Source: Lunularia cruciata
Taxonomy: Eukaryota; Streptophyta; Marchantiopsida; Lunulariales; Lunulariaceae
Length of the DNA stretch: 64,000 bases
Assembly (NCBI GenBank): GCA_948567375.1
Contig: OX419755.1
Span: 4,221,001 to 4,285,000 of the forward strand
Direction: 5' to 3'
In this document: positions 1 to 64,000 of the stretch, piece by piece
Layout: each line of letters begins with the position of its first letter
Position numbering within the stretch: the first letter of the stretch is position 1
Made by a program: the position numbers and the translations under genes
Notes under the pieces: generated by a model
Database searches by the model: none
What the model was told of the DNA's origin: nothing
Seen by the model: only the letters and a program-made list of their open reading frames with translations

Positions 1-242
1 GTCCAGCAGAGGCTCTCGACAATTTCAAACGAGGGTTGAAAGAGCGGATTCGCCAAGAAGTCATGGTGCAAAATCCTCGAACGGTATTTGAAGCCATTGT
101 TTGTGCGTAGAGAATAGTAGGAGCATTAGGTGGAGGTGAAGGAGTAGCTCCACCTCAACATTATTGGGCAGCAATGCCACACATGGGTGGACCAGTACCG
201 ATGGAATTGGGCAACCTTCGATTCCGGGATCGAGGAGCATGA

Positions 243-792
243 TTGCTTCAAGGGGAGCAAGGACGAGTAGAAGAGCAAAGAGATGGAGTCCCACGAGGAG
301 AAGGGACTCAAGGAGAACAACACCGTTGTTACAATTGTGGCCGTATTGGGCACATATCTACCAACTGTCGCACTCGTTTACCTAGAGGCCCTTGGCCTTT
401 GTTCAGGCAATCTTTGAACAACATGGAGAGGCACATTGAAGAGGAGGAGGTGGAAATCACTTCGGAAATGAAGATTGCCAATAAAGGTACCTTGTGGCCT
501 TACTGGCTCAATAAGGAAGCAGAGAAGCAAGGGAAGGAAGAAGAATAATGCGCAAAGATCCCAAAAGGCAACCTCACAATTGATTGTTGTGAATGGAATG
601 CTAGAAGGTAATCAAGTGAGAGTATTAATAGATCCGGGAGCAATAGAGAATTTCTTGTCTCGCTCTGTTGCAATAAGATTGGGAATGGATCTAGAGAGAG
701 ATGGAAGTGAAGAAGTAGAGTTACCAAATGGGCAAACTGAGAGGATTGAATCATTACCTAGACGGGTAACCCTCTCTGTAGGAGAATATTAG
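243..792 (+). pseudogene. gag 3' end and retroviral-type aspartic protease, decayed
   Basis: A CCHC zinc knuckle (CYNCGRIGHISTNC) at 327-368 marks the nucleocapsid end of gag. The following frame (475-792) holds the protease: a beta strand leading into LIDPGA, then NFLS and the IRLGM segment typical of gypsy proteases. The usual catalytic triplet is Asp-Ser/Thr-Gly; here the middle residue reads Pro, so activity is doubtful. The gag and protease segments sit in different frames and the protease frame ends at 792, short of the reverse transcriptase, so the polyprotein is broken. A further protease-RT linker remnant lies at 811-1017. Confidence 0.8.
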
Positions 793-1007
793 GAAGCAAT
801 TGAGTGGCAAGTGATACAGTTAGCTCGTTATGAAACAATTTTAGGCATGCCATGGATGGAGCAATACAACCCTATGGTGGATTGGAGGAAGAAAGTAGTG
901 AGAACACACCAATGGTCAATCATTGGGGTTAAAGAAAAATCACACTGGCAGAAACTGCCTCTATATGTCATAGGGATGGCAATTGTCTGTAAGACCAAAG
1001 ATGTTTT

Positions 1008-2354
1008 ATGGGTCTAATAAGAGAAGTCCAGAGTGCACAACTCGATGGACAAATTCCTAAGAAATTGAAGGATGTGGTTGATGAGTGTCAAGATGTCTTT
1101 CCCAATGATATACCCTCAGGATTACCACCAAAGCGGCAAGTAGGTCACAAAATTGAGACACTTCCGGGAAAGACGCCTCCTTGTAAGGCCCCATATCGCC
1201 TATCACCTCATGAGTTGGAGGAGTGTAAGACTCAAATTGAGGAGATGCTACAAAAAGGGTTCATCCAACCTAGCATATCACCATATGGGACTCCTATCCT
1301 GTTTGTGAAGAAGAAGGATGGTACAATGCGCATGTGCATTGACCATCGGGGTCTCAATCAGCAAATAGTGAAGAACAAATACCCCTTACCTCGCATGGAT
1401 GACCTGTTTGATCAACTCCATGGAGCGAGATACTTCACCAAACTGGACTTGCGGAGTGGTTACAATCAAATCTGAATTGGAGAGGAGGATGTGTACAAAA
1501 CTGCCTTTTGAACCAGGTATGGCCACTTTGAGTATCTTGTGATGCCTTTTGGCCTCACCAATGCACCTGCCACTTTCATGAGTCTAATGAATGACATAAT
1601 TCGTCCATATTTGGATAAGTCTGTTATCGTCTTCTTGGATGATATCTTAGTATATAGTAGCACGATGATAGAACACAAGCAACATCTACGAGAGGTCCTC
1701 CAGATTCTAAGACAGAATCAGTTGTATGCCAAAATCTCAAAGTGTGAGTTTGGCAAGTCTGAAGTAGACTACTTGGGGCATAGAGTAAGTGTAGAGGGTA
1801 TTCAAGTATTGATAGATAAAATAGAGGTCATTCAAAAATGGAGTGCCCCAGAAGATCAGACGCAACTTAAGAGCTTCTTGGGGTTGACGGGATTCTATCA
1901 TAGATTTGTCAAAGATTTCTCCAAGGTTGCACAATATTTAATGGCACTACTTAGCAAGGGGAAGAAGTGGACATGGGGAATTGCACAAGAGTTGGCCTTT
2001 CAAGAATTGAAGGCCGCCTTGCTACATGCACCAATCTTGAAGTGGTATGACCCAAAATGTCCAATCAAGTTGGCTATAGATGCATCAAGCGTAGCAATAG
2101 GAGCAGTCCTACAACAAGAGTGGCATGACGGATGGCATCCAATTGCATATTTCTCTCGAAAGTTGTTACCGGTAGAGTGCAACTACCACACCACAGAACG
2201 AGAAGAGTTGGCCATCGTTCTAGCAACCAAGCATTTGAAGCACTACTTGGGCGAGAAGGCATTTGTAGTAGATACAGACCACAAACCTCTAGTCTACCTC
2301 AAGACACAAAAGGATCTATCTCATCGCCAAATTCGGTGGGTAGAGTGGCGATAA
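1008..2354 (+). pseudogene. gypsy reverse transcriptase and RNase H, decayed
   Basis: The reverse transcriptase starts with a typical palm entry ([20 protein letters not shown]), then CIDHRGLN and [13 protein letters not shown]. The frame continues past two in-frame TGA codons (1473-1475 and 1509-1511) into [12 protein letters not shown] and the catalytic FLDDILVYS. Downstream are the connection domain ([13 protein letters not shown]) and RNase H, with [14 protein letters not shown] and TDHKPLVYL. RNase H is cut by a TAA at 2352-2354, after which the same frame goes on. All breaks are simple stop codons without frame change, as expected of an old methylated copy. Family assignment is certain; function is excluded by the stops. 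Confidence 0.93.
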
Positions 2355-2363
2355 TGCTTCAAC

Positions 2364-3713
2364 ATGACAATCACCTATGTGGAAGGTAAGAAGCAACTTG
2401 CATATGCATTTACCCGCATGCCAATAGCCAACAACTTGGTGGTAGAGGTTAAGATTAACCTGGAATTCTGGCAAGAGATTCTGGCTGCTACAAAAACTGA
2501 TCCACAAATTGTAGAAGCACAATCATCCAAAGGTGTCACCAGCACCCAAGGACTCACTTTTTGGGATGGCAGATTATGGATCCCAAATTTCCCAGAATTA
2601 CACACTACCATTCTAGCGGAATATCATGATTCGGCCATTGCAGCTCATGTCGGAGTGGACAAGACCTTGGATGCAGTCAAGTGCCATTACTATTGGCCCA
2701 AGATGAGCAATGACGTGATGGACTATGTGCATAACTGCCTACTTTGTCAACAGAACAAAGCTTCTAATCAAGCTCCTGTAGGGCTCCTTCAACCTCTCCC
2801 CACTCCTACCCAACATTGGGAACAAGTGAGTATAGATCTCGTATGTGAATTACCCAAGAACACCTCAGGGTTTGACTCCATTGTGGTCTTTGTGGACCAG
2901 CTTAGCAAAATGATTCATGTATGCCCTACCACCAAGGAGGTGACCGCTCCACAACTAGCTCAATTATACTTAGATGTAGTCTTTGCTCACCATGGCTTGT
3001 CTAGAGTACTCATCACCAATAGAGGCACCCAATTCACCAGTTTGTTTTGGCGAACACTCTTTGGTTTCTTCAAAACCAAGTTGGTCATGTCCATAGCTTA
3101 CCACCCACAAATAGATGGCCAAACAAAGCGGGCTAATCGTACGATTGAAGACATGTTACGCGGCTTCACCTTAGAAGAGCAAGAGAGGTGGGACACCCTA
3201 CTCCCGTTGGTGGAATTCGTTTACAACAATTCAGTGAATGTATCTACCCAGGTCATTCCGTTCTTCCTCATGTATGGTGAGCATCCCTTCACACCTTCTA
3301 GCTTGATGAAGATCCGTCCAGTGGCTACCAAGGTCGATGCAGTCAACACATTTGTTTCTAGAATCCAACAAGGTGTGAAGAGCACCAAGCACAGATTATA
3401 GATTGCACAAAATTGACAGAAGTAGTTTGTTGATGCACACCGTCGGCACATGGAGGTCAATGTTGGGGATCAAGTGTGGCTATCGACAACCAACCTCACA
3501 TTAGTTGGACCTCGTAAGCTCAGACCTCATTTTATTGGGCCTTTCTCGATTCTTCGTCGCATCGGCACTGTGGCCTATCACCTTGAGCTACCACCACACA
3601 TGAAGATCCATCTAGTGTTCCATGTCTCCCTACTATGCAGATATGCTCCCCGATCAGGCCAGAGTCATTCCACACCAGACATTCAACCTTGTCCGACACT
3701 CATTGATAGCTAG
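2364..3713 (+). pseudogene. gypsy integrase, decayed
   Basis: The frame opens with the end of RNase H (ITYVEGKKQLAYAF), followed by the integrase zinc region (HVGVDKTLDAVKCHYYW ... CLLCQQNK) and the catalytic core (SIDLVCELP; VVFVDQLSKM; GTQFTSLFW; YHPQIDGQ). The second catalytic position reads Asn (ITNRGTQ) and the third reads Lys (GQTKRAN), so two of the three acidic metal-binding residues are lost. Stops at 3399-3401, 3414-3416 and 3423-3425 interrupt the same frame. It then continues from about 3450 as the GPY/F-like C-terminal region (VGPRKLRPHFIGPFSILRRI) to a stop at 3711-3713. The gene is inactive. Confidence 0.92.
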
Positions 3714-3724
3714 AGGAATATAAA

Positions 3725-3907
3725 GTGGAGCGGATTCTCCAAAAACGCATGCGTGGTACTCGCCACCCGCGGGCGGACTATCTAGTACAATGGAAAGGTT
3801 ACCCCCTCTATGAAGCAACCTGGGAGCCCGCTGCTAATTTGGCACATGCACCGGTGTTGGTGCAAGCATTTGAGCAACAATTGCACAACGAGGACATTAC
3901 GTCTTAA
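3725..3907 (+). pseudogene. integrase chromodomain remnant
   Basis: A 60-residue open stretch with the chromodomain signature: ILQKRMRG, then YLVQWKGYPLYEATWEP and a final helix (VLVQAFEQQL). In chromoviruses this domain ends integrase and steers insertion by reading histone methylation. It is in a different frame from the GPY/F part that ends at 3713, so a frameshift separates them. The stop (TAA, 3905-3907) is directly followed by the polypurine tract at 3906-3918. Confidence 0.88.
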
Positions 3908-3920
3908 AAGGAAGGAGGTC

Positions 3921-4651
3921 TATAATACCAAGAGCTAGCCATATGATCTAGATGTGAAATTTGGTTTGGTAACATCTAGAATGATGTTATACATGATGGT
4001 CAAAATAGATAAGATAGAAGTATCACCAAAAGAGTACTTCTACTAATAGGGCAGAAATCAAAATAGACTTGAGAACCTTAGAACCAATAGCTAGACATAT
4101 GATTTAAAGGTGAGAATTGGTTTGGTAACATCTGGAAGGATGTTACACAAGATGTACTAAACAGATCAGAAAGAGGCATCACCAAAAGGGGACTTCTACT
4201 AATAGAGTAGGAACCGAAATATACCTGAAATCTTTGAAGGCAATTTCGGAGGCCTAAACGGATGAATTGGGCCTCAAAAATGTGCACATTCTCCCCCAAT
4301 AGAGGAAAAGCTAGCCTTCCCTCCCCCTGCTTTGTCTCATTGAGAGCTTTCCAACGGTATCTTATTCATGTGATTTTGAGATTCCTACAAGAAGATTCTC
4401 TAAAAGATTCCCTCTTGTCAAAGCTTGTTTGACCAACCAGATAGGACCTAGACCAGACATGTCACCCATCCAAGTAAGTAATCCAAGGGTGGAGCTTGCT
4501 GACATGTCACCTATCTGTGTCCCTAATCCTATGGTGGAGCTTCCTTGGAGGAGATCCTCTTTATCTATATAATAAAGAGAAGGTGCTCCCTTGGGGCATC
4601 AATTGTTTGAGTGTGCAATCTGTATTTTCTCTCTTCTCTTGTCCTCGGAGT
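3921..4651 (+). repeat. 3' LTR of the plus-strand gypsy element
   Basis: Starts right after a purine-rich tract and ends near TGTTACA. It aligns, in reverse orientation, with 4645-5202 and 8902-9431. A TATA-like box (TCTATATAATAAAG) at about 4561-4574 fits the U3 promoter. Within this LTR a segment of about 158 bp is present twice in tandem (about 3930-4079 and 4088-4240), and a shorter repeat containing TGACATGTCACC occurs at about 4456 and 4500. This makes it longer (about 730 bp) than the LTRs of the neighbour (about 530-560 bp). The first bases read TA, not the canonical TG. Confidence 0.8.
4561..4574 (+). promoter_or_regulatory. TATA-like box of the LTR promoter
   Basis: TCTATATAATAAAG lies about 80 bp before the LTR end, the usual place for the U3/R promoter of plant gypsy LTRs. 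No activity can be judged from sequence. Confidence 0.45.
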
Positions 4652-5202
4652 GTTACATCCAAGGACAAGAGAACTCCTAAGAGAAAAACAAGAGAAGACA
4701 CACAAGACTTTAGCCCTCAATTCTTTGATGTCCCAAAGGAGCATCCACACTTCGATCATATACATGGATTGGTGATATTTTAGCAAGCTCTACCTTTAGA
4801 TTAGTTGCATGGATGGATGACATGTTGACCCTTGTCCTATCTGGTTGGTCAAACAAGTTTGACCAAAGAGAATCTTTGGAGAATCTTCCTATAGGAAGTT
4901 AAGAATATTATGGATGAGGTACTATTGACAAACTCTTAATGAGACAAATATGGAAGTAGAAATAAATACCTCTTCTTTCAAAGGAATAACATTTGTTGAA
5001 TTTTTGAGACCTAATTCATCCATTTAGGCCTCCAAAATTGACTTTGAAGTTTTGAAGTGTTTTTGGTCTTTGCCTTATTCATGGAAGTACTCTTTGGTTA
5101 CACCTTTATCCAATATACTAAGACCATCATATATAATATCCTTTTATATATTACCAACCCAATTTCTACTTCTAGATAATATGGGTAGCTAATAGCATTA
5201 CA
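4645..5202 (-). repeat. 3' LTR of the minus-strand gypsy element
   Basis: On the minus strand it starts TGTAATGCTATTAGCTACCC and ends TGTAACA, a proper TG...CA pair. It is preceded by a polypurine tract (complement of 5203-5216). It matches 8902-9431 in the same orientation and 3921-4651 in inverse orientation. Its 3' end shares the TGTTACA bases with the neighbouring plus-strand LTR. Confidence 0.8.
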
Positions 5203-5211
5203 AACCTCTCC

Positions 5212-5664
5212 CTTTTAAAACACAACGTCCTCATTGCAATGTTGTTGCTCAAAAGATTTACAAACATTGGTGCATGGGTCAAGTTAGCTACTGGTTCCTA
5301 TGTTCTCTTATATAAAGGGTACCCTTTCCAATATACAATATATTTTACATGTGGATGGCAAGTACCATAGATATATTTCTAGAGAATATGTTTGACTTCA
5401 TATTCCTCTATGCAATCAATGAATGTTGGACAAGGTTTAACTTCTTGTATAGAAGGAAAGTGGGGTGGTTGGAATTCATATCTGCATAGTTAAAAAAAAC
5501 ATGGAACATTAGATAGATCTTCATATGTAGCAATAGCTCGAGGTGATAGGTCATTACACCAACTCAATGGAGGATGGAAAAATGCCTAATAAAATGAGGT
5601 TTGAGCTTACAAGAGCTAACTAAGTTGAGGTTAGTTATGGACAAATAGACTTGATCAATGGAAA
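5212..5664 (-). pseudogene. integrase C-terminal region and chromodomain remnant
   Basis: The minus strand mirrors 3465-3907 of the first element. It holds the GPY/F-like stretch (CKLKPHFIRHFSILH, 5564-5610) and then chromodomain remnants around 5220-5330, including a decayed WKGYPLY. No intact frame exists. At about 5665 the homology stops abruptly and the plus-strand block begins. Confidence 0.75.
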
Positions 5665-5669
5665 GGAGT

Positions 5670-7800
5670 AAAAGACAAGGGAGGAGGAAGAGGACAAGTG
5701 CGCAAATGTTGAGGAAGACAAACACACAACAAATTGTCATAAATGGAGTCCTAAAAGGTAATAGTTGAAGTATTGATAGACCTTGGAGTAACAAAGAATT
5801 TCTTCTCTTGCTATGTTACAATAAGTTTGGAATGGAACTAAAGAAGGATGAAATGAAGAAGTAAAGTTAACTAATGGTCAAACTGAGAGGATTGAATCAT
5901 TATCTACAAAGATAACACTCTTTAACACTCTAAAATTGAGTAGCAAGTGATACAATTAGCTCATTACAACATGATCTTAGGCATATTGTGGATAGAACAC
6001 CAAAACTCCATGGTTGATTGGAGAAAGAAAGTAATGAGAACTAACCAATGGAAGATCATTGGGGTTAAAGAAAAATCATAAAAGCAAGAACTACTTCTCT
6101 ATGTCATAGGGACAATAGCTATCGATAAGACATGTGGATGGTACATGGGTGTAATAAGAGAAGTCTAGACTGCACAACTTGATGGATAAATTCTTGAGAA
6201 TTTAAAAGATATGGTATTGAGTTTCAAGATGTTCTTTTGAATGATTTACCCTCAAGACTATTGCCAAAAAGGAGAGTAGATCATAAAATCAAGATACTTC
6301 ATGAGTAGAAACCTCCTTGTAAAGCACCATATTGACTATCACCTCATGAGTTGGAGGAATGTAAGGCTCAAATCAAGGATATGCTCAAGAAAAGGTTTTT
6401 TAAACCCAACATATTATCATATGGGGCTCACATCTTGTTTATGAAGAAGAAGGATGGTACAATGACATTGACTATTAGGGCCTAAATCAACAAATGATCA
6501 AGAACCAATACCCATTACCTTGCATGGATGACCTATTCAATCAACTCAATGGGGCAAAACACTTACAAAATTGGATCTACCAAGTGATTACAACTAAATT
6601 AGGATCATAAAGGAAGACATACACAAAACTTTTGAACAAGGTATGGTCACTTTGAGTACTTAGTGATGTCGTTTGGCCTCACCAACACACCAACAACTTC
6701 TATGAGTTTGATAAATGATATATTTTTCCATACTTAGATAAATCTATTACTATTTTCCTTTATGACATCTTAGTCTAAAGTAGGATGATGATAGAGCACA
6801 AGCACCATCTATGAGAAGTCATCCAAATTCTATGTTAGAATTAGTTGTATACCAAAATCTCAAAGTGAAATTTTGGCAAGTCTAAAGTAGACTACTTGGG
6901 ACATAGGGTAAATGAGAAGGTATCCATGTAAAAATAGATAAAATAGAGGTCAATCAAAACTAGAGTGCCCTAGATGATCAAACTCAACTCAAGATTTTCT
7001 TGGGATTGATTAGGTTCTATCGTTAATTTGTCAAGGGTTTCTCCAAGGTTGCACAACCTCTTATGGCACTACTTGGCAAGGAGAAGAAGTGGAGAATTGC
7101 ATAGAAATTGGAAAGATGCATTACTATATGCACCAATCTTGAAAAGGGTATGACCCAAAATGTCCAATCAAGTTGGCTATAGATTCATTAGGCATTGCAA
7201 TAGGAACAATACTACAACATGAATGGAATGATGGATGACATTCAATTGTATATTTCTCTTGAAAGTTGTTACCAGCAGAGCACAACTATCACACCACCAA
7301 ACAAGAAGAGTTAACTATTGTTCTTGCAACCAAACATTGGAAGCACTATCTTGGTGAGAAGATATTTGTAGTGGAGATAGACCACAAACCTCTAGTCTAC
7401 CTTGAGAAAAAAATCTATCTTGTTGATAGAGTGGAGACAATAATTCAACATGACAATCACATATGTGGAGGGCAAAAAGCAACTTGTAGATACATTCACC
7501 CAAATGCCTATGGTAAACAATCTAGTAGTAGAGGTCAAGAAGAACCCAAAATTCTGGCCAAAGATTCTTATTGTTGCAAAGATTGACACATAGATTGTAG
7601 GAGCTCAATCATCCAAAGGGATAACCAATATCCAAAGACTCACCTTTCATGATGGCAAGTTGTGGATCATGGATGCTCTAGACATAAGAACCACAATCCT
7701 AGCAAAATATCATGATTTCATCATTGTAAATCACGTTGAAATAGACAAGACCTTAGATGTAGTCACATGCCATTATTATAGGCCTAAGATGAGAATTGAT
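5670..7800 (+). pseudogene. inverted protease-RT-RNase H-integrase block of the second gypsy element
   Basis: Plus-strand homology to 525-2715 of the first element: the protease start near 5690-5800, RT motifs around 6340-6780, and RNase H near 7160-7430 (for example ATKHWKHYLGEK and DHKPLVYLE in the frame at 7266-7586). It ends at the integrase zinc region near 7800. Numerous stops and small deletions destroy every frame. Its orientation is opposite to the LTRs and gag that flank it, which identifies it as an inverted segment rather than a separate element. Confidence 0.75.
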
Positions 7801-8310
7801 TTGCATGGAATCCATAGATTGGAGATTCTTTAGTAGCTCTTCTTGCATTACCGTCAAATTAATTCTCTTTCGTTTGCCAACATTGATCATTTCCAAGCAT
7901 CATACCATGTGAGTGCTTTATCGGTCAAGTACTCACATGCAAACATGACTACGGAATGATCAATGATCTCAATTATGAATAATCAAAAGTATCAATTCAT
8001 TTTTGAAATTTAGTTTTCCACTATTCCCATGGAATGATATCTGTTGTAAGGCTTGTTGTTGCACATCTTCTTCATCTGGAATAACAATGTGGCTTCATTG
8101 TTGACCGGATTGGTACCATTGGCATGAGTTGACTCTATAGGTATTGGGTTTTGGGATTGTTTCTCTTCTTATATTATCTTATCATTCTTGATGATACGTA
8201 CTTGACTTTGCAATGCTTCCATTGCCATCTTGATATCTCAAAACTCGTTCAACATTCCTTGCATCAAATCATACAATTACGGCTCTATGATTTGTACACA
8301 CAAAAATGCT
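7800..8310 (-). pseudogene. gag capsid remnant of the second gypsy element
   Basis: The minus strand contains a decayed gag: an initial segment (MEALQSQVRI), then FACEYLTDKALTWYDAWK, a gypsy capsid signature (tLxGxAxxWW-like), and MLANERELI. Several stops occur. The remnant ends at about 7800, where the inverted pol block begins. Upstream of it, 8310-8880 is untranslated leader without a recognisable frame. Confidence 0.65.
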
Positions 8311-8884
8311 CAATCTCTACTTTCTACTTCAATAGAGGGTTAATATGATCACTTGGGAAGGGGCACAGTCTATTGAGGTTACTATTGGGACCTTAGAGGC
8401 CATCACTCATTGATAATAATCTTAACCAAAATTGTGGACTATAAAATCCATAAACATCACTTTAGATCTAACCATATAATGGATTTCTATTTGAGAGTTG
8501 AAAGGGAGAAGATTTGGTTTATTCAGATCCATTATATCATAATAGAATGTAGATTGTCAAATCCCACTCTCTATCATATATCACCACAGGTAAAATCACC
8601 CGGTTTTGGCAAATTCATCACTATGTCCATGATTTTTACTCAAAATGGTAAACAAGATACTCTCACTTGCTCACACTGGATGTATATAATCTTGATATGG
8701 AGCGGATTCAAGAATGGAAAATGGGGTGTAGGGAATTGTCCTCCAGGAGCTTCCATCCCATCTTCTCTCTAAAACACCCCCAATATATTGATTGCACCAC
8801 ATTTTCTCCCCTCAAAATTACTCAATCTCAATAGCCCATATTCTTCCAAGAGAAGGGATCCACTCTCTTGGATTAAAACATTCA

Positions 8885-8897
8885 CTCTAGTACCATT
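8885..8897 (-). other. retroelement primer-binding site, initiator tRNA-Met type
   Basis: Directly inside the 5' LTR, the minus strand reads TGGTACTAGAGT. This resembles the common plant primer-binding site complementary to initiator tRNA-Met (TGGTATCAGAGC) with a small internal shift. Position and sequence together fix this LTR as the 5' one and set the element's orientation. Confidence 0.55.
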
Positions 8898-8901
8898 GGA
8901 A

Positions 8902-9431
8902 TGTTCCAAAGATAAGAGAACCCAAGAGAAACACAAAGTTTCAACAATCAATACTCTAATGCTCCAAAGGAGCACCTTGTCTTTATTATATACTAAAGAG
9001 GATCCCCTCAAAGGGAACTCCACCCTTGGATCATATACATGGATTGGTGGTATATCAACTAGTTCCACCCTTAGATTAGTTGTATGGATGGGTGACATGT
9101 TGATCAAACAAGTTTGATCAAAGGGAATCTTTGAGGAATTTTCCTATAAGAAGCTCAAAATAGCAGTGGTGAGGTACCATTAGAAAGCTCTTGATGAGGA
9201 AAAGGTAATATTAATTACCAAGGAGGAAAAAATTTAAAATTTTGAGCTCTAATTCATCCGTTTAGGCTTCCAAAATTGATTCTAAAATTTTGAGGGTATT
9301 TTAGACCTTTGCTCTATTAGTGGAAGTACTCTCTTATTGATTTCTCTATCTTGTCTACTTAAACTATCATATATAACATCTTTCATATATTACCAAACCA
9401 ATTTTCTACCTCTAGATAATATGTCTAGCTA
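8902..9431 (-). repeat. 5' LTR of the minus-strand gypsy element
   Basis: Homologous to 4645-5202 in the same orientation. Shared blocks include GATCATATACATGGATTGGT and the end CTAGCTAATGGTATTA. It is bounded inside by the primer-binding site at 8885-8897. Divergence from its partner LTR is large (many substitutions and indels by eye), so insertion is ancient. Confidence 0.75.
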
Positions 9432-11760
9432 ATGGTATTAGAATAGCCTTAAGTGATTGCTCTTGTATGGCAACCCAATCCCCCACTCATAATAGATAAA
9501 ATCTAGCTGACATCTCTTGATGCTTTGCACAACCCCCTCTAATATAATGAAAGCACCATTGAGGAAGTAAGAGGAATAAGAACAATGCTAACTTGTCTAA
9601 TGGATCACATGCCGAACGATCAAGTGGTAGGCAAAAAGTCTATCTAGCCTCATCATCAAGTGTACGTGATAGCCTATTGAATAGATATGGACATGGAAAA
9701 CTAGTCTTGAATAACCCTAAAATACAATCTTCTTGAGATACTAACCACTCTCACAACTTGATAGGTATCCCTAAAATGATCAACAAAGGAATAGAGGAGA
9801 CGTGCATAATCCCGAGTGTCACCATTTTTTATGTGTTTACTCGCCTCACATGAGTATCCCAAGTGGTCCAATCAAAGTCCTTGTGCCTCCATGGATCTTT
9901 ACCCCTTGCAAAGTAAAGCGTAGGTAACACACCATCATGGTGTATCTCTAGCCGCTTTGGGTGGCTCTACATAGCGAAGTGTAACCATGGCTAGAGCAAG
10001 AATAACAATTGTAACACAAGATGCTTCTCTTAGTATCTCCCCATACTTGCAAAACCACAACTTCTCACATCCTTAAAATGAGTAAATATTATCTCTCCAA
10101 ACCCTAAAAACTATAAATTTTCAATTCACATCTCAAAACATTTCACCTAAGTTCCCATGGAACTCTATCATGAATACCAAAGAATTTGAAATGAAAATTC
10201 TCCAATCCATCACTCTCAATATGAAAAATAATCACTCTAAACTCTAAGAATCCTCATAACTTTCTACTCTATTCTCCATAACCTTCAATCTAGATACCAA
10301 ACTGAATAGAAAAATGGACAAAATCTACTATTTACTCATGTGATATATCCGGGTGAGCTCTCCAAAAATCTATAATCTCTTTTCTCTCATCTCTCATTGC
10401 CCCTCTTATAGATATAGATAAGGAAAGTAAAATGAGCAAGGATGAGGCAATCAGGAAAGAAGACACAAAATGGGGCTAAACCCATAGTATTTGCATGAGA
10501 ATCGCTTGTATAGTATTACCATTCTATATGATTATGAATCATCATTGGTATGGTATTAACATTATAATTGGTATGTTATTATTATATTATCATGATATAT
10601 TTTGTATATCATTATTGTCATACTATTGGCATGAGAAATCTATCATCTTGCACCCATGAATGAGACACTTGTTTCTTAGTAGTTGCGTGCATGCTAGGCT
10701 CTAAAGTTTGTCGGATTCATGAAAAATTACACATACTCAACCATTTAGCAACTGACAAATTGGTGGAAGTGAGCTCTACATCTATTACATTTATCAAGCA
10801 AAAATTCAACTGTATTAATCTAATACTTTAAACAACATATCCAATTACATCAACATTGAGCAGCGACAAGATCTAAGTAGTCAAGGCGTAAATCAGAGTG
10901 CAATTCACTTTAACTAATCACTCCATATTACCCATTGGAGTCCATGGGAAAATCACAAAAGTAATCTTCACACATAAGATTGAGTTCAATTTATCTTAGA
11001 GATCTTAATCAAGATCAGGTCTAGGAACAACAATAGCAAACAATAAATAACCTCATGAATCCATCAAGATCTTAAAAATCATAAATTAAGAGAGCAAAAA
11101 ATTAATATAATATAGATATTGACAATTCAAGCTTGAGACAACTTAATCCAATGAATCCATGAATATCCATTGCATTGCGTGGACGTCAATCTAGCATAAT
11201 ATGCACTTATAACTCGGAGAAGGTCCAATTTGCATTAATCTTTTTTAATGAAACTAAAAATTAATAACATATTGATAGAAAGCGTAAATTTTACATTTAG
11301 ATAAGTGGAGGAAGTTGGTTTTCTAATTTATAGATGTGTATAAAATTATTATTTTTTACTAAATAGATTTGAATTTTTTATTATTTTTGTTATTCTAAAT
11401 TTTTTTTATCTTGATTAATAAAATAATAATGATAATTAAAGATGGAAGTAAAATTTAAAAAAATAATTATATCAAACCATTATTTATTTTATTTTTATAA
11501 AATTTAAATTATTAAAATAAAATTTTAGACAAGTAAATATTTATATTATTATTATTATACGAAAATTATTTTATATATTCGATATAATTTTATAAAATAA
11601 TAAACTAAACTAAAACATATTAAAAAATTTAAATTAAAAATTATATCACTATAGATAAAATTTTATATTATTATTCCACCATTTACGTAATAGTCTATAT
11701 AACATTATAATAAGAAAATACTTATCATTATCAAATTATTGATTCAGGAAATCCACACGA
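9432..11760. other. AT-rich intergenic DNA with a possible coding relic
   Basis: No intact gene is seen. On the minus strand at about 9480-10000, short stretches in shifting frames look once-coding (PWRHKDFDWTTWDTHVRR, then DYARLLYSFVDHFRDTYQ), suggesting an old unidentified retroelement or gene. 11200-11750 is extremely AT-rich with many A and T runs. Confidence 0.5.
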
Positions 11761-11785
11761 TGACTAATGCGCACCTCTTCTCGTT

Positions 11786-11846
11786 GTACGGCACGATGGG
11801 GTTTGCCCCTTCTTGTTATCCTACGCTACGCGGTAGCTTTTTCTTC
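11786..11846 (+). repeat. diverged copy of the short dispersed repeat
   Basis: GTACGGCACGATGGGG, CCCCTTCTTGTTATCCTACG and CGCGGTAGCTTTTTC follow the consensus order, with several substitutions and a CTACG duplication. It is less certain than the other copies. Confidence 0.5.
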
Positions 11847-13424
11847 CCCGTGAGATAGGACCTTTCAAGTCCAGCAGGAAAATGAAAGAATATAATGTGA
11901 TTACTCCTGATATTAAGTGCCAATTAAGACTCACTTGCCAGTCAATCTAAAGTGGGTCTTGGCGAGTCTTTCTGTCAACTTGGGTTAAGTCGAGGTGCCA
12001 AAAGTGGCTTATTGTAGTATACCGTATAGGAAGTAAATTTTTTTTGGGAATTTTTTACTTTTGTACAAATACTTCAAATTCTATTTCAAAGTTAAAATAC
12101 CATTCTGAATGAGTTTTGTAATAGATACAAATAGCTATGTCCCTTGAAAGGTTATTAGATGAATTCTCAGTTATTCTAAAGACAAGCCAAGCTATAAATT
12201 GTAGTAGCCTCTTAATAACCTATCATTGGTAGTATATGATCAATCAATGAGCATATAGTTGAACCCAGAATATATAGATGGTAAAATATTCAGAAAGAAT
12301 AAACTTCTTAAATCCAGAAACCATATGTGAATATTTTCTTGGATAAAAGTCTCTTCGTAAATTACAATACCAGATCAGATCAGATTGACAAATACTTTTT
12401 GAGAGCTTGAAGCAATAATTGATAAGGCACACGAGATATTACAAGCAAAAAAAGACTATTTTAGTGTTCCAAAAGAAAAGACTATTTTAGTGTTCCAAAA
12501 GAAAGGATTGAAAAGCGTTTTATCTATAATAGATAAGGGCTGTGGCATATATTAACAAAATACCATAGTAAAAAGTGTCCAATTCTTAGTTTGCTTTGGT
12601 TTGATATTCTGGCATAAATTCTGGTTTGATTGATTATGAAAATTTTATTCTAGAGCTGTAGATGAGAAAATAGGATTTGTAAATGTAATGCCCATAAATT
12701 GGGAACTGGTGCGGGGTATCACCACAATGGGTCGTTTAAAAAATGGGATTGAAGGGTAATTACGGGTACCTGTAAAAGAAGTGGACATTTCAATAGCAGT
12801 ACCAGTAAAAATTCATCGGGTAATACTATTTTCATTTTCTGAAAACTTAGGCCAATCTTTTCCTGAAGGGTTCAAAGGGTTCTGGATCACCCCATAAAAT
12901 TTTACGGGAAATGAGAAAAGTAACCCATAAAAATTTAAGGAGCTACAAATATTGTCCATAACACCCAAGTACTCCCCCGCTTCTTTTTTCGGAGTTTTTG
13001 AACGTGTTGTTAAAAAGTTTTATGAGTACCCGAAACCTGTTTCTGAATACCATTATTTTGGGATGATATCCCAAATGTCAAGGGCCCCCTCCCAACCCTC
13101 GGGCGGGTTGCCCAAAACATCCAGCAACTTGGGCCAAATCTTGGTATGAGCTTTGGATTATATTGTCAAGCTCTCTATCAAGCTTCCCATTCTAGAAGAA
13201 GACAAGAACGGGAAGTGGAATTTTTATTTGATAACCCATCATGGATATGGCTTTTTGTACCAACTACAACACTCATTGAGAATAGTACATCAACTTCGAA
13301 GCAGGAATTACAAGGGTTTTGCATAAAACTGTTGAAATAAAGGTGCTTTTATATAGTTGCTATATGCTATTATAGCCTACAGAAAATCAATAGATGGAAT
13401 TCCTTTCTAGGTTTTAGATTAAAT

Positions 13425-13481
13425 ACGGCTTGATGGGGTCTTCCCATCCTTCGTGTTTGCTACGCGGTCGCCTTTTACCTC
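13425..13481 (+). mobile_element. short dispersed repeat flanked by a target-site-like duplication
   Basis: About 55 bp: GGCTTGATGGGGTC, then TTCCCATCCTTC, then CTACGCGGTCGCCTTTT. The same sequence recurs at 18397-18459 (plus), at 23700-23760 (complement) and, more diverged, at 11786-11846. Here it sits between two near-identical 19-21 bp direct repeats (TCTAGGTTTTAGATTAAATAC at 13406-13426; TCTAGGTTAGATTAAATAC at 13482-13500). That is the footprint expected when a short element inserts by staggered cutting, as SINEs do. No tRNA-like A/B box was seen. Confidence 0.55.
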
Positions 13482-13892
13482 TCTAGGTTAGATTAAATAC
13501 AAAAGGCATTTCTATGAACTCTTGTCCTTGGCATTTACAAGAACTCTGGCCGACTCCAAAATGTTCAACCTCTTCTCCTCTCTACAATGTTTACAGAAAG
13601 CTCATCTTAAAGATGCGTTGATTCTCTACGATTCCCGCAGCATTGAGGTTAGGACTATTGTAGGAAGTATAACAGTCAAATATGCTAGGCAATATCCTTT
13701 AAATTGAATTGAATTGAATTACAATGATTTGGATCATAAGTTTAGTGGTTTGTATACACATCACTCAAAATAATTTTCAGACGCAAATAGGAACATTAAG
13801 TGAGTAGATGACGGAGAAGAGCAGGATAAGATATTCTAAAACATTTTAAGTTCAACTAGGATGATGTTTCTCATGAGGGTCACATGAGAATG

Positions 13893-14022
13893 TATATGTA
13901 TATAAAGGTAGATCAACTTGTACGCGTTGGAGATAGCAACTACAAAAATGAGAGTAGGATCTATATTTCGTGTGATATGTATATAAAGGTAGATCAACTT
14001 GTAAGCGTTGGAGATAACAAAA
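13893..14022. repeat. imperfect tandem repeat, about 81-bp spacing
   Basis: The block TATAAAGGTAGATCAACTTG followed by TACGCGTTGGAGATAGCAA (about 47 bp in all) occurs at about 13893-13940. It occurs again, with few changes, at about 13974-14022. Confidence 0.8.
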
Positions 14023-15035
14023 TTGAGAACAACATTTAAATGTCCTGTTACACCCAGTGATTATGTCCAGTGTGATGCTCTGGTGGTGTAAATACATGAA
14101 AACTATATTCATACGGTTGAATAGATGTCAGTACATGCAGTCTGTAAGCAATTAACTATAAACTGTAAGGGAGATTCTTTTACGCACGACTTTGTTGCAC
14201 GGTGAAACTGGTGGTTGGGGAAGAAAATTAGGATTGCAACAGTCAGTAAATTTCTTTGCATACATTTTCAACTTGCTGCACAAAATGCAGGTTGATGTTG
14301 AACTGGATCTTGTTTTACTTGAAGCTATTCACGCGGCTTCATGTGAAGATGTGTCAATTAGGCCACGAGCCAAACAAGCAATCAACAACATAACATCATG
14401 GTAAAGATGGGATCACTAGCACCGTACCTCTTGGTCTTAAAATCGCCAGTTACGTGTAATAGCGTGGTGGACAAAAGCCTCAATATGTCGTCATTATAGA
14501 CGTTCTCCACCAAGAGTTGAGGTCCAATTCTGATCATGGGGATCCAAGAACTCGTGAGATCTTGTTAAAGTGGTGGTCTCAAGAGGACCTTGAGCACCAC
14601 CAAAGAGAGCTCTAAGTTGCAGTCCACGAGACGCCGCAGCAGGCCAAGTATATAGATATTTTGTGATTGAGGTGGTTCCTTCACCACCTCCAACAGGCCC
14701 AGTATTATCATTAGAGTTGAATTATTATAGTTTCTGTGCTAAGTAACCCTTTGTGTCTTTACATGCTCCGGTCTAAGAATCGCAGTCATCGGTAACTATG
14801 ACACAATCGCATAACCTTCATCAGCTGATTTAAAATCACATAACCTTTGTTGCGTTGCTTAACTTAACGTACTCAGTTGCAACATGTGCAACATTCCAAA
14901 GAAGCAAGGGACAACTTTACAAATTTTAATACACTTACAACATTGGGCTATATCGTCGATGTATCACTTGGTTATAGAAAAAGGGAACTCCGCAGTAGAA
15001 CTACTGAAGCCGAGTCTGCCCACAGAGCTATGAAA

Positions 15036-16303
15036 TCAACTTATATAAGAAACAGATGAACCCGAAGACGGGGAACCGTAGCCGTAAGAAGTTTGTGTCT
15101 CCGGAGGCTGTGAGAGTCCTCTCTGTGGATTGTAGTTCGGGGCGGGCGCAGAAGGAGGAACTGTTGACTGTTGTGAGTACGATGGTGTCGTGCCTGGGGG
15201 TGGATTATATCCAGAGCTCCTGTAACCAGTGTGCGGTTGTAGGGATGAGGTGCTTTAAGAACCCGGTGCTCCATTCATATTCTCCAATGGGGCACCCGGG
15301 ACTCCTGGGGCTACGGGAGCAGAGGAAGTACCTGGAGGTGAAGGAGCTGACGACCTCATAGGTCCATTCGAATTCATTACACCGGAACCTGCTGGCGGTC
15401 TTGCGGGCGGAGGAGGTGTTCTAGACTGTGGAACGCCTGTCGAAGGTCCGTAACCTTTCAGGAAAGTGATCGCACGATAAACGGAATGATCAGAAAATCC
15501 AAGTTTGTATATAAAAGGTTTTAATCTCTAATTAAGTTTCCTTGACCTTGTTTTGGGTCTAAACATTGAATGTCGATTAAAGTTAATGTAGCCTTCTTCA
15601 AGCTAATACTTAAACATCATACATCTCAAGAATCGGCCATATCAGGACTAGGATGGACGCCGCAGCTCAGTCTAGTTTCTCTAAGTGGACAGGATACTGA
15701 AGTTGATTTTGAAAGGACAAGAGGTATGTCTTTCGGGTTGTACGGCTATGCCACACCACTTAAGAAAGACCTACCAGAGATGAAATGAAGAGAAAATGAC
15801 GAGAAGAGAAGACGGACAGCTTCCATACCTGTTGATGGAGCCCCAGGAATTGGTAAAACAGGAGGCCGGAGAGTTGGCAATCTTGATGGTGGAGGTGCTG
15901 CTGAATTGGTTGAACCTGGTACTGGAAGCGGTAGTGTCACACATAATTCCCTTTATACGAATCTTCATGAAAGAATTTGAGATGGTCAAAGTCTCAACCC
16001 GAGGAGGGGTACTTTACCTTGTGTTTGTATCCGGCTCTGTGCTGTTTCCTCACCTCTGGCTGTAGACACCAACAACGGACTGACGTGAATTTTTAGAAGC
16101 GTGGGAAGGTGTCACTGTCGATTAACATTCAGTTACAGACAAGAGGAATCGTCTGAAACCGAATAAAAGACAATTCGATGTCCAAGACACCAACAATACT
16201 AGTAACTGCTGCCCCAAAGCAGGACGCCGTCAGAGCATAGCAAGCATATATAATACTTACAGAATCTTGCATTAAATAGGTGTCGCAATAATCGCAATAG
16301 TAC
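15036..16303 (-). pseudogene. U1 snRNP protein C (U1-C), exons present but gene apparently broken
   Basis: U1-C binds the U1 snRNP and helps it recognise 5' splice sites. Two exons encode its N-terminal C2H2 zinc finger: 16303-16261 (YYCDYCDTYLMQDS) and 16059-16018 (PEVRKQHRAGYKHK), both with good GT-AG borders. A proline-rich C-terminus follows in 15940-15829 (PSRLPTLRPPVLPIPGAP) and 15436-15036 (TPPPPARPPAGSG ... YNPPPGTTPSYSQQ). Phase fits between these last two exons. Two defects show. The conserved segment that should follow KHK (the AN-V-x-YY helix) is absent from the 75-bp gap to the next exon, and a frameshift near 15255 breaks the last exon. No start exon supplying Met-Pro was found. 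It is either a degraded gene copy or a gene with an exon I could not see. Confidence 0.68.
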
Positions 16304-19300
16304 CTGCACCAAGTTGTGAGGCATTTAGATGGAGTACAATCTGCTTTGGAGTAAAATGCCCCAGATACTGACGAATCCCACTCATAAGAAAATAGTACCT
16401 ATAATGACATGAAACTGAGATAGGTAGGCTCTTTACTAAATGTAAATGGCGAGGATGGAAGAAGCAAAGAGTTAAGAGTCGACGAAGAACATGGAGAAGA
16501 GAACGAAGAGCAGAGGGAGAGCATCAGAGAAGAGCGAGAGAATGAGAGGAGCAAGTAGCTAGTGTAGTCCGGGGCAGGAAACAGTAAATACGTAATATAC
16601 AAAGAAGAAAAAGACAAATGCAAAATTGTGGAACTTCGAGGGCTGTGTGGCTAATTGAGGAAGGACATAGAGGTCGGAGGAAACAAAACGAGACATCGGA
16701 GGTCTCATTGTGCTCAACCGACGGAAGTCATGTTACCCCAATGAGCTTCGAAAGAATGTATTCGAAGTCTGGAAGCAAGTATAGAGTTCATTCGTCCAAC
16801 AGCCACTTTTTGTCAATTACTCCTGAGAACACTCACAAAAGCCCGAAAATTCTCAGTTCAAATGGGAAAAGAGTGTAATGATAGTAAGCTGGCTGTCGTC
16901 TTAGAGTAGATTCTCTCACATAATAACTCAGAGCATGGTCTGCTTGGACTTGGAAACTTGACAGGAGCTTAATTACCATGGCGGATGCTCATTTCCAACC
17001 AAACTTGATGTGGATGTCCTAATGGCCTAATATAAGGACTTCTTCCAACGAAACCTGGAGTTATGCCAACTTTAAGTTATTAGGTTTCAGAATAGGTACA
17101 GAATAGAGAATTGAAGTATTCGTTGTGGACGTGTATCAGAACGATGCAAGATGCACTTTTCTTGCAAACTTAAAACAAGAAGCACATTGCTCAGAATGAA
17201 CCCAACAGTCCGGAAATAAGGAGCACGAGGATCAATTTTGCCCGCCAATAATACTATCATTCAGTCAAGGTGCACCCATGATCATACAAAAACGTTGAGA
17301 CTCAACTTACTGTTATCTTATTTTATTACAACGAAGATGCTAAGATTCAGCAAGTGCATCCGCATGTGCATTCTGCACAATCCGAAGCTGACGATGAGGT
17401 AAGGTGCAAAGTAAACCCTAAAAAGGTGTGGAGAGACAAGTCAGAGAAAGAAGAGAGATTTTTCCTAAGACATAATCTAAACAGAACAGCGTAATTTCGG
17501 ACCCAGACTCACCACGGCATATTTGAATGTACAGAAGAAAGCTTTTGAAGAAGCTTATGTCAATCGTTCATAGAAATCCAGGCAAGCACACTGGAATACT
17601 GTGCAGACTGTGCATTCAGGTGCAGCCAATGATTGCTCTAATTGCTCGTAACTTCCCCTAGATAAGGAAAATTGAATGAGCGCAACCACAAGTCATCCTG
17701 ATTATTGTTCCTGCGAACAACTCCAGTTTCCTAGCCGACACCAAAGTGCAACACAGCGCTAGAAAATGCAAAATAACATTTCCCTGTTGAGCCAATTAGT
17801 CTCTTTGGACTGAATGGCACTCCGGAGGCTTTTCTCTATGGTTGTCATCAACTCTTGAGCTTGACCTGGATTTTCTCTGAAAACTGGTTCTCTGATTCTT
17901 CTCCTCTGGAATATACTCCAACCCTTCTCATCGGCTCATCATATTGTTGTCAGTATTCTACTGTATGTTTGTGTGTGCATGGTCACTCCACCCAACCACG
18001 AGATCTGTTGATCTGAAAGTGCTAACGGGAGTCATCACGAGCCCAAATTCACCTCTCCAAAGTACAGTGAGCTTGCCCATGACATTTCTCGTCATTCCTG
18101 TCTAGCTGTTGATGGGTGTACTTGAAGGTTTCTAGTCCTATCCTTTAGTGCCTTCTCTTATTCTTTACCTTTCTGAATGGCTAACCTTCAAGTGGTCAGG
18201 AAAAACAAAGACAGAAAATTACAAGTTTCCAAAAATTTGTAAACTTGCTGGCGTAGTTTACAAGGAAAACTATCCCATTCACCTGAAATGCATACTATCT
18301 CACAAAAAGCTCAAATTATACTAAACTTTAGTAACCTGTTTGAAGTATCCGATACTATTGGGGATTAGCCCCATTTACTTCTTATGTTTTACCTTCGTAC
18401 GGCTTGATGGTAGGTCTTCCCATCCTTCTTATTGTCCTACGCGCAGTCGCCTTTTCCCGGTTCCCATTACAGATGTTTCCGCGAAACAGTCTTGGGAAAT
18501 CGAGATGGTGCAAAATTGTATAAATTTTCATGAAATCAGCGTAGGGACATAGAGCCAATCACATGCGACCTGTACCTCCAAGACCATGACATAAAGCGAA
18601 GTCATTGACCACAGTGCTACAGTATATGTTATCATGTAGTTCGATATGTGATTTATTGAATCATTAATGGTTAATTCAAGGATTCAATCAATTACATGAG
18701 TTATGGGTGATAAATGATGATCACTCAGCGTTTTATATACCTTGCCCTCTCGACGGTGTCGAGCATAAGCCGGAACGCAACGAGGGCTATAGCTTCAAAT
18801 ACAAAGATATTTCTTGAGGTAACCATGTCTGAAATCTGCTCCATAACCAACTAGCTGTAAACAGTACTGATATCTAATGAACACATCAAATCCTAAGAAC
18901 ACACCAACTTTCATTCAAGAGATGTGTTGGTTTAACCATGCTTAATATCTGCTACATGTTATCAAGTAGATCTATACAACACATGCTTGCATAGTGGAAT
19001 ACAGAACCCGTTGACACATTGAGGCAACCTAGTAAAGATAAGTATCAATTATATAGAGAGATAAGCGCGCTTAGATCTGCATGCCAGGGTTACCATGATG
19101 TTGATGATGCACTGGTACCTGGAATGTATTGCGAGGGCAAGCAAATATAACCTTGAGAGAGTAAACATGCCGGTGAGGACGAGATAAAGGTGTTATGATT
19201 ATCGCATGAAGATGTTAGTGCATAGGACATAAACTGCTCGAGTCTCAAACTATTATGAGACACCCAGAAGCGAGTGTATAAGGGCTGGGATTAGGTCGAT

Positions 19301-20094
19301 AGAGCATGTACCTGTCAGTATTGCGAATGCGAGCAAGTGTGACTAGTTATCTTCTTCTCAACTGGCTACCCAGTTCACCCGTTGAGAGAGAAACGTGACT
19401 GGAGCACAAGATAATGTTCTGATGACAACATGAAGATGTCAGTGCAAGTAACTGCTCGAGTCTCAAATGTTACGACACAACCCGGGGTGAGTTTCTCAGC
19501 ATTGGAACTTACGAAATAATTGAAAAGCAGAATCGGAGAAGTTGCTAGCATGCCAGGTATTTTCGATCAATAGAAAGAACATAGAAAACATATAGACACT
19601 GCAGGTAGAGAGTAGTGATAACGAAAGCATAGGAAGCATTGCCAGTGGAAGATGTTAGTGAGAGCGAGGAGCAAGCTTATATAGCAAAGATCAATCCGAC
19701 TGGAAAACTGTAGTGGGCGAGTTTGAGCGAGTTGTATAAAAGCTTGAGCTCTGCATATAAAGTGGGCAGGCTTGTACAGGTGTGCAAAAACGATAGATTC
19801 TAGTGGTGCCTTAATCCCTATACAACACATACATATAGAGAACACACCAACTATCATTAGCTGAATCTAAAAGAATCCTCGACAAACTTCAGAGTACACT
19901 CCTTCATTCCACTCTTCAATGAACTTTGATGCAAGGATCTGAAGGCTGAGTGGGGTAAAGTGAGAAACGGATTCTCAAACTTTTCCTCGTAGCAACTTTT
20001 CTTGCATTTGTGGAACTCACAGATTTGTACAATCCTCTGAAAATGTGTTGCTCTGACCATCCTGTCAATCTACGACGAAGTGCCATTATCAAGC
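16304..20094. other. intergenic DNA, no firm gene
   Basis: 16304-16640 is CT-rich on the minus strand, as in a 5' leader, and may be the leader of the U1-C copy. A coding-like stretch lies on the minus strand near 17830-17945 (FRENPGQAQELMTTIEKSLR), but borders and family are unknown. 18397-18459 is a dispersed-repeat copy. 19120-19490 holds a diverged tandem duplication. 19860-20094 is probably the 3' flank of the amidase gene. Confidence 0.45.
18397..18459 (+). repeat. copy of the short dispersed repeat
   Basis: GTACGGCTTGATGG, GTCTTCCCATCCTTCTTATT, GTCCTACGCG and GTCGCCTTTTCCC follow in the same order as at 13425-13481. Flanking direct repeats are not clear: 18371-18393 and 18463-18480 share only CCCATT..AC and ATGTTT.CC. 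Confidence 0.7.
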
Positions 20095-23000
20095 CTAATG
20101 CTGCTTCCCATCTAATGTCAGCAGTACCTTGTAGAGCTCTGGGCGGCGATCTCTAAATACCCCCCAACTAGCACGCTTATAATGGATGCTTTCTAGATCA
20201 AAAGTGGCTACCAAGACTGTGTCACTCTTGTTGTCAGCTGCTTCCACAATCTCTCCAGTAGGGCCTGTTCACACAGAGGACCAATTGTTTCCATCCAGTA
20301 AGATCAACTTGATTAGAAATAGCTATACAAGGAAGCATTTCGATACAGCAAATTCACATTTATACGCTTATCCTATAGTGCAACGACTTCAGAATTCTAT
20401 CAAACGCAAGCTAATGGTTGATACATCAAGTATAATTCTTCGCAAATATGACTTAATTTTTTTTTTCCATCTAGAACCCACCTGCAATGAAAGAATTTCC
20501 ATAGAAGGTGATTTTACTAGGTCCATGTTCTGTCTCAATTATCTCCTCTCCAACACGGTTCGATGCAATGACAGGCACCTGTTAGCATAGTCGCACGGAT
20601 TAGTCAACAAGGAATAATGGGACGATTTTGCTTTTGAAACGAATCTAAACTGACATTGTCAAAATTTTTAGGGTCACCGAGACTCCCACTGTGGCAATAA
20701 CAGGTCCTTGAGAATTATACCACATTCGCTCCAGCGTGGCCTTGCATCACTCGTTTCCAGTGTTCTGACGAATCCAAATCGCCATCTTGAGGTTCAGTGC
20801 CAATTGCAGTCGGATAAAAGAGCAGCTCTGCTCCCATCAAAGCAAGACACCTCGCCACTTCTGGGAACCATTGATCCCAGCAAATAGCTGCAATGATATG
20901 TTTCCTACTCAAAATTAGCACGTGAAGAGCTGGAAGCAATCGCAAAAATAACTAGACTAACAGTCTAGTTTAATCTGGATTACACACAGAAATTACTCCA
21001 ATAACTGACAAGGTTGATCTCAGTCTCAACCCTCTGTATCATCAGTTGCAGCCTACTGACAGCGGCTACTGAATGGTGACATGGCATCTGCAGGTCACTA
21101 AAAAAGCAAGTTCCTAGATGAGACTACACTCTGATGTCCTTCGACATATACTATACTACGACAAATACTACTGATCTCTTTCTTCATCTCGAAAGAAGTC
21201 ATCACACATGCTGATACTTCGACTTCATATTGGCTTACCTACTCCAATCTTGGCAAACTTGGTCTCAAAAACCTGCCAATCGAGTACTTTGCGTCAACAT
21301 TCAAAGCTTTCAAGTCATTTGGGTACATATCACAGTTAATTCAATACCATAAACGTAATGGACTGCTAAGTAGCCAACACCAAACTGATCACCGAACTCC
21401 ACTGACAAACACTAATGGCATGAAATACGTGTAGAGCCCTTTATGGCAAGAAAATTAAGGAACATATACTGATAAAACACCTTGAAGCCAGTATCGCCTG
21501 GGTTGAAGTAGAACTTCTCTTGATAACCTGCCAGATGTAATGTGGTCTAGGTAAATACATGAACTTTGCAAATGGTGCAAACTTCTTTAGGTGAAGTCTG
21601 TACTGAATGCAGGATAGGAAAAAAGTATAGCACTGTACACGCACCTTTAAGACTCTTCTTTTTCATTTACTTGCTGGAAGCAGGCTCTCATTAAACTTCA
21701 CTATCCAGATTGCTAAGACTGTTAGACCTCTTCGAAACATTAGACTTCTAAGCTGTAACCAAGTATGTTGTTTCATCAAAAAGAACATAGGAAATTATGG
21801 CTCGGATATATAAACCTATATATGCAAGCCAAAACAAGACATCATAAGTCTATAGGGACATGGGTTACCTGGCCCATCTGGTATATGGGACTTTCGGTAT
21901 AGCCCGAGGTCTTTTCCATCAGCATCGATGACAACTATTGAATTGTAGTGAGCACAGTTAGCTTGTTCGAAGAAACTCACTGGAATCACCACACCGAGCT
22001 CTTTGGCTAGGTTCTGCATCCTGAAAAATCGTGAGAAATTTGATATTTCAAATTTTCATGTTATATACGCGATATTCGCTATAAACTGCCTCATAACTAT
22101 GCAGATCCAAAATGTTGTAGGTCCTACATTATACAGACACTTAAAATATGCACAAACATTGTTGAACCACAAACCTTTCGATAGTGGGGTGCCCTTCCCG
22201 GGGTTGGGCTCTTTTGAAGAAATCTTCTCGTTGTGCCTGGCAAAAGTAATAGCCTTCAAAGAGCTCCTGCAGGTGGATTGTCCATCAAAAGTAGTAATAC
22301 GAGAGCACCAGCAGCTTCAGCACTTCCAGATTTGGTTGCTTACATAGCTTAATAAATCAATTCTGAATGATTATTGCTACGAACTGCCTACAGGGTCGTG
22401 GGAGAACGGGGTATCCAACCTGAATCAAAATGATGTTAGCTCCTTCAGCGTGAGCTTCTCTGACCATCCTGTACACCAAGCGTCGTGTCAGTCCATGTTT
22501 CATGTAAATACTTTTCTCGTTAACAGTTTATTTCTCCAACAGAGGAATGTCAAGGACAAATTTTCATTTCCTCTGCAACGTGAGAGTAATCTACACAACA
22601 TCATACCTACCGGATTTTGTTGCCATTTCATCTACATTTCATATGCATTTACTGACTTCTGGATCTCCCGTTCCTCGAACGGCTTCTGTCCTCATATATC
22701 CAATATCATACCTACCGGATCGCCGCACAAAACCGTACATATATATTGACCAGGTGCTAGACTAAACGCAAGTCATTTGGACCTACAACAGCACTAAATA
22801 GCAGATTTGTATAAATGATGAGTACCACCTGAATGTAAGAAAGCCCGAAATTTGATCTCAGATTTGGGAGAGCTCCCCCACGAAAACTTGCTTAAAGCCT
22901 GAACTACAAATGAAATCCTAGTTTCTAAATCGTTTCATCAAAAAGCAGGGAAGTGCTAATTGTAGAAAAGATGGAAAACATTAATCATGGACCCAAAGAG

Positions 23001-23247
23001 GAACAGACATCACGTCAGAGCTACACTCTATGATCAGTTCTATCGAGAAGATAAGGCGGGTGAAGGAAATCTCAGCTCAAGAAAGGGAATTTCGTAAATC
23101 GATCCATTAAAGTGAGCTGAATTGATCAGTTTTGTCCGCAAATTCATCATACCTCTCAGCTTTGTCAACATTTGTTTTGACATCATCCGTGCAAGAGAAT
23201 TGAAGCGAGGCGACGGTCACCTCCCTCTTCCTCTCCTTCCCTACCAT
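20095..23247 (-). CDS. CPA: N-carbamoylputrescine amidase (nitrilase superfamily), complete, 9 exons
   Basis: Hydrolyses N-carbamoylputrescine to putrescine, CO2 and ammonia, the last step of the plant arginine-decarboxylase route to polyamines. Exons on the minus strand: 23247-23153, 22468-22420, 22266-22175, 22020-21869, 21527-21481, 21272-21239, 20887-20721, 20578-20482, 20264-20095. All introns are GT-AG and phases agree, giving 300 residues, the usual length of the plant enzyme. The nitrilase triad is intact: Glu49 (ILIQELFEG), Lys122 (LYRKSHIPDGPG) and Cys159 (AICWDQWFPE). Other family blocks are GYYFCQAQRED, SFFEQANCAHYNS, HAGANV and KRASWGVFRDRRPELYK. The chosen start (MVGKERKREVTVASLQF) matches the family's start. 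An in-frame ATG at 23514 would add 89 residues and is less likely. Confidence 0.95.
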
Positions 23248-23699
23248 GATTCCTGATCCTCGCACTCGCTTCCTCTGTTCCTCCGAAGACTCCCAGTCCT
23301 GAGAATAGTAATCAGCGCACAAAAATCTTCCTCCTGCTCCTCGGTGTAATTTTGACAGAAGTCTCTGTGTATGGCTGACTCTCAGGACTCTCAGGTGTAA
23401 GCAGTCAGTCACCTTAGAAAGTAGGGAAAGGAAGTTCTCGGGCAATCCGGGTTCATGGGTCTGCTTACTTGGCAATGCTAAAACGTAGTTATGGTGACTT
23501 TTCTGCCATGTCACACTGGGTTCAATATCTTGTCAGCACCTAAGCTCCAGACTTCGGAACCAGAGACACATGTACAGAGTCTTGGGTGATTTTCAGATGT
23601 GGATTGATCTTCCATAATAGTAGAAGTCTCAATCTGATTTCGTGCACTTGGATTATTGTTTCACATAATTAAGACATGATAATTAAGAATTTAAAGGGG

Positions 23700-23760
23700 A
23701 AAAGGCGACCACGTAGAACATAAGAAGATAAGAAGGATGGGAAGACGCAGCAAGCGCTAC
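23700..23760 (-). repeat. copy of the short dispersed repeat, complement strand
   Basis: The minus strand reads GCGTCTTCCCATCCTTCTTA, then a short insertion, then CTACGTGGTCGCCTTTTCC. It lies in the 1.4-kb interval between the divergent amidase and BRCA1 genes. Confidence 0.7.
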
Positions 23761-24192
23761 AAAGGAGATAAAAGAGGTAAAAAATAGGGCTAGGTCTCAA
23801 TAATATCGCTACGAAAATTTGATTACTGTATTAAAATATCTGAAGTATACAAACCAAAGATTTACCAACTAGTGGAACATTCGTATAAATATCACCTAGT
23901 GTGATTGAAGTTATAATTTCTTTATGCCATAGCCATTTTTTAACAGTGACTAAAAACCCCATCACTTTAAAAAGTTACATCTACAAGGTTTCATAAAAGT
24001 ATTATCCTTTCAGCAGACTTATGTAAAGCAATATTAACAGTATCTTCATACGACTAGTAAAGACTGCCAGTTCCATTAAGCGGCCATCGAGACACCCGGC
24101 CCGTGCTACTAATTCCCGGTCGAGATTCCTACCGGGCAAGTGCGAGTAAGGAAGTGTGAGGATGGGGCTCCCGCCCTCGCGCACTGTTTGAG

Positions 24193-24203
24193 TTTCGCGG
24201 GAA
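24193..24203. promoter_or_regulatory. E2F-like site upstream of BRCA1
   Basis: TTTCGCGGGAA matches the E2F consensus (TTTSSCGS) on both strands. It lies about 140 bp before the TATA box and 480 bp before the BRCA1 start codon. Plant DNA-repair genes, BRCA1 among them, are commonly S-phase E2F targets, so cell-cycle control is a reasonable inference. Confidence 0.5.
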
Positions 24204-24333
24204 CCACGGGAAGGGTTGGGAAGTTCGAATTTCGTTTTCGAAAGTTCGAAGTCTTCATCATTTCACAGTCGAGCTAAGTCCAAATTCTGGGGCACTCATG
24301 ACTCGAGCTGATCCGAGTCCACTCGTGTCTCGT

Positions 24334-24341
24334 CTATATAA
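24334..24341 (+). promoter_or_regulatory. TATA box, BRCA1 promoter
   Basis: CTATATAA-type box in TCTATATAATTC, about 340 bp before the start codon, so the leader would be roughly 310 nt. It is the only good TATA match on this strand in the interval. Confidence 0.45.
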
Positions 24342-24678
24342 TTCTGACCCACAGGTCAGTTAAGACTTTGTTGAGTGCATCCATCACACTGGGTGTAGAG
24401 ATTGGTAATTGTTCTCAATTCGAACGCGCGTGGAATCGTTCGATTGATTGCTCAAATAGCGCAGCAGCATTAGTTTCATTTCGTTTTGCGCTCGCGGTTG
24501 TAGTGAACTCAATTTGCCGATCGGGAGCGTAGCAGAGGCGTTTTTCTGGTTGCCAGTCTCGCGGTTGTTGAGCTCAAATTCTTCTATTAATTGCGTGGCA
24601 GCAGCTGTTTCGATTCGAATTGTAGTTCGAATGTGATTGGGAAAGCTGGAATTTTGCGTCGCTGAGATTAGAAGCGCG

Positions 24679-27600
24679 ATGGCGATGGTAAGCGAAGGGA
24701 CCTTGTCGCAGTTGGAACGGATGGCTGGCGAGCTGAAGTGTGGGATCTGGTAAGTCTCTAGACGCGCTTTGTTCTTCTAGTGCATACACATTCTGTGTAT
24801 GCAATACCCACCAAATTTTTCTCTTTTTGGCTTTACCTTATACAACTTAACCATCGCTCGGCTGGGTCCTGGATAACGAGCTGTAGTTTGCTGTCACACT
24901 CTGCCAGCCACGCTTCTCAGGCTCCACCTATTGGCACTAACTTGAATTCGAGGCGGGTCTGCATAATGTTTTTCGACTCAATTAAGACTCTTTGTAACTG
25001 GTATGGCTATGTGGGACAGTATAATGTAAATTGCGAAGTACAGTGAACTTCAGTCCAGTCTCATGATTGCAAACTTACCGGGTAAACTTATTCCAGAATG
25101 GGTTTCACATTTCACCCTTTGAGTTGACGTATTCATGTGGACTTAGTGCACACGAGGATGTACACTATCGCTACCCGACACGTTTTGCCATCTTTTTTCA
25201 ATTTGCTTTCTTCGCGCTCCCGATAGTTGGACTGAGATTTTCTCCTTCGCTGTAATTACTTGCTATCACGATTGAATGGAGTAAGGACTTCCCCGCTTCG
25301 TACCTACATATTCTCGCACGTCCTTGCCTTATGTAATGCATGTCCCAGAATGGTTCTCGATTCCATTACCACTGTGTAGCTGCTTGAATAGTATCATGCC
25401 AACGTATGATACAGAAAAGTCCAGTTCAGTCACTGGTTTAAATACCCTCTCTTGGACAATTTCTCTACGGGTTGAACGGTCATTACATAATGTCAAAGAG
25501 TCAGGCAGTCAATAAAGTGGATCTTTGGCGTAAAATCAAACTGTGAAGACGTTGAAAATGGTAGAACGCATCAGTTAATCCAATATATGTCAGGTTCTGA
25601 TGACTTTGTTGGTAACTGCATTTCTGTGTCTTCAATATGTTTCAATTCTTGCAGGAAGAATACCTTATGTAATGTAACATGCATGTGTCTCCGTTTTCTC
25701 TTTGATTGCTATGCTCTGACCGTTCGCCTGCCTTTTGCAGTTTCAACCTGTACAAGGATGCAGTCACCATTTCCTGCAATCACACTTTCTGCAGGTCCTG
25801 TATATTGGACTTCATAAGGGGACAGTCCTCCTGTCCCGTGTGTAAGGCCCACACGACGAGGAGAGGTAAGCCAGATTCATAAACACGCTTCCATTATGCC
25901 ACTTTGGCTGCTAGAGGGTTCAAAATCTTGCACTAACTTGATGATTTTGTTGTATATTTTTATGCTGTTTGTTAACTTAAATATCACCGAAACTCTTGGC
26001 TACCAGGATTTTATAAATGTTATGTCAGAATACATCAAAAGTGCAGCTCACTCGTGATTTGAAACATTTTCAGAGGTTATAATTCTAGAACTGTTTTTTG
26101 AAGTCCAAGATATGATATCCACCTATCCATTTCATTGTTATCATTCATACCAATTTAACGTGATTAACATTAGATTCTCTGCACTCTAGAAATACGGCCA
26201 TCACCACAAATGGATAATCTGGTGGATATTTTCAAAGCAATGGAGAGTTCGGCGGGGATTTCATTGTTTCCAAAGGCCTCCATACCAGCGCAAGCACCAG
26301 CACCTGTTGTTAAGGTCAAGTCCAAGGCCAAAGGAGGAAGCAAACGAATGAGGGCAAACTCACTGCCTCAAGGTGTTGTTCTCGCTAAGAAGCGGATTCA
26401 AGTTCCTAGAGAGTCGGAATTACCGAGTTCCGAGGATCTTCAAGGGACTGGAAGCCAGCCTTCCCACCCTTCCGAGACGTATTGGGTTGACCCAGTTCCT
26501 GGTATTTCGGAATCCAGTTTGATTGTCCCTGTCCATGAAAATGTCTCAAACCACCATCAACAGCAGGAAATTTCCCAAAGGCTGGTGGAAATGCTACAGT
26601 GTGAAGATGTTATTGGACAGGATAAGCCTAATTTGGACTCTGAGTTGAAAGACTTTCCTTCTTTACGACAGGCTTTCAGTGAGTTGCCGCTGCAGCTCAC
26701 CCCTTTCTTCTGGCTTCCAAATGAAGCATTACCTTCACAGGATGAAATCCTTACCCAAACACAGCTCACTGCCCAGCCTGTGCGTCCTGAATTTAGTGAC
26801 CTCAAAGATTCGGATGATGACGGGTCGTTAGATGATGTACAACAACCGGTAAGTTAATACTTTCATTCCTTGTTATTGTTGCTTTGAGGTTTAGTTTTGA
26901 TGTTTTGATGATTTCATTCTGAACTGTTTACTAAATGAATTCTAATGGATTTTTGTGTGATTTCTGTTTTGATGATTACATTCTGAACTGTTTACTAAAT
27001 GAATTCTAATGGATTTTTCTTCTATCAATCTTATATTATATATATAACAGATTGTCTACACAAATGGATTTGGTGAAACTTCAGGATATGATAGTGATAC
27101 TTTTGAGTGGACTCAGAGGCCTTGCTCACCAGAATTATCTTGTAGTCCAGAGCGTTTTCACAATATGAGGAACATTAGAACTTCAGTTTTACAAGAACCT
27201 TTTCCTCTTCTAACTGGCAATAAGAATTTGGAATCGCTTCCAAAGTCTATGGACGAAATGGATAAGAGAGACATCGCAGCATCTGCTAGTAAGTTTTTGG
27301 ATCTGCTTCGAGCAGGTTCATCCGATAGTCCTCCTGAACCTAATCTTGTTAAACCTGATGATTCCAATAGTAGTAAATTCAAAGCTTCTGCACCTCTTAC
27401 CCGCATTGTTAGCTACAAGAGCCAAACTCCCGAAAAGTTGGAAGTCAATCCAAAGATTAAAACAGGTGTAGAGATAAAAGCACCATGCTCAACCGAAGAA
27501 GACTCAACCGAACCGGAACCAGATTGTCGATTTTGTGGCAAAACAGGCAATTCTGAGGTATGCTACAATTAACCATTTATCTTCTGTTCTCAATTATATG

Positions 27601-30395
27601 CTTTTTTACTTGAACTTCGATTTTACATATTGTTCGAGTAGCTTTCTTATCATCATTAAATTAACATAAATTTCATATTCATTATAACTAGTTGGTGACA
27701 TACAATTAATGTGCATATTTGAATGTTATTCTTTTATTTCTTTTGACTATGCTCCCATTTTCAGGTTGCTGGAGAATTGATGGCTTATCAAATTTCTAAA
27801 CTTGGCAACAGAATTCTTCATGTCCACAAATTGTGCGCTGAATGGTAATGTATTTGTGGAATGTTTTAATATCAATTTCAAAATAAAATTTTTGATGAAT
27901 TATAATAGCATTTACTTTTTATCTTGAATACAAACTCTTTTTGCCTTAACTTTCGGTATATAATACAAATATTTTTGCCTGTAGGGCTCCTAATGTGTAC
28001 TTCAAAGAGGATGACAAGCCAATGAATCTTACTGTCGAGCTCACTCGGGGAAGCAAAATTAAGTGCTCTGTATGTGGCATGAAAGGAGCAGCCCTCGGAT
28101 GTTGCAATTCAAAATGCAAAAATAGTTATCATTATCCATGTGCACGTTCTCTTAAAGGATGTCACTGGAAAGAAGTAAGTACTCTAGAATGTGTTGTCCT
28201 ATTAATACTAAATACTAAATCTTTTCATTATCTCTTCCTTTGAGTAACATCTTAATGAAACTCTTATTTATTTTATATATTGTTAAATTTAGTCCTGTCA
28301 TCAATCATAAATGTAATTCACTGAAGTCATTTTGTATATTGTCAGTCTTATCTGGCTAAAATTTTAATATTTTTGAATCTAATTATACTGAAGTGATTTA
28401 GAATATATCTTCTATTAATAATTTTTGATATAAAATATATTGGTTAGTAAAATGAACTTGTAGGTTTTTACTTTAACCTTCTGATATTGGACATGTTTGG
28501 ATTTTGTACAGGATGATTATGTTATGTATTGTCCACTCCATGCTCGTGGCAAGGGTCCGAAAGTTCGAAGACATTCCAGAGAAAGCTCTACTTCAACTCT
28601 AGAAGTGGAGCCAACCAAAATACTAAGCAATGCAACGGAACTTACACTGACCAAAGCTGTAAGGAAAGAGATTGCAAAAAAGGAAGGCCCAATGAAGAAG
28701 TGTATGAACACACCGTTAGAGATTAAGAGCAAATGGGATCAGAGGCCCACCCAAAAATGGGTTTTGTGCGGATCAGGACTGGACTCATCCTTAAAGGTAA
28801 AGTTACCGAGGTTCAACGAGCAGATACTTCAGCTCTTTAGTGACTATAGGCCATCTAGAGGCAGATTCAAGCCAAATTCAGACAGATTACTATTAGATTG
28901 CTTACAGAAGTGTGGACTATATCGATATGTTTGTAATCTCGTTGATTTTGTTTTGGGAAACTAGAACTATTTTCGACGAATACATGCCCCTAAGTTAATA
29001 TTAAAGAATCAGCAATTTCCTTGCCAATTGAAGATCTATAATCTGTATAACAAACATACAAATCCTGCAGGTTCAAGTGGCATCCTTTGCATCTCTCACT
29101 GGTGCAACTTTAGTCAACCAATGGAGCTCAGCTGTGACTCATGTAATCACTGGGACCGATGAGCAAGGTGCTGCCAAAAGGACACTGAAGTATCTATTAG
29201 CCATGTTGGAGGGCAAGTGGATCGTGCGAGTTGACTGTAATTTACTCACCTCCCCAATGTCTTTCATCCTATTCTGACGTGGGGGGCTCCAGCAACCTCT
29301 CACATAAACTTTGCCTTGCTCCTTTGTCAATAACACACACTACAGGATGCTGAATCCTGCAGAATCTAAACCAGAACTAGTTGGGTGAAATCGTGATTTA
29401 AAACACTTAAGGGTGCTTCATTTGACCCAGAACTAGTTTGAAGTCGTAATTAATTTACCCCCTAGTATTCTAGTGGGTTGATTGTGCAAGGAGAGCCTAA
29501 TTTTAATTAGAACGACAAAAAGTTAAGCAGAGCGTAAATCAGTTATCATCCAGCTGTTCGTGATGCGGGCGACGGTGTATTTCCCTTCCTCTGTTATGCA
29601 GTGTGCTGTCGCTACTGCTAAATATCGATGTTCTGGAGATGATATGATTCATTGAGCGTAGTCCTCGTGCCCTTTCTAACTGCCTTGCTAAAAACTCAAA
29701 AATATGAAATATGACCCTAGTCTGTGTTAGTTTCTAGCCCTTTCTCTAGAAATGCAGGTTTCTCAATCCTACTTTCACTGTTTCTGAAAACTTCAGGGAT
29801 GCTAGAGTGCATACACAGGAAGCAACCAGTTGCTGAAGAGCTCTACTTGGTAAATTGCGATGTGAATGGCTTCTTTGGCGGTCCATCTCTCAGCCGCCAT
29901 CTTGCAGCTAGCCAGGTGACCTTCCTTACGCATGAAAGTCAATTCGATCCACGTTGAGCCTTGACGTTTGGTTCTTCTCCCATGACATGTATGAGTCGAC
30001 TACATGGCCTTGAGTTCAACTAACATACCCTCTCTTCTCAGGCACGCAAATTATTTGAAGGATTATCCTTCTTCCTTTGTGGTGAGTTCACGTATGTGCT
30101 GAAGGCCGATCTGCATTCATTGATAGCTGGTGGAGGAGGAACGATTCTTCATCGTAAACCTCTTCCGCTGAGTGGATCGTCTTACCTCGAGCTTTCACCA
30201 CCTCTGCAAGCGACTCCCCAACCAGGTCAAACTATTGTGCTGTATAATGGAGAACCAGACTCTAACAGGGGAAGATATCTTGCCAGTAGAATGCAGGAAG
30301 CGATGTCTGTCTCGATTCCAGCAGGTGCATACGCCCTCCCTTGCTCTTGGTTGCTTGATTCAATAGCACACTGCAGGGTACTTCCTCCCAACTAG
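24679..30395 (+). CDS. BRCA1: BRCA1 homologue (RING, extended PHD, two BRCT), complete, 10 exons
   Basis: Nuclear E3 ubiquitin ligase of homologous-recombination repair, acting with BARD1. Exons: 24679-24749, 25741-25865, 26190-26848, 27051-27557, 27765-27844, 27985-28174, 28512-28796, 29071-29236, 29797-29915, 30042-30395. All introns are GT-AG with agreeing phases; the product is 851 residues. A C3HC4 RING lies at 21-58 (Cys21, 24, 36, His38, Cys41, 44, 55, 58). The middle carries plant BRCA1 blocks (TPFFWLP, FSDLKDSDDD, FEWTQRPCSPEL). An extended PHD finger runs about 444-554 (CRFCGKTGN ... CSVCGMKGAALGC ... YCPLHA). BRCT1 is about 626-715 (WVLCGSGL ... VDWMLECIHRKQP) and BRCT2 about 735-851 (LFEGLSFFLCGEF ... 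SWLLDSIAHC). The middle blocks favour BRCA1 over BARD1. The gene ends 12 residues after the last Trp-Leu-Leu-Asp core. Confidence 0.93.
26902..27020. repeat. 64-bp tandem duplication in BRCA1 intron 3
   Basis: GTTTTGATGATT followed by CATTCTGAACTGTTTACTAA and ATGAATTCTAATGGATTTTT occurs at 26902-26957 and again at 26966-27020, nearly unchanged. Confidence 0.9.
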
Positions 30396-32880
30396 ATTAG
30401 TTGCAGCCACGTTCTGTGGAGCTTAGAAAACTTTCATCCATGGTTAGGTGTTGGCCCTTGCGGGTTTCTTAGTACCCATAAATAGGCCGCCTGTATTAAT
30501 CGGATACTTCTGGTGATGAGTTCAGGCAGAAATTACACCTATCCAACTATCTGGATAGACGCAGATAATAGTCTTGATGTTAGAAAGTACTTTGTTTAAT
30601 CTGTACATATTTAAGGAATTTGCAATAACTCAGGTTACTCATTTTCAGATTGGTGTTAGATCGGTTTCAGAGTCCGAGTTTTGTTTCTCTCATTGGACCA
30701 TTGTCCAATGCATGAAAAAGGTTAATAGAGTCGCCGTTGCTTGGTATTTGCTTAAAATCTTCTGCCACTTCCAGAGTTCCAAAAGTCCTTTCATATTTAT
30801 CGGAAGAATCCTTCTCCCCATGAATGCAAAGACCGTAGGCCCCGAACGGAAAGGAAGCTAGCAATCTAGAACACGAAAAAGTTTCACTGGCTTTTCATAC
30901 TCCGTCCTTAATGCTATCAGGAAAGATTTTATTGGATGTGTTTGAAAGGTAAACTTGTATTCCAGTGTCTCTCTTGAGCTATGGTTCCAAAATGGTCACC
31001 AACCTCAGAGTACTCTCCTGTTGGTGGTTCTCTCGGGCATGCGAGTGAAAAGAGTTGCTCAAATTGGACTTCGAGATAGTCACATCAACATAACTTTGAA
31101 TCGTGTGTGCTCAGTTAACTTCGGGATGGCCGGCTACCAGTTCGTTCAAGATGCAAGCGAACGTGATTCAGGGAACAAAGAAATCCCACCAAGCAATCCT
31201 AAAACTTGCTAGCTCAACAAAGTAAATATCAAATGGCAAGCCTCAGAAACCCACCACTAAGATGTGAAGCAAACGGAGATTTAACCAAGTAATCCAGCCC
31301 TACCATCTTGCACTCCCGATGGTGCAATTCGTTTACCGTACCTAGATGTTGATAATCAGATCTATTAATCATCACCGGAGATAGTCTGCAATGTTTTTCA
31401 TTACGTGAAGCTTGAAGGCAACAGCACAATTCGAACCCAATCTCCAGATGTTCCTTCCATACCCCCAATTCTGATGTCCTCTTGTGGTCACGTTTTACCG
31501 TTAGGAAAAACGTGGTAAGAGTGAACTAGCTTGTGGTTATGATTAATTACAAAAGCAACGGAAAGAGCAATTTTTACAAAGGTTCACTCTTATTCTCGTT
31601 TGCCTAAGGTTACCATAGCTGTTTCATTAATCGAGAGATGATTGGTTGTTTCTCTACATGTGTGGGTGGAACAAAGTGTATCCTTAAAATGAGAAGTACC
31701 TTTATTTAAAGTAATTAATAAGGGTATAAAATTTATTTAGATTTAAACCAATTTCAAATTTCAACTTTGTTTTAGCTTGTATAGTTCATTAGGTTTCCTT
31801 AACACGCTGATAATGATCAATATAAACGTCAAGATGTATGTACTTGACATACATACAAATAATTTTATCTATATGCTATATGGACTGATCAGTTTTTTTC
31901 GTTTTGCGACATCATATTTTCAATAATGTATCAGATTTAGCTCCATTTAGGTCGAAGTCTTTTACAAGCAATAAGATATGTTTCTGAATGTATACTTTCT
32001 CTCTTATGCCCACCACCAAATTAACCAAAATGAATAAATCAACTACAAAAGCAAGAATATTGTACCACAATTAAATGAAATTTAATTCATCCAATATCAC
32101 AAAGCAACAAAAAGCACAACATAGAGTCCAAACGCATACAGCTTACTAAACTTGTGTTATAGGCATTACATGAGGGATATAATTTCTTCTAGTTCACGAC
32201 GATAAGAAGGCCTGCGACGTATCAACAGATTCCCAAGACGATCCACCTCAGATCCAACGCAGGTCCCACTCCAATGGAAAGCAGTAGCTCCCCTGCCACA
32301 AGCGAGCGAGAGAATCTGCGACGAATGTACAGCCCCCGCGATGGGCCTTGACTCCGTGGCTACGATTCAAGCTCGGTCCCGCGACGACTTAAACCGGTCT
32401 TCGGGGCCCGGGCACTTCGCAGGGAGATCCAGTCAACAGTGTAATCCGTTCCGGCACAACTTAGACGTTCCCGTCCCCGCATCGGCCCACGCCGGACGGC
32501 GAACCAGGTCAATTTTCCCTACAGTTCAGCTTCATCCCCGGGAATTTGCCGGGATGTACTGAGACTGTCCGGAATTCGTCGAAAGTGACCGGTGCCGTGG
32601 AAAACTATCCCAACAGTGCTAAGTCAGAGTAAAGGTCAGTCGAACTCTGTGGGTAAACCTCATCCCCTTCGATTCTCTACTGCTTTCCTCTTCGATGATT
32701 CGTCTACTCCCCAGCCCCCATTCTCTGTCCGTGTCCCTTCCCTTTCCCTTACTCTCTGCTGCATACCACACTCAATCCACATTTCACTCCTTTTTTCCTC
32801 CAACAGAAGAATAGAGTACTGAGAGTTTGAGAGGTTTAGGAGTGGTGAATTGGGTCATCTAGTGTGAGTGGATCGGAGGA
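30396..32880. other. intergenic DNA between BRCA1 and the UROD gene
   Basis: No gene is recognised. 31690-32150 is AT-rich. 32200-32880 is less AT-rich and ends in a CT-rich stretch before the UROD start codon, probably its promoter and leader, though no clear TATA box was found. A small perfect hairpin (CATTGGAC/GTCCAATG) lies near 30692-30711. Confidence 0.5.
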
Positions 32881-35051
32881 ATGGCTGCCATGGCTGCTAG
32901 CACTGGCAAGGCCCTTGTGACAGGATGGGTGCAGGGCGAGCAGCAGCAGCTGGGTTCCTTGAGGAGCAGCGGGGGAAATGTGAATGGGTCCGTGTCGATG
33001 AAGAAGAAGAATGTGGCTGTGAAGGCGCAGGCTGTGGCAGCTGGGGAGGTGGAAACTGCTTCTAAGACTGAAAGCACATCGGACCCAATTCTTCTTCGTG
33101 CTGTCCGTGGTGAGAAGGTAGAGAGACCCCCTGTGTGGATGATGCGTCAGGCGGGACGATACATGAAGGTGGGTTTCATGGCTGTTTGTTCTTCAAGCAT
33201 GTGAACTAATCTCTGCATTATTTTTATCTTTTTTCTTATTTAAAGCTCTGTATTGGCTAGAATCGTCGCCGGCTCGACTTAGCCGGGGATGATTTCAGTA
33301 TGTAGAATTCAGGTCTTATTTTTGTTGGATTTCCCAGTGTGGATTTAACCCCCAACATTAAGGGAACCAGCTAAGGGTTCGGAATCGAAGTGCTCTGCAA
33401 CGCTTACATTTCCATTGCTTCGGCTGGAGGTTTTGTTGACAATCAGAGGTTTATATTAAATGTTTTCTTGAGCCTCTGAGAATATCAAGCTCGTAAGGAA
33501 GTATGCAGCAGGGCAAAATCTTGTTGTTCTCATGGCGTAGGATTGGGAGTTTTCGCACCAGATGTGTAAAAACTCAATTTCAGGTTGGTTTCCGATGTGA
33601 TGCAGGCTTACCAAGACCTTTCTGCGAAGCACCCCTCTTTCAGAGAGCGCTCAGAGAACACTGATCTGTCCGTTGAGATTTCACTGCAGCCCTATAGGGC
33701 ATTCAAGCCTGATGGAGTAAGTCTTTCTGATGGAAGGAGCTCTGGGCATGCTTGCCCACTAGGTTAAAGTTTTGCGCCTTGAAAGGTTGGCATTATTTTA
33801 TTCCGTTTATCTTCTTTAAGAGATTTTGAAGCAAGATGTGTCGGCTTATTTCTTTTCAAATGTTTTATGTTAGGTTCGTTGCATAGGTGAATTGCTGGGT
33901 TTCTTTATGGAATAATTTTACCTCATTTATGTTATTCTGCTCTCTTAGTATATGATGCGCATTGTATGCAGGTTATTCTTTTCTCAGACATCCTTACCCC
34001 TCTGACGGGTATGAACATCCCCTTCGATATCATCGAGAAGTCTGGACCCATCATCCACAAACCCATCCGGACTGCTGCAGATGTAGCCGAAGTGAGGGAA
34101 CTAGTCCCTGAAGAGGCAGTCCCCTACGTTGGCGAGACTCTTCGTATTTTGCGCCAAGAGGTGAGCAATGTGAACGCTCTGTTTCCTAAGTTCACACTAA
34201 CTGCTCGGAGCTAATCTTGAATCCCTGTTTGGCGCGAATGGCCTAAGTAGAATTACTACATTTGACAATATTTTCCATCCGTGAGCAGGTTGGTAATGCA
34301 TCAGCTGTCCTTGGTTTCGTTGGAGCTCCATTCACATTGGCATCGTACATCGTTGAAGGAGGTTCTTCCAAGAATTACACCGTCATCAAAAAGCTTGCTT
34401 TCACTGAACCCCAGGTGAGTACTCTCTCTACAGTCAAGGTTTGTTTGTAAAATTATCGTAACATTTTCTTGGCAATGCATAAGCCTATAAAGGCAAGTCT
34501 TTCAGTTGATCTGTGACTTTTGAAATGTGTTGCAGATCCTTCACTCTCTGTTGCAAAAATTGGCCGAGTCCATCACCACCTATGTCAGGTACCAGGCCGA
34601 TGCCGGTGCCCAAGCTGTTCAGATCTTCGATTCTTGGGGTACCAACTTAAGCCCTGCTGACTTCGAGGTTTTCAGCCTTCCCTACATCAAGTACATTGTC
34701 AGCAACGTGAAGAAGACCCACCCAAACCTTCCTCTCATCTTGTACGCCAGCGGTAGTGGTGGCCTTTTGGAGAGGATGGCAACAACTGGAGTTGATGTCA
34801 TGAGTCTTGACTGGAGTGTCGACATGGCAGAAGGTAGGCAAAGAATAGGGACTGACCTTGCCGTCCAGGGTAATATGGATCCTGCAGCCCTATTTGGCTC
34901 TAAAGATTTCATCACAAAGAGAATCCATGAGACTATAGAGAAAGCCGGACGCCACAAGCACATTTTCAACCTGGGACATGGAGTCCTGGTAGGTACTCCA
35001 GAAGAGAACGTAGCCCATTTTTTCGAGACCGCCTTGAATATAAGATACTAG
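32881..35051 (+). CDS. HEME: uroporphyrinogen decarboxylase, plastid type, complete, 5 exons
   Basis: Decarboxylates the four acetate side chains of uroporphyrinogen III to give coproporphyrinogen III in haem and chlorophyll synthesis. Exons: 32881-33168, 33606-33716, 33972-34160, 34289-34414, 34536-35051, each intron GT-AG and phase 0; 409 residues, as expected for plant HEME proteins. Residues 1 to about 65 are Ala/Ser/Lys-rich with almost no acids at the start, consistent with a chloroplast transit peptide. Conserved active-site elements are RQAGRY (89-94), FSDIL with Asp139, [13 protein letters not shown] with Tyr216, FDSWG (269-273) and LGHG with His386. There is no sign of decay. Stop TAG at 35049-35051. 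Confidence 0.96.
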
Positions 35052-36740
35052 CCAACCTCAGCCCTTGTTGATATTATTTTCCTTTTTATAAAATCAGAAC
35101 AATTTTGTTCAAAGTCTTTTCCGAGATATGTGGCTGTGACGAGATTTGTTGTGACTTAATATTATCGTAGTAAGACTCGAGATTAACCTGCTCTATGTGT
35201 GTATTGATACTGGTGCTATGTTGTGGTCCCCATAAAACTGTAACATACATATTGTTGTATGTGATTGACTTAGAGTGAGCACGGCACTAAATCACAGATG
35301 TAAGGTTAAGGAGCTCCATTCTACTCCACTTTGAATCTTCAGTTTGGTATTCGGTCACATCAGTACTGGCCTTTGGCTTACTTGACAGCCTTCTGGATAC
35401 AAAGTCAGGTCCGGTTAACCATCCTTTTGGTGGTAGGGGTATTTTCCCTAAGGGAATTTAGACGTGCACATTTCTCTTGCTTTAATAGAAGTATATGACA
35501 CCCAGATGCATCTGTCGTTTCTATATTTGTGCGCCTTGTGATGGTTCACTTGACATGTTGTCGGGTCCTGATGTGTATATGTACATGCGTCCTCTCCCTA
35601 TGTTTTGAGATAAAATCTTAAGTTATCAGTTCCTTGTTTTATCATTTCCTCTCAGCTCCGTCACCATCTTCGAGGAGAGAACAGCAAACGCACACCTACT
35701 GGTTGACTCCGACCACACATCGTTATAACCTCGATGTCTACTGGACATGTACGCAAGTCTTAAGGAGACGAAAGGTTTAGAAAACTACAGCGTGAACCAA
35801 TTTCTTTGAGAAAGGTGTGATTCACGTTGTTGGTCATCCGAAGTGAGCGCACTCTGATCTTACGCAGCTAGCAGTACGTTTGCTCGCAGCCTTCTCCTAT
35901 TCTCACCGACTTCAAATTCAGTAGACACTCAAAACGATTAGGACAGGGAGGATGGATTCACAAATTCTGCTTCTAAATACGAGACGCGGTCGCCTTTTCC
36001 GGAGTACGAGACGCCTTACGTAGAGTGATGATGAAAATTCTCCTTGAGGTCGTAGGAGTTGGATCAAGTGCAGAAGTGATAGTGGAGTTATGCTGTGTAT
36101 CTATGTAAAATCCCAAACGTTAGCCAACTGATTTTGGAAATTTCTTTTGGGCCTCGATCTGTTCAATTGTTGATCGACAAGGTACATGACAATGACGCCG
36201 AGAACGGACGTAAGCGAACGCCACCACTAATAATCCTCATCTAAAATAATACAAACCTAGAAAGGCACGAAAGGATAGACATGAAGAATTTGACTACTTG
36301 GGTGACTAGAAGCTTCGGAGCTCTTTTCCTACTAATGGTTTGAATTTCTCAAATCTTAATGCATCTTTCACATATAAATCTTTATTTCAAATAAAAGACC
36401 AATGACATATCGAGCATGGATTATTTTAATCACTTTAGATAATCTTTTTGGATGAGTGAAACCATTTTTAATATAAGAATATTAATAAATATATTGTTAT
36501 TTAAAATTTAATATATTTATAAAATTATAACTTATTTATATATATCATATTTCAAATAAATATATTAATTTCAAATTTTTATTTTTATATTTACATTAAA
36601 TTTTAATATATTAATAAAATATTTTATTATTATTATTCTAAAATATTAAAAAAATGAAAATTAAATTCAAAATAATTCATACTCAATATATTCATTGGTA
36701 TTTTTACTTGAAATAAAAATTTATAAAATCTATTATATTA
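35052..36740. other. UROD 3' flank, then left part of duplication copy A
   Basis: 35052-35376 is the 3' flank of the UROD gene. 35377-36340 matches 51870-52850. In copy B part of it (52310-52612) is an open 100-codon stretch, while here two small indels break that frame. 35986-36000 matches the end of the dispersed repeat (GCGGTCGCCTTTTCC). 36345-36740 is very AT-rich. Confidence 0.6.
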
Positions 36741-37328
36741 TCTATTTCCGTATTACCATCTAATGTATCCTAAAATATTCCCTAATTTCTCCTCCCTCCC
36801 TCCCCTCTTGCGACCTCTCAAACTACTCCGCATTTCAGTCTCTTCAACCGGAGAACCAGAGAACATCATAGAGTTCATGGATCTCCGTCTCTTCAACCTA
36901 ACAACCAGAGAACATGGTAGAGCTCATGGAAGCACTAACACCATAGAGTTCGCGGCGAGAGAAGACAGGTTTGAGAGATTATCATAGTATTTGATACGTT
37001 GCTCCCTCACTCTGCCAGCACCTTCTAGTGTCAAAAAGTCCATGAGGAACGCATAGCGCTTGCGAATTGGTCATACCAAGCGATTGATGCTTTAGCTTCT
37101 GGTACCCACTCTCGTTTTCATTATATTTTGCAGTTGCCTGGTCTTTGTACAGAGTACAATATAATATGGGGAGATAAGTGTCAGCTGATGACTTTCATAC
37201 CTCGGTTCGATCTTTATCGTGTACAGCAGGTGGACCGCAGGTCACTAGTAGGGCAACAGAAGGCACTAAGAGAGAACCTCCCCGTAAGATGACAGGATAG
37301 GAACCACTAACCATACTTAGGTCGACAA

Positions 37329-37360
37329 TTATTGTTACCCTACGCGGTCGCGGCTTTTCA
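37329..37360 (+). repeat. partial match to the short dispersed repeat, NLR-A upstream region
   Basis: TTATTGTTACCCTACGCGGT followed by CGCGGCTTTTCAC resembles the 3' half of the dispersed repeat. It is present in both duplication copies (54883-54914 in B) and a third time at 55167-55188. Confidence 0.5.
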
Positions 37361-37407
37361 CTGGGTCAAGACCATTATTTTGTCAATGTACGAGCTTTTC
37401 ACGTGCG

Positions 37408-37533
37408 ATAGACTGAAGTCGGTAACAGCAGTGAGCTACACGCTAAGACTTTCAGGGCAATAGTGATGTAATAGACTGAGGTCGGTAACAGCTGTGAACT
37501 ACAGGCTAAGACTTTCAGTGCAAGAGTGATGTA
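37408..37533. repeat. 63-bp tandem repeat, two units, upstream of NLR-A
   Basis: Units start ATAGACTGAAGTCGGTAACA (37408) and ATAGACTGAGGTCGGTAACA (37471), exactly 63 bp apart. They lie about 0.75 kb before the start codon. The same region of copy B has six units. Confidence 0.9.
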
Positions 37534-38038
37534 AGTGAAGCAGGGTTAGTGACTATCTCCACTTGCGATATGGACAGGTAGATTTCTGTGGGTGTTGGTC
37601 TATGATCGATGGGCCTGATTTCGAGAGTTTATACTGCGATTTGCTCGTCGTCGTATGGGGCAGAACTTCATTATTTGTCTGTGAGAAGAAATTTCGGGAC
37701 TGAGGGAGATGCACATGAGTCCCCATATTGGAAAGCAGAACAGTGTTGGTTGGGTTGAGGTGTAAGTTGTGAGGAGATTTTGAAAATCAGGAATTGTCTA
37801 GCCAAAGTCATGCTTGGCAACCGCATAGTTTGCCTGAAAGAGCTTGCCTTTTACCGTTGATCTCCGATCGGGAGTTTGGTACTTTCTTCAAGCTGCCTCG
37901 GAAGTTAATCAAAGTACGTACTTGCAAACTTAGGTTTGTAGAACTTGTGTGCACGTGAGCGAGGAGAGTCAGAATTTCGTTGGTCAAACTCTCTCCCGCC
38001 CGGCAATTCATTCCGTGAGAGAACTACAGTTTATGCAG

Positions 38039-38281
38039 GTAAGGATGCTCCGATCTTAACGCCATACAGGATCGGATGTTCGGTTTAGCTTAGAATGGAG
38101 TGAACTTGAAAACTGATTTCTCCTGTCGTCGTTTCGGGATTACTATGGTCGTCACAGTCCGGATTCTCCCCTACCTGGACCGATATGTTGACAATTTCTT
38201 AATGACATTGTATGATTGGCTATACTGCACAAATATGCCCGATTTGCATCCCCTGTTTTCACGGTGACAAGTTGTGTTCAG
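38039..38281 (+). other. probable 5' leader intron of NLR-A
   Basis: A near-perfect donor (TTATGCAG|GTAAGG) at 38038/38039 and an acceptor (TTGTGTTCAG|GATCG) at 38281/38282 bound a 243-bp intron that ends five bases before the ATG at 38287. The counterpart in copy B is conserved. It explains why the open frame upstream of the ATG (from 38212) need not be coding. Confidence 0.65.
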
Positions 38282-38286
38282 GATCG

Positions 38287-41200
38287 ATGGCGGAGGTAGC
38301 AGGTGCAGCTGCGGCACTTGTAGCCCTTATACCCGCGATATTGGATCTGGGCAATAGATGGCACAAGGCACATAGAAAATGGAAGGATATTCCAGCGCAA
38401 TTGGAAAGTCTTCGGAAGCAACACGACACTTACTTGACCATGATGCGTGAATTTGGTCTAACAGACGACCACCAGTTGCGGAAACGGTTGGAGAACGCCA
38501 GGATTCTAGTGGAAAAGGAACAAAGGAACATAGAAAATAGTACACGAATACGTTTTCTTGCCGGATGTTGTTTCAAGCTAACTGCAACTTTTTTCCCCGA
38601 CAAATTGGAAAAGTTGCTTGAGGAGATCCTAGGAGCATACAATGTAGTTTTTACTGTGATGCAACAAAACCAAAGTGCGCGTGAAGTGATGAAGAAGGAA
38701 GCGTTTAATAGACCTTGTTCCTTCAAGATCAGCGAAGGAGGTGAGAGGACACTTGTGCCAGTAAGCATCCACGAAAGGCTTGTAGATGCACTTCAAGAAG
38801 AGGGCGGGCCCTCTGTAGTTCTGTTACACGGTGATCCTGGTACAGGAAAATCTATCTTAGCCAGGTACATGGGTGTCCATTTTACAAATCTGATTCCTGG
38901 AGAAGACGCACCATACAGCTTGGTTTTTTTCTTGGAGTGTGGTTATGGAGCAAGCGTGTCATCCAAGCAACTAGAACTCCTGTCACAGCTTTCTCCAGAG
39001 GATTCTTTGGATATCAATCAAGACAAGGATGCAACTCCCAGAACTACGATTCAGAACCGAATAAAGTGTCTTCTCAGTGTGCGAACCGCTTTGGTGATCT
39101 TGGACGATGTGTGGGAGTCCACTTTCGTAAAGGCATTCGTTGGGATGGTGAACCGAACATCGCCTAGTAACGTGAAGTTGCTGGTCACGTCCCGGAAGTC
39201 CATGCTATGGGAAGATTCTGTACAAATTCAAACGGAGCGGATCGAACCAGAGGAAGCGGAGAAAATCCTTGCATGCCATGCAGGATTGCCAAACAATGAT
39301 CTCCCACAAGATTTGAAGGTTTGTCAGAAACTTCTACTTGATTACTTCTGTGCATTGCATCCTTAAATCCCGGGTTCCTTGTGAGTGAAAATGTATGGGA
39401 GAAAAAGGGGTTGTGTTTGTTAACTGAAACTTGAACTTGATGTCTTGAATATCATATGAAAAGAACTGTTGTTGTCTCTAATTGAAGTTGAAGGTTGATC
39501 CTTAGTCATGGACATTCGATGTATCAAACATCTTAGCACTTAGCTTTTCCAAATCTCACGGTAACAAAGACTTAGCTTTTCCAATCTCACCTGAATAAAC
39601 ACTTCTAATTGCACACAATAACAATCAATTCACTCTTTCACTAAGAGCCGTAGGAGATATTGCATACTGGTTCACTCTAGTATGGAAAGCAAGACACCTT
39701 ATTGTTAAAAGACATAAAAGAGCATGAAAGACACCCCGCCGTTAAACAACGTAGAACACACCTTAAACAGGGTACAAGGTGCTAGAATAATCCTCGTAGA
39801 AAAAATTTAACTTTTCAAGGTGAGAGAACGTAGTTATAAACACAATAATTAAAATTATAGAGAGATTTTGTTAAGCCCTATAAAATTATAGAGAGATTTT
39901 GTTAAGCCCTAAGTGGAACTGCGTCTAACCTTACCTTAATGAGATTTCCTAACCTATAAATATCTAAACAAGAATTGCCTCAACTAGAAACCAATCAAAT
40001 AAATCGAACATAATAGTGCTATTGATGTATGTATCCATGTGATGCATGCATCGATATCTCGATATGCAGGGGTGATACATGCATATCTCGATATGTATGC
40101 ATAGATCACCTCTTCTTCAGTTTCTAGAAGAGAATCAGTTGTTACTTCATGGCCCGGGACTGGGACATATACAAGATGACAGCTTGTACTCCGGTGAGGT
40201 CTTGCCTTTTCAATTCGCCTGGAAATTGCGGATTTTTGAAAGAACTGGATCTTGTTTGTATATACTTACTAGTATTTAGATTTGAATCACTTGTTACTTG
40301 ACATATACCAACTAGGCTAACGATGTATGCATTTGATTTTATGTACTTCTCACAGGATGTTGCTCGAGGTCTGATAGATCGAGCAGAGTATAATCCACTG
40401 GCTTTGGCGATGGCGGGCAAGAGGATAAACAAGAAGAAGAACAATGACGTCGGCGAGTGGAAGAGGGTTGCAAAGAGTTACGCAGCAGCCATAAAGGAAG
40501 ACGTTGAAGGGGGAGGCACGAATCTGAATCTGAGACCAGTACTTCACTTCTCATACGAGAAGAACATTTGGGAGACAATGTTCGTGACGTACAGCGAGCT
40601 CAAAGCTAATGCGAGGCATTTGCTAATCTTGATTGCAAATTGTGAGGGGAAGTCCATCCCCTCACATGTTGTGTACATGTTGTACATGAAGTTACTACAC
40701 ACACGTAGCGAAGGAGATGCAGAGCTGTTCGACGACCATAAAACTCAATTGATGGAAAGCGGTACGATGTTGCAATCGAACATCCAGTATCTAAAATATA
40801 GTGATCCGGTTGCAGGATTGCCAGTCATAAAGAAGGAATACGAAACCTTAGGCTTGCACGATCTGCAACGAAATTTCATCAATTATCACCGGGAGACGAG
40901 AAAGGATGTTGAAGAGGTGATGACTTCTTTGCAGTTGCTGAACGATAAAACCATGCCGAACTCCGGACTTGACCATGAAATTATTTGTGATGATCGGCAC
41001 GGGGATGCAGTCTTTGCACTTTGCGCCCTCTACTTACAGCAACCTTTTGCAGAGAATGCTGCAAAGAACCTTGGAATGAGTGCTGTAGATTACGGCCATT
41101 TAAAGAAGTTACGGGGCGTAATGGAGAATCTTCCCTACTTCATGCACGACCGACTACCAGAATATGTTGAGAACTTGGCTCATTGTGTCAAGCAGGTCTG

Positions 41201-43761
41201 CACTGGTTTTACCCACTCGCGTTCATTCTTAATATCAGGCAGCTTTGTATGAGATCACTGAAACTGCTTCAAATTTACCCTATACTGAAATGAAAAGAAT
41301 CCAATAACGCTCTAACTTTCCATTTTCCTTGCTCTGTATATATTTGTAGGTTTACGTCAAGGTCGTTCGCTATGGACAACTTGATGACAAGTGTCTTCAA
41401 ACTCTGGTCGCATCTTTGAATTATGGACCACCAACAATCAGCACATCGCATCAGCTTGGGGCCGCAGGCTTATGTACTGCCTCTCATACTCCTCGGACCA
41501 TAAAAAGTCTGATTGATTCGTTCTTAACGTCGTGGCACAACGATGCAAGCTTATGTTCTCCTTGCCAGAAACTTCACCTTCACGGTCTCGGCCGTTTGGC
41601 TCGCTTCGAAGCTAATACTAAGCAGATGGTGGTGGTTCCAGGCGCTCTTCAGAGAGTGATAGGCTGTTTGTCTCATAGTCAGAACTCCACGCTCCGGGAA
41701 ATTGCTGCAAACGCTTTAGGTACTATAGCCTTACATGAAGATGGGAACAGGAGAATTGGAGAAGTTCCCGGGTCAATCTCGAAACTCCTTCAGGTCTTTG
41801 TTCAAAGGGATGGAAGTGTGGATTTCCAAGTTCAAGTGCTGAGAACTCTGGCGAATTTGGCTTCATATGAGGCCAATGCCAAGCAGATTCTGGATCTCCC
41901 CGATGCTCTTGAGGCACTTTTGGATGGTGTGTCGGGTGGAATTGACTCATTACTGATGACGAACGTTGCATCGACCTTGGCTAATATAGCCCTATGTGAA
42001 GATGGGAACAAGAGAATTGGAGAAGTTCCCGGGTCAATCTCGAAACTCCTCCAGGTCTTTGTTCAAAGGGATGGAAGTGTGGATTTCCAAGTTGAAGTGC
42101 TGAGAACTCTGGCGAATTTGGCTAATAATGAGGCCAATGCCAAGCAGATTCTGGATCTCCCCGATGCTCTTGAGGCACTTTTGGATGGTGTGTCGGGTGA
42201 AAGTCACTTGGAGCTGACGGAGAATGTTGCAAGGACCTTGGCTAATATAGCCATATGTCAAGATGGGAAGAGGAGAATGGGAGAAGTTCCCGGGTCAATC
42301 TCGAAACTCCTCCAGGTCTTTGTTCAAAGGGATGGAAGTGTGGATTTCCAAGTTGAAGTGCTGAGAACTCTGGCGAATTTGGCTAATAATGAGGCCAATG
42401 CCAAGCAGATTCTGGATCTCCCCGATGCTCTTGAGGCACTTTTGGATGGTGTGTCGGGTGAAAGTAACTTGGAGCTGACGGAGAATGTTGCATGGACCTT
42501 GGCTAATATAGCCATATGTGAAGATGGGAAGAGGAGAATGGGAGAAGTTCCCGGGTCAATCTCGAAACTCCTCCAGGTCTTTGTTCAAAGGGATGGAAGT
42601 GTGGATTTCCAAGTTGAAGTGCTGAGAACTCTGGCGAATTTGGCTAATAATGAGGCCAATGCCAAGCAGATTCTGGATCTCCCCGATGCTCTTGAGGCAC
42701 TTTTGGATGGTGTGTCGGGTGAAAGTAACTTGGAGCTGACGGAGAATGTTGCATGGACCTTGGCTAATATAGCCATATCTGAAGATGGGAAGAGGAGAAT
42801 CGGAGAAGTTCCCGGGTCAATATCGAAACTTCTTACTAGGCTCTTCCTTCCGGGAGAGGAAACTGTGGAGTTTCTGAAAGTGCAACAGCAGCTGGGGAGA
42901 ACTTTGAAGAATTTAGCTGTAACTGGGGCCAATGCTAAGCAGATCGTGGACTCCCCGGGTGCTATTCAGGGACTGATAGATTGCTTGTCTCGAGGAAAGA
43001 GCTCGTTGCTAATGGAGTATGTGGCATGGACTTTAGTACAGATGGCATATCATAACGATGAAGATGGATATGGCCGAAGACGGATAGGGGAAGTTCCTGG
43101 CTCAATCTCAGAACTGTGTACACTCTTCCTTCAAGGTGGCGGAACTGATCGCTTCCAAGAGGGAGTGGTGACAACATTGGGCAATCTAGCTTATGGAGAT
43201 GAGGTGAATTGTAAATGGATAGTGGAATTCCCCGGTGTTCTTAACAGACTGGTAGATTGCTTATCTCCCGGAGAGAGTAGTGTTGCATCGGCCTTGGCTG
43301 ACATATCAATGAGTAAAGATGGGAAAAGGCGAATTGGAGAAATTCCCGGGTCAATCTCCAAACTGCTCACACTCTTCCTACAAGGTGATGCAACTATGGA
43401 GGTCCAAGAATGGCTGGTTCTAACTTTGGGTAATTTAGCTCATGACGTTGCCCATCGCAAACACATCACGGATTCCCCTGGAGGTCTTGAAGGATTGGTT
43501 GATTTCTTGTCTAGCAACAAAAGTCCTTTGATCCTGGAAAGCTTCGCACGGGTATTTGATACTCTGGCCATTGACAAGGAGTTAGAGAGGAGGATTGGAA
43601 GCATTCCAGGCGCTACATCAAAGTTGATCGCATTCTTTGGAGGGGACCAGGTTACTGAAAATTCTCGCTTTCAAGGCCTATGTGATCTGCTAGCTAGTGC
43701 TGGTGATTCTTTGTGGCCAAGTGCAGGTGAGAAGGCTTTAGTACACCCCGCTGAGATCTAG
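38287..43761 (+). CDS. NLR-type immune receptor with NB-ARC and armadillo repeats, copy A
   Basis: Predicted intracellular receptor. Exons: 38287-39318, 40356-41195, 41350-43761 (GT-AG, phase 0), 1427 residues. Residues 1 to about 145 are helical (MAEVAGAAAALVALIP start), with no TIR, kinase or hydrolase fold seen. NB-ARC: P-loop GDPGTGKS (182-189), kinase-2 LVILDDVW (269-276), LLVTSR (298-303). Across the intron follow NPLALAMAG (357-365, the GLPL position), a winged-helix region and LHD (511-513, in place of MHD). Exon 3 is an armadillo array. An irregular start is followed by four near-identical 87-residue units (762-848, 849-935, 936-1022, 1023-1109), each a pair of ARM repeats (44 + 43), then degenerate ARM repeats to the end. 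NLRs usually carry LRRs here, so the ARM C-terminus is unusual. Function in immunity is inferred from the NB-ARC family. No defect is seen. Confidence 0.88.
39850..39912. repeat. 32-bp tandem duplication in NLR-A intron 1
   Basis: ATTATAGAGAGATTTTGTTA plus AGCCCTA occurs twice in a row here and once at the matching place in copy B (about 57730), so it arose after the segmental duplication or was lost from B. Confidence 0.9.
41761..42804 (+). repeat. ARM-unit array of NLR-A: 4 x 261 bp
   Basis: GAAGTTCCCGGGTCAAT begins units at 41761, 42022, 42283 and 42544 and the following diverged unit at 42805: an exact 261-bp period with no indels. Units 2-4 differ from one another by only a few bases. 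Unit 1 carries GGIDSLLMTN, while units 2-4 carry GES.LELTEN at the same place. Confidence 0.97.
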
Positions 43762-45322
43762 AATAGAAGCTGCTTTTGTGTATTTTGGTGACTTCGACGT
43801 AGAATTACTTTAAATCTTTTTATCCAATTGCACTATCAATAGAATGTATACGTAACAACTACCGTCAGGTACACGAGAGAATCATGCTAGTTACATGGTC
43901 TGTTGGTAAATCATTCATAGAGGTATAGCCTTTGGCAGAACCTTTTGGTGGGGGACGATTTCAAGTACTATGCTGGAGTTTTTAGTCTCGTCTGAAAAGC
44001 GCACACATTATGTTTCCTCTACAGAAATATGACTTTTGCTGATTAAATATCCTTCTCACTCTATACTGCAGCCAGGATTCCGGTGGAGGAAGTTTCCTTA
44101 CTCATCAACCATTCAATGGAATATGAAACTTCATGAGAAGACCAGGCGACGCACACCAGTGGTCTTTCGGGCTAAAGAAGGCACAGTAATTGACCAGGTC
44201 AGACGACGTGGAGTGGAGTACTGTACGGGAAAAACAAGAGCTGGGCTATCCGAAGGACTTTGAACCCCAGCGAAACTAGAAAAACATTAAAGAGACGTGT
44301 ACCGAGGTTTCCTTTTTCTAGATCTAAATTTTTAGTTAACATATGAAAGTAAAATATAGTTTGAATGTACGAAAGTAGAGATAAGGAATGTATGCGATAT
44401 AATCATATATTTGTAAATTTAGCACAATCGGGTGAACCAGACACAGAACATACCAAACCATATTTTAAAGATATCGATCGTGTGATTTCCGCAAACATAT
44501 GTAAAAAACCAAATAAAAGCGAAGAAAGGCTGCATGGAAATCAACAGGGCCACCCGGTTCCCGGTCATATTCGATTCTGAATAAACTGTACTTCCCACTC
44601 ATATACCGGAAATGAGAACTACATAGTACTGTGCCGCGTCGCACTCAAAGACTACAAATAACTTAGAGCTCTCGTCAATCCCATCATGTGAAAGACGACT
44701 TATGATTTTAAGTATAATTAGCGACAGAGGAACAGGATCTCATTCGGAGGATCATTGGACAGAAGAAAACGGGGAGTGAGAGATTAGCAAATGCGTCGCC
44801 ATCGCACAGGAGGTCAAACTGGCAAACGAACCGATCTGAATACTGATATAAGTCACCAGCTATCAAAAAGCCGGAAATGGAAGGAGCATCACCTACGGAA
44901 ACGAGTGAACTAACCGACGAGAGCCGATAGTTCGAAACTTACGATATAAGGTGCTACTGGTGGCATTGTAAGCGCTTTATACGTGTTGCTTATGGTGAGT
45001 GTGAAACCCATGTCCCGCGTAGACCGACGAATCCCACAAAATTTCCTTCTATCCGCTGAGAGATTTATGAATTTCCTCGTCTCAAAAGACTACTACTGCT
45101 TCGATCAAGAGCTTAACAAGCACAGAAAAAGCTGAAGGTAAAGTACTTACAAATGTGGAAAATATAACTCCAGGAATAATCTCCGTTTCGTTCAAAAGCA
45201 GATATCCGCATTTTAAACCTCTCCATTACCTCTCAATGTATTGACGTTTAGACACTTAGCCTATTCTACAAGCCAGAGACACTAAGGAAAGTCGCCAATA
45301 ATCATTCCTCTATCTCGTTGAT
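43762..45322. other. 3' flank of NLR-A and intergenic DNA
   Basis: No gene is recognised. Short open stretches (44036-44263 and 44365-44580) show no family features. The matching part of copy B lies outside the window, so the right edge of the duplication cannot be placed. Confidence 0.45.
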
Positions 45323-45778
45323 ATGTCACCTGGTGAATTTCTTGCTCCTCAGGGAGAAGAGGACAAATTCTTCATGCGATACAGCAACGCCGCTCGTAAT
45401 CATGTAACTTCCTACTTTACACCATCTGAAGGAAATCGAACTCATTTCGCAGTAGCCAAGCCGTTTAAACCAGAAAATTACAGTGAGTTCTGTAATTAGG
45501 GGGTCAACCGATTCCAGATTGCTTGGAATCCTTTCTCCAACTCAGGTGGGTTTACTCCAAAATCTGAGTCGATACCCATGCTAAATGCCCTTCCCACAGG
45601 CATCGAGAAACCTGTAATGCAATGCTCTGTCCACTTCGGAGAGAAAGATTTCGCTTGGAAGTCTCGAGGAACTCGTTCTTGTGCATGTAATACATCAAGG
45701 TCCATCGTTGAAACACCACCGCAATTGTATGGGCCTAACGTTGACACTACCATTCTGACACTCACTCAACCTCTATAG
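45323..45778 (+). pseudogene. unidentified protein-coding relic with one in-frame amber stop
   Basis: A single plus-strand frame of 151 codons, interrupted only by TAG at 45497-45499, has strongly coding-like composition. Before the stop it reads MSPGEFLAPQGEEDKFFMRY ... KPFKPENYSEF. After it come FQIAWNPFSNSGG, ALPTGIEKPVMQCSVHFGEK and ETPPQLYGPNVDTTILTL, ending at TAG 45776-45778. I do not recognise the family; there is no signal peptide or membrane segment. A minus-strand frame (45496-45765) overlaps it and is probably its shadow. It could be a pseudogene or two exons of something larger. Confidence 0.4.
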
Positions 45779-47700
45779 TCCATCTCACAGACGACAAACC
45801 TAGTGGTGAGTGAAATTGCTTCTTTCTTTCAATCCAGGGCAGTGAAAACTCTTGCCAGGCAATTATAACCTAGAAACTCTCTACCTCGTGAATCCTGCTT
45901 TTGGTTGACGATTTTGGTAGATGAGAGCTTCATCTACTCCAGTCCGCTACCGAGACTTCATTTCGACAAATAACCCGACAAGTGTTTCTCTTGTCAGGAC
46001 AAGACTTTCAACCAAGACCTAGTCCAACTGAGGCTTACTGGCGGATAGATATCCTTCAAACGCAGTCCGTAAGCAATACGTTTCCGTTCTTCAGATTTCG
46101 GATTGTGCTATAAACCTAGTCATCTTAACAACAATAACCAACCCTAAGCGGGCTGTAGGTATGCACTATCTCAAGTGAGTCAAGCTGTGATAGTTTTCGT
46201 GAAGCCAGAACCAGCTCGAAAATGCAAACGACCTCCACAACTTTTCCAGCTCTAGGCCCGGTATAATATATTTACAGATGAAAAAACAAACAGCTTCCCG
46301 CAAATTCTGGGTACGTGAGTGGATCCATGGAACTGCTAGGCTTCCTCCCAAATAGAGGCAATGTAAAGTTGATTAGGCTTTGGATACCTGAAGTTCCTGG
46401 ATGCCTGAGAGCAAGAAATTCAATACGTGCCTTCCTATAATTGGTATCCGACAGGAAAAGAGGCCCAAAAAACAACAGAAGATAAAAGAAGAGTGCAGAG
46501 ACATTAAACATTAAACACACACCAAATTGACTTTGTCAACAGAAACACGTATAGTACAAGAATGAGAAGTTTGTCACTAGACTATATCGCTACCGTGATA
46601 TGCAGCAGTACAATTTGTGTATTGTTTCGGTCATGTATTTGAGCAACGTGGTCAGAAGCCGTTCTTCGAAGGGTTTCGGCCTTGTGTATGAGAAATGACG
46701 AATGGGTTTTGGTCCTGTATTGTGCATTTCCAAGTAGCAATTTATTCCGAGTCCTCATAAGGATGGGAATGTCAAGCAAGTACGACCTGAGTAAGATATA
46801 GGTAGATGAGACCTGAGTAAGATATGTTCAGGGTAATATCAGAAACTTTTAGACATCAAATTTCCACTCTTTCTGTAATTTCTGCAAAAGCTGGTAGATT
46901 ATTTAGTTCCTTTCACCAATAAGTTGCGATTCAATATTATATATAGTACTGTTAAATCGACCCACTCTCTTGTTAAAATGACCCAGCCTTGTCATAACAT
47001 ACTTCGGAACGACGCCTTCCCCTTCATATTCGTATGGACTCTTGCCGAAATCTGATGGACATAAGCATCTTCCGTTTCGCAATAGAAAGCCCAATCATGA
47101 TCCTTCGGGAAACATAGATATCCTGTTGTTCGTCTTCAACCAGGCAACCAGATGACATCCCAAATGTTAGCTACTGACATCGCTCCGAACTCTGTTCTGC
47201 AAGGGTGGGTCTTGACAAGGGGTATATAATTTAACAATACCCTATTTTATAGGCATGTATACAAAAGAATGGCATATATACATTATTTTATTTTATTTTT
47301 ATATATATACAAAAGAAGTTATAGTATAATCGTAAACCAAAATCCCTTTGGTAAGCCAAATAAGTCTCTTTCCGAATCCCCCCAAAGACACAACCATGAT
47401 TCACTGTCAAGACAGACCTGGTGGAAAACCCAGAGTTACCTGATGCATGCGCAGAAAAGCAGGACTCAGTCAACTCAGGACCTAATACCTTGTGGAGACT
47501 GGAGACGGGAGCTCGTTCTTTCACTTGACATAGCAATCGCGGAGTGCTCCGCAATTGCTCTATCAAGTGAATATTCCTTCTCCTTGTATAGGGTTAAGGG
47601 TTGAATTAGTAACTTCTCCCGATGGTCTTGCCACTACGTGCTCCGATTTATTTTAGACGAAATGAGATATGCAGTAAGAACCACTACACGAGCACCAGAT
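45779..47700. other. intergenic DNA, no firm gene
   Basis: No family is recognised. The stretch 46953-47010 resembles 51822-51870, which sits exactly at the left edge of duplication copy B. A 16-bp direct repeat (GACCTGAGTAAGATAT) occurs at about 46787 and 46810. 47220-47330 is AT-rich. Confidence 0.4.
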
Positions 47701-47711
47701 GAGTTTAAATG

Positions 47712-48690
47712 TTACTTAGTGTAAGTAGAAAGAGAAAAAAAATGCATAAGAGGAGGTTCGATAAAGGTAAGACGGAAGAAGACAACAAAAGCTACATTCA
47801 ATATTGTTGATTTCCAATGTTGCAGATACTCAATCCGACGTCTGGCATCCGCCCCTCCTTGCGTACACATCCTATACCGAAGCTCTAAAGGTAAAGCTGC
47901 AAAACTAGATCCAAGCAAATTGCCAGGAGGCTCGGTGAGGAAAGCGATAGTTTCTTCATAATCTGAATTCAGTACAATTAGAGTAGGCATCGAATGATCC
48001 AAGCAGGAGAAGCACGAAATTCACAAAGGAAAAGAAGAAGGTAGTAGTAAATGAGCAAGAAAACAATGTTACTGGGAAATCGATCAAGACTGTGATACAG
48101 ACACACTTGAAGCCACACACCCTGCAGCTGAAGAAGACTATAGAAGTTGTAGGTTTTGAGCAGATGATGGGTGATGTCCAGCTTCTACCACATAAGGAGC
48201 TGCCAAGAATCCCACTGTGCAGGATCCAACACATCTAGTTCGAGCGTTAGACTCTGGCAGTCCTTCAATCAGAAACTGAAGGAGAAATTCGAAGTAGCTG
48301 CTTATGTGGCTACTTCGGGTTACTTCCACCTCTCAATGACAGATGAAAACGGCATAACATGGGAGCTGTAGAGTATGTTGAAAACTGAGTGACAATAAGA
48401 CCTATTTTGAGTGGGATAGTTTGTGGTGTGGAGTCGCTTCAACGACTTGGAAATTAATAGGGAAGAGCGGGTCGAGGACTGACTCACCTCCCAACAAACA
48501 AAATGATACTTGTGGCCTCTAGAAGATAAGCCAATATACAATATTTGGCAGACGGGGAACCTATTTCTTGATTGACAGTTTTCTTCATTGTGGTAGCATC
48601 TTTGGGTGTATGAATATGGAACCAGTTCGCTAGAACATGGTTCAATACCCACATATCCTGGCAGCATGTATGTGACTTAGGCTCCACACG
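47712..48690 (-). other. possible multi-exon gene or relic, minus strand, unidentified
   Basis: Two minus-strand stretches look coding. About 48672-48482 reads MWVLNHVLANWFHIHTPK ... YCILAYLLEATSIILFVGR, bounded by an acceptor-like CTGCCAG and a strong donor (GGGAG|GTGAGT). About 48002-47790 reads DYEETIAFLTEPPGNLLG ... LPLELRYRMCTQGGADARRR. The first contains one likely membrane segment. I cannot join them with confidence or name a family. Confidence 0.25.
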
Positions 48691-49369
48691 TCTTTCTCAG
48701 AAATGGATCGACTCTCTGGGTTATACTGACCAAACAGAACCATGACGTCAAAAGCCTTATAACTCGTAACTAGCCGGAGGTTCCAAAAAAAATTTAGTCA
48801 CCCAAAATTTGTACAGTTGTCGGCCATTTCCTACCTCTATGATTTTCTAGTTGTATCTAGAAATCTGTGAAGTGGTCGTTTCGGACTCTTGGGTTTTGTG
48901 CTCTTTTTTCCTTGTGCCTTTGTACTCCTTTCCTCTTTCCTTCAGGGTACTATTTATCTTATCAGTGATTTAATCTGGCTTACACAACTAGAAATTTTCG
49001 CCAAGGCTCCATTTATTGTATTCTTTTCACAACATTGTGTTGTTCATCATTGTTGCACTTCAAAGCTTTTGTTTTGACAATCAATTAAAGAATCAGTGTC
49101 TCCATAATAATGAAGCATATAATCATACTTACATGAAGCATGATTAGTGTTTTGCATCAACTCTATCTTATGATTAAAAGGATTCCTATCCTCATTTTCT
49201 TGGAGTAGAAGATGTTGTTAGAACTTGATTACATTGAACTCAACTTCAACCACTCAAGTTAGAGAAAATCACAGAAGTGGGAGAATGAGAAGACCAACAC
49301 AAAGATTTGGGGAGTAGAACTATATAAAACATATCATGCTTACATTGTTGCAACTAAGATTGGAGGAGG

Positions 49370-50215
49370 TGGAGATGAGGATGCAAATCTTGTTCATTGC
49401 CAAGATATGGAGCAATCAGTTGAGTGAATTAAGGTGATGGATGAGGAATTTGAAATTTTGAGGCAAAATAAGACTTGGAAGCTAATAGCTTTGCAATAAG
49501 GGAGAAAAGCAATCAAATGTAAGTGGGTTTATGAACCCAAGCTTAATGCTAAAGGGAATATTTCAAAGCATATAGCCAAACTTGTAGCCAAAAATCATAG
49601 CTTACAAAAATAACCTAAATTTGCTTCTATAGTCAAGTTTGATTCCATTAGATCTATTCTCTTCTTAGTTGCAACAAAAGACATACAAATATCTCAATTT
49701 AATATCAAGACAACTTTTCTTGATGGAGACTTGCATGAGGAGATTAACCCAAAGTAACCACAAGGATATAAAGATGTTGGAAAAAAATAAGAATGTTTGT
49801 AAATTTTTTGATTCTAGTTCCTTGAAGTGAGCCTCAAGGAACTAGAATGAAAAATGACTTAAATGTGAAGTATGGGTTACAACAATCACTTTTTAATCCT
49901 TAGGTGTATTTTAGATTTGTGATGATTCTCACTTTCTTTATAAATGATGGATTAATTTTTATGAAAGATAAATCTCACATTGCTATTATATTAAAGTACC
50001 TTGGTAGAGAATTTGAAGTACAAATGAACATGGAGAAGCATGCTACTGTTTAGGACTTCAGATTTTTTGTGAAAGAGAGAATTTCATAATCAAATTGATT
50101 CAAGAAAGATATATAGAAAAAATTATATAAAGATTCTATCTTGTAGATGCATATCTGATTGTTATTCTTGCAAATCCAAATATCAAATTACAACAAGAAG
50201 AAAGAGAACCAAGTA
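49370..50215 (+). mobile_element. Ty1/copia reverse transcriptase relic
   Basis: Plus-strand remnants of copia pol follow in the proper order: TWKLIALQ-like start, KCKWVYEPKLNAKGN, FASIVKFDSIRSILFLVA, FNIKTTFLDGDLHEEI, then after a gap DKSHIAIILKYLGREFEVQM and a decayed FLG..I.R segment ending near 50215. Many stops and deletions are present and the YVDD catalytic site is not visible. No LTRs were found around it. It lies in the spacer between the two duplication copies. Confidence 0.8.
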
Positions 50216-51869
50216 GATGCACCCAATCAAGAAGCAATATGGTCGTTAATGTGTGCTACATGATAATATGGAACACAATATAACCATTTTTTCTATAAAA
50301 TCTTCAATTGTGAAACTACTATATGTGGATAAGATCATCAATATTAACTTAACATGCAAAAATTATATTAAAATAATAATTTTAAGTATATCTCTATGAG
50401 AAGGTCAAAAGTCATCTATAAAGGACTAGGAATAGGGAAAGTATTGCTAAAAACTAGGAAATGGTAATTTAATATATATAAATACTTAGTCAAAGTAAGA
50501 TTTTAGTTTTTCCAAATTGTAAATCCAAAAATTAGCAAATGTGATTAAAGTACTTTTTAAAGTCACCTACTTGAGGATCTTGATAGATGCATTGATTCTT
50601 GAGTTTTATTTTTTGGACTCGAAAATTAGAAAATTAGAAATTTATATCAAGGAGAGAAAGTAATTATCTATTTATTTACCAAGGACTTCTACAATTAGAT
50701 TCCTCTTTTTGTGATTCTTCTCTTATTGGTTACAACATCCAAAGAAATTTCTAGTACCATAAGAACGTCAACAAATCTATATTAGAATTAGAATTCTATG
50801 ATACTATTTTACATTATTCTTCAATTATTCTTAAGTAACCCTTAATACTTAAATTTTACTATCTTACTATTTTACATGTACCACAAGAAAAGTGATGAAA
50901 AAAACTCATATTCTATATATAACTTATATAAAAGTTGTGTTTTCTAATTTTAATCTTCCATGTAAACCTCAAAAACTTGTGCTCTTATAAATATTATTAA
51001 AAAACTTGAATAAATATTGAAAAGTTTCTCTAAAGAAATCTTTAAATCAATCTGCCTTTTATAGATTTGGATTCAAATTAAAGTTACATTTGATCATTGA
51101 ACCTCATGGATTTAGATTCAAAAAATGCAAAATATGACATATTAAGAAAAGTAGTTATAGGTTTCACATTTCCATACAATATGGATCCATTTTCTTTGTT
51201 TTGTTCTATTAGATTTGAATTCAAAGAACTATATAATATTGCTAGTACCATTTAAAAGAGGTCCTTGATAAAAGACCCAAAGTAATTCCAAAATAGAATT
51301 CCTCTGTTCTATCATTCATCACCATAGATTATAAAATTTATGTTGGTCTAAAACTTAACTAACTAACTTAAATCAACCTTCTCCTTCTTAATTCCCCATG
51401 GGAACATTAAAATCTACAAACCATAGGTCTAAATTTGGTACCTATGAACCTGACTTAACTCCACTTTCTTAAATTTTGATATTATGAATCATGTGAACTT
51501 CATACTTGGTATAATATATTAGTTCTTTGTAGCGTTATCTTTAGTATGTTATACTTAATGCATAGTCTAGTATCAAATCTGCTCTTTGAATTAAGTTAAT
51601 TAATTTTCTTAAAGTATTTATACAACTGTTACTTAACTAATAAAGAGTAGACATTCTTGATCATGTGCGAGAGAGAATATAAGTGCAATACTTTAGTTAC
51701 CTCTTTATTACAAGAACTAAAATCCTAGTGAGTATGCAAGACTGTCTTATTTAAAACATTAAGAAATGTTTTCCAATACTATCAAAACTATTCTAATATA
51801 AATAAATAAATAAGAGTATTGTAAAATCTACCCACTTCCTTGTTAGAATAATCCACGTCTGTAGTTATT
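50216..51869. other. AT-rich intergenic DNA
   Basis: No coding sequence is seen. It may include further degraded flank of the copia relic. It ends where duplication copy B begins. Confidence 0.5.
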
Positions 51870-52309
51870 CACTTGACAACCTTATGGATACAAAGTCAGG
51901 TCCGTTAACCGTCGTTTTGGTGGTGGGGGTCTTTCCCCCAAGGGAATTTAGAAGTGCACATTTCTCTTGCTTTAATAGAAGTATATGACACCCAGATCCA
52001 TCTGTCGTTTCTATTTTTGCGCGCCTTGTGATGGCTCACTTGACATGTTGTCGTGTCCTGATGAGTATATGTAAATGCGTCCTCTCTCTGTTTTTTGAGA
52101 TAAAATCTTAAGTTATCAGTTCCTTGTTTTATCATTTCCTCTCAGCTCCGTCACCATCTTCGAGGAGAGAACAGCAAACGCACACCTACTGGTTGACTCT
52201 GACCACACATCGTTATAACCTCGATGTCTACTGGACATGTACGCAAGGTTCTTAAGGAGACGAAAGGTTTAGAAAAACCACAGCGTGAACCAATTTCTTT
52301 GAGAAAGGT

Positions 52310-52612
52310 GTGATTCACGTTGTTGGTCATCCGAAGTGGGCGACCTCTGATCTTACGCAGCTAGCAGTACGTTTGCTCGCAGCCTTCTCCTATTCATTCT
52401 CACCGACTTCAAATTCAGTAAACGCTCAAAACGATTGGGACAGGGAGGATGGATTCACAAATTCTGCTTCTAAATACGAGACGTGGTCGCCTTTTCCGTT
52501 TTTCGGAATACGAGACGCCTTACGTAGAGTGATGATGAAAATTCTCCTTGAGGTCGTAGGAGTTGGATCAAGTGCAGAAGTGATAGTGGAGTTATGCTGT
52601 GTACCTATGTAA
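52310..52612 (+). pseudogene. unidentified open frame conserved in the duplication, broken in copy A
   Basis: A 100-residue frame (IHVVGHPKWATSDLTQLAVR ... FTNSASKYETWSPFPFFGIR ... GVGSSAEVIVELCCVPM) with coding-like composition. In copy A the same DNA (about 35818-36110) has a 4-bp deletion and a 7-bp difference that disrupt the frame. Family not recognised. It may be an exon or relic of a gene carried along with the duplication. Confidence 0.35.
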
Positions 52613-52887
52613 AGTCCCAAACGTTAGCCAACTGGTTTAAAAAATTTCTTTTGGGCCTCGATCTGGTTCAATTGTTGATCGACAAGAGTAAATGACAATG
52701 ATGCCGGGAACAGACGTAAGTGAACATCACCACACTAATAATCCTCATCTAAAATAATACAAACCTAGAAAGGCACAAAAGAATAGACATCATGAAGAAT
52801 TTGACAACTTCTAGATAGTGACTTCTAGTTCCGGCGCTCTTTTCCTACTAATGGTTTGAATTTCCAGTGTGAACATCCCATATGATC

Positions 52888-53976
52888 AGGCTTCTTTATT
52901 TGCGGCTTTTTTAGTGGAAACGCCGCATTTAGCCGCATATAACTTTTGTGCAGCGCAGCATTTTTGGGGAACATCCTGCATAGAAAATTAAAGTAGCAAG
53001 CCCTAATATGTTTCGATCACAACCCCAAACCCCGATTCAAAGTTTTCTTTTCTTGAAAACAGCTAGATATACACTTGGTTGTTTATCATTCTCCAGTAAT
53101 GTCGCGCTCCACTCCATTCAAGAAGGAACACTGTTTGCAGTTTGGCGTCAAAATCTGCGAACTTGATGCTGAGACCAAGGTATTGATGTTAGTCTCTTGC
53201 ATGTTCTGGAGAATATCGGGCGGACAACAATTTCAATAAACCATGCCGTGCGGACATGTACCGTAGACACATGGAGACCCAACATCCACAACACTGGAAG
53301 GACTATTTGGCACTCGACGCTTGCAAGAAGACCAACTTGTTCGATTGACAATCTATTGTCCGATTGTTTCCCGCAACACCATCAAATCGCACTTTGGTGG
53401 TTCACATGCTCCTGTTCATTTGTTTGTGGACAAGGATATAGTCATGTTATAATTGGCAAATTGTTTTACAAGCAAGAATGTGGTCACGACACCAGTAAGG
53501 AACGCGCTCTAAGTATCTTTGAAGATGTTCTAGACTAATCGGAAGCCATCGATGGTAATGGAACTGATGCTGCGGCATTGAGATACCGGATTAGATTGAT
53601 GAATCTTGCTCAATTCTATCTCATTTCTGATTATCTCGGCACGGGAGTGTCCTTTCGAATGGCTGTACGAATTTTGAGGATGACAAAAGAACAACCTCTC
53701 TTTGCTCTCTCTCATGGAAGATATGCTGTGTATGCCAGATATACAGTGTGGATTTGTGCACTACAACTTGTAAAACTTGTATATCCAAATGGAGTTTTTA
53801 GGTTCGGGGAGGGAGAGGTCGAGAGTTTTGTTGCGACAAGTATTCATTGAGATGGAGGGAGAGTTTTATTAAGAAAATATATAAATCTATGTGTCATTTT
53901 CTATAATTGCCACATTTAACCGTATTCATTTTTCCTTGGGAGCCGCAATTGGTCCACATTGCAAATAAAAAGGCCT
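52888..53976. mobile_element. decayed DNA transposon, hAT-like, only in duplication copy B
   Basis: The ends form imperfect inverted repeats: AGGCTTCTTTATTTGCGGC (52888-52906) and the complement of GCAAATAAAAAGGCCT (53961-53976). CATATGATC occurs on both sides (52879-52887 and 53984-53992), a target-duplication-like repeat, although the right one is offset by 7 bp. Inside is a decayed gene starting at ATG 53099 (MSRSTPFKKEHCLQFGVKI), then MYRRHMETQHPQHWKDYL, which resembles a BED-type zinc finger, and later LAQFYLISDYLGTGVSFRMA. Frames are broken. The matching site in copy A (about 36345) lacks it. Superfamily assignment is tentative. Confidence 0.55.
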
Positions 53977-54882
53977 GCATCTGCATATGATCCAATAATA
54001 ATTCTTCTTTCACTCATAAATTTTTATCTCCTTGCCAAGTAAAAAATCTATATTATTTTCATCAAAAAGTCTGTATATTTGTAAATTTATAATCTATTCA
54101 TATATTAATTTCAAAATTTTAAAAATATATATTTACTTTATTTATAATATATTTTTATCATTTTTAATTTCTATTTAATATATTTAAAAATAGAATTTAA
54201 AATATATTTCTTTATTTATCATACTAAAAATCAAAATAATTTAGTTTTTAGTTACAAATAAAAAAACTATTATTCGTCAATATTACCATCTAATGTGTTC
54301 TAAAATATTCTCACATTTCTCTCCCCTCCCTCTTCTCTTGCGACCTTCTCAAACTACTCCGCATTTCAGCCTCTTCAACCTGAGAACCAGAGAACATCAT
54401 AGAGTTCATGGATCTCCGTCTCTTCAACCTAAGAACCAGAGAACATCATAGAGCTCATGGAAGCACCAACGCCATAGAGTTCGCGGCGAGAGAAGACAGG
54501 TTTGAGAGAGTAAGATAGGATTTGACACGATGCTCCCTCACTATGCCAGCACCTTCTAGTGTTCAAAAGTCCATGAGGAACGCATAGCGCTTGCGAATTG
54601 GTCATACCAAGCAATTCAATTGATGCTTTAGCTTGTGGTACCGACCTCTCGTTTCCATTATATTTTGCACTTGCCTGGTCTTTGTACAGAGTACAATATA
54701 ATATAGGGAAAATAAGTGTCAGCTGATGACTTTCATAACTCGGTTCGATCTTTATCGTGTACAGGAGGTGGACCCCAGGTCACTAGTAGCGCAACAGAAG
54801 GCACTAGAGAGAACCTCCCCGTAAGAGACTACACGAGTCTGATGACAGGACAGGAACCAGTAACTGTACTTACGTCGACTAT

Positions 54883-54914
54883 TATTGTTACCCTACGCGG
54901 TCGCGGCTTTTCAC
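54883..54914 (+). repeat. partial match to the short dispersed repeat, NLR-B upstream region
   Basis: Counterpart of 37329-37360. The core CCTACGCGGTCGCGGCTTTT is duplicated again within this copy at 55167-55188. Confidence 0.5.
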
Positions 54915-54959
54915 TGGGTCAAGACCACTTTTTGTCAATGTACGAGCTTTTCACGTGGG

Positions 54960-55412
54960 ATAGACTGAAGTCGGTAACAGCAGTGAGCTACAGGCTAAGA
55001 CTTTCAGGGCAAGAGTGATGTAATAGACTGCGGTGGGTAACAGCTGTGAACTACCGCTAAGACGTTCAGTGCGAGAATGATGTAATAGACTGAGGTCGGT
55101 AACAGCTGTGAACTACAGGCTAAGACTTTCAGTGCAAGAGTGATGCAAGTGAAGCAGGGTTAGTGACTACGCGGTCGCGGCTTTTCACGGGAGATAGACT
55201 GAAGTCGGCAACAGCAGTGAGCTACACGCTAAGACTTTCAGGGCAACAGTGATGTAATAGAATGAGGTGGGTAACAGCTGTGAACTACCGGCTTAGCTTT
55301 CAGTGCGAGAATCATGGAATAGACTGAGGTCTATTCCATGGTCTATAACATATGTTATGGTCGGTAACACCTGTGAACTACAGGTTAAGACTTTCAGTGC
55401 AAGAGTGATGTA
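54960..55412. repeat. 63-bp tandem repeat, six units in two blocks, upstream of NLR-B
   Basis: Units begin near 54960, 55023, 55085, then 55194, 55257 and 55319. Each block of three is preceded by GCGGTCGCGGCTTTTCAC and followed by AGTGAAGCAGGGTTAGTGAC, so the blocks are themselves a higher-order duplication. The last unit contains an insertion with two perfect palindromes: TGGAATAGAC-TGAG-GTCTATTCCA (55315-55338) and ATAACATATGTTAT. Confidence 0.88.
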
Positions 55413-55917
55413 AGTGAAGCAGGGTTAGTGACTATCTCCACTTGCGATATGGACAGGTAGATTTCTGTGGGTGCTGGTCTGTGATCGATGGGCCTGATTT
55501 CGAGAGTTTATACTGCGATTTGCTCGTCGTCGTATGGGGCAGAACTTCATTATTTGTCTGTGAGAAGAAATTTCGGGACTGAGGGAGATGCACATGAGTC
55601 CCCATATTGGAAAGCAGAACAGTGTTGGTTGGGTTGAGGTGTAAGTTGTGAGGAGATTTTGAAAATCAGGAATTGTCTAGCCAAAGTCATGCTTGGCAAC
55701 CGCATAGTTTGCCTGAAAGAGCTTGCCTTTTACCGTTGATCTCCGATCGGGAGTTTGGTACTTTCTTCAAGCTGCCTCGGAAGTTAATCAAAGTACGTAC
55801 TTGGAAACTTAGGTTTGTAGAACTTGTGTGCACGTGAGCGAGGAGAGTCAGAATTTCGTTGGTCAAACTCTCTCCCGCCCGGCAATTCATTCCGTGAGAG
55901 AACTACAGTTTATGCAG

Positions 55918-56160
55918 GTAAGGATGCTCCGATCTTAACGCCATACAGGATCGGATGTTCGGTTTAGCTTAGAATGGAGTGAACTTGAAAATTGATTTCT
56001 CCTGTCGTCGTTTCGGGATTACTATGGTCGTCACAGTCCGGATTCTCCCCTACCTGGACCGATATGTTGACAATTTCTTAATGACATTGTATGATTGGCT
56101 ATACTGCACAAATATGCCCGATTTGCATCCCCTGTTTTCACGGTGTCAAGTTGTGTTCAG
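55918..56160 (+). other. probable 5' leader intron of NLR-B
   Basis: Same donor (TTATGCAG|GTAAGG) and acceptor (GTGTTCAG|GATCG) as in copy A, ending five bases before the ATG at 56166. Confidence 0.65.
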
Positions 56161-56165
56161 GATCG

Positions 56166-59100
56166 ATGGCGGAGGTAGCAGGTGCAGCTGCGGCACTTGT
56201 AGCCCTTATACCCGAGATATTGGATCTGGGCAATAGATGGCACAAGGCACATAGAAAATGGAAGGATATTCCAGCGCAATTGGAAAGTCTTCGGAAGCAA
56301 CACGACACTTACTTGACCATGATGCGTGAATTTGGTCTAACAGACGACCACCAGTTCCGGAAACGGTTGGAGAACGCCAGGATTCTAGTGGAAAAGGAAC
56401 AAAGGAACATAGAAAATAGTACACGAATATGTTTTCTTGCCGGATGTTGTTTCAAGCTAACTGCAACTCTTTTCCCCGACAAATTGGAAAAGTTGCTTGA
56501 GGAGATACTAGGAGCATACAAGGTAGTTTTTACTGTGATGCAACAAAACCAAAGTGCGCGTGAAGTGATGAAGAAGGAAGCGTTTAATAGACCTTGTTCC
56601 TACAAGATCAGCGAAGGAGGTGAGAGGACACTTGTGCCAGTAAGCATCCACGAAAGGCTTGTAGATGCACTTCAAGAAGAGGGCGGGCCCTCTGTAGTTC
56701 TGTTACACGGTGATCCTGGTACAGGAAAATCTATCTTAGCCAGGTACATGGGTGTCCATTTTACAAATCTGATTCCTGGAGAAGACGCACCATACAGCTT
56801 GGTTTTTTTCTTGGAGTGTGGTTATGGAGCAAGCGTGTCATCCAAGCAACTAGAACTCCTGTCACAGCTTTCTCCAGAGGATTCTTTGGATATCAATCAA
56901 GACAAGGATGCAACTCCCAGAACTACGATTCAGAACCGAATAAAGTGTCTTCTCAGTGTGCGAACCGCTTTGGTGATCTTGGACGATGTGTGGGAGTCCA
57001 CTTTCGTAAAGGCATTCGTTGGGATGGTGAACCGAACATCGCCTAGTAACGTGAAGTTGCTGGTCACGTCCCGGAAGTCCATGCTATGGGAAGATTCTGT
57101 ACAAATTCAAACGGAGCGGATCGAACCAGAGGAAGCGGAGAAAATCCTTGCATGCCATGCAGGATTGCCAAACAATGATCTCCCACAAGATTTGAAGGTT
57201 TGTCAGAAACTTCTACTTGGTTATTTTTGTGCATTATATCCTCAAATCCCGGGTTCCTTGTGAGTGAAAATTTATGGGAGAAAATGGGTTGTGTTTGTTA
57301 ACTGAAACTTGAACTTGATGTTTTGAATATCATATGAAAGGTGATGTTGTTGTCTCTAATTGAAGTTGAAGGTTGATCCTTAGTCATGGATATTCGATGT
57401 ATCAACCATCTTAGCACTTAGCTTTTCCAAATCTCACTGGAATAAACACTTAGATTTTCCAATCTCACCGGAATAAACCCTTCTAATTGCACACAATAAT
57501 AATCAATTCACTCTTTCACTAAGAGCCCTAGGAGATATTGCATACTGGTTCACTCTAGTATGGAAAGCAAGACACCTTATTGTTAAAAGACATAAAAGAG
57601 CATGAAAGACACCGCGCCATTAAACAACGTAGAACACACCTTAAACAGGGTACAAGGTGCTAGAATAATCCTTGTAGAAAAAATTTAACTTTTCAAGGTG
57701 AGAGAACGTAGTTATATACACAATAATTAAAATTATAGAGAGATTTTGTTAAGCCCTAAGTGGAACTGCGTCTAACCTTACCTTAATGAGATTTCCTAAC
57801 CTATAAATATCTAAACAAGAATTACCTCAACTAGAAACCAATCAAATAAATCGAACATAATAGTGCTATTGATGTATGTATCCGTGTGATGCATGCATCG
57901 ATATCTCGATATGCAGGGGTGATACATGCATATCTCGATATGTATGCATAGATCACCTCTTCTTCAGTTTCTAGAAGAGAATCAGTTGTTACTTCATGGC
58001 CCGGGACTGGGACATATACAAGATGACAGCTTGTACTCCGGTGAGGTCTTGCCTTTTCAATTTGCCTGGAAATTGCGGATTTTTGAAAGAACTGGATCTT
58101 GTTTGTATATACTTACTAGTATTTAGATTTGAATCACTTGTTACTTGACATATACCAACTAGGCTAACGATGTATGCATTTGATTTTATGTACTTCTCAC
58201 AGGATGTTGCTCGAGGTCTGATAGATCGAGCAGAGTATAATCCACTGGCTTTGGCGATGGCGGGCAAGAGGATAAACAGGAAGAAGAACAATGACGTCGG
58301 CGAGTGGAAGAGGGTTGCAAAGAGTTACGCAGCAGCCATAAAGGAAGACGTTGAAGGGGGAGGCACGAATCTGAATCTGAGACCAGTACTTCTCTTCTCA
58401 TACGAGAAGAACATTTGGGAGACAATGTTCGTGACGTACAGCGAGCTCAAAGCTAATGCGAGGCATTTGCTAATCTTGATTGCAAATTGTGAGGGGAAGT
58501 CCATCCCCTCACATGTTGTGTACATGTTGTACATGAAGTTACTACACACACGTAGCGAAGGAGATGCAGAGCTGTTCGACGACCATAAAACTCAATTGAT
58601 GGAAAGCGGTACGATGTTGCAATCGAACATCCAGTATCTAAAATATAGTGATCCGGTTGCAGGATTGCCAGTCATAAAGAAGGAATACGAAACCTTAGGC
58701 TTGCACGATCTGCAACGAAATTTCATCAATTATCACCGGGAGACGAGAAAGGATGTTGAAGAGGTGATGACTTCTTTGCAGTTGCTGAACGATAAAACCA
58801 TGCCGAACTCCGGACTTGACCATGAAATTATTTGTGATGATCGGCACGGGGATGCAGTCTTTGCACTTTGCGCCCTCTACTTACAGCAACCTTTTGCAGA
58901 GAATGCTGCAAAGAACCTTGGAATGAGTGCTGTAGATTACGGCCATTTAAAGAAGTTACGGGGCGTAATGGAGAATCTTCCCTACTTCATGCACGACCGA
59001 CTACCAGAATATGTTGAGAACTTGGCTCATTGTGTCAAGCAGGTCTGCACTGGTTTTACCCACTCGCGTTCATTCTTAATATCAGGCAGCTTTGTATGAG

Positions 59101-62100
59101 ATCACTGAAACTGCTTCAAATTTACCCTATACTGAAATGAAAAGAATCCAATAACGCTCTAACTTTCCATTTTCCTTGCTCTGTATATATTTGTAGGTTT
59201 ACGTCAAGGTCGTTCGCTATGGACAACTTGATGACAAGTGTCTTCAAACTCTGGTCGCATCTTTGAATTATGGACCACCAACAATCAGCACATCGCATCA
59301 GCTTGGGGCCGCAGGCTTATGTACTGCCTCTCATACTCCTCGGACCATAAAAAGTCTGATTGATTCGTTCTTAACGTCGTGGCACAACGATGCAAGCTTC
59401 TGTTCTCCTTGCCAGAAACTTCACCTTCACGGTCTCGGCCGTTTGGCTCGGTTCGAAGCTAATACTAAGCAGATGGTGGTGGTTCCAGGCGCTCTTCAGA
59501 GAGTGATAGGCTGTTTGTCTCATAGTCAGAACTCCACGCTCCGGGAAATTGCTGCAAACGCTTTAGCTACTATAGCCTTTCATGACGATGGGAACAGGAG
59601 AATTGGAGAAGTTCCCGGGTCAATCTCGAAACTCCTTCAGGTCTTTGTTCACAGGGATGGAAGTGTGGATTTCCAAGTTGAAGTGCTGAGAACTCTGTCG
59701 AATTTGGCTTCATGTGAGGCCAATGCCAAGCAGATTCTGGATCTCCCCGATGCTCTTGAGGCACTTTTGGATGGTGTGTCGGGTGGAATTGACTCATTAC
59801 TGATGACGAACGTTGCATCGACCTTGGCTAATATAGCCGTATGTGAAGATGGGAAGAGGAGAATTGGAGAAGTTCCCGGGTCAATCTCGAAACTCCTCCA
59901 GGTCTTTGTTCAAAGGGATGGAAGTGTGGATTTCCAAGTTCAAGTGCTGAGAACTCTGTCGAATTTGGCTTCATGTGAGGCCAATGCCAAGCAGATTCTG
60001 GATCTCCCCGATGCTCTTGAGGCACTTTTGGATGGTGTGTCGGGTGGAATTGACTCATTACTGATGACGAAGGTTGCATGGACCTTGGCTAATATAGCCA
60101 TATGTGAAGATGGGAAGAGGAGAATTGGAGAAGTTCCCGGGTCAATCTCGAAACTCCTCCAGGTCTTTGTTCAAAGGGATGGAAGTGTGGATTTCCAAGT
60201 TCAAGTGCTGAGAACTCTGGCGAATTTGGCTAATAATGAGGCCAATGCCAAGCAGATTCTGGATCTCCCCGATGCTCTTGAGGCACTTTTGGATGGTGTG
60301 TCGGGTGGAATTGACTCATTACTGATGACGAACGTTGCATGGACCTTGGCTAATATAGCCGTATGTGAAGATGGGAAGAGGAGAATTGGAGAAGTTCCCG
60401 GGTCAATCTCGAAACTCCTCCAGGTCTTTGTTCAAAGGGATGGAAGTGTGGATTTCCAAGTTGAAGTGCTGAGAACTCTGGCGAATTTGGCTAATAATGA
60501 GGCCAATGCCAAGCAGATTCTGGATCTCCCCGATGCTCTTGAGGCACTTTTGGATGGTGTGTCGGGTGGAATTGACTCATTACTGATGACGAACGTTGCA
60601 TGCACCTTGGCTAATATAGCCGTATGTGAAGATGGGAAGAGGAGAATTGGAGAAGTTCCCGGGTCAATCTCGAAACTCCTCCAGGTCTTTGTTCAAAGGG
60701 ATGGAAGTGTGGATTTCCAAGTTGAAGTGCTGAGAACTCTGGCGAATTTGGCTAATAATGAGGCCAATGCCAAGCAGATTCTGGATCTCCCCGATGCTCT
60801 TGAGGCACTTTTGGATGGTGTGTCGGGTGGAATTGACTCATTACTGATGACGAAGGTTGCATGGACCTTGGCTAATATAGCCATATGTGAAGATGGGAAG
60901 AGGAGAATTGGAGAAGTTCCCGGGTCAATCTCGAAACTCCTCCAGGTCTTTGTTCAAAGGGATGGAAATGTGGATTTCCAAGTTGAAGTGCTGAGAACTC
61001 TGGCGAATTTGGCTAATAATGAGGCCAATGCCAAGCAGATTCTGGATCTCCCCGATGCTCTTGAGGCACTTTTGGATGGTGTGTCGGGTGGAATTGACTC
61101 ATTATTGATGACGAAGGTTGCATCGACCTTGGCTAATATAGCCGTATGTGAAGATGGGAAGAGGAGAATTGGAGAAGTTCCCGGGTCAATCTCGAAACTC
61201 CTCCAGGTCTTTGTTCAAAGGGATGGAAGTGTGGATTTCCAAGTTCAAGTGCTGAGAACTCTGGCGAATTTGGCTAATAATGAGGCCAATGCCAAGCAGA
61301 TTCTGGATCTCCCCGATGCTCTTGAGGCACTTTTGGATGGTGTGTCGGGTGGAATTGACTCATTACTGATGACGAACGTTGCATGGACCTTGGCTAATAT
61401 AGCCGTATGTGAAGATGGGAAGAGGAGAATTGGAGAAGTTCCCGGGTCAATCTCGAAACTCCTCCAGGTCTTTGTTCAAAGGGATGGAAGTGTGGATTTC
61501 CAAGTTGAAGTGCTGAGAACTCTGGCGAATTTGGCTAATAATGAGGCCAATGCCAAGCAGATTCTGGATCTCCCCGATGCTCTTGAGGCACTTTTGGATG
61601 GTGTGTCGGGTGGAATTGACTCATTACTGATGACGAACGTTGCATGCACCTTGGCTAATATAGCCGTATGTGAAGATGGGAAGAGGAGAATTGGAGAAGT
61701 TCCCGGGTCAATCTCGAAACTCCTCCAGGTCTTTGTTCAAAGGGATGGAAGTGTGGATTTCCAAGTTGAAGTGCTGAGAACTCTGGCGAATTTGGCTAAT
61801 AATGAGGCCAATGCCAAGCAGATTCTGGATCTCCCCGATGCTCTTGAGGCACTTTTGGATGGTGTGTCGGGTGGAATTGACTCATTACTGATGACGAACG
61901 TTGCATGGACCTTGGCTAATATAGCCGTATGTGAAGATGGGAAGAGGAGAATTGGAGAAGTTCCCGGGTCAATCTCGAAACTCCTCCAGGTCTTTGTTCA
62001 AAGGGATGGAAGTGTGGATTTCCAAGTTCAAGTGCTGAGAACTCTGGCGAATTTGGCTAATAATGAGGCCAATGCCAAGCAGATTCTGGATCTCCCCGAT

Positions 62101-64000
62101 GCTCTTGAGGCACTTTTGGATGGTGTGTCGGGTGGAATTGACTCATTACTGATGACGAACGTTGCATGGACCTTGGCTAATATAGCCATATGTGAAGATG
62201 GGAAGAGGAGAATTGGAGAAGTTCCCGGGTCAATCTCGAAACTCCTCCAGGTCTTTGTTCAAAGGGATGGAAGTGTGGATTTCCAAGTTCAAGTGCTGAG
62301 AACTCTGGCGAATTTGGCTAATAATGAGGCCAATGCCAAGCAGATTCTGGATCTCCCCGATGCTCTTGAGGCACTTTTGGATGGTGTGTCGGGTGGAATT
62401 GACTCATTATTGATGACGAAGGTTGCATGGACCTTGGCTAATATAGCCGTATGTGAAGATGGGAAGAGGAGAATTGGAGAAGTTCCCGGGTCAATCTCGA
62501 AACTCCTCCAGGTCTTTGTTCAAAGGGATGGAAGTGTGGATTTCCAAGTTCAAGTGCTGAGAACTCTGGCGAATTTGGCTAATAATGAGGCAAATGCCAA
62601 GCAGATTCTGGATCTCCCCGATGCTCTTGAGGCACTTTGGGATGGTGTGTCGGGTGGAATTGACTCATTACTGATGACGAAGGTTGCATCGACCTTGGCT
62701 AATATAGCCATGTGTGAAGATGGGAAGAGGAGAATTGGAGAAGTTCCCGGGTCAATCTCGAAACTCCTCCAGGTCTTTGTTCAAAGGGATGGAAGTGTGG
62801 ATTTCCAAGTTGAAGTGCTGAGAACTCTGGTGAATTTGGCTTCATGTGAGGCCAATGCCAAGCAGATTCTGGATCTCCCCGATGGTCTTGAGGCACTTTG
62901 GGATGGTGTGTCGGGTGGAATTAACTCATTACTGATGACGAAGGTTGCATCGACCTTGGCTAATATAGCCATGTGTGAAGATGGGAAGAGGAGAATTGGA
63001 GAAGTTCCCGGGTCAATCTCGAGACTCCTCCAGGTCTTTGTTCAAAGGGATGGAAGTGTGGATTTCCAAGTTGAAGTGCTGAGAACTCTGGCGAATTTGG
63101 CTTCATATGAGGCCAATGCCAAGCAGATTCTGGATCTCCCCGATGCTCTTGAGGCACTATTGGATGGTGTGTCGGGTGAAAGTAACTTGGAGCTGACGGA
63201 GAATGTTGCATGGACCTTGGCAAATATAGCCTTATCTGAAGATGGGAAGAGGAGAATCGGAGAAGTTCCCGGGTCAATATCGAAACTTCTTACTAGGCTC
63301 TTCCTGCCGGGAGAGGAAACTGTGGAGTTTCTGAAAGTGCAACAGCAGCTGGGGAGAACTTTGAAGAATTTAGCTGTAACTGGGGCCAATGCTAAGCAGA
63401 TCGTGGACTCCCCGGGTGCTATTCAGGGACTGATAGATTGCTTGTCTCGAGGAAAGAGCTCGTTGCTAATGGAGTATGTGGCATGGACTTTAGTACAGAT
63501 GGCATATCATAACGATGAAGATGGATATGGCCGAAGACGGATAGGGGAAGTTCCTGGCTCAATCTCAGAACTGTGTACACTCTTCCTTCAAGGTGGCGGA
63601 ACTGATCGCTTCCAAGAGGGAGTGGTGACAACATTGGGCAATCTAGCTTATGGAGATGAGGTGAATTGTAAATGGATAGTGGAATTCCCCGGTGTTCTTA
63701 ACAGACTGGTAGATTGCTTATCTCCCGGAGAGAGTAGTGTTGCATCGGCCTTGGCTGACATATCAATGAGTAAAGATGGGAAAAGGCGAATTGGAGAAAT
63801 TCCCGGGTCAATCTCCAAACTGCTCACACTCTTCCTACAAGGTGATGCAACTATGGAGGTCCAAGAATGGCTGGTTCTAACTTTGGGTAATTTAGCTCAT
63901 GACGTTGCCCATCGCAAACACATCACGGATTCCCCTGGAGCTCTTGAAGGATTGGTTGATTTCTTGTCTAGCAACAAAAGTCCTTTGATCCTGGAAAGCT
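56166..64000 (+). CDS. NLR-type immune receptor with NB-ARC and expanded armadillo array, copy B, 3' end outside window
   Basis: Paralogue of the copy A gene with the same exon structure: 56166-57197, 58203-59042, and 59197 to the window end. The last exon stays open for the remaining 1601 codons, with no stop seen. The N-terminal domain differs from copy A at six residues (A17E, L64F, R89C, F102L, N119K, F146Y). Residues 147-344, with P-loop, kinase-2 and LVTSR, are identical. Exon 2 has two changes (K370R, H408L). Exon 3 carries 14 near-identical 87-residue double-ARM units (residues 762-1979) instead of four, followed by the same degenerate ARM tail. If the end matches copy A, the protein has about 2297 residues. 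Everything seen is intact. Transcription and function are not shown by sequence. Confidence 0.87.
59608..63261 (+). repeat. ARM-unit array of NLR-B: 14 x 261 bp
   Basis: GAAGTTCCCGGGTCAAT recurs at 59608 + n x 261 (n = 0-13), with the diverged next unit at 63262. The spacing stays exact across 3.65 kb. Units 1-13 carry GGIDSLLMT(N/K); unit 14 carries the GESNLELTEN form found in copy A. Units 3-4 and 7-8 show the same residue pattern at the variable codons, suggesting a block duplication of about four units (1044 bp). Confidence 0.97.

What the first reader, a model, noticed from the sequence alone, without database searches (positions are those of the whole stretch)
56166..64000. A plant NLR whose recognition domain is a fast-changing array of near-identical double-ARM units (4 in one paralogue, 14 in the other)
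Seen: two NB-ARC genes in a recent direct duplication. Their array lengths are 4 and 14 units of exactly 261 bp, with no indels, always in frame, so the expansion of ten units (2610 bp) keeps the protein open. Known: fungal NLR-like proteins (for example the HET-E/HET-D type, NACHT with WD40) use high-identity repeats that change number and residues to generate new recognition specificities. Plant NLRs classically end in LRRs; TPR and ARM C-termini exist in early land plants but I know of no description of a hypervariable high-identity ARM array. Inference: this is a plant analogue of that fungal strategy, with repeat units reshuffled by unequal crossing-over or conversion.
Basis: partly seen in the sequence, partly recalled or inferred. 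Interest (0 to 1): 0.93.

Follow-up and report, generated by a model that had tools for sequence, protein, structure and literature searches.

The report
Plant NLR with variable armadillo array
A plant genome carries a family of immune-receptor-type genes whose recognition end is a tandem array of near-identical armadillo repeats that differs in length between gene copies and varies mainly on the face predicted to hold a bound peptide, a design best known from fungi.

Summary
Two tandem NB-ARC genes (A 38287-43761; B 56166-64218, cut by the window) differ at 0.2-1.2% of coding bases outside their arrays, yet carry 4 and 14 in-frame units of exactly 261 bp, each two armadillo (ARM) repeats. At least 27 places in the same genome match most of exon 1; 16 exon-3 frames tabulated show 11 different unit counts (3-21), with block duplications and recombinant units.

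New here: variation concentrates on one face of helix 3. At ten positions taken from designed ARM proteins, pN/pS is 1.53 against 0.67 elsewhere (12 arrays), while the backbone-gripping asparagines are mostly kept. The position set was chosen after I had seen which columns vary, and in A and B alone the pN/pS contrast is absent.

Best reading: an NLR family that renews its peptide- or effector-binding groove by exchange among units plus diversifying selection, as fungal NLRs do with WD40, ANK and TPR repeats. NB-ARC-ARM proteins are known in plants; my searches showed no near-identical, number-variable ARM array in them. Expression, ligand and population variation are untested; whether A lost or B gained units is open.

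The parts
38287..39318 (+). Gene A exon 1: N-terminal region (MAEVAGAAAAL...) and first part of NB-ARC (GDPGTGK, LVILDDVW)
40356..41195 (+). Gene A exon 2: rest of NB-ARC (NPLALA, LHD)
41350..43761 (+). Gene A exon 3: 803 aa plus stop, armadillo region in a single exon
41758..42801 (+). Gene A array: 4 units of 261 bp
42802..43062 (+). Diverged ARM unit of 261 bp after the array of A (1 nt different from its counterpart in B)
56166..57197 (+). Gene B exon 1 (protein 98% identical to A)
58203..59042 (+). Gene B exon 2
59197..64000 (+). Gene B exon 3, cut by the window end; stop codon ends at 64218 in window numbering; 1673 aa
59605..63258 (+). Gene B array: 14 units of 261 bp; units 3 and 7 identical, units 4 and 8 identical
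63259..63519 (+). Diverged ARM unit of 261 bp after the array of B
35380..43761 (.). First copy of the tandem duplication (aligned in pieces to 51871-64000, with an unaligned gap between 36348 and 36751; its end compared through the fetched flank of B)
51871..64000 (.). Second copy of the tandem duplication, open at the window end

Best explanation
A and B are intact-looking members of an expanded plant NB-ARC-armadillo receptor family. The C-terminal armadillo solenoid is the ligand-binding part: an extended peptide, or an exposed tail of an effector or host protein, lies in the concave groove. Conserved asparagines hold its backbone, and residues on the exposed face of helix 3 (unit positions 26, 29, 32, 36, 37 and their partners 69, 72, 75, 79, 80) read its side chains. 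Because the array lies in one exon made of in-frame 261-bp units, unequal crossing-over and conversion between units can add, remove, duplicate in blocks and recombine units without breaking the protein, and selection keeps novelty in the groove while the scaffold stays conserved. Binding would then switch the NB-ARC domain and release the N-terminus, as in other NLRs. Shown here: architecture (by splice-site reading), ARM fold of A exon 3 by prediction, different unit numbers and recombinant units among paralogues, excess amino-acid variation at predicted contact sites. Inferred: peptide or effector binding, immune function, switching mechanism, variation between individuals.
For: NB-ARC 78.9 bits over profile 6-247 of 248 and ARM matches. 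The best model of A exon 3 has pLDDT 71-89 per ten-residue block over the array; the 50 Foldseek rows shown include designed ARM chains 4rv1 (2.1-2.3 A over 431-434 columns), many beta-catenin chains and Vac8. 27 places in the genome cover at least 309 of 344 residues of exon 1 at 47% identity or more, 5 of them with stop codons. Open exon-3 frames of 803, 1673, 1323, 2192, 1976, 1146, 1901, 1508, 1322, 1917, 1707 and 2261 aa are among those listed; 16 frames tabulated have 11 different unit counts. For 140 of 161 units of 12 arrays the closest unit (ties included) lies in the same array. Identical units recur in blocks (B 3-4 = 7-8; L056 9-11 = 13-15), and four-gamete incompatibilities occur in 11 of 12 arrays (A has no informative column). 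At ten contact positions pN/pS is 1.53 against 0.67 elsewhere over 12 arrays; random ten-codon sets reach the observed pN in 0.015% and the observed ratio in 0.66% of draws. One array per close group (7 of 12): 1.62 and 0.61. The asparagine positions 33 and 76 are Asn in 115 and 126 of 140 units of 11 arrays (L052 left out), and in 18 of 18 units of A and B.
Against: In A plus B alone pN/pS is 1.21 at contact sites and 1.31 elsewhere; A alone 0.91 against 1.59. The bootstrap interval of the contact-site ratio touches 1 (1.02-2.65 and 0.99-2.64 in two runs over 12 arrays). The contact set was taken from papers but after I had seen the per-column variability of A, B and relatives, so the test is not blind. 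Sliding the set gives as high a pN at +4 (0.205) and +7 (0.197) as at 0 (0.198). Units within an array and neighbouring genes are not independent. Of the five models of A exon 3 two are poor (mean pLDDT 43), and the exon-1 model is unusable (pLDDT 38). Several relatives are broken or lose the frame after the array (L044, L045, L047, L048). No expression, ligand or population data.
Confidence: 0.67

Rival explanations
1. Neutral turnover: a coding minisatellite inside a receptor under relaxed constraint expands and contracts by slippage or unequal exchange, without selection for new binding.
For: Several members have broken frames; pN/pS in the window genes alone is near 1 in both site classes; amplification of identical blocks needs no selection.
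Against: Open frames up to 2261 aa; pN/pS at the other sites 0.67, interval 0.50-0.95; excess replacement on one helix face in arrays of different clusters, with different residues.
Confidence: 0.19
2. It is a conserved regulatory NB-ARM protein of the rice RLS1 type, whose ARM region has a fixed partner and whose arrays differ only by lineage-specific amplification.
For: CC-NB-ARM proteins are described as conserved in plants, and rice RLS1 is named as a possible regulator of immunity (PMC12512272, passages read).
Against: Many clustered copies with different arrays do not fit a fixed partner; no RLS1 sequence was available for comparison.
Confidence: 0.08
3. Assembly artefact: the unit numbers are wrong because repeats were collapsed or expanded.
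For: Arrays of near-identical units are hard to assemble; two exon-3 stretches on C10, 35 kb apart, are identical over 4100 bases (L054, L055).
Against: Most units are distinct (12 distinct proteins among 14 in B), both window arrays stay in frame with matching end units, and relatives at several loci show the same pattern. Reads were not available.
Confidence: 0.06

Closest known systems
Fungal NLRs with high internal conservation repeats (HET-D/HET-E NACHT-WD40; P. anserina ANK and TPR NLRs)
   Same: STAND receptor with a C-terminal array of units over 80-85% identical, number differing between genes, units exchanged, excess replacement at interaction-surface positions (PMC4986451 and PMC12222747, passages read)
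   Different: ARM repeats in 87-aa double units rather than WD40, ANK or TPR; allelic variation in populations and non-self recognition are shown for the fungal genes but not here
Plant CC-NB-ARM / NB-ARM proteins (rice RLS1; Selaginella NB-ARM)
   Same: NB-ARC and an ARM region in one protein; described as conserved in plants (PMC12512272, PMC7145615, passages read)
   Different: The passages read describe no near-identical, number-variable array; no sequence comparison was possible
Designed armadillo repeat proteins and importin alpha
   Same: ARM fold, asparagine ladder, and variable positions equivalent to pocket positions of designed binders
   Different: No NB-ARC; ligand here unknown
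Canonical plant CC- and TIR-NLRs
   Same: NB-ARC switch and clustered tandem duplicates
   Different: Recognition end is ARM, not LRR; N-terminus reaches no Pfam CC, RPW8 or TIR model

Membership tests
Plant NLR / NB-ARC STAND protein | NB-ARC domain with P-loop, kinase 2, GLPL and MHD-type motifs in order | tested here: met
   Pfam NB-ARC 78.9 bits on spliced exons 1-2; GDPGTGK, LVILDDVW, NPLALA, LHD (motif names recalled)
Plant NLR / NB-ARC STAND protein | Known N-terminal signalling domain (CC, TIR, RPW8, kinase, hydrolase) | tested here: inconclusive
   No Pfam match over a cut-off; model of low confidence, mostly helical. Of 30 loci printed, 22 begin with M at the match start, 11 with MAEV and 8 with MVEV; likeness to MAEPL or MADA starts is by eye only
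Plant NLR / NB-ARC STAND protein | C-terminal LRR | tested here: not met
   No LRR model among the Pfam rows shown for exon 3 (all 18 for B, 25 of 28 for A); ARM fold
NB-ARC-ARM subclass | NB-ARC followed by armadillo solenoid in one protein | tested here: met
   the fusion rests on splice-site reading, no transcript seen
NB-ARC-ARM subclass | Shared ancestry with the RLS1 clade | not testable with these tools
   No plant reference sequences at hand; protein searches gave no relative
High-internal-conservation (HIC) NLR strategy as in fungi | Repeat units over 85% identical over 100 aa or more | tested here: met
   Mean aa identity 0.89 (A) and 0.93 (B); 0.85 or more (rounded) in 10 of 16 frames tabulated, identical twins L054 and L055 counted separately
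High-internal-conservation (HIC) NLR strategy as in fungi | Repeat number polymorphism among individuals | not testable with these tools
   Only one genome; paralogues differ
High-internal-conservation (HIC) NLR strategy as in fungi | Diversifying selection at interaction-surface positions | tested here: inconclusive
   pN/pS 1.53 against 0.67 across 12 arrays, but interval touching 1, position set not chosen blind, and no contrast in A+B alone
High-internal-conservation (HIC) NLR strategy as in fungi | Non-self recognition triggering cell death | not testable with these tools
   No functional data

The most novel reading that the evidence does not exclude
A plant lineage evolved, independently of fungi, a modular reading receptor. 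Each 87-residue unit is two ARM repeats that could read a few residues of an extended ligand. Receptor specificity would be rewritten by adding, deleting and swapping whole units within one exon, giving natural counterparts of designed armadillo peptide binders and possibly an ARM code relating residues 26/69, 29/72 and 36/79 to ligand side chains.
Probability: 0.35. Interest if true: 0.92.

Novelty: new variant of a known kind. Interest (0 to 1): 0.8.

Why it matters
Fungal NLRs diversify by exchange among near-identical repeats; [quoted passage not shown] A plant receptor family doing the same with ARM repeats would be a convergent solution to making new recognition specificities without adaptive immunity. 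Because designed ARM proteins have partly known side-chain pockets, ligand prediction from sequence may be more approachable here than for LRRs.

Tried and rejected
Protein searches with the exon-3 ORF of A (the 7995 candidates sharing most words were scored) and with B exon 1 (5447 candidates) found nothing at E 0.001; I draw no conclusion, having seen no sign that the database holds plant gene models. Dating the A/B split by silent sites was given up: there are only 0-1 synonymous differences per coding part. The exon-1 structure prediction failed (pLDDT 38) and was not searched against structures. Lineage tests: SAM_LFY 1 match (that it is a plant family is recalled); Rx_N 0 and Cbl_N 0 with silent controls, so absence is not shown.

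Rows dropped: 19 exon-3 sequences were scanned, 16 frames tabulated, 12 used for pN/pS. Left out of the last step: L058 (89-aa units), L055 (identical to L054), L041 and L044 (3 units each in the frame tabulated). L042, L045 and L047 had short or broken frames and were not tabulated. L040, L043 and L046 were not scanned: no or weak exon-3 match. L052 has 86/88-aa spacings, so fixed-length slices are misregistered for some of its units (seen); without it the ratios are 1.61 and 0.65. L052 is also left out.

Literature: ten searches over open-licence PMC texts; eight concerned NLRs or repeats and two designed ARM proteins. In the eight, neither the titles and abstract starts listed nor the passages read describe a near-identical ARM array in a plant NLR; most subscription papers and all preprints are outside that library. 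The RLS1 paper was not held.

For the second reason the confidence went from 0.70 to 0.67, the rivals up slightly, and the selection row of the membership test to inconclusive.
Full report
What is there. The window is G000:C1:4221001-4285000 of a 566-Mb assembly in 74 contigs. Two direct copies of one three-exon gene lie in it. Both introns have GT/AG ends at matching places and keep the frame. The joined A protein has 1427 residues and one terminal stop. Exons 1-2 encode an N-terminal region with only sub-threshold Pfam matches, and a complete NB-ARC (78.9 bits, profile 6-247 of 248). The nearest solved sequences are Apaf-1 and the Arabidopsis protein At5g66900, at E 0.0003-0.001. Exon 3 is ARM-like: Pfam Arm_2 and Arm pass their cut-offs, next to other matches that repetitive sequence probably gives spuriously.

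The arrays. A has 4 and B has 14 units of exactly 261 bp, then one diverged unit of the same length that differs by 1 nt between A and B. Within B, units differ at 0 to 27 of 261 positions. Outside the arrays A and B differ at 7 of 1032 bases (exon 1), 2 of 840 (exon 2), 5 of 408 (exon 3 before the array) and 2 of 741 (after the array, to the window end), 7 of 807 upstream, 0 of 154 in intron 2, and 31 of 1005 aligned bases in intron 1, which also has 32 gap columns. Ten units were thus gained or lost while single-copy coding parts changed by 0.2-1.2%. The first unit of A resembles the first units of B. The last unit of B (ESNLELTEN block) resembles A2-A4, and a similar block is in the last unit of L050. 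A therefore looks like a copy in which the terminal type was multiplied and the middle type lost or never gained; the direction cannot be decided.

Fold. AlphaFold2 on A exon 3 alone gave a best model of mean pLDDT 72.2 (the five models 72.2, 70.0, 62.5, 43.4, 43.0), with 71-89 per ten-residue block over the array and six helices per 87-residue unit. In the 50 Foldseek rows shown (of 1696) are many beta-catenin chains, Vac8, and four designed ARM chains of entry 4rv1 over 431-434 columns at 2.1-2.3 A; TM-scores normalised by the query in those rows are 0.34-0.55. By sequence exon 3 matches importin alpha, Vac8 and an engineered repeat protein; in the alignment to ARMC8 the W at unit position 72 meets a W and the N at 76 an N.

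The family. Exon 1 of B finds 120 matches (117 of 184 candidates scored); 27 cover at least 309 of 344 residues at 47% identity or more, 5 of them with internal stops. They lie on C1, C11 (46.1 and 49.0 Mb), C10 (29.1-29.3 Mb), C7, C2, with single ones on C12 and at C11 49.7 Mb. Exon 3 of A finds 116 matches (56 of 445 candidates scored); the open frames listed run from 546 to 2261 aa. Of 19 sequences scanned, 16 frames were tabulated: 4, 14, 10, 20, 21, 10, 8, 8, 17, 9, 13, 13, 15, 20, 3 and 3 units for A, B, L050, L051, L052, L059, L058, L053, L039, L048, L054, L055, L056, L057, L041 and L044. L059, L058 and L044 are interrupted, so their numbers are lower bounds; L048 loses its frame after the array; the 60% consensus threshold may count some end units. 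L054 and L055 are identical over 4100 bases, and most L058 units have 89 aa. Mean within-array aa identity ranges from 0.68 (L039) to 0.94 (L058).

Exchange. For 140 of 161 units in 12 arrays the closest unit, ties included, is in the same array; of the 21 exceptions 14 lie among L054, L056 and L057 of one cluster. Identical units recur in order: B 3-4 and 7-8, L051 8-9 and 10-11, L056 9-11 and 13-15. L056 has a two-unit higher-order period (lag-2 identity 96.3%, lag-1 92.2%). Four-gamete incompatibilities occur in 11 of 12 arrays (A has no informative column); recurrent mutation can add to these.

Where the units vary. Contact positions were taken from papers, but after I had seen the per-column variability, so the test is not blind; the set includes two columns of low variability (22, 25) and leaves out the two most variable ones (79, 36). 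PMC12202725 (passages read) lists pocket residues 155, 159, 162, 194, 197, 198, 201 of 5AEI. PMC4756613 (passages read) gives Trp159 and Trp201 as repeat position 33, so the pocket is positions 26, 29, 30, 33 and 36; that the two papers share residue numbering is my inference. Setting W72 as position 33, and moving by 43 for the first ARM of the unit, gives unit positions 22, 25, 26, 29, 32, 65, 68, 69, 72, 75. Amino-acid variability is higher there than elsewhere in 12 of 12 arrays, permutation p below 0.05 in 11 of 12 (A 0.056). Pooled pN/pS is 1.53 there and 0.67 elsewhere; the ratio is higher at contact sites in 10 of the 11 arrays where it is defined (not in A; undefined in L054). A bootstrap over codons and arrays gives P(contact not above rest) about 0.002 and P(contact not above 1) 0.02. 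One array per close group (7 of 12) gives 1.62 and 0.61. The window genes alone give 1.21 and 1.31, no contrast, although pN is still concentrated at these sites (p 0.003). Sliding the set along the unit gives high pN at 0, +3, +4, +7 and +10 and lower values between, a helical face; +4 (0.205) is slightly above the chosen register (0.198), because positions 36 and 79, one turn further, are the most variable, with at least 12 residue types each in 140 units of 11 arrays. Variability correlates with itself at half a unit, 43-44 positions (r 0.36; the other shifts from 36 to 51 reach 0.16 at most), that is in both ARM halves. The asparagines at 33 and 76, equivalent to the ladder that holds peptide backbones in ARM proteins (PMC6838082 and PMC4756613, passages read), are kept in 115 and 126 of 140 units and in 18 of 18 units of A and B.

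How it most likely works. A groove that keeps its backbone grip while its side-chain readers change fits a binder of extended peptides whose targets change. Whole in-frame units in one exon make number and order free to change. I give this 0.67. That the ligand is a pathogen effector, that binding triggers a resistosome, and that alleles differ between individuals are inferences.

Known or new. NB-ARC-ARM proteins are known (PMC12512272 and PMC7145615, passages read). High-identity, number-variable repeats with diversifying selection are known in fungal NLRs (PMC4986451 and PMC12222747, passages read). Their combination in a plant NLR with ARM repeats did not appear in my eight literature searches on the subject. 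I therefore rate it a new variant of a known kind.

Noticed in passing
window 37408-37534; 54960-55145; 55194-55331: 62-63-bp tandem repeats upstream of both genes, 2.0 copies before A and 3.0 plus 2.2 before B: the upstream region also differs in repeat number between the paralogues.
   Followed up: no
window 1008-3401; 565-2722 versus 5715-7809: Ty3/gypsy-type pol fragments in several frames, and a second related stretch at 76.7% identity (identification by eye).
   Followed up: no
window 34527-35051: ORF resembling the C-terminal part of uroporphyrinogen decarboxylase just before the duplicated block, which starts near 35380 (identification by eye).
   Followed up: no
G000 C1:12.65-13.46 Mb, C8:10.96-11.33 Mb, C7:18.3-19.0 Mb, C12:11.5-11.7 Mb: Other clusters of NB-ARC genes with near-equal scores, suggesting recent tandem amplification. 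Of 8 NB-ARC loci held with 1.5-kb flanks (L001-L008) none shows a 261-bp-like array; two (L006, L008) have a 72-bp tandem pair.
   Followed up: partly
L058 (G000:C11:46148980-46152300): Array in which most units have 89 aa: a two-residue insertion near helix 3 has spread, a length variant of the unit.
   Followed up: partly
L056 (G000:C10:29137900-29142550): Two-unit (522-bp) higher-order repeat, alternating unit types.
   Followed up: partly
L054 and L055 (G000:C10:29195400 and 29230100): Exon-3 stretches 35 kb apart identical over 4100 bases: very recent duplication or an assembly duplicate.
   Followed up: no
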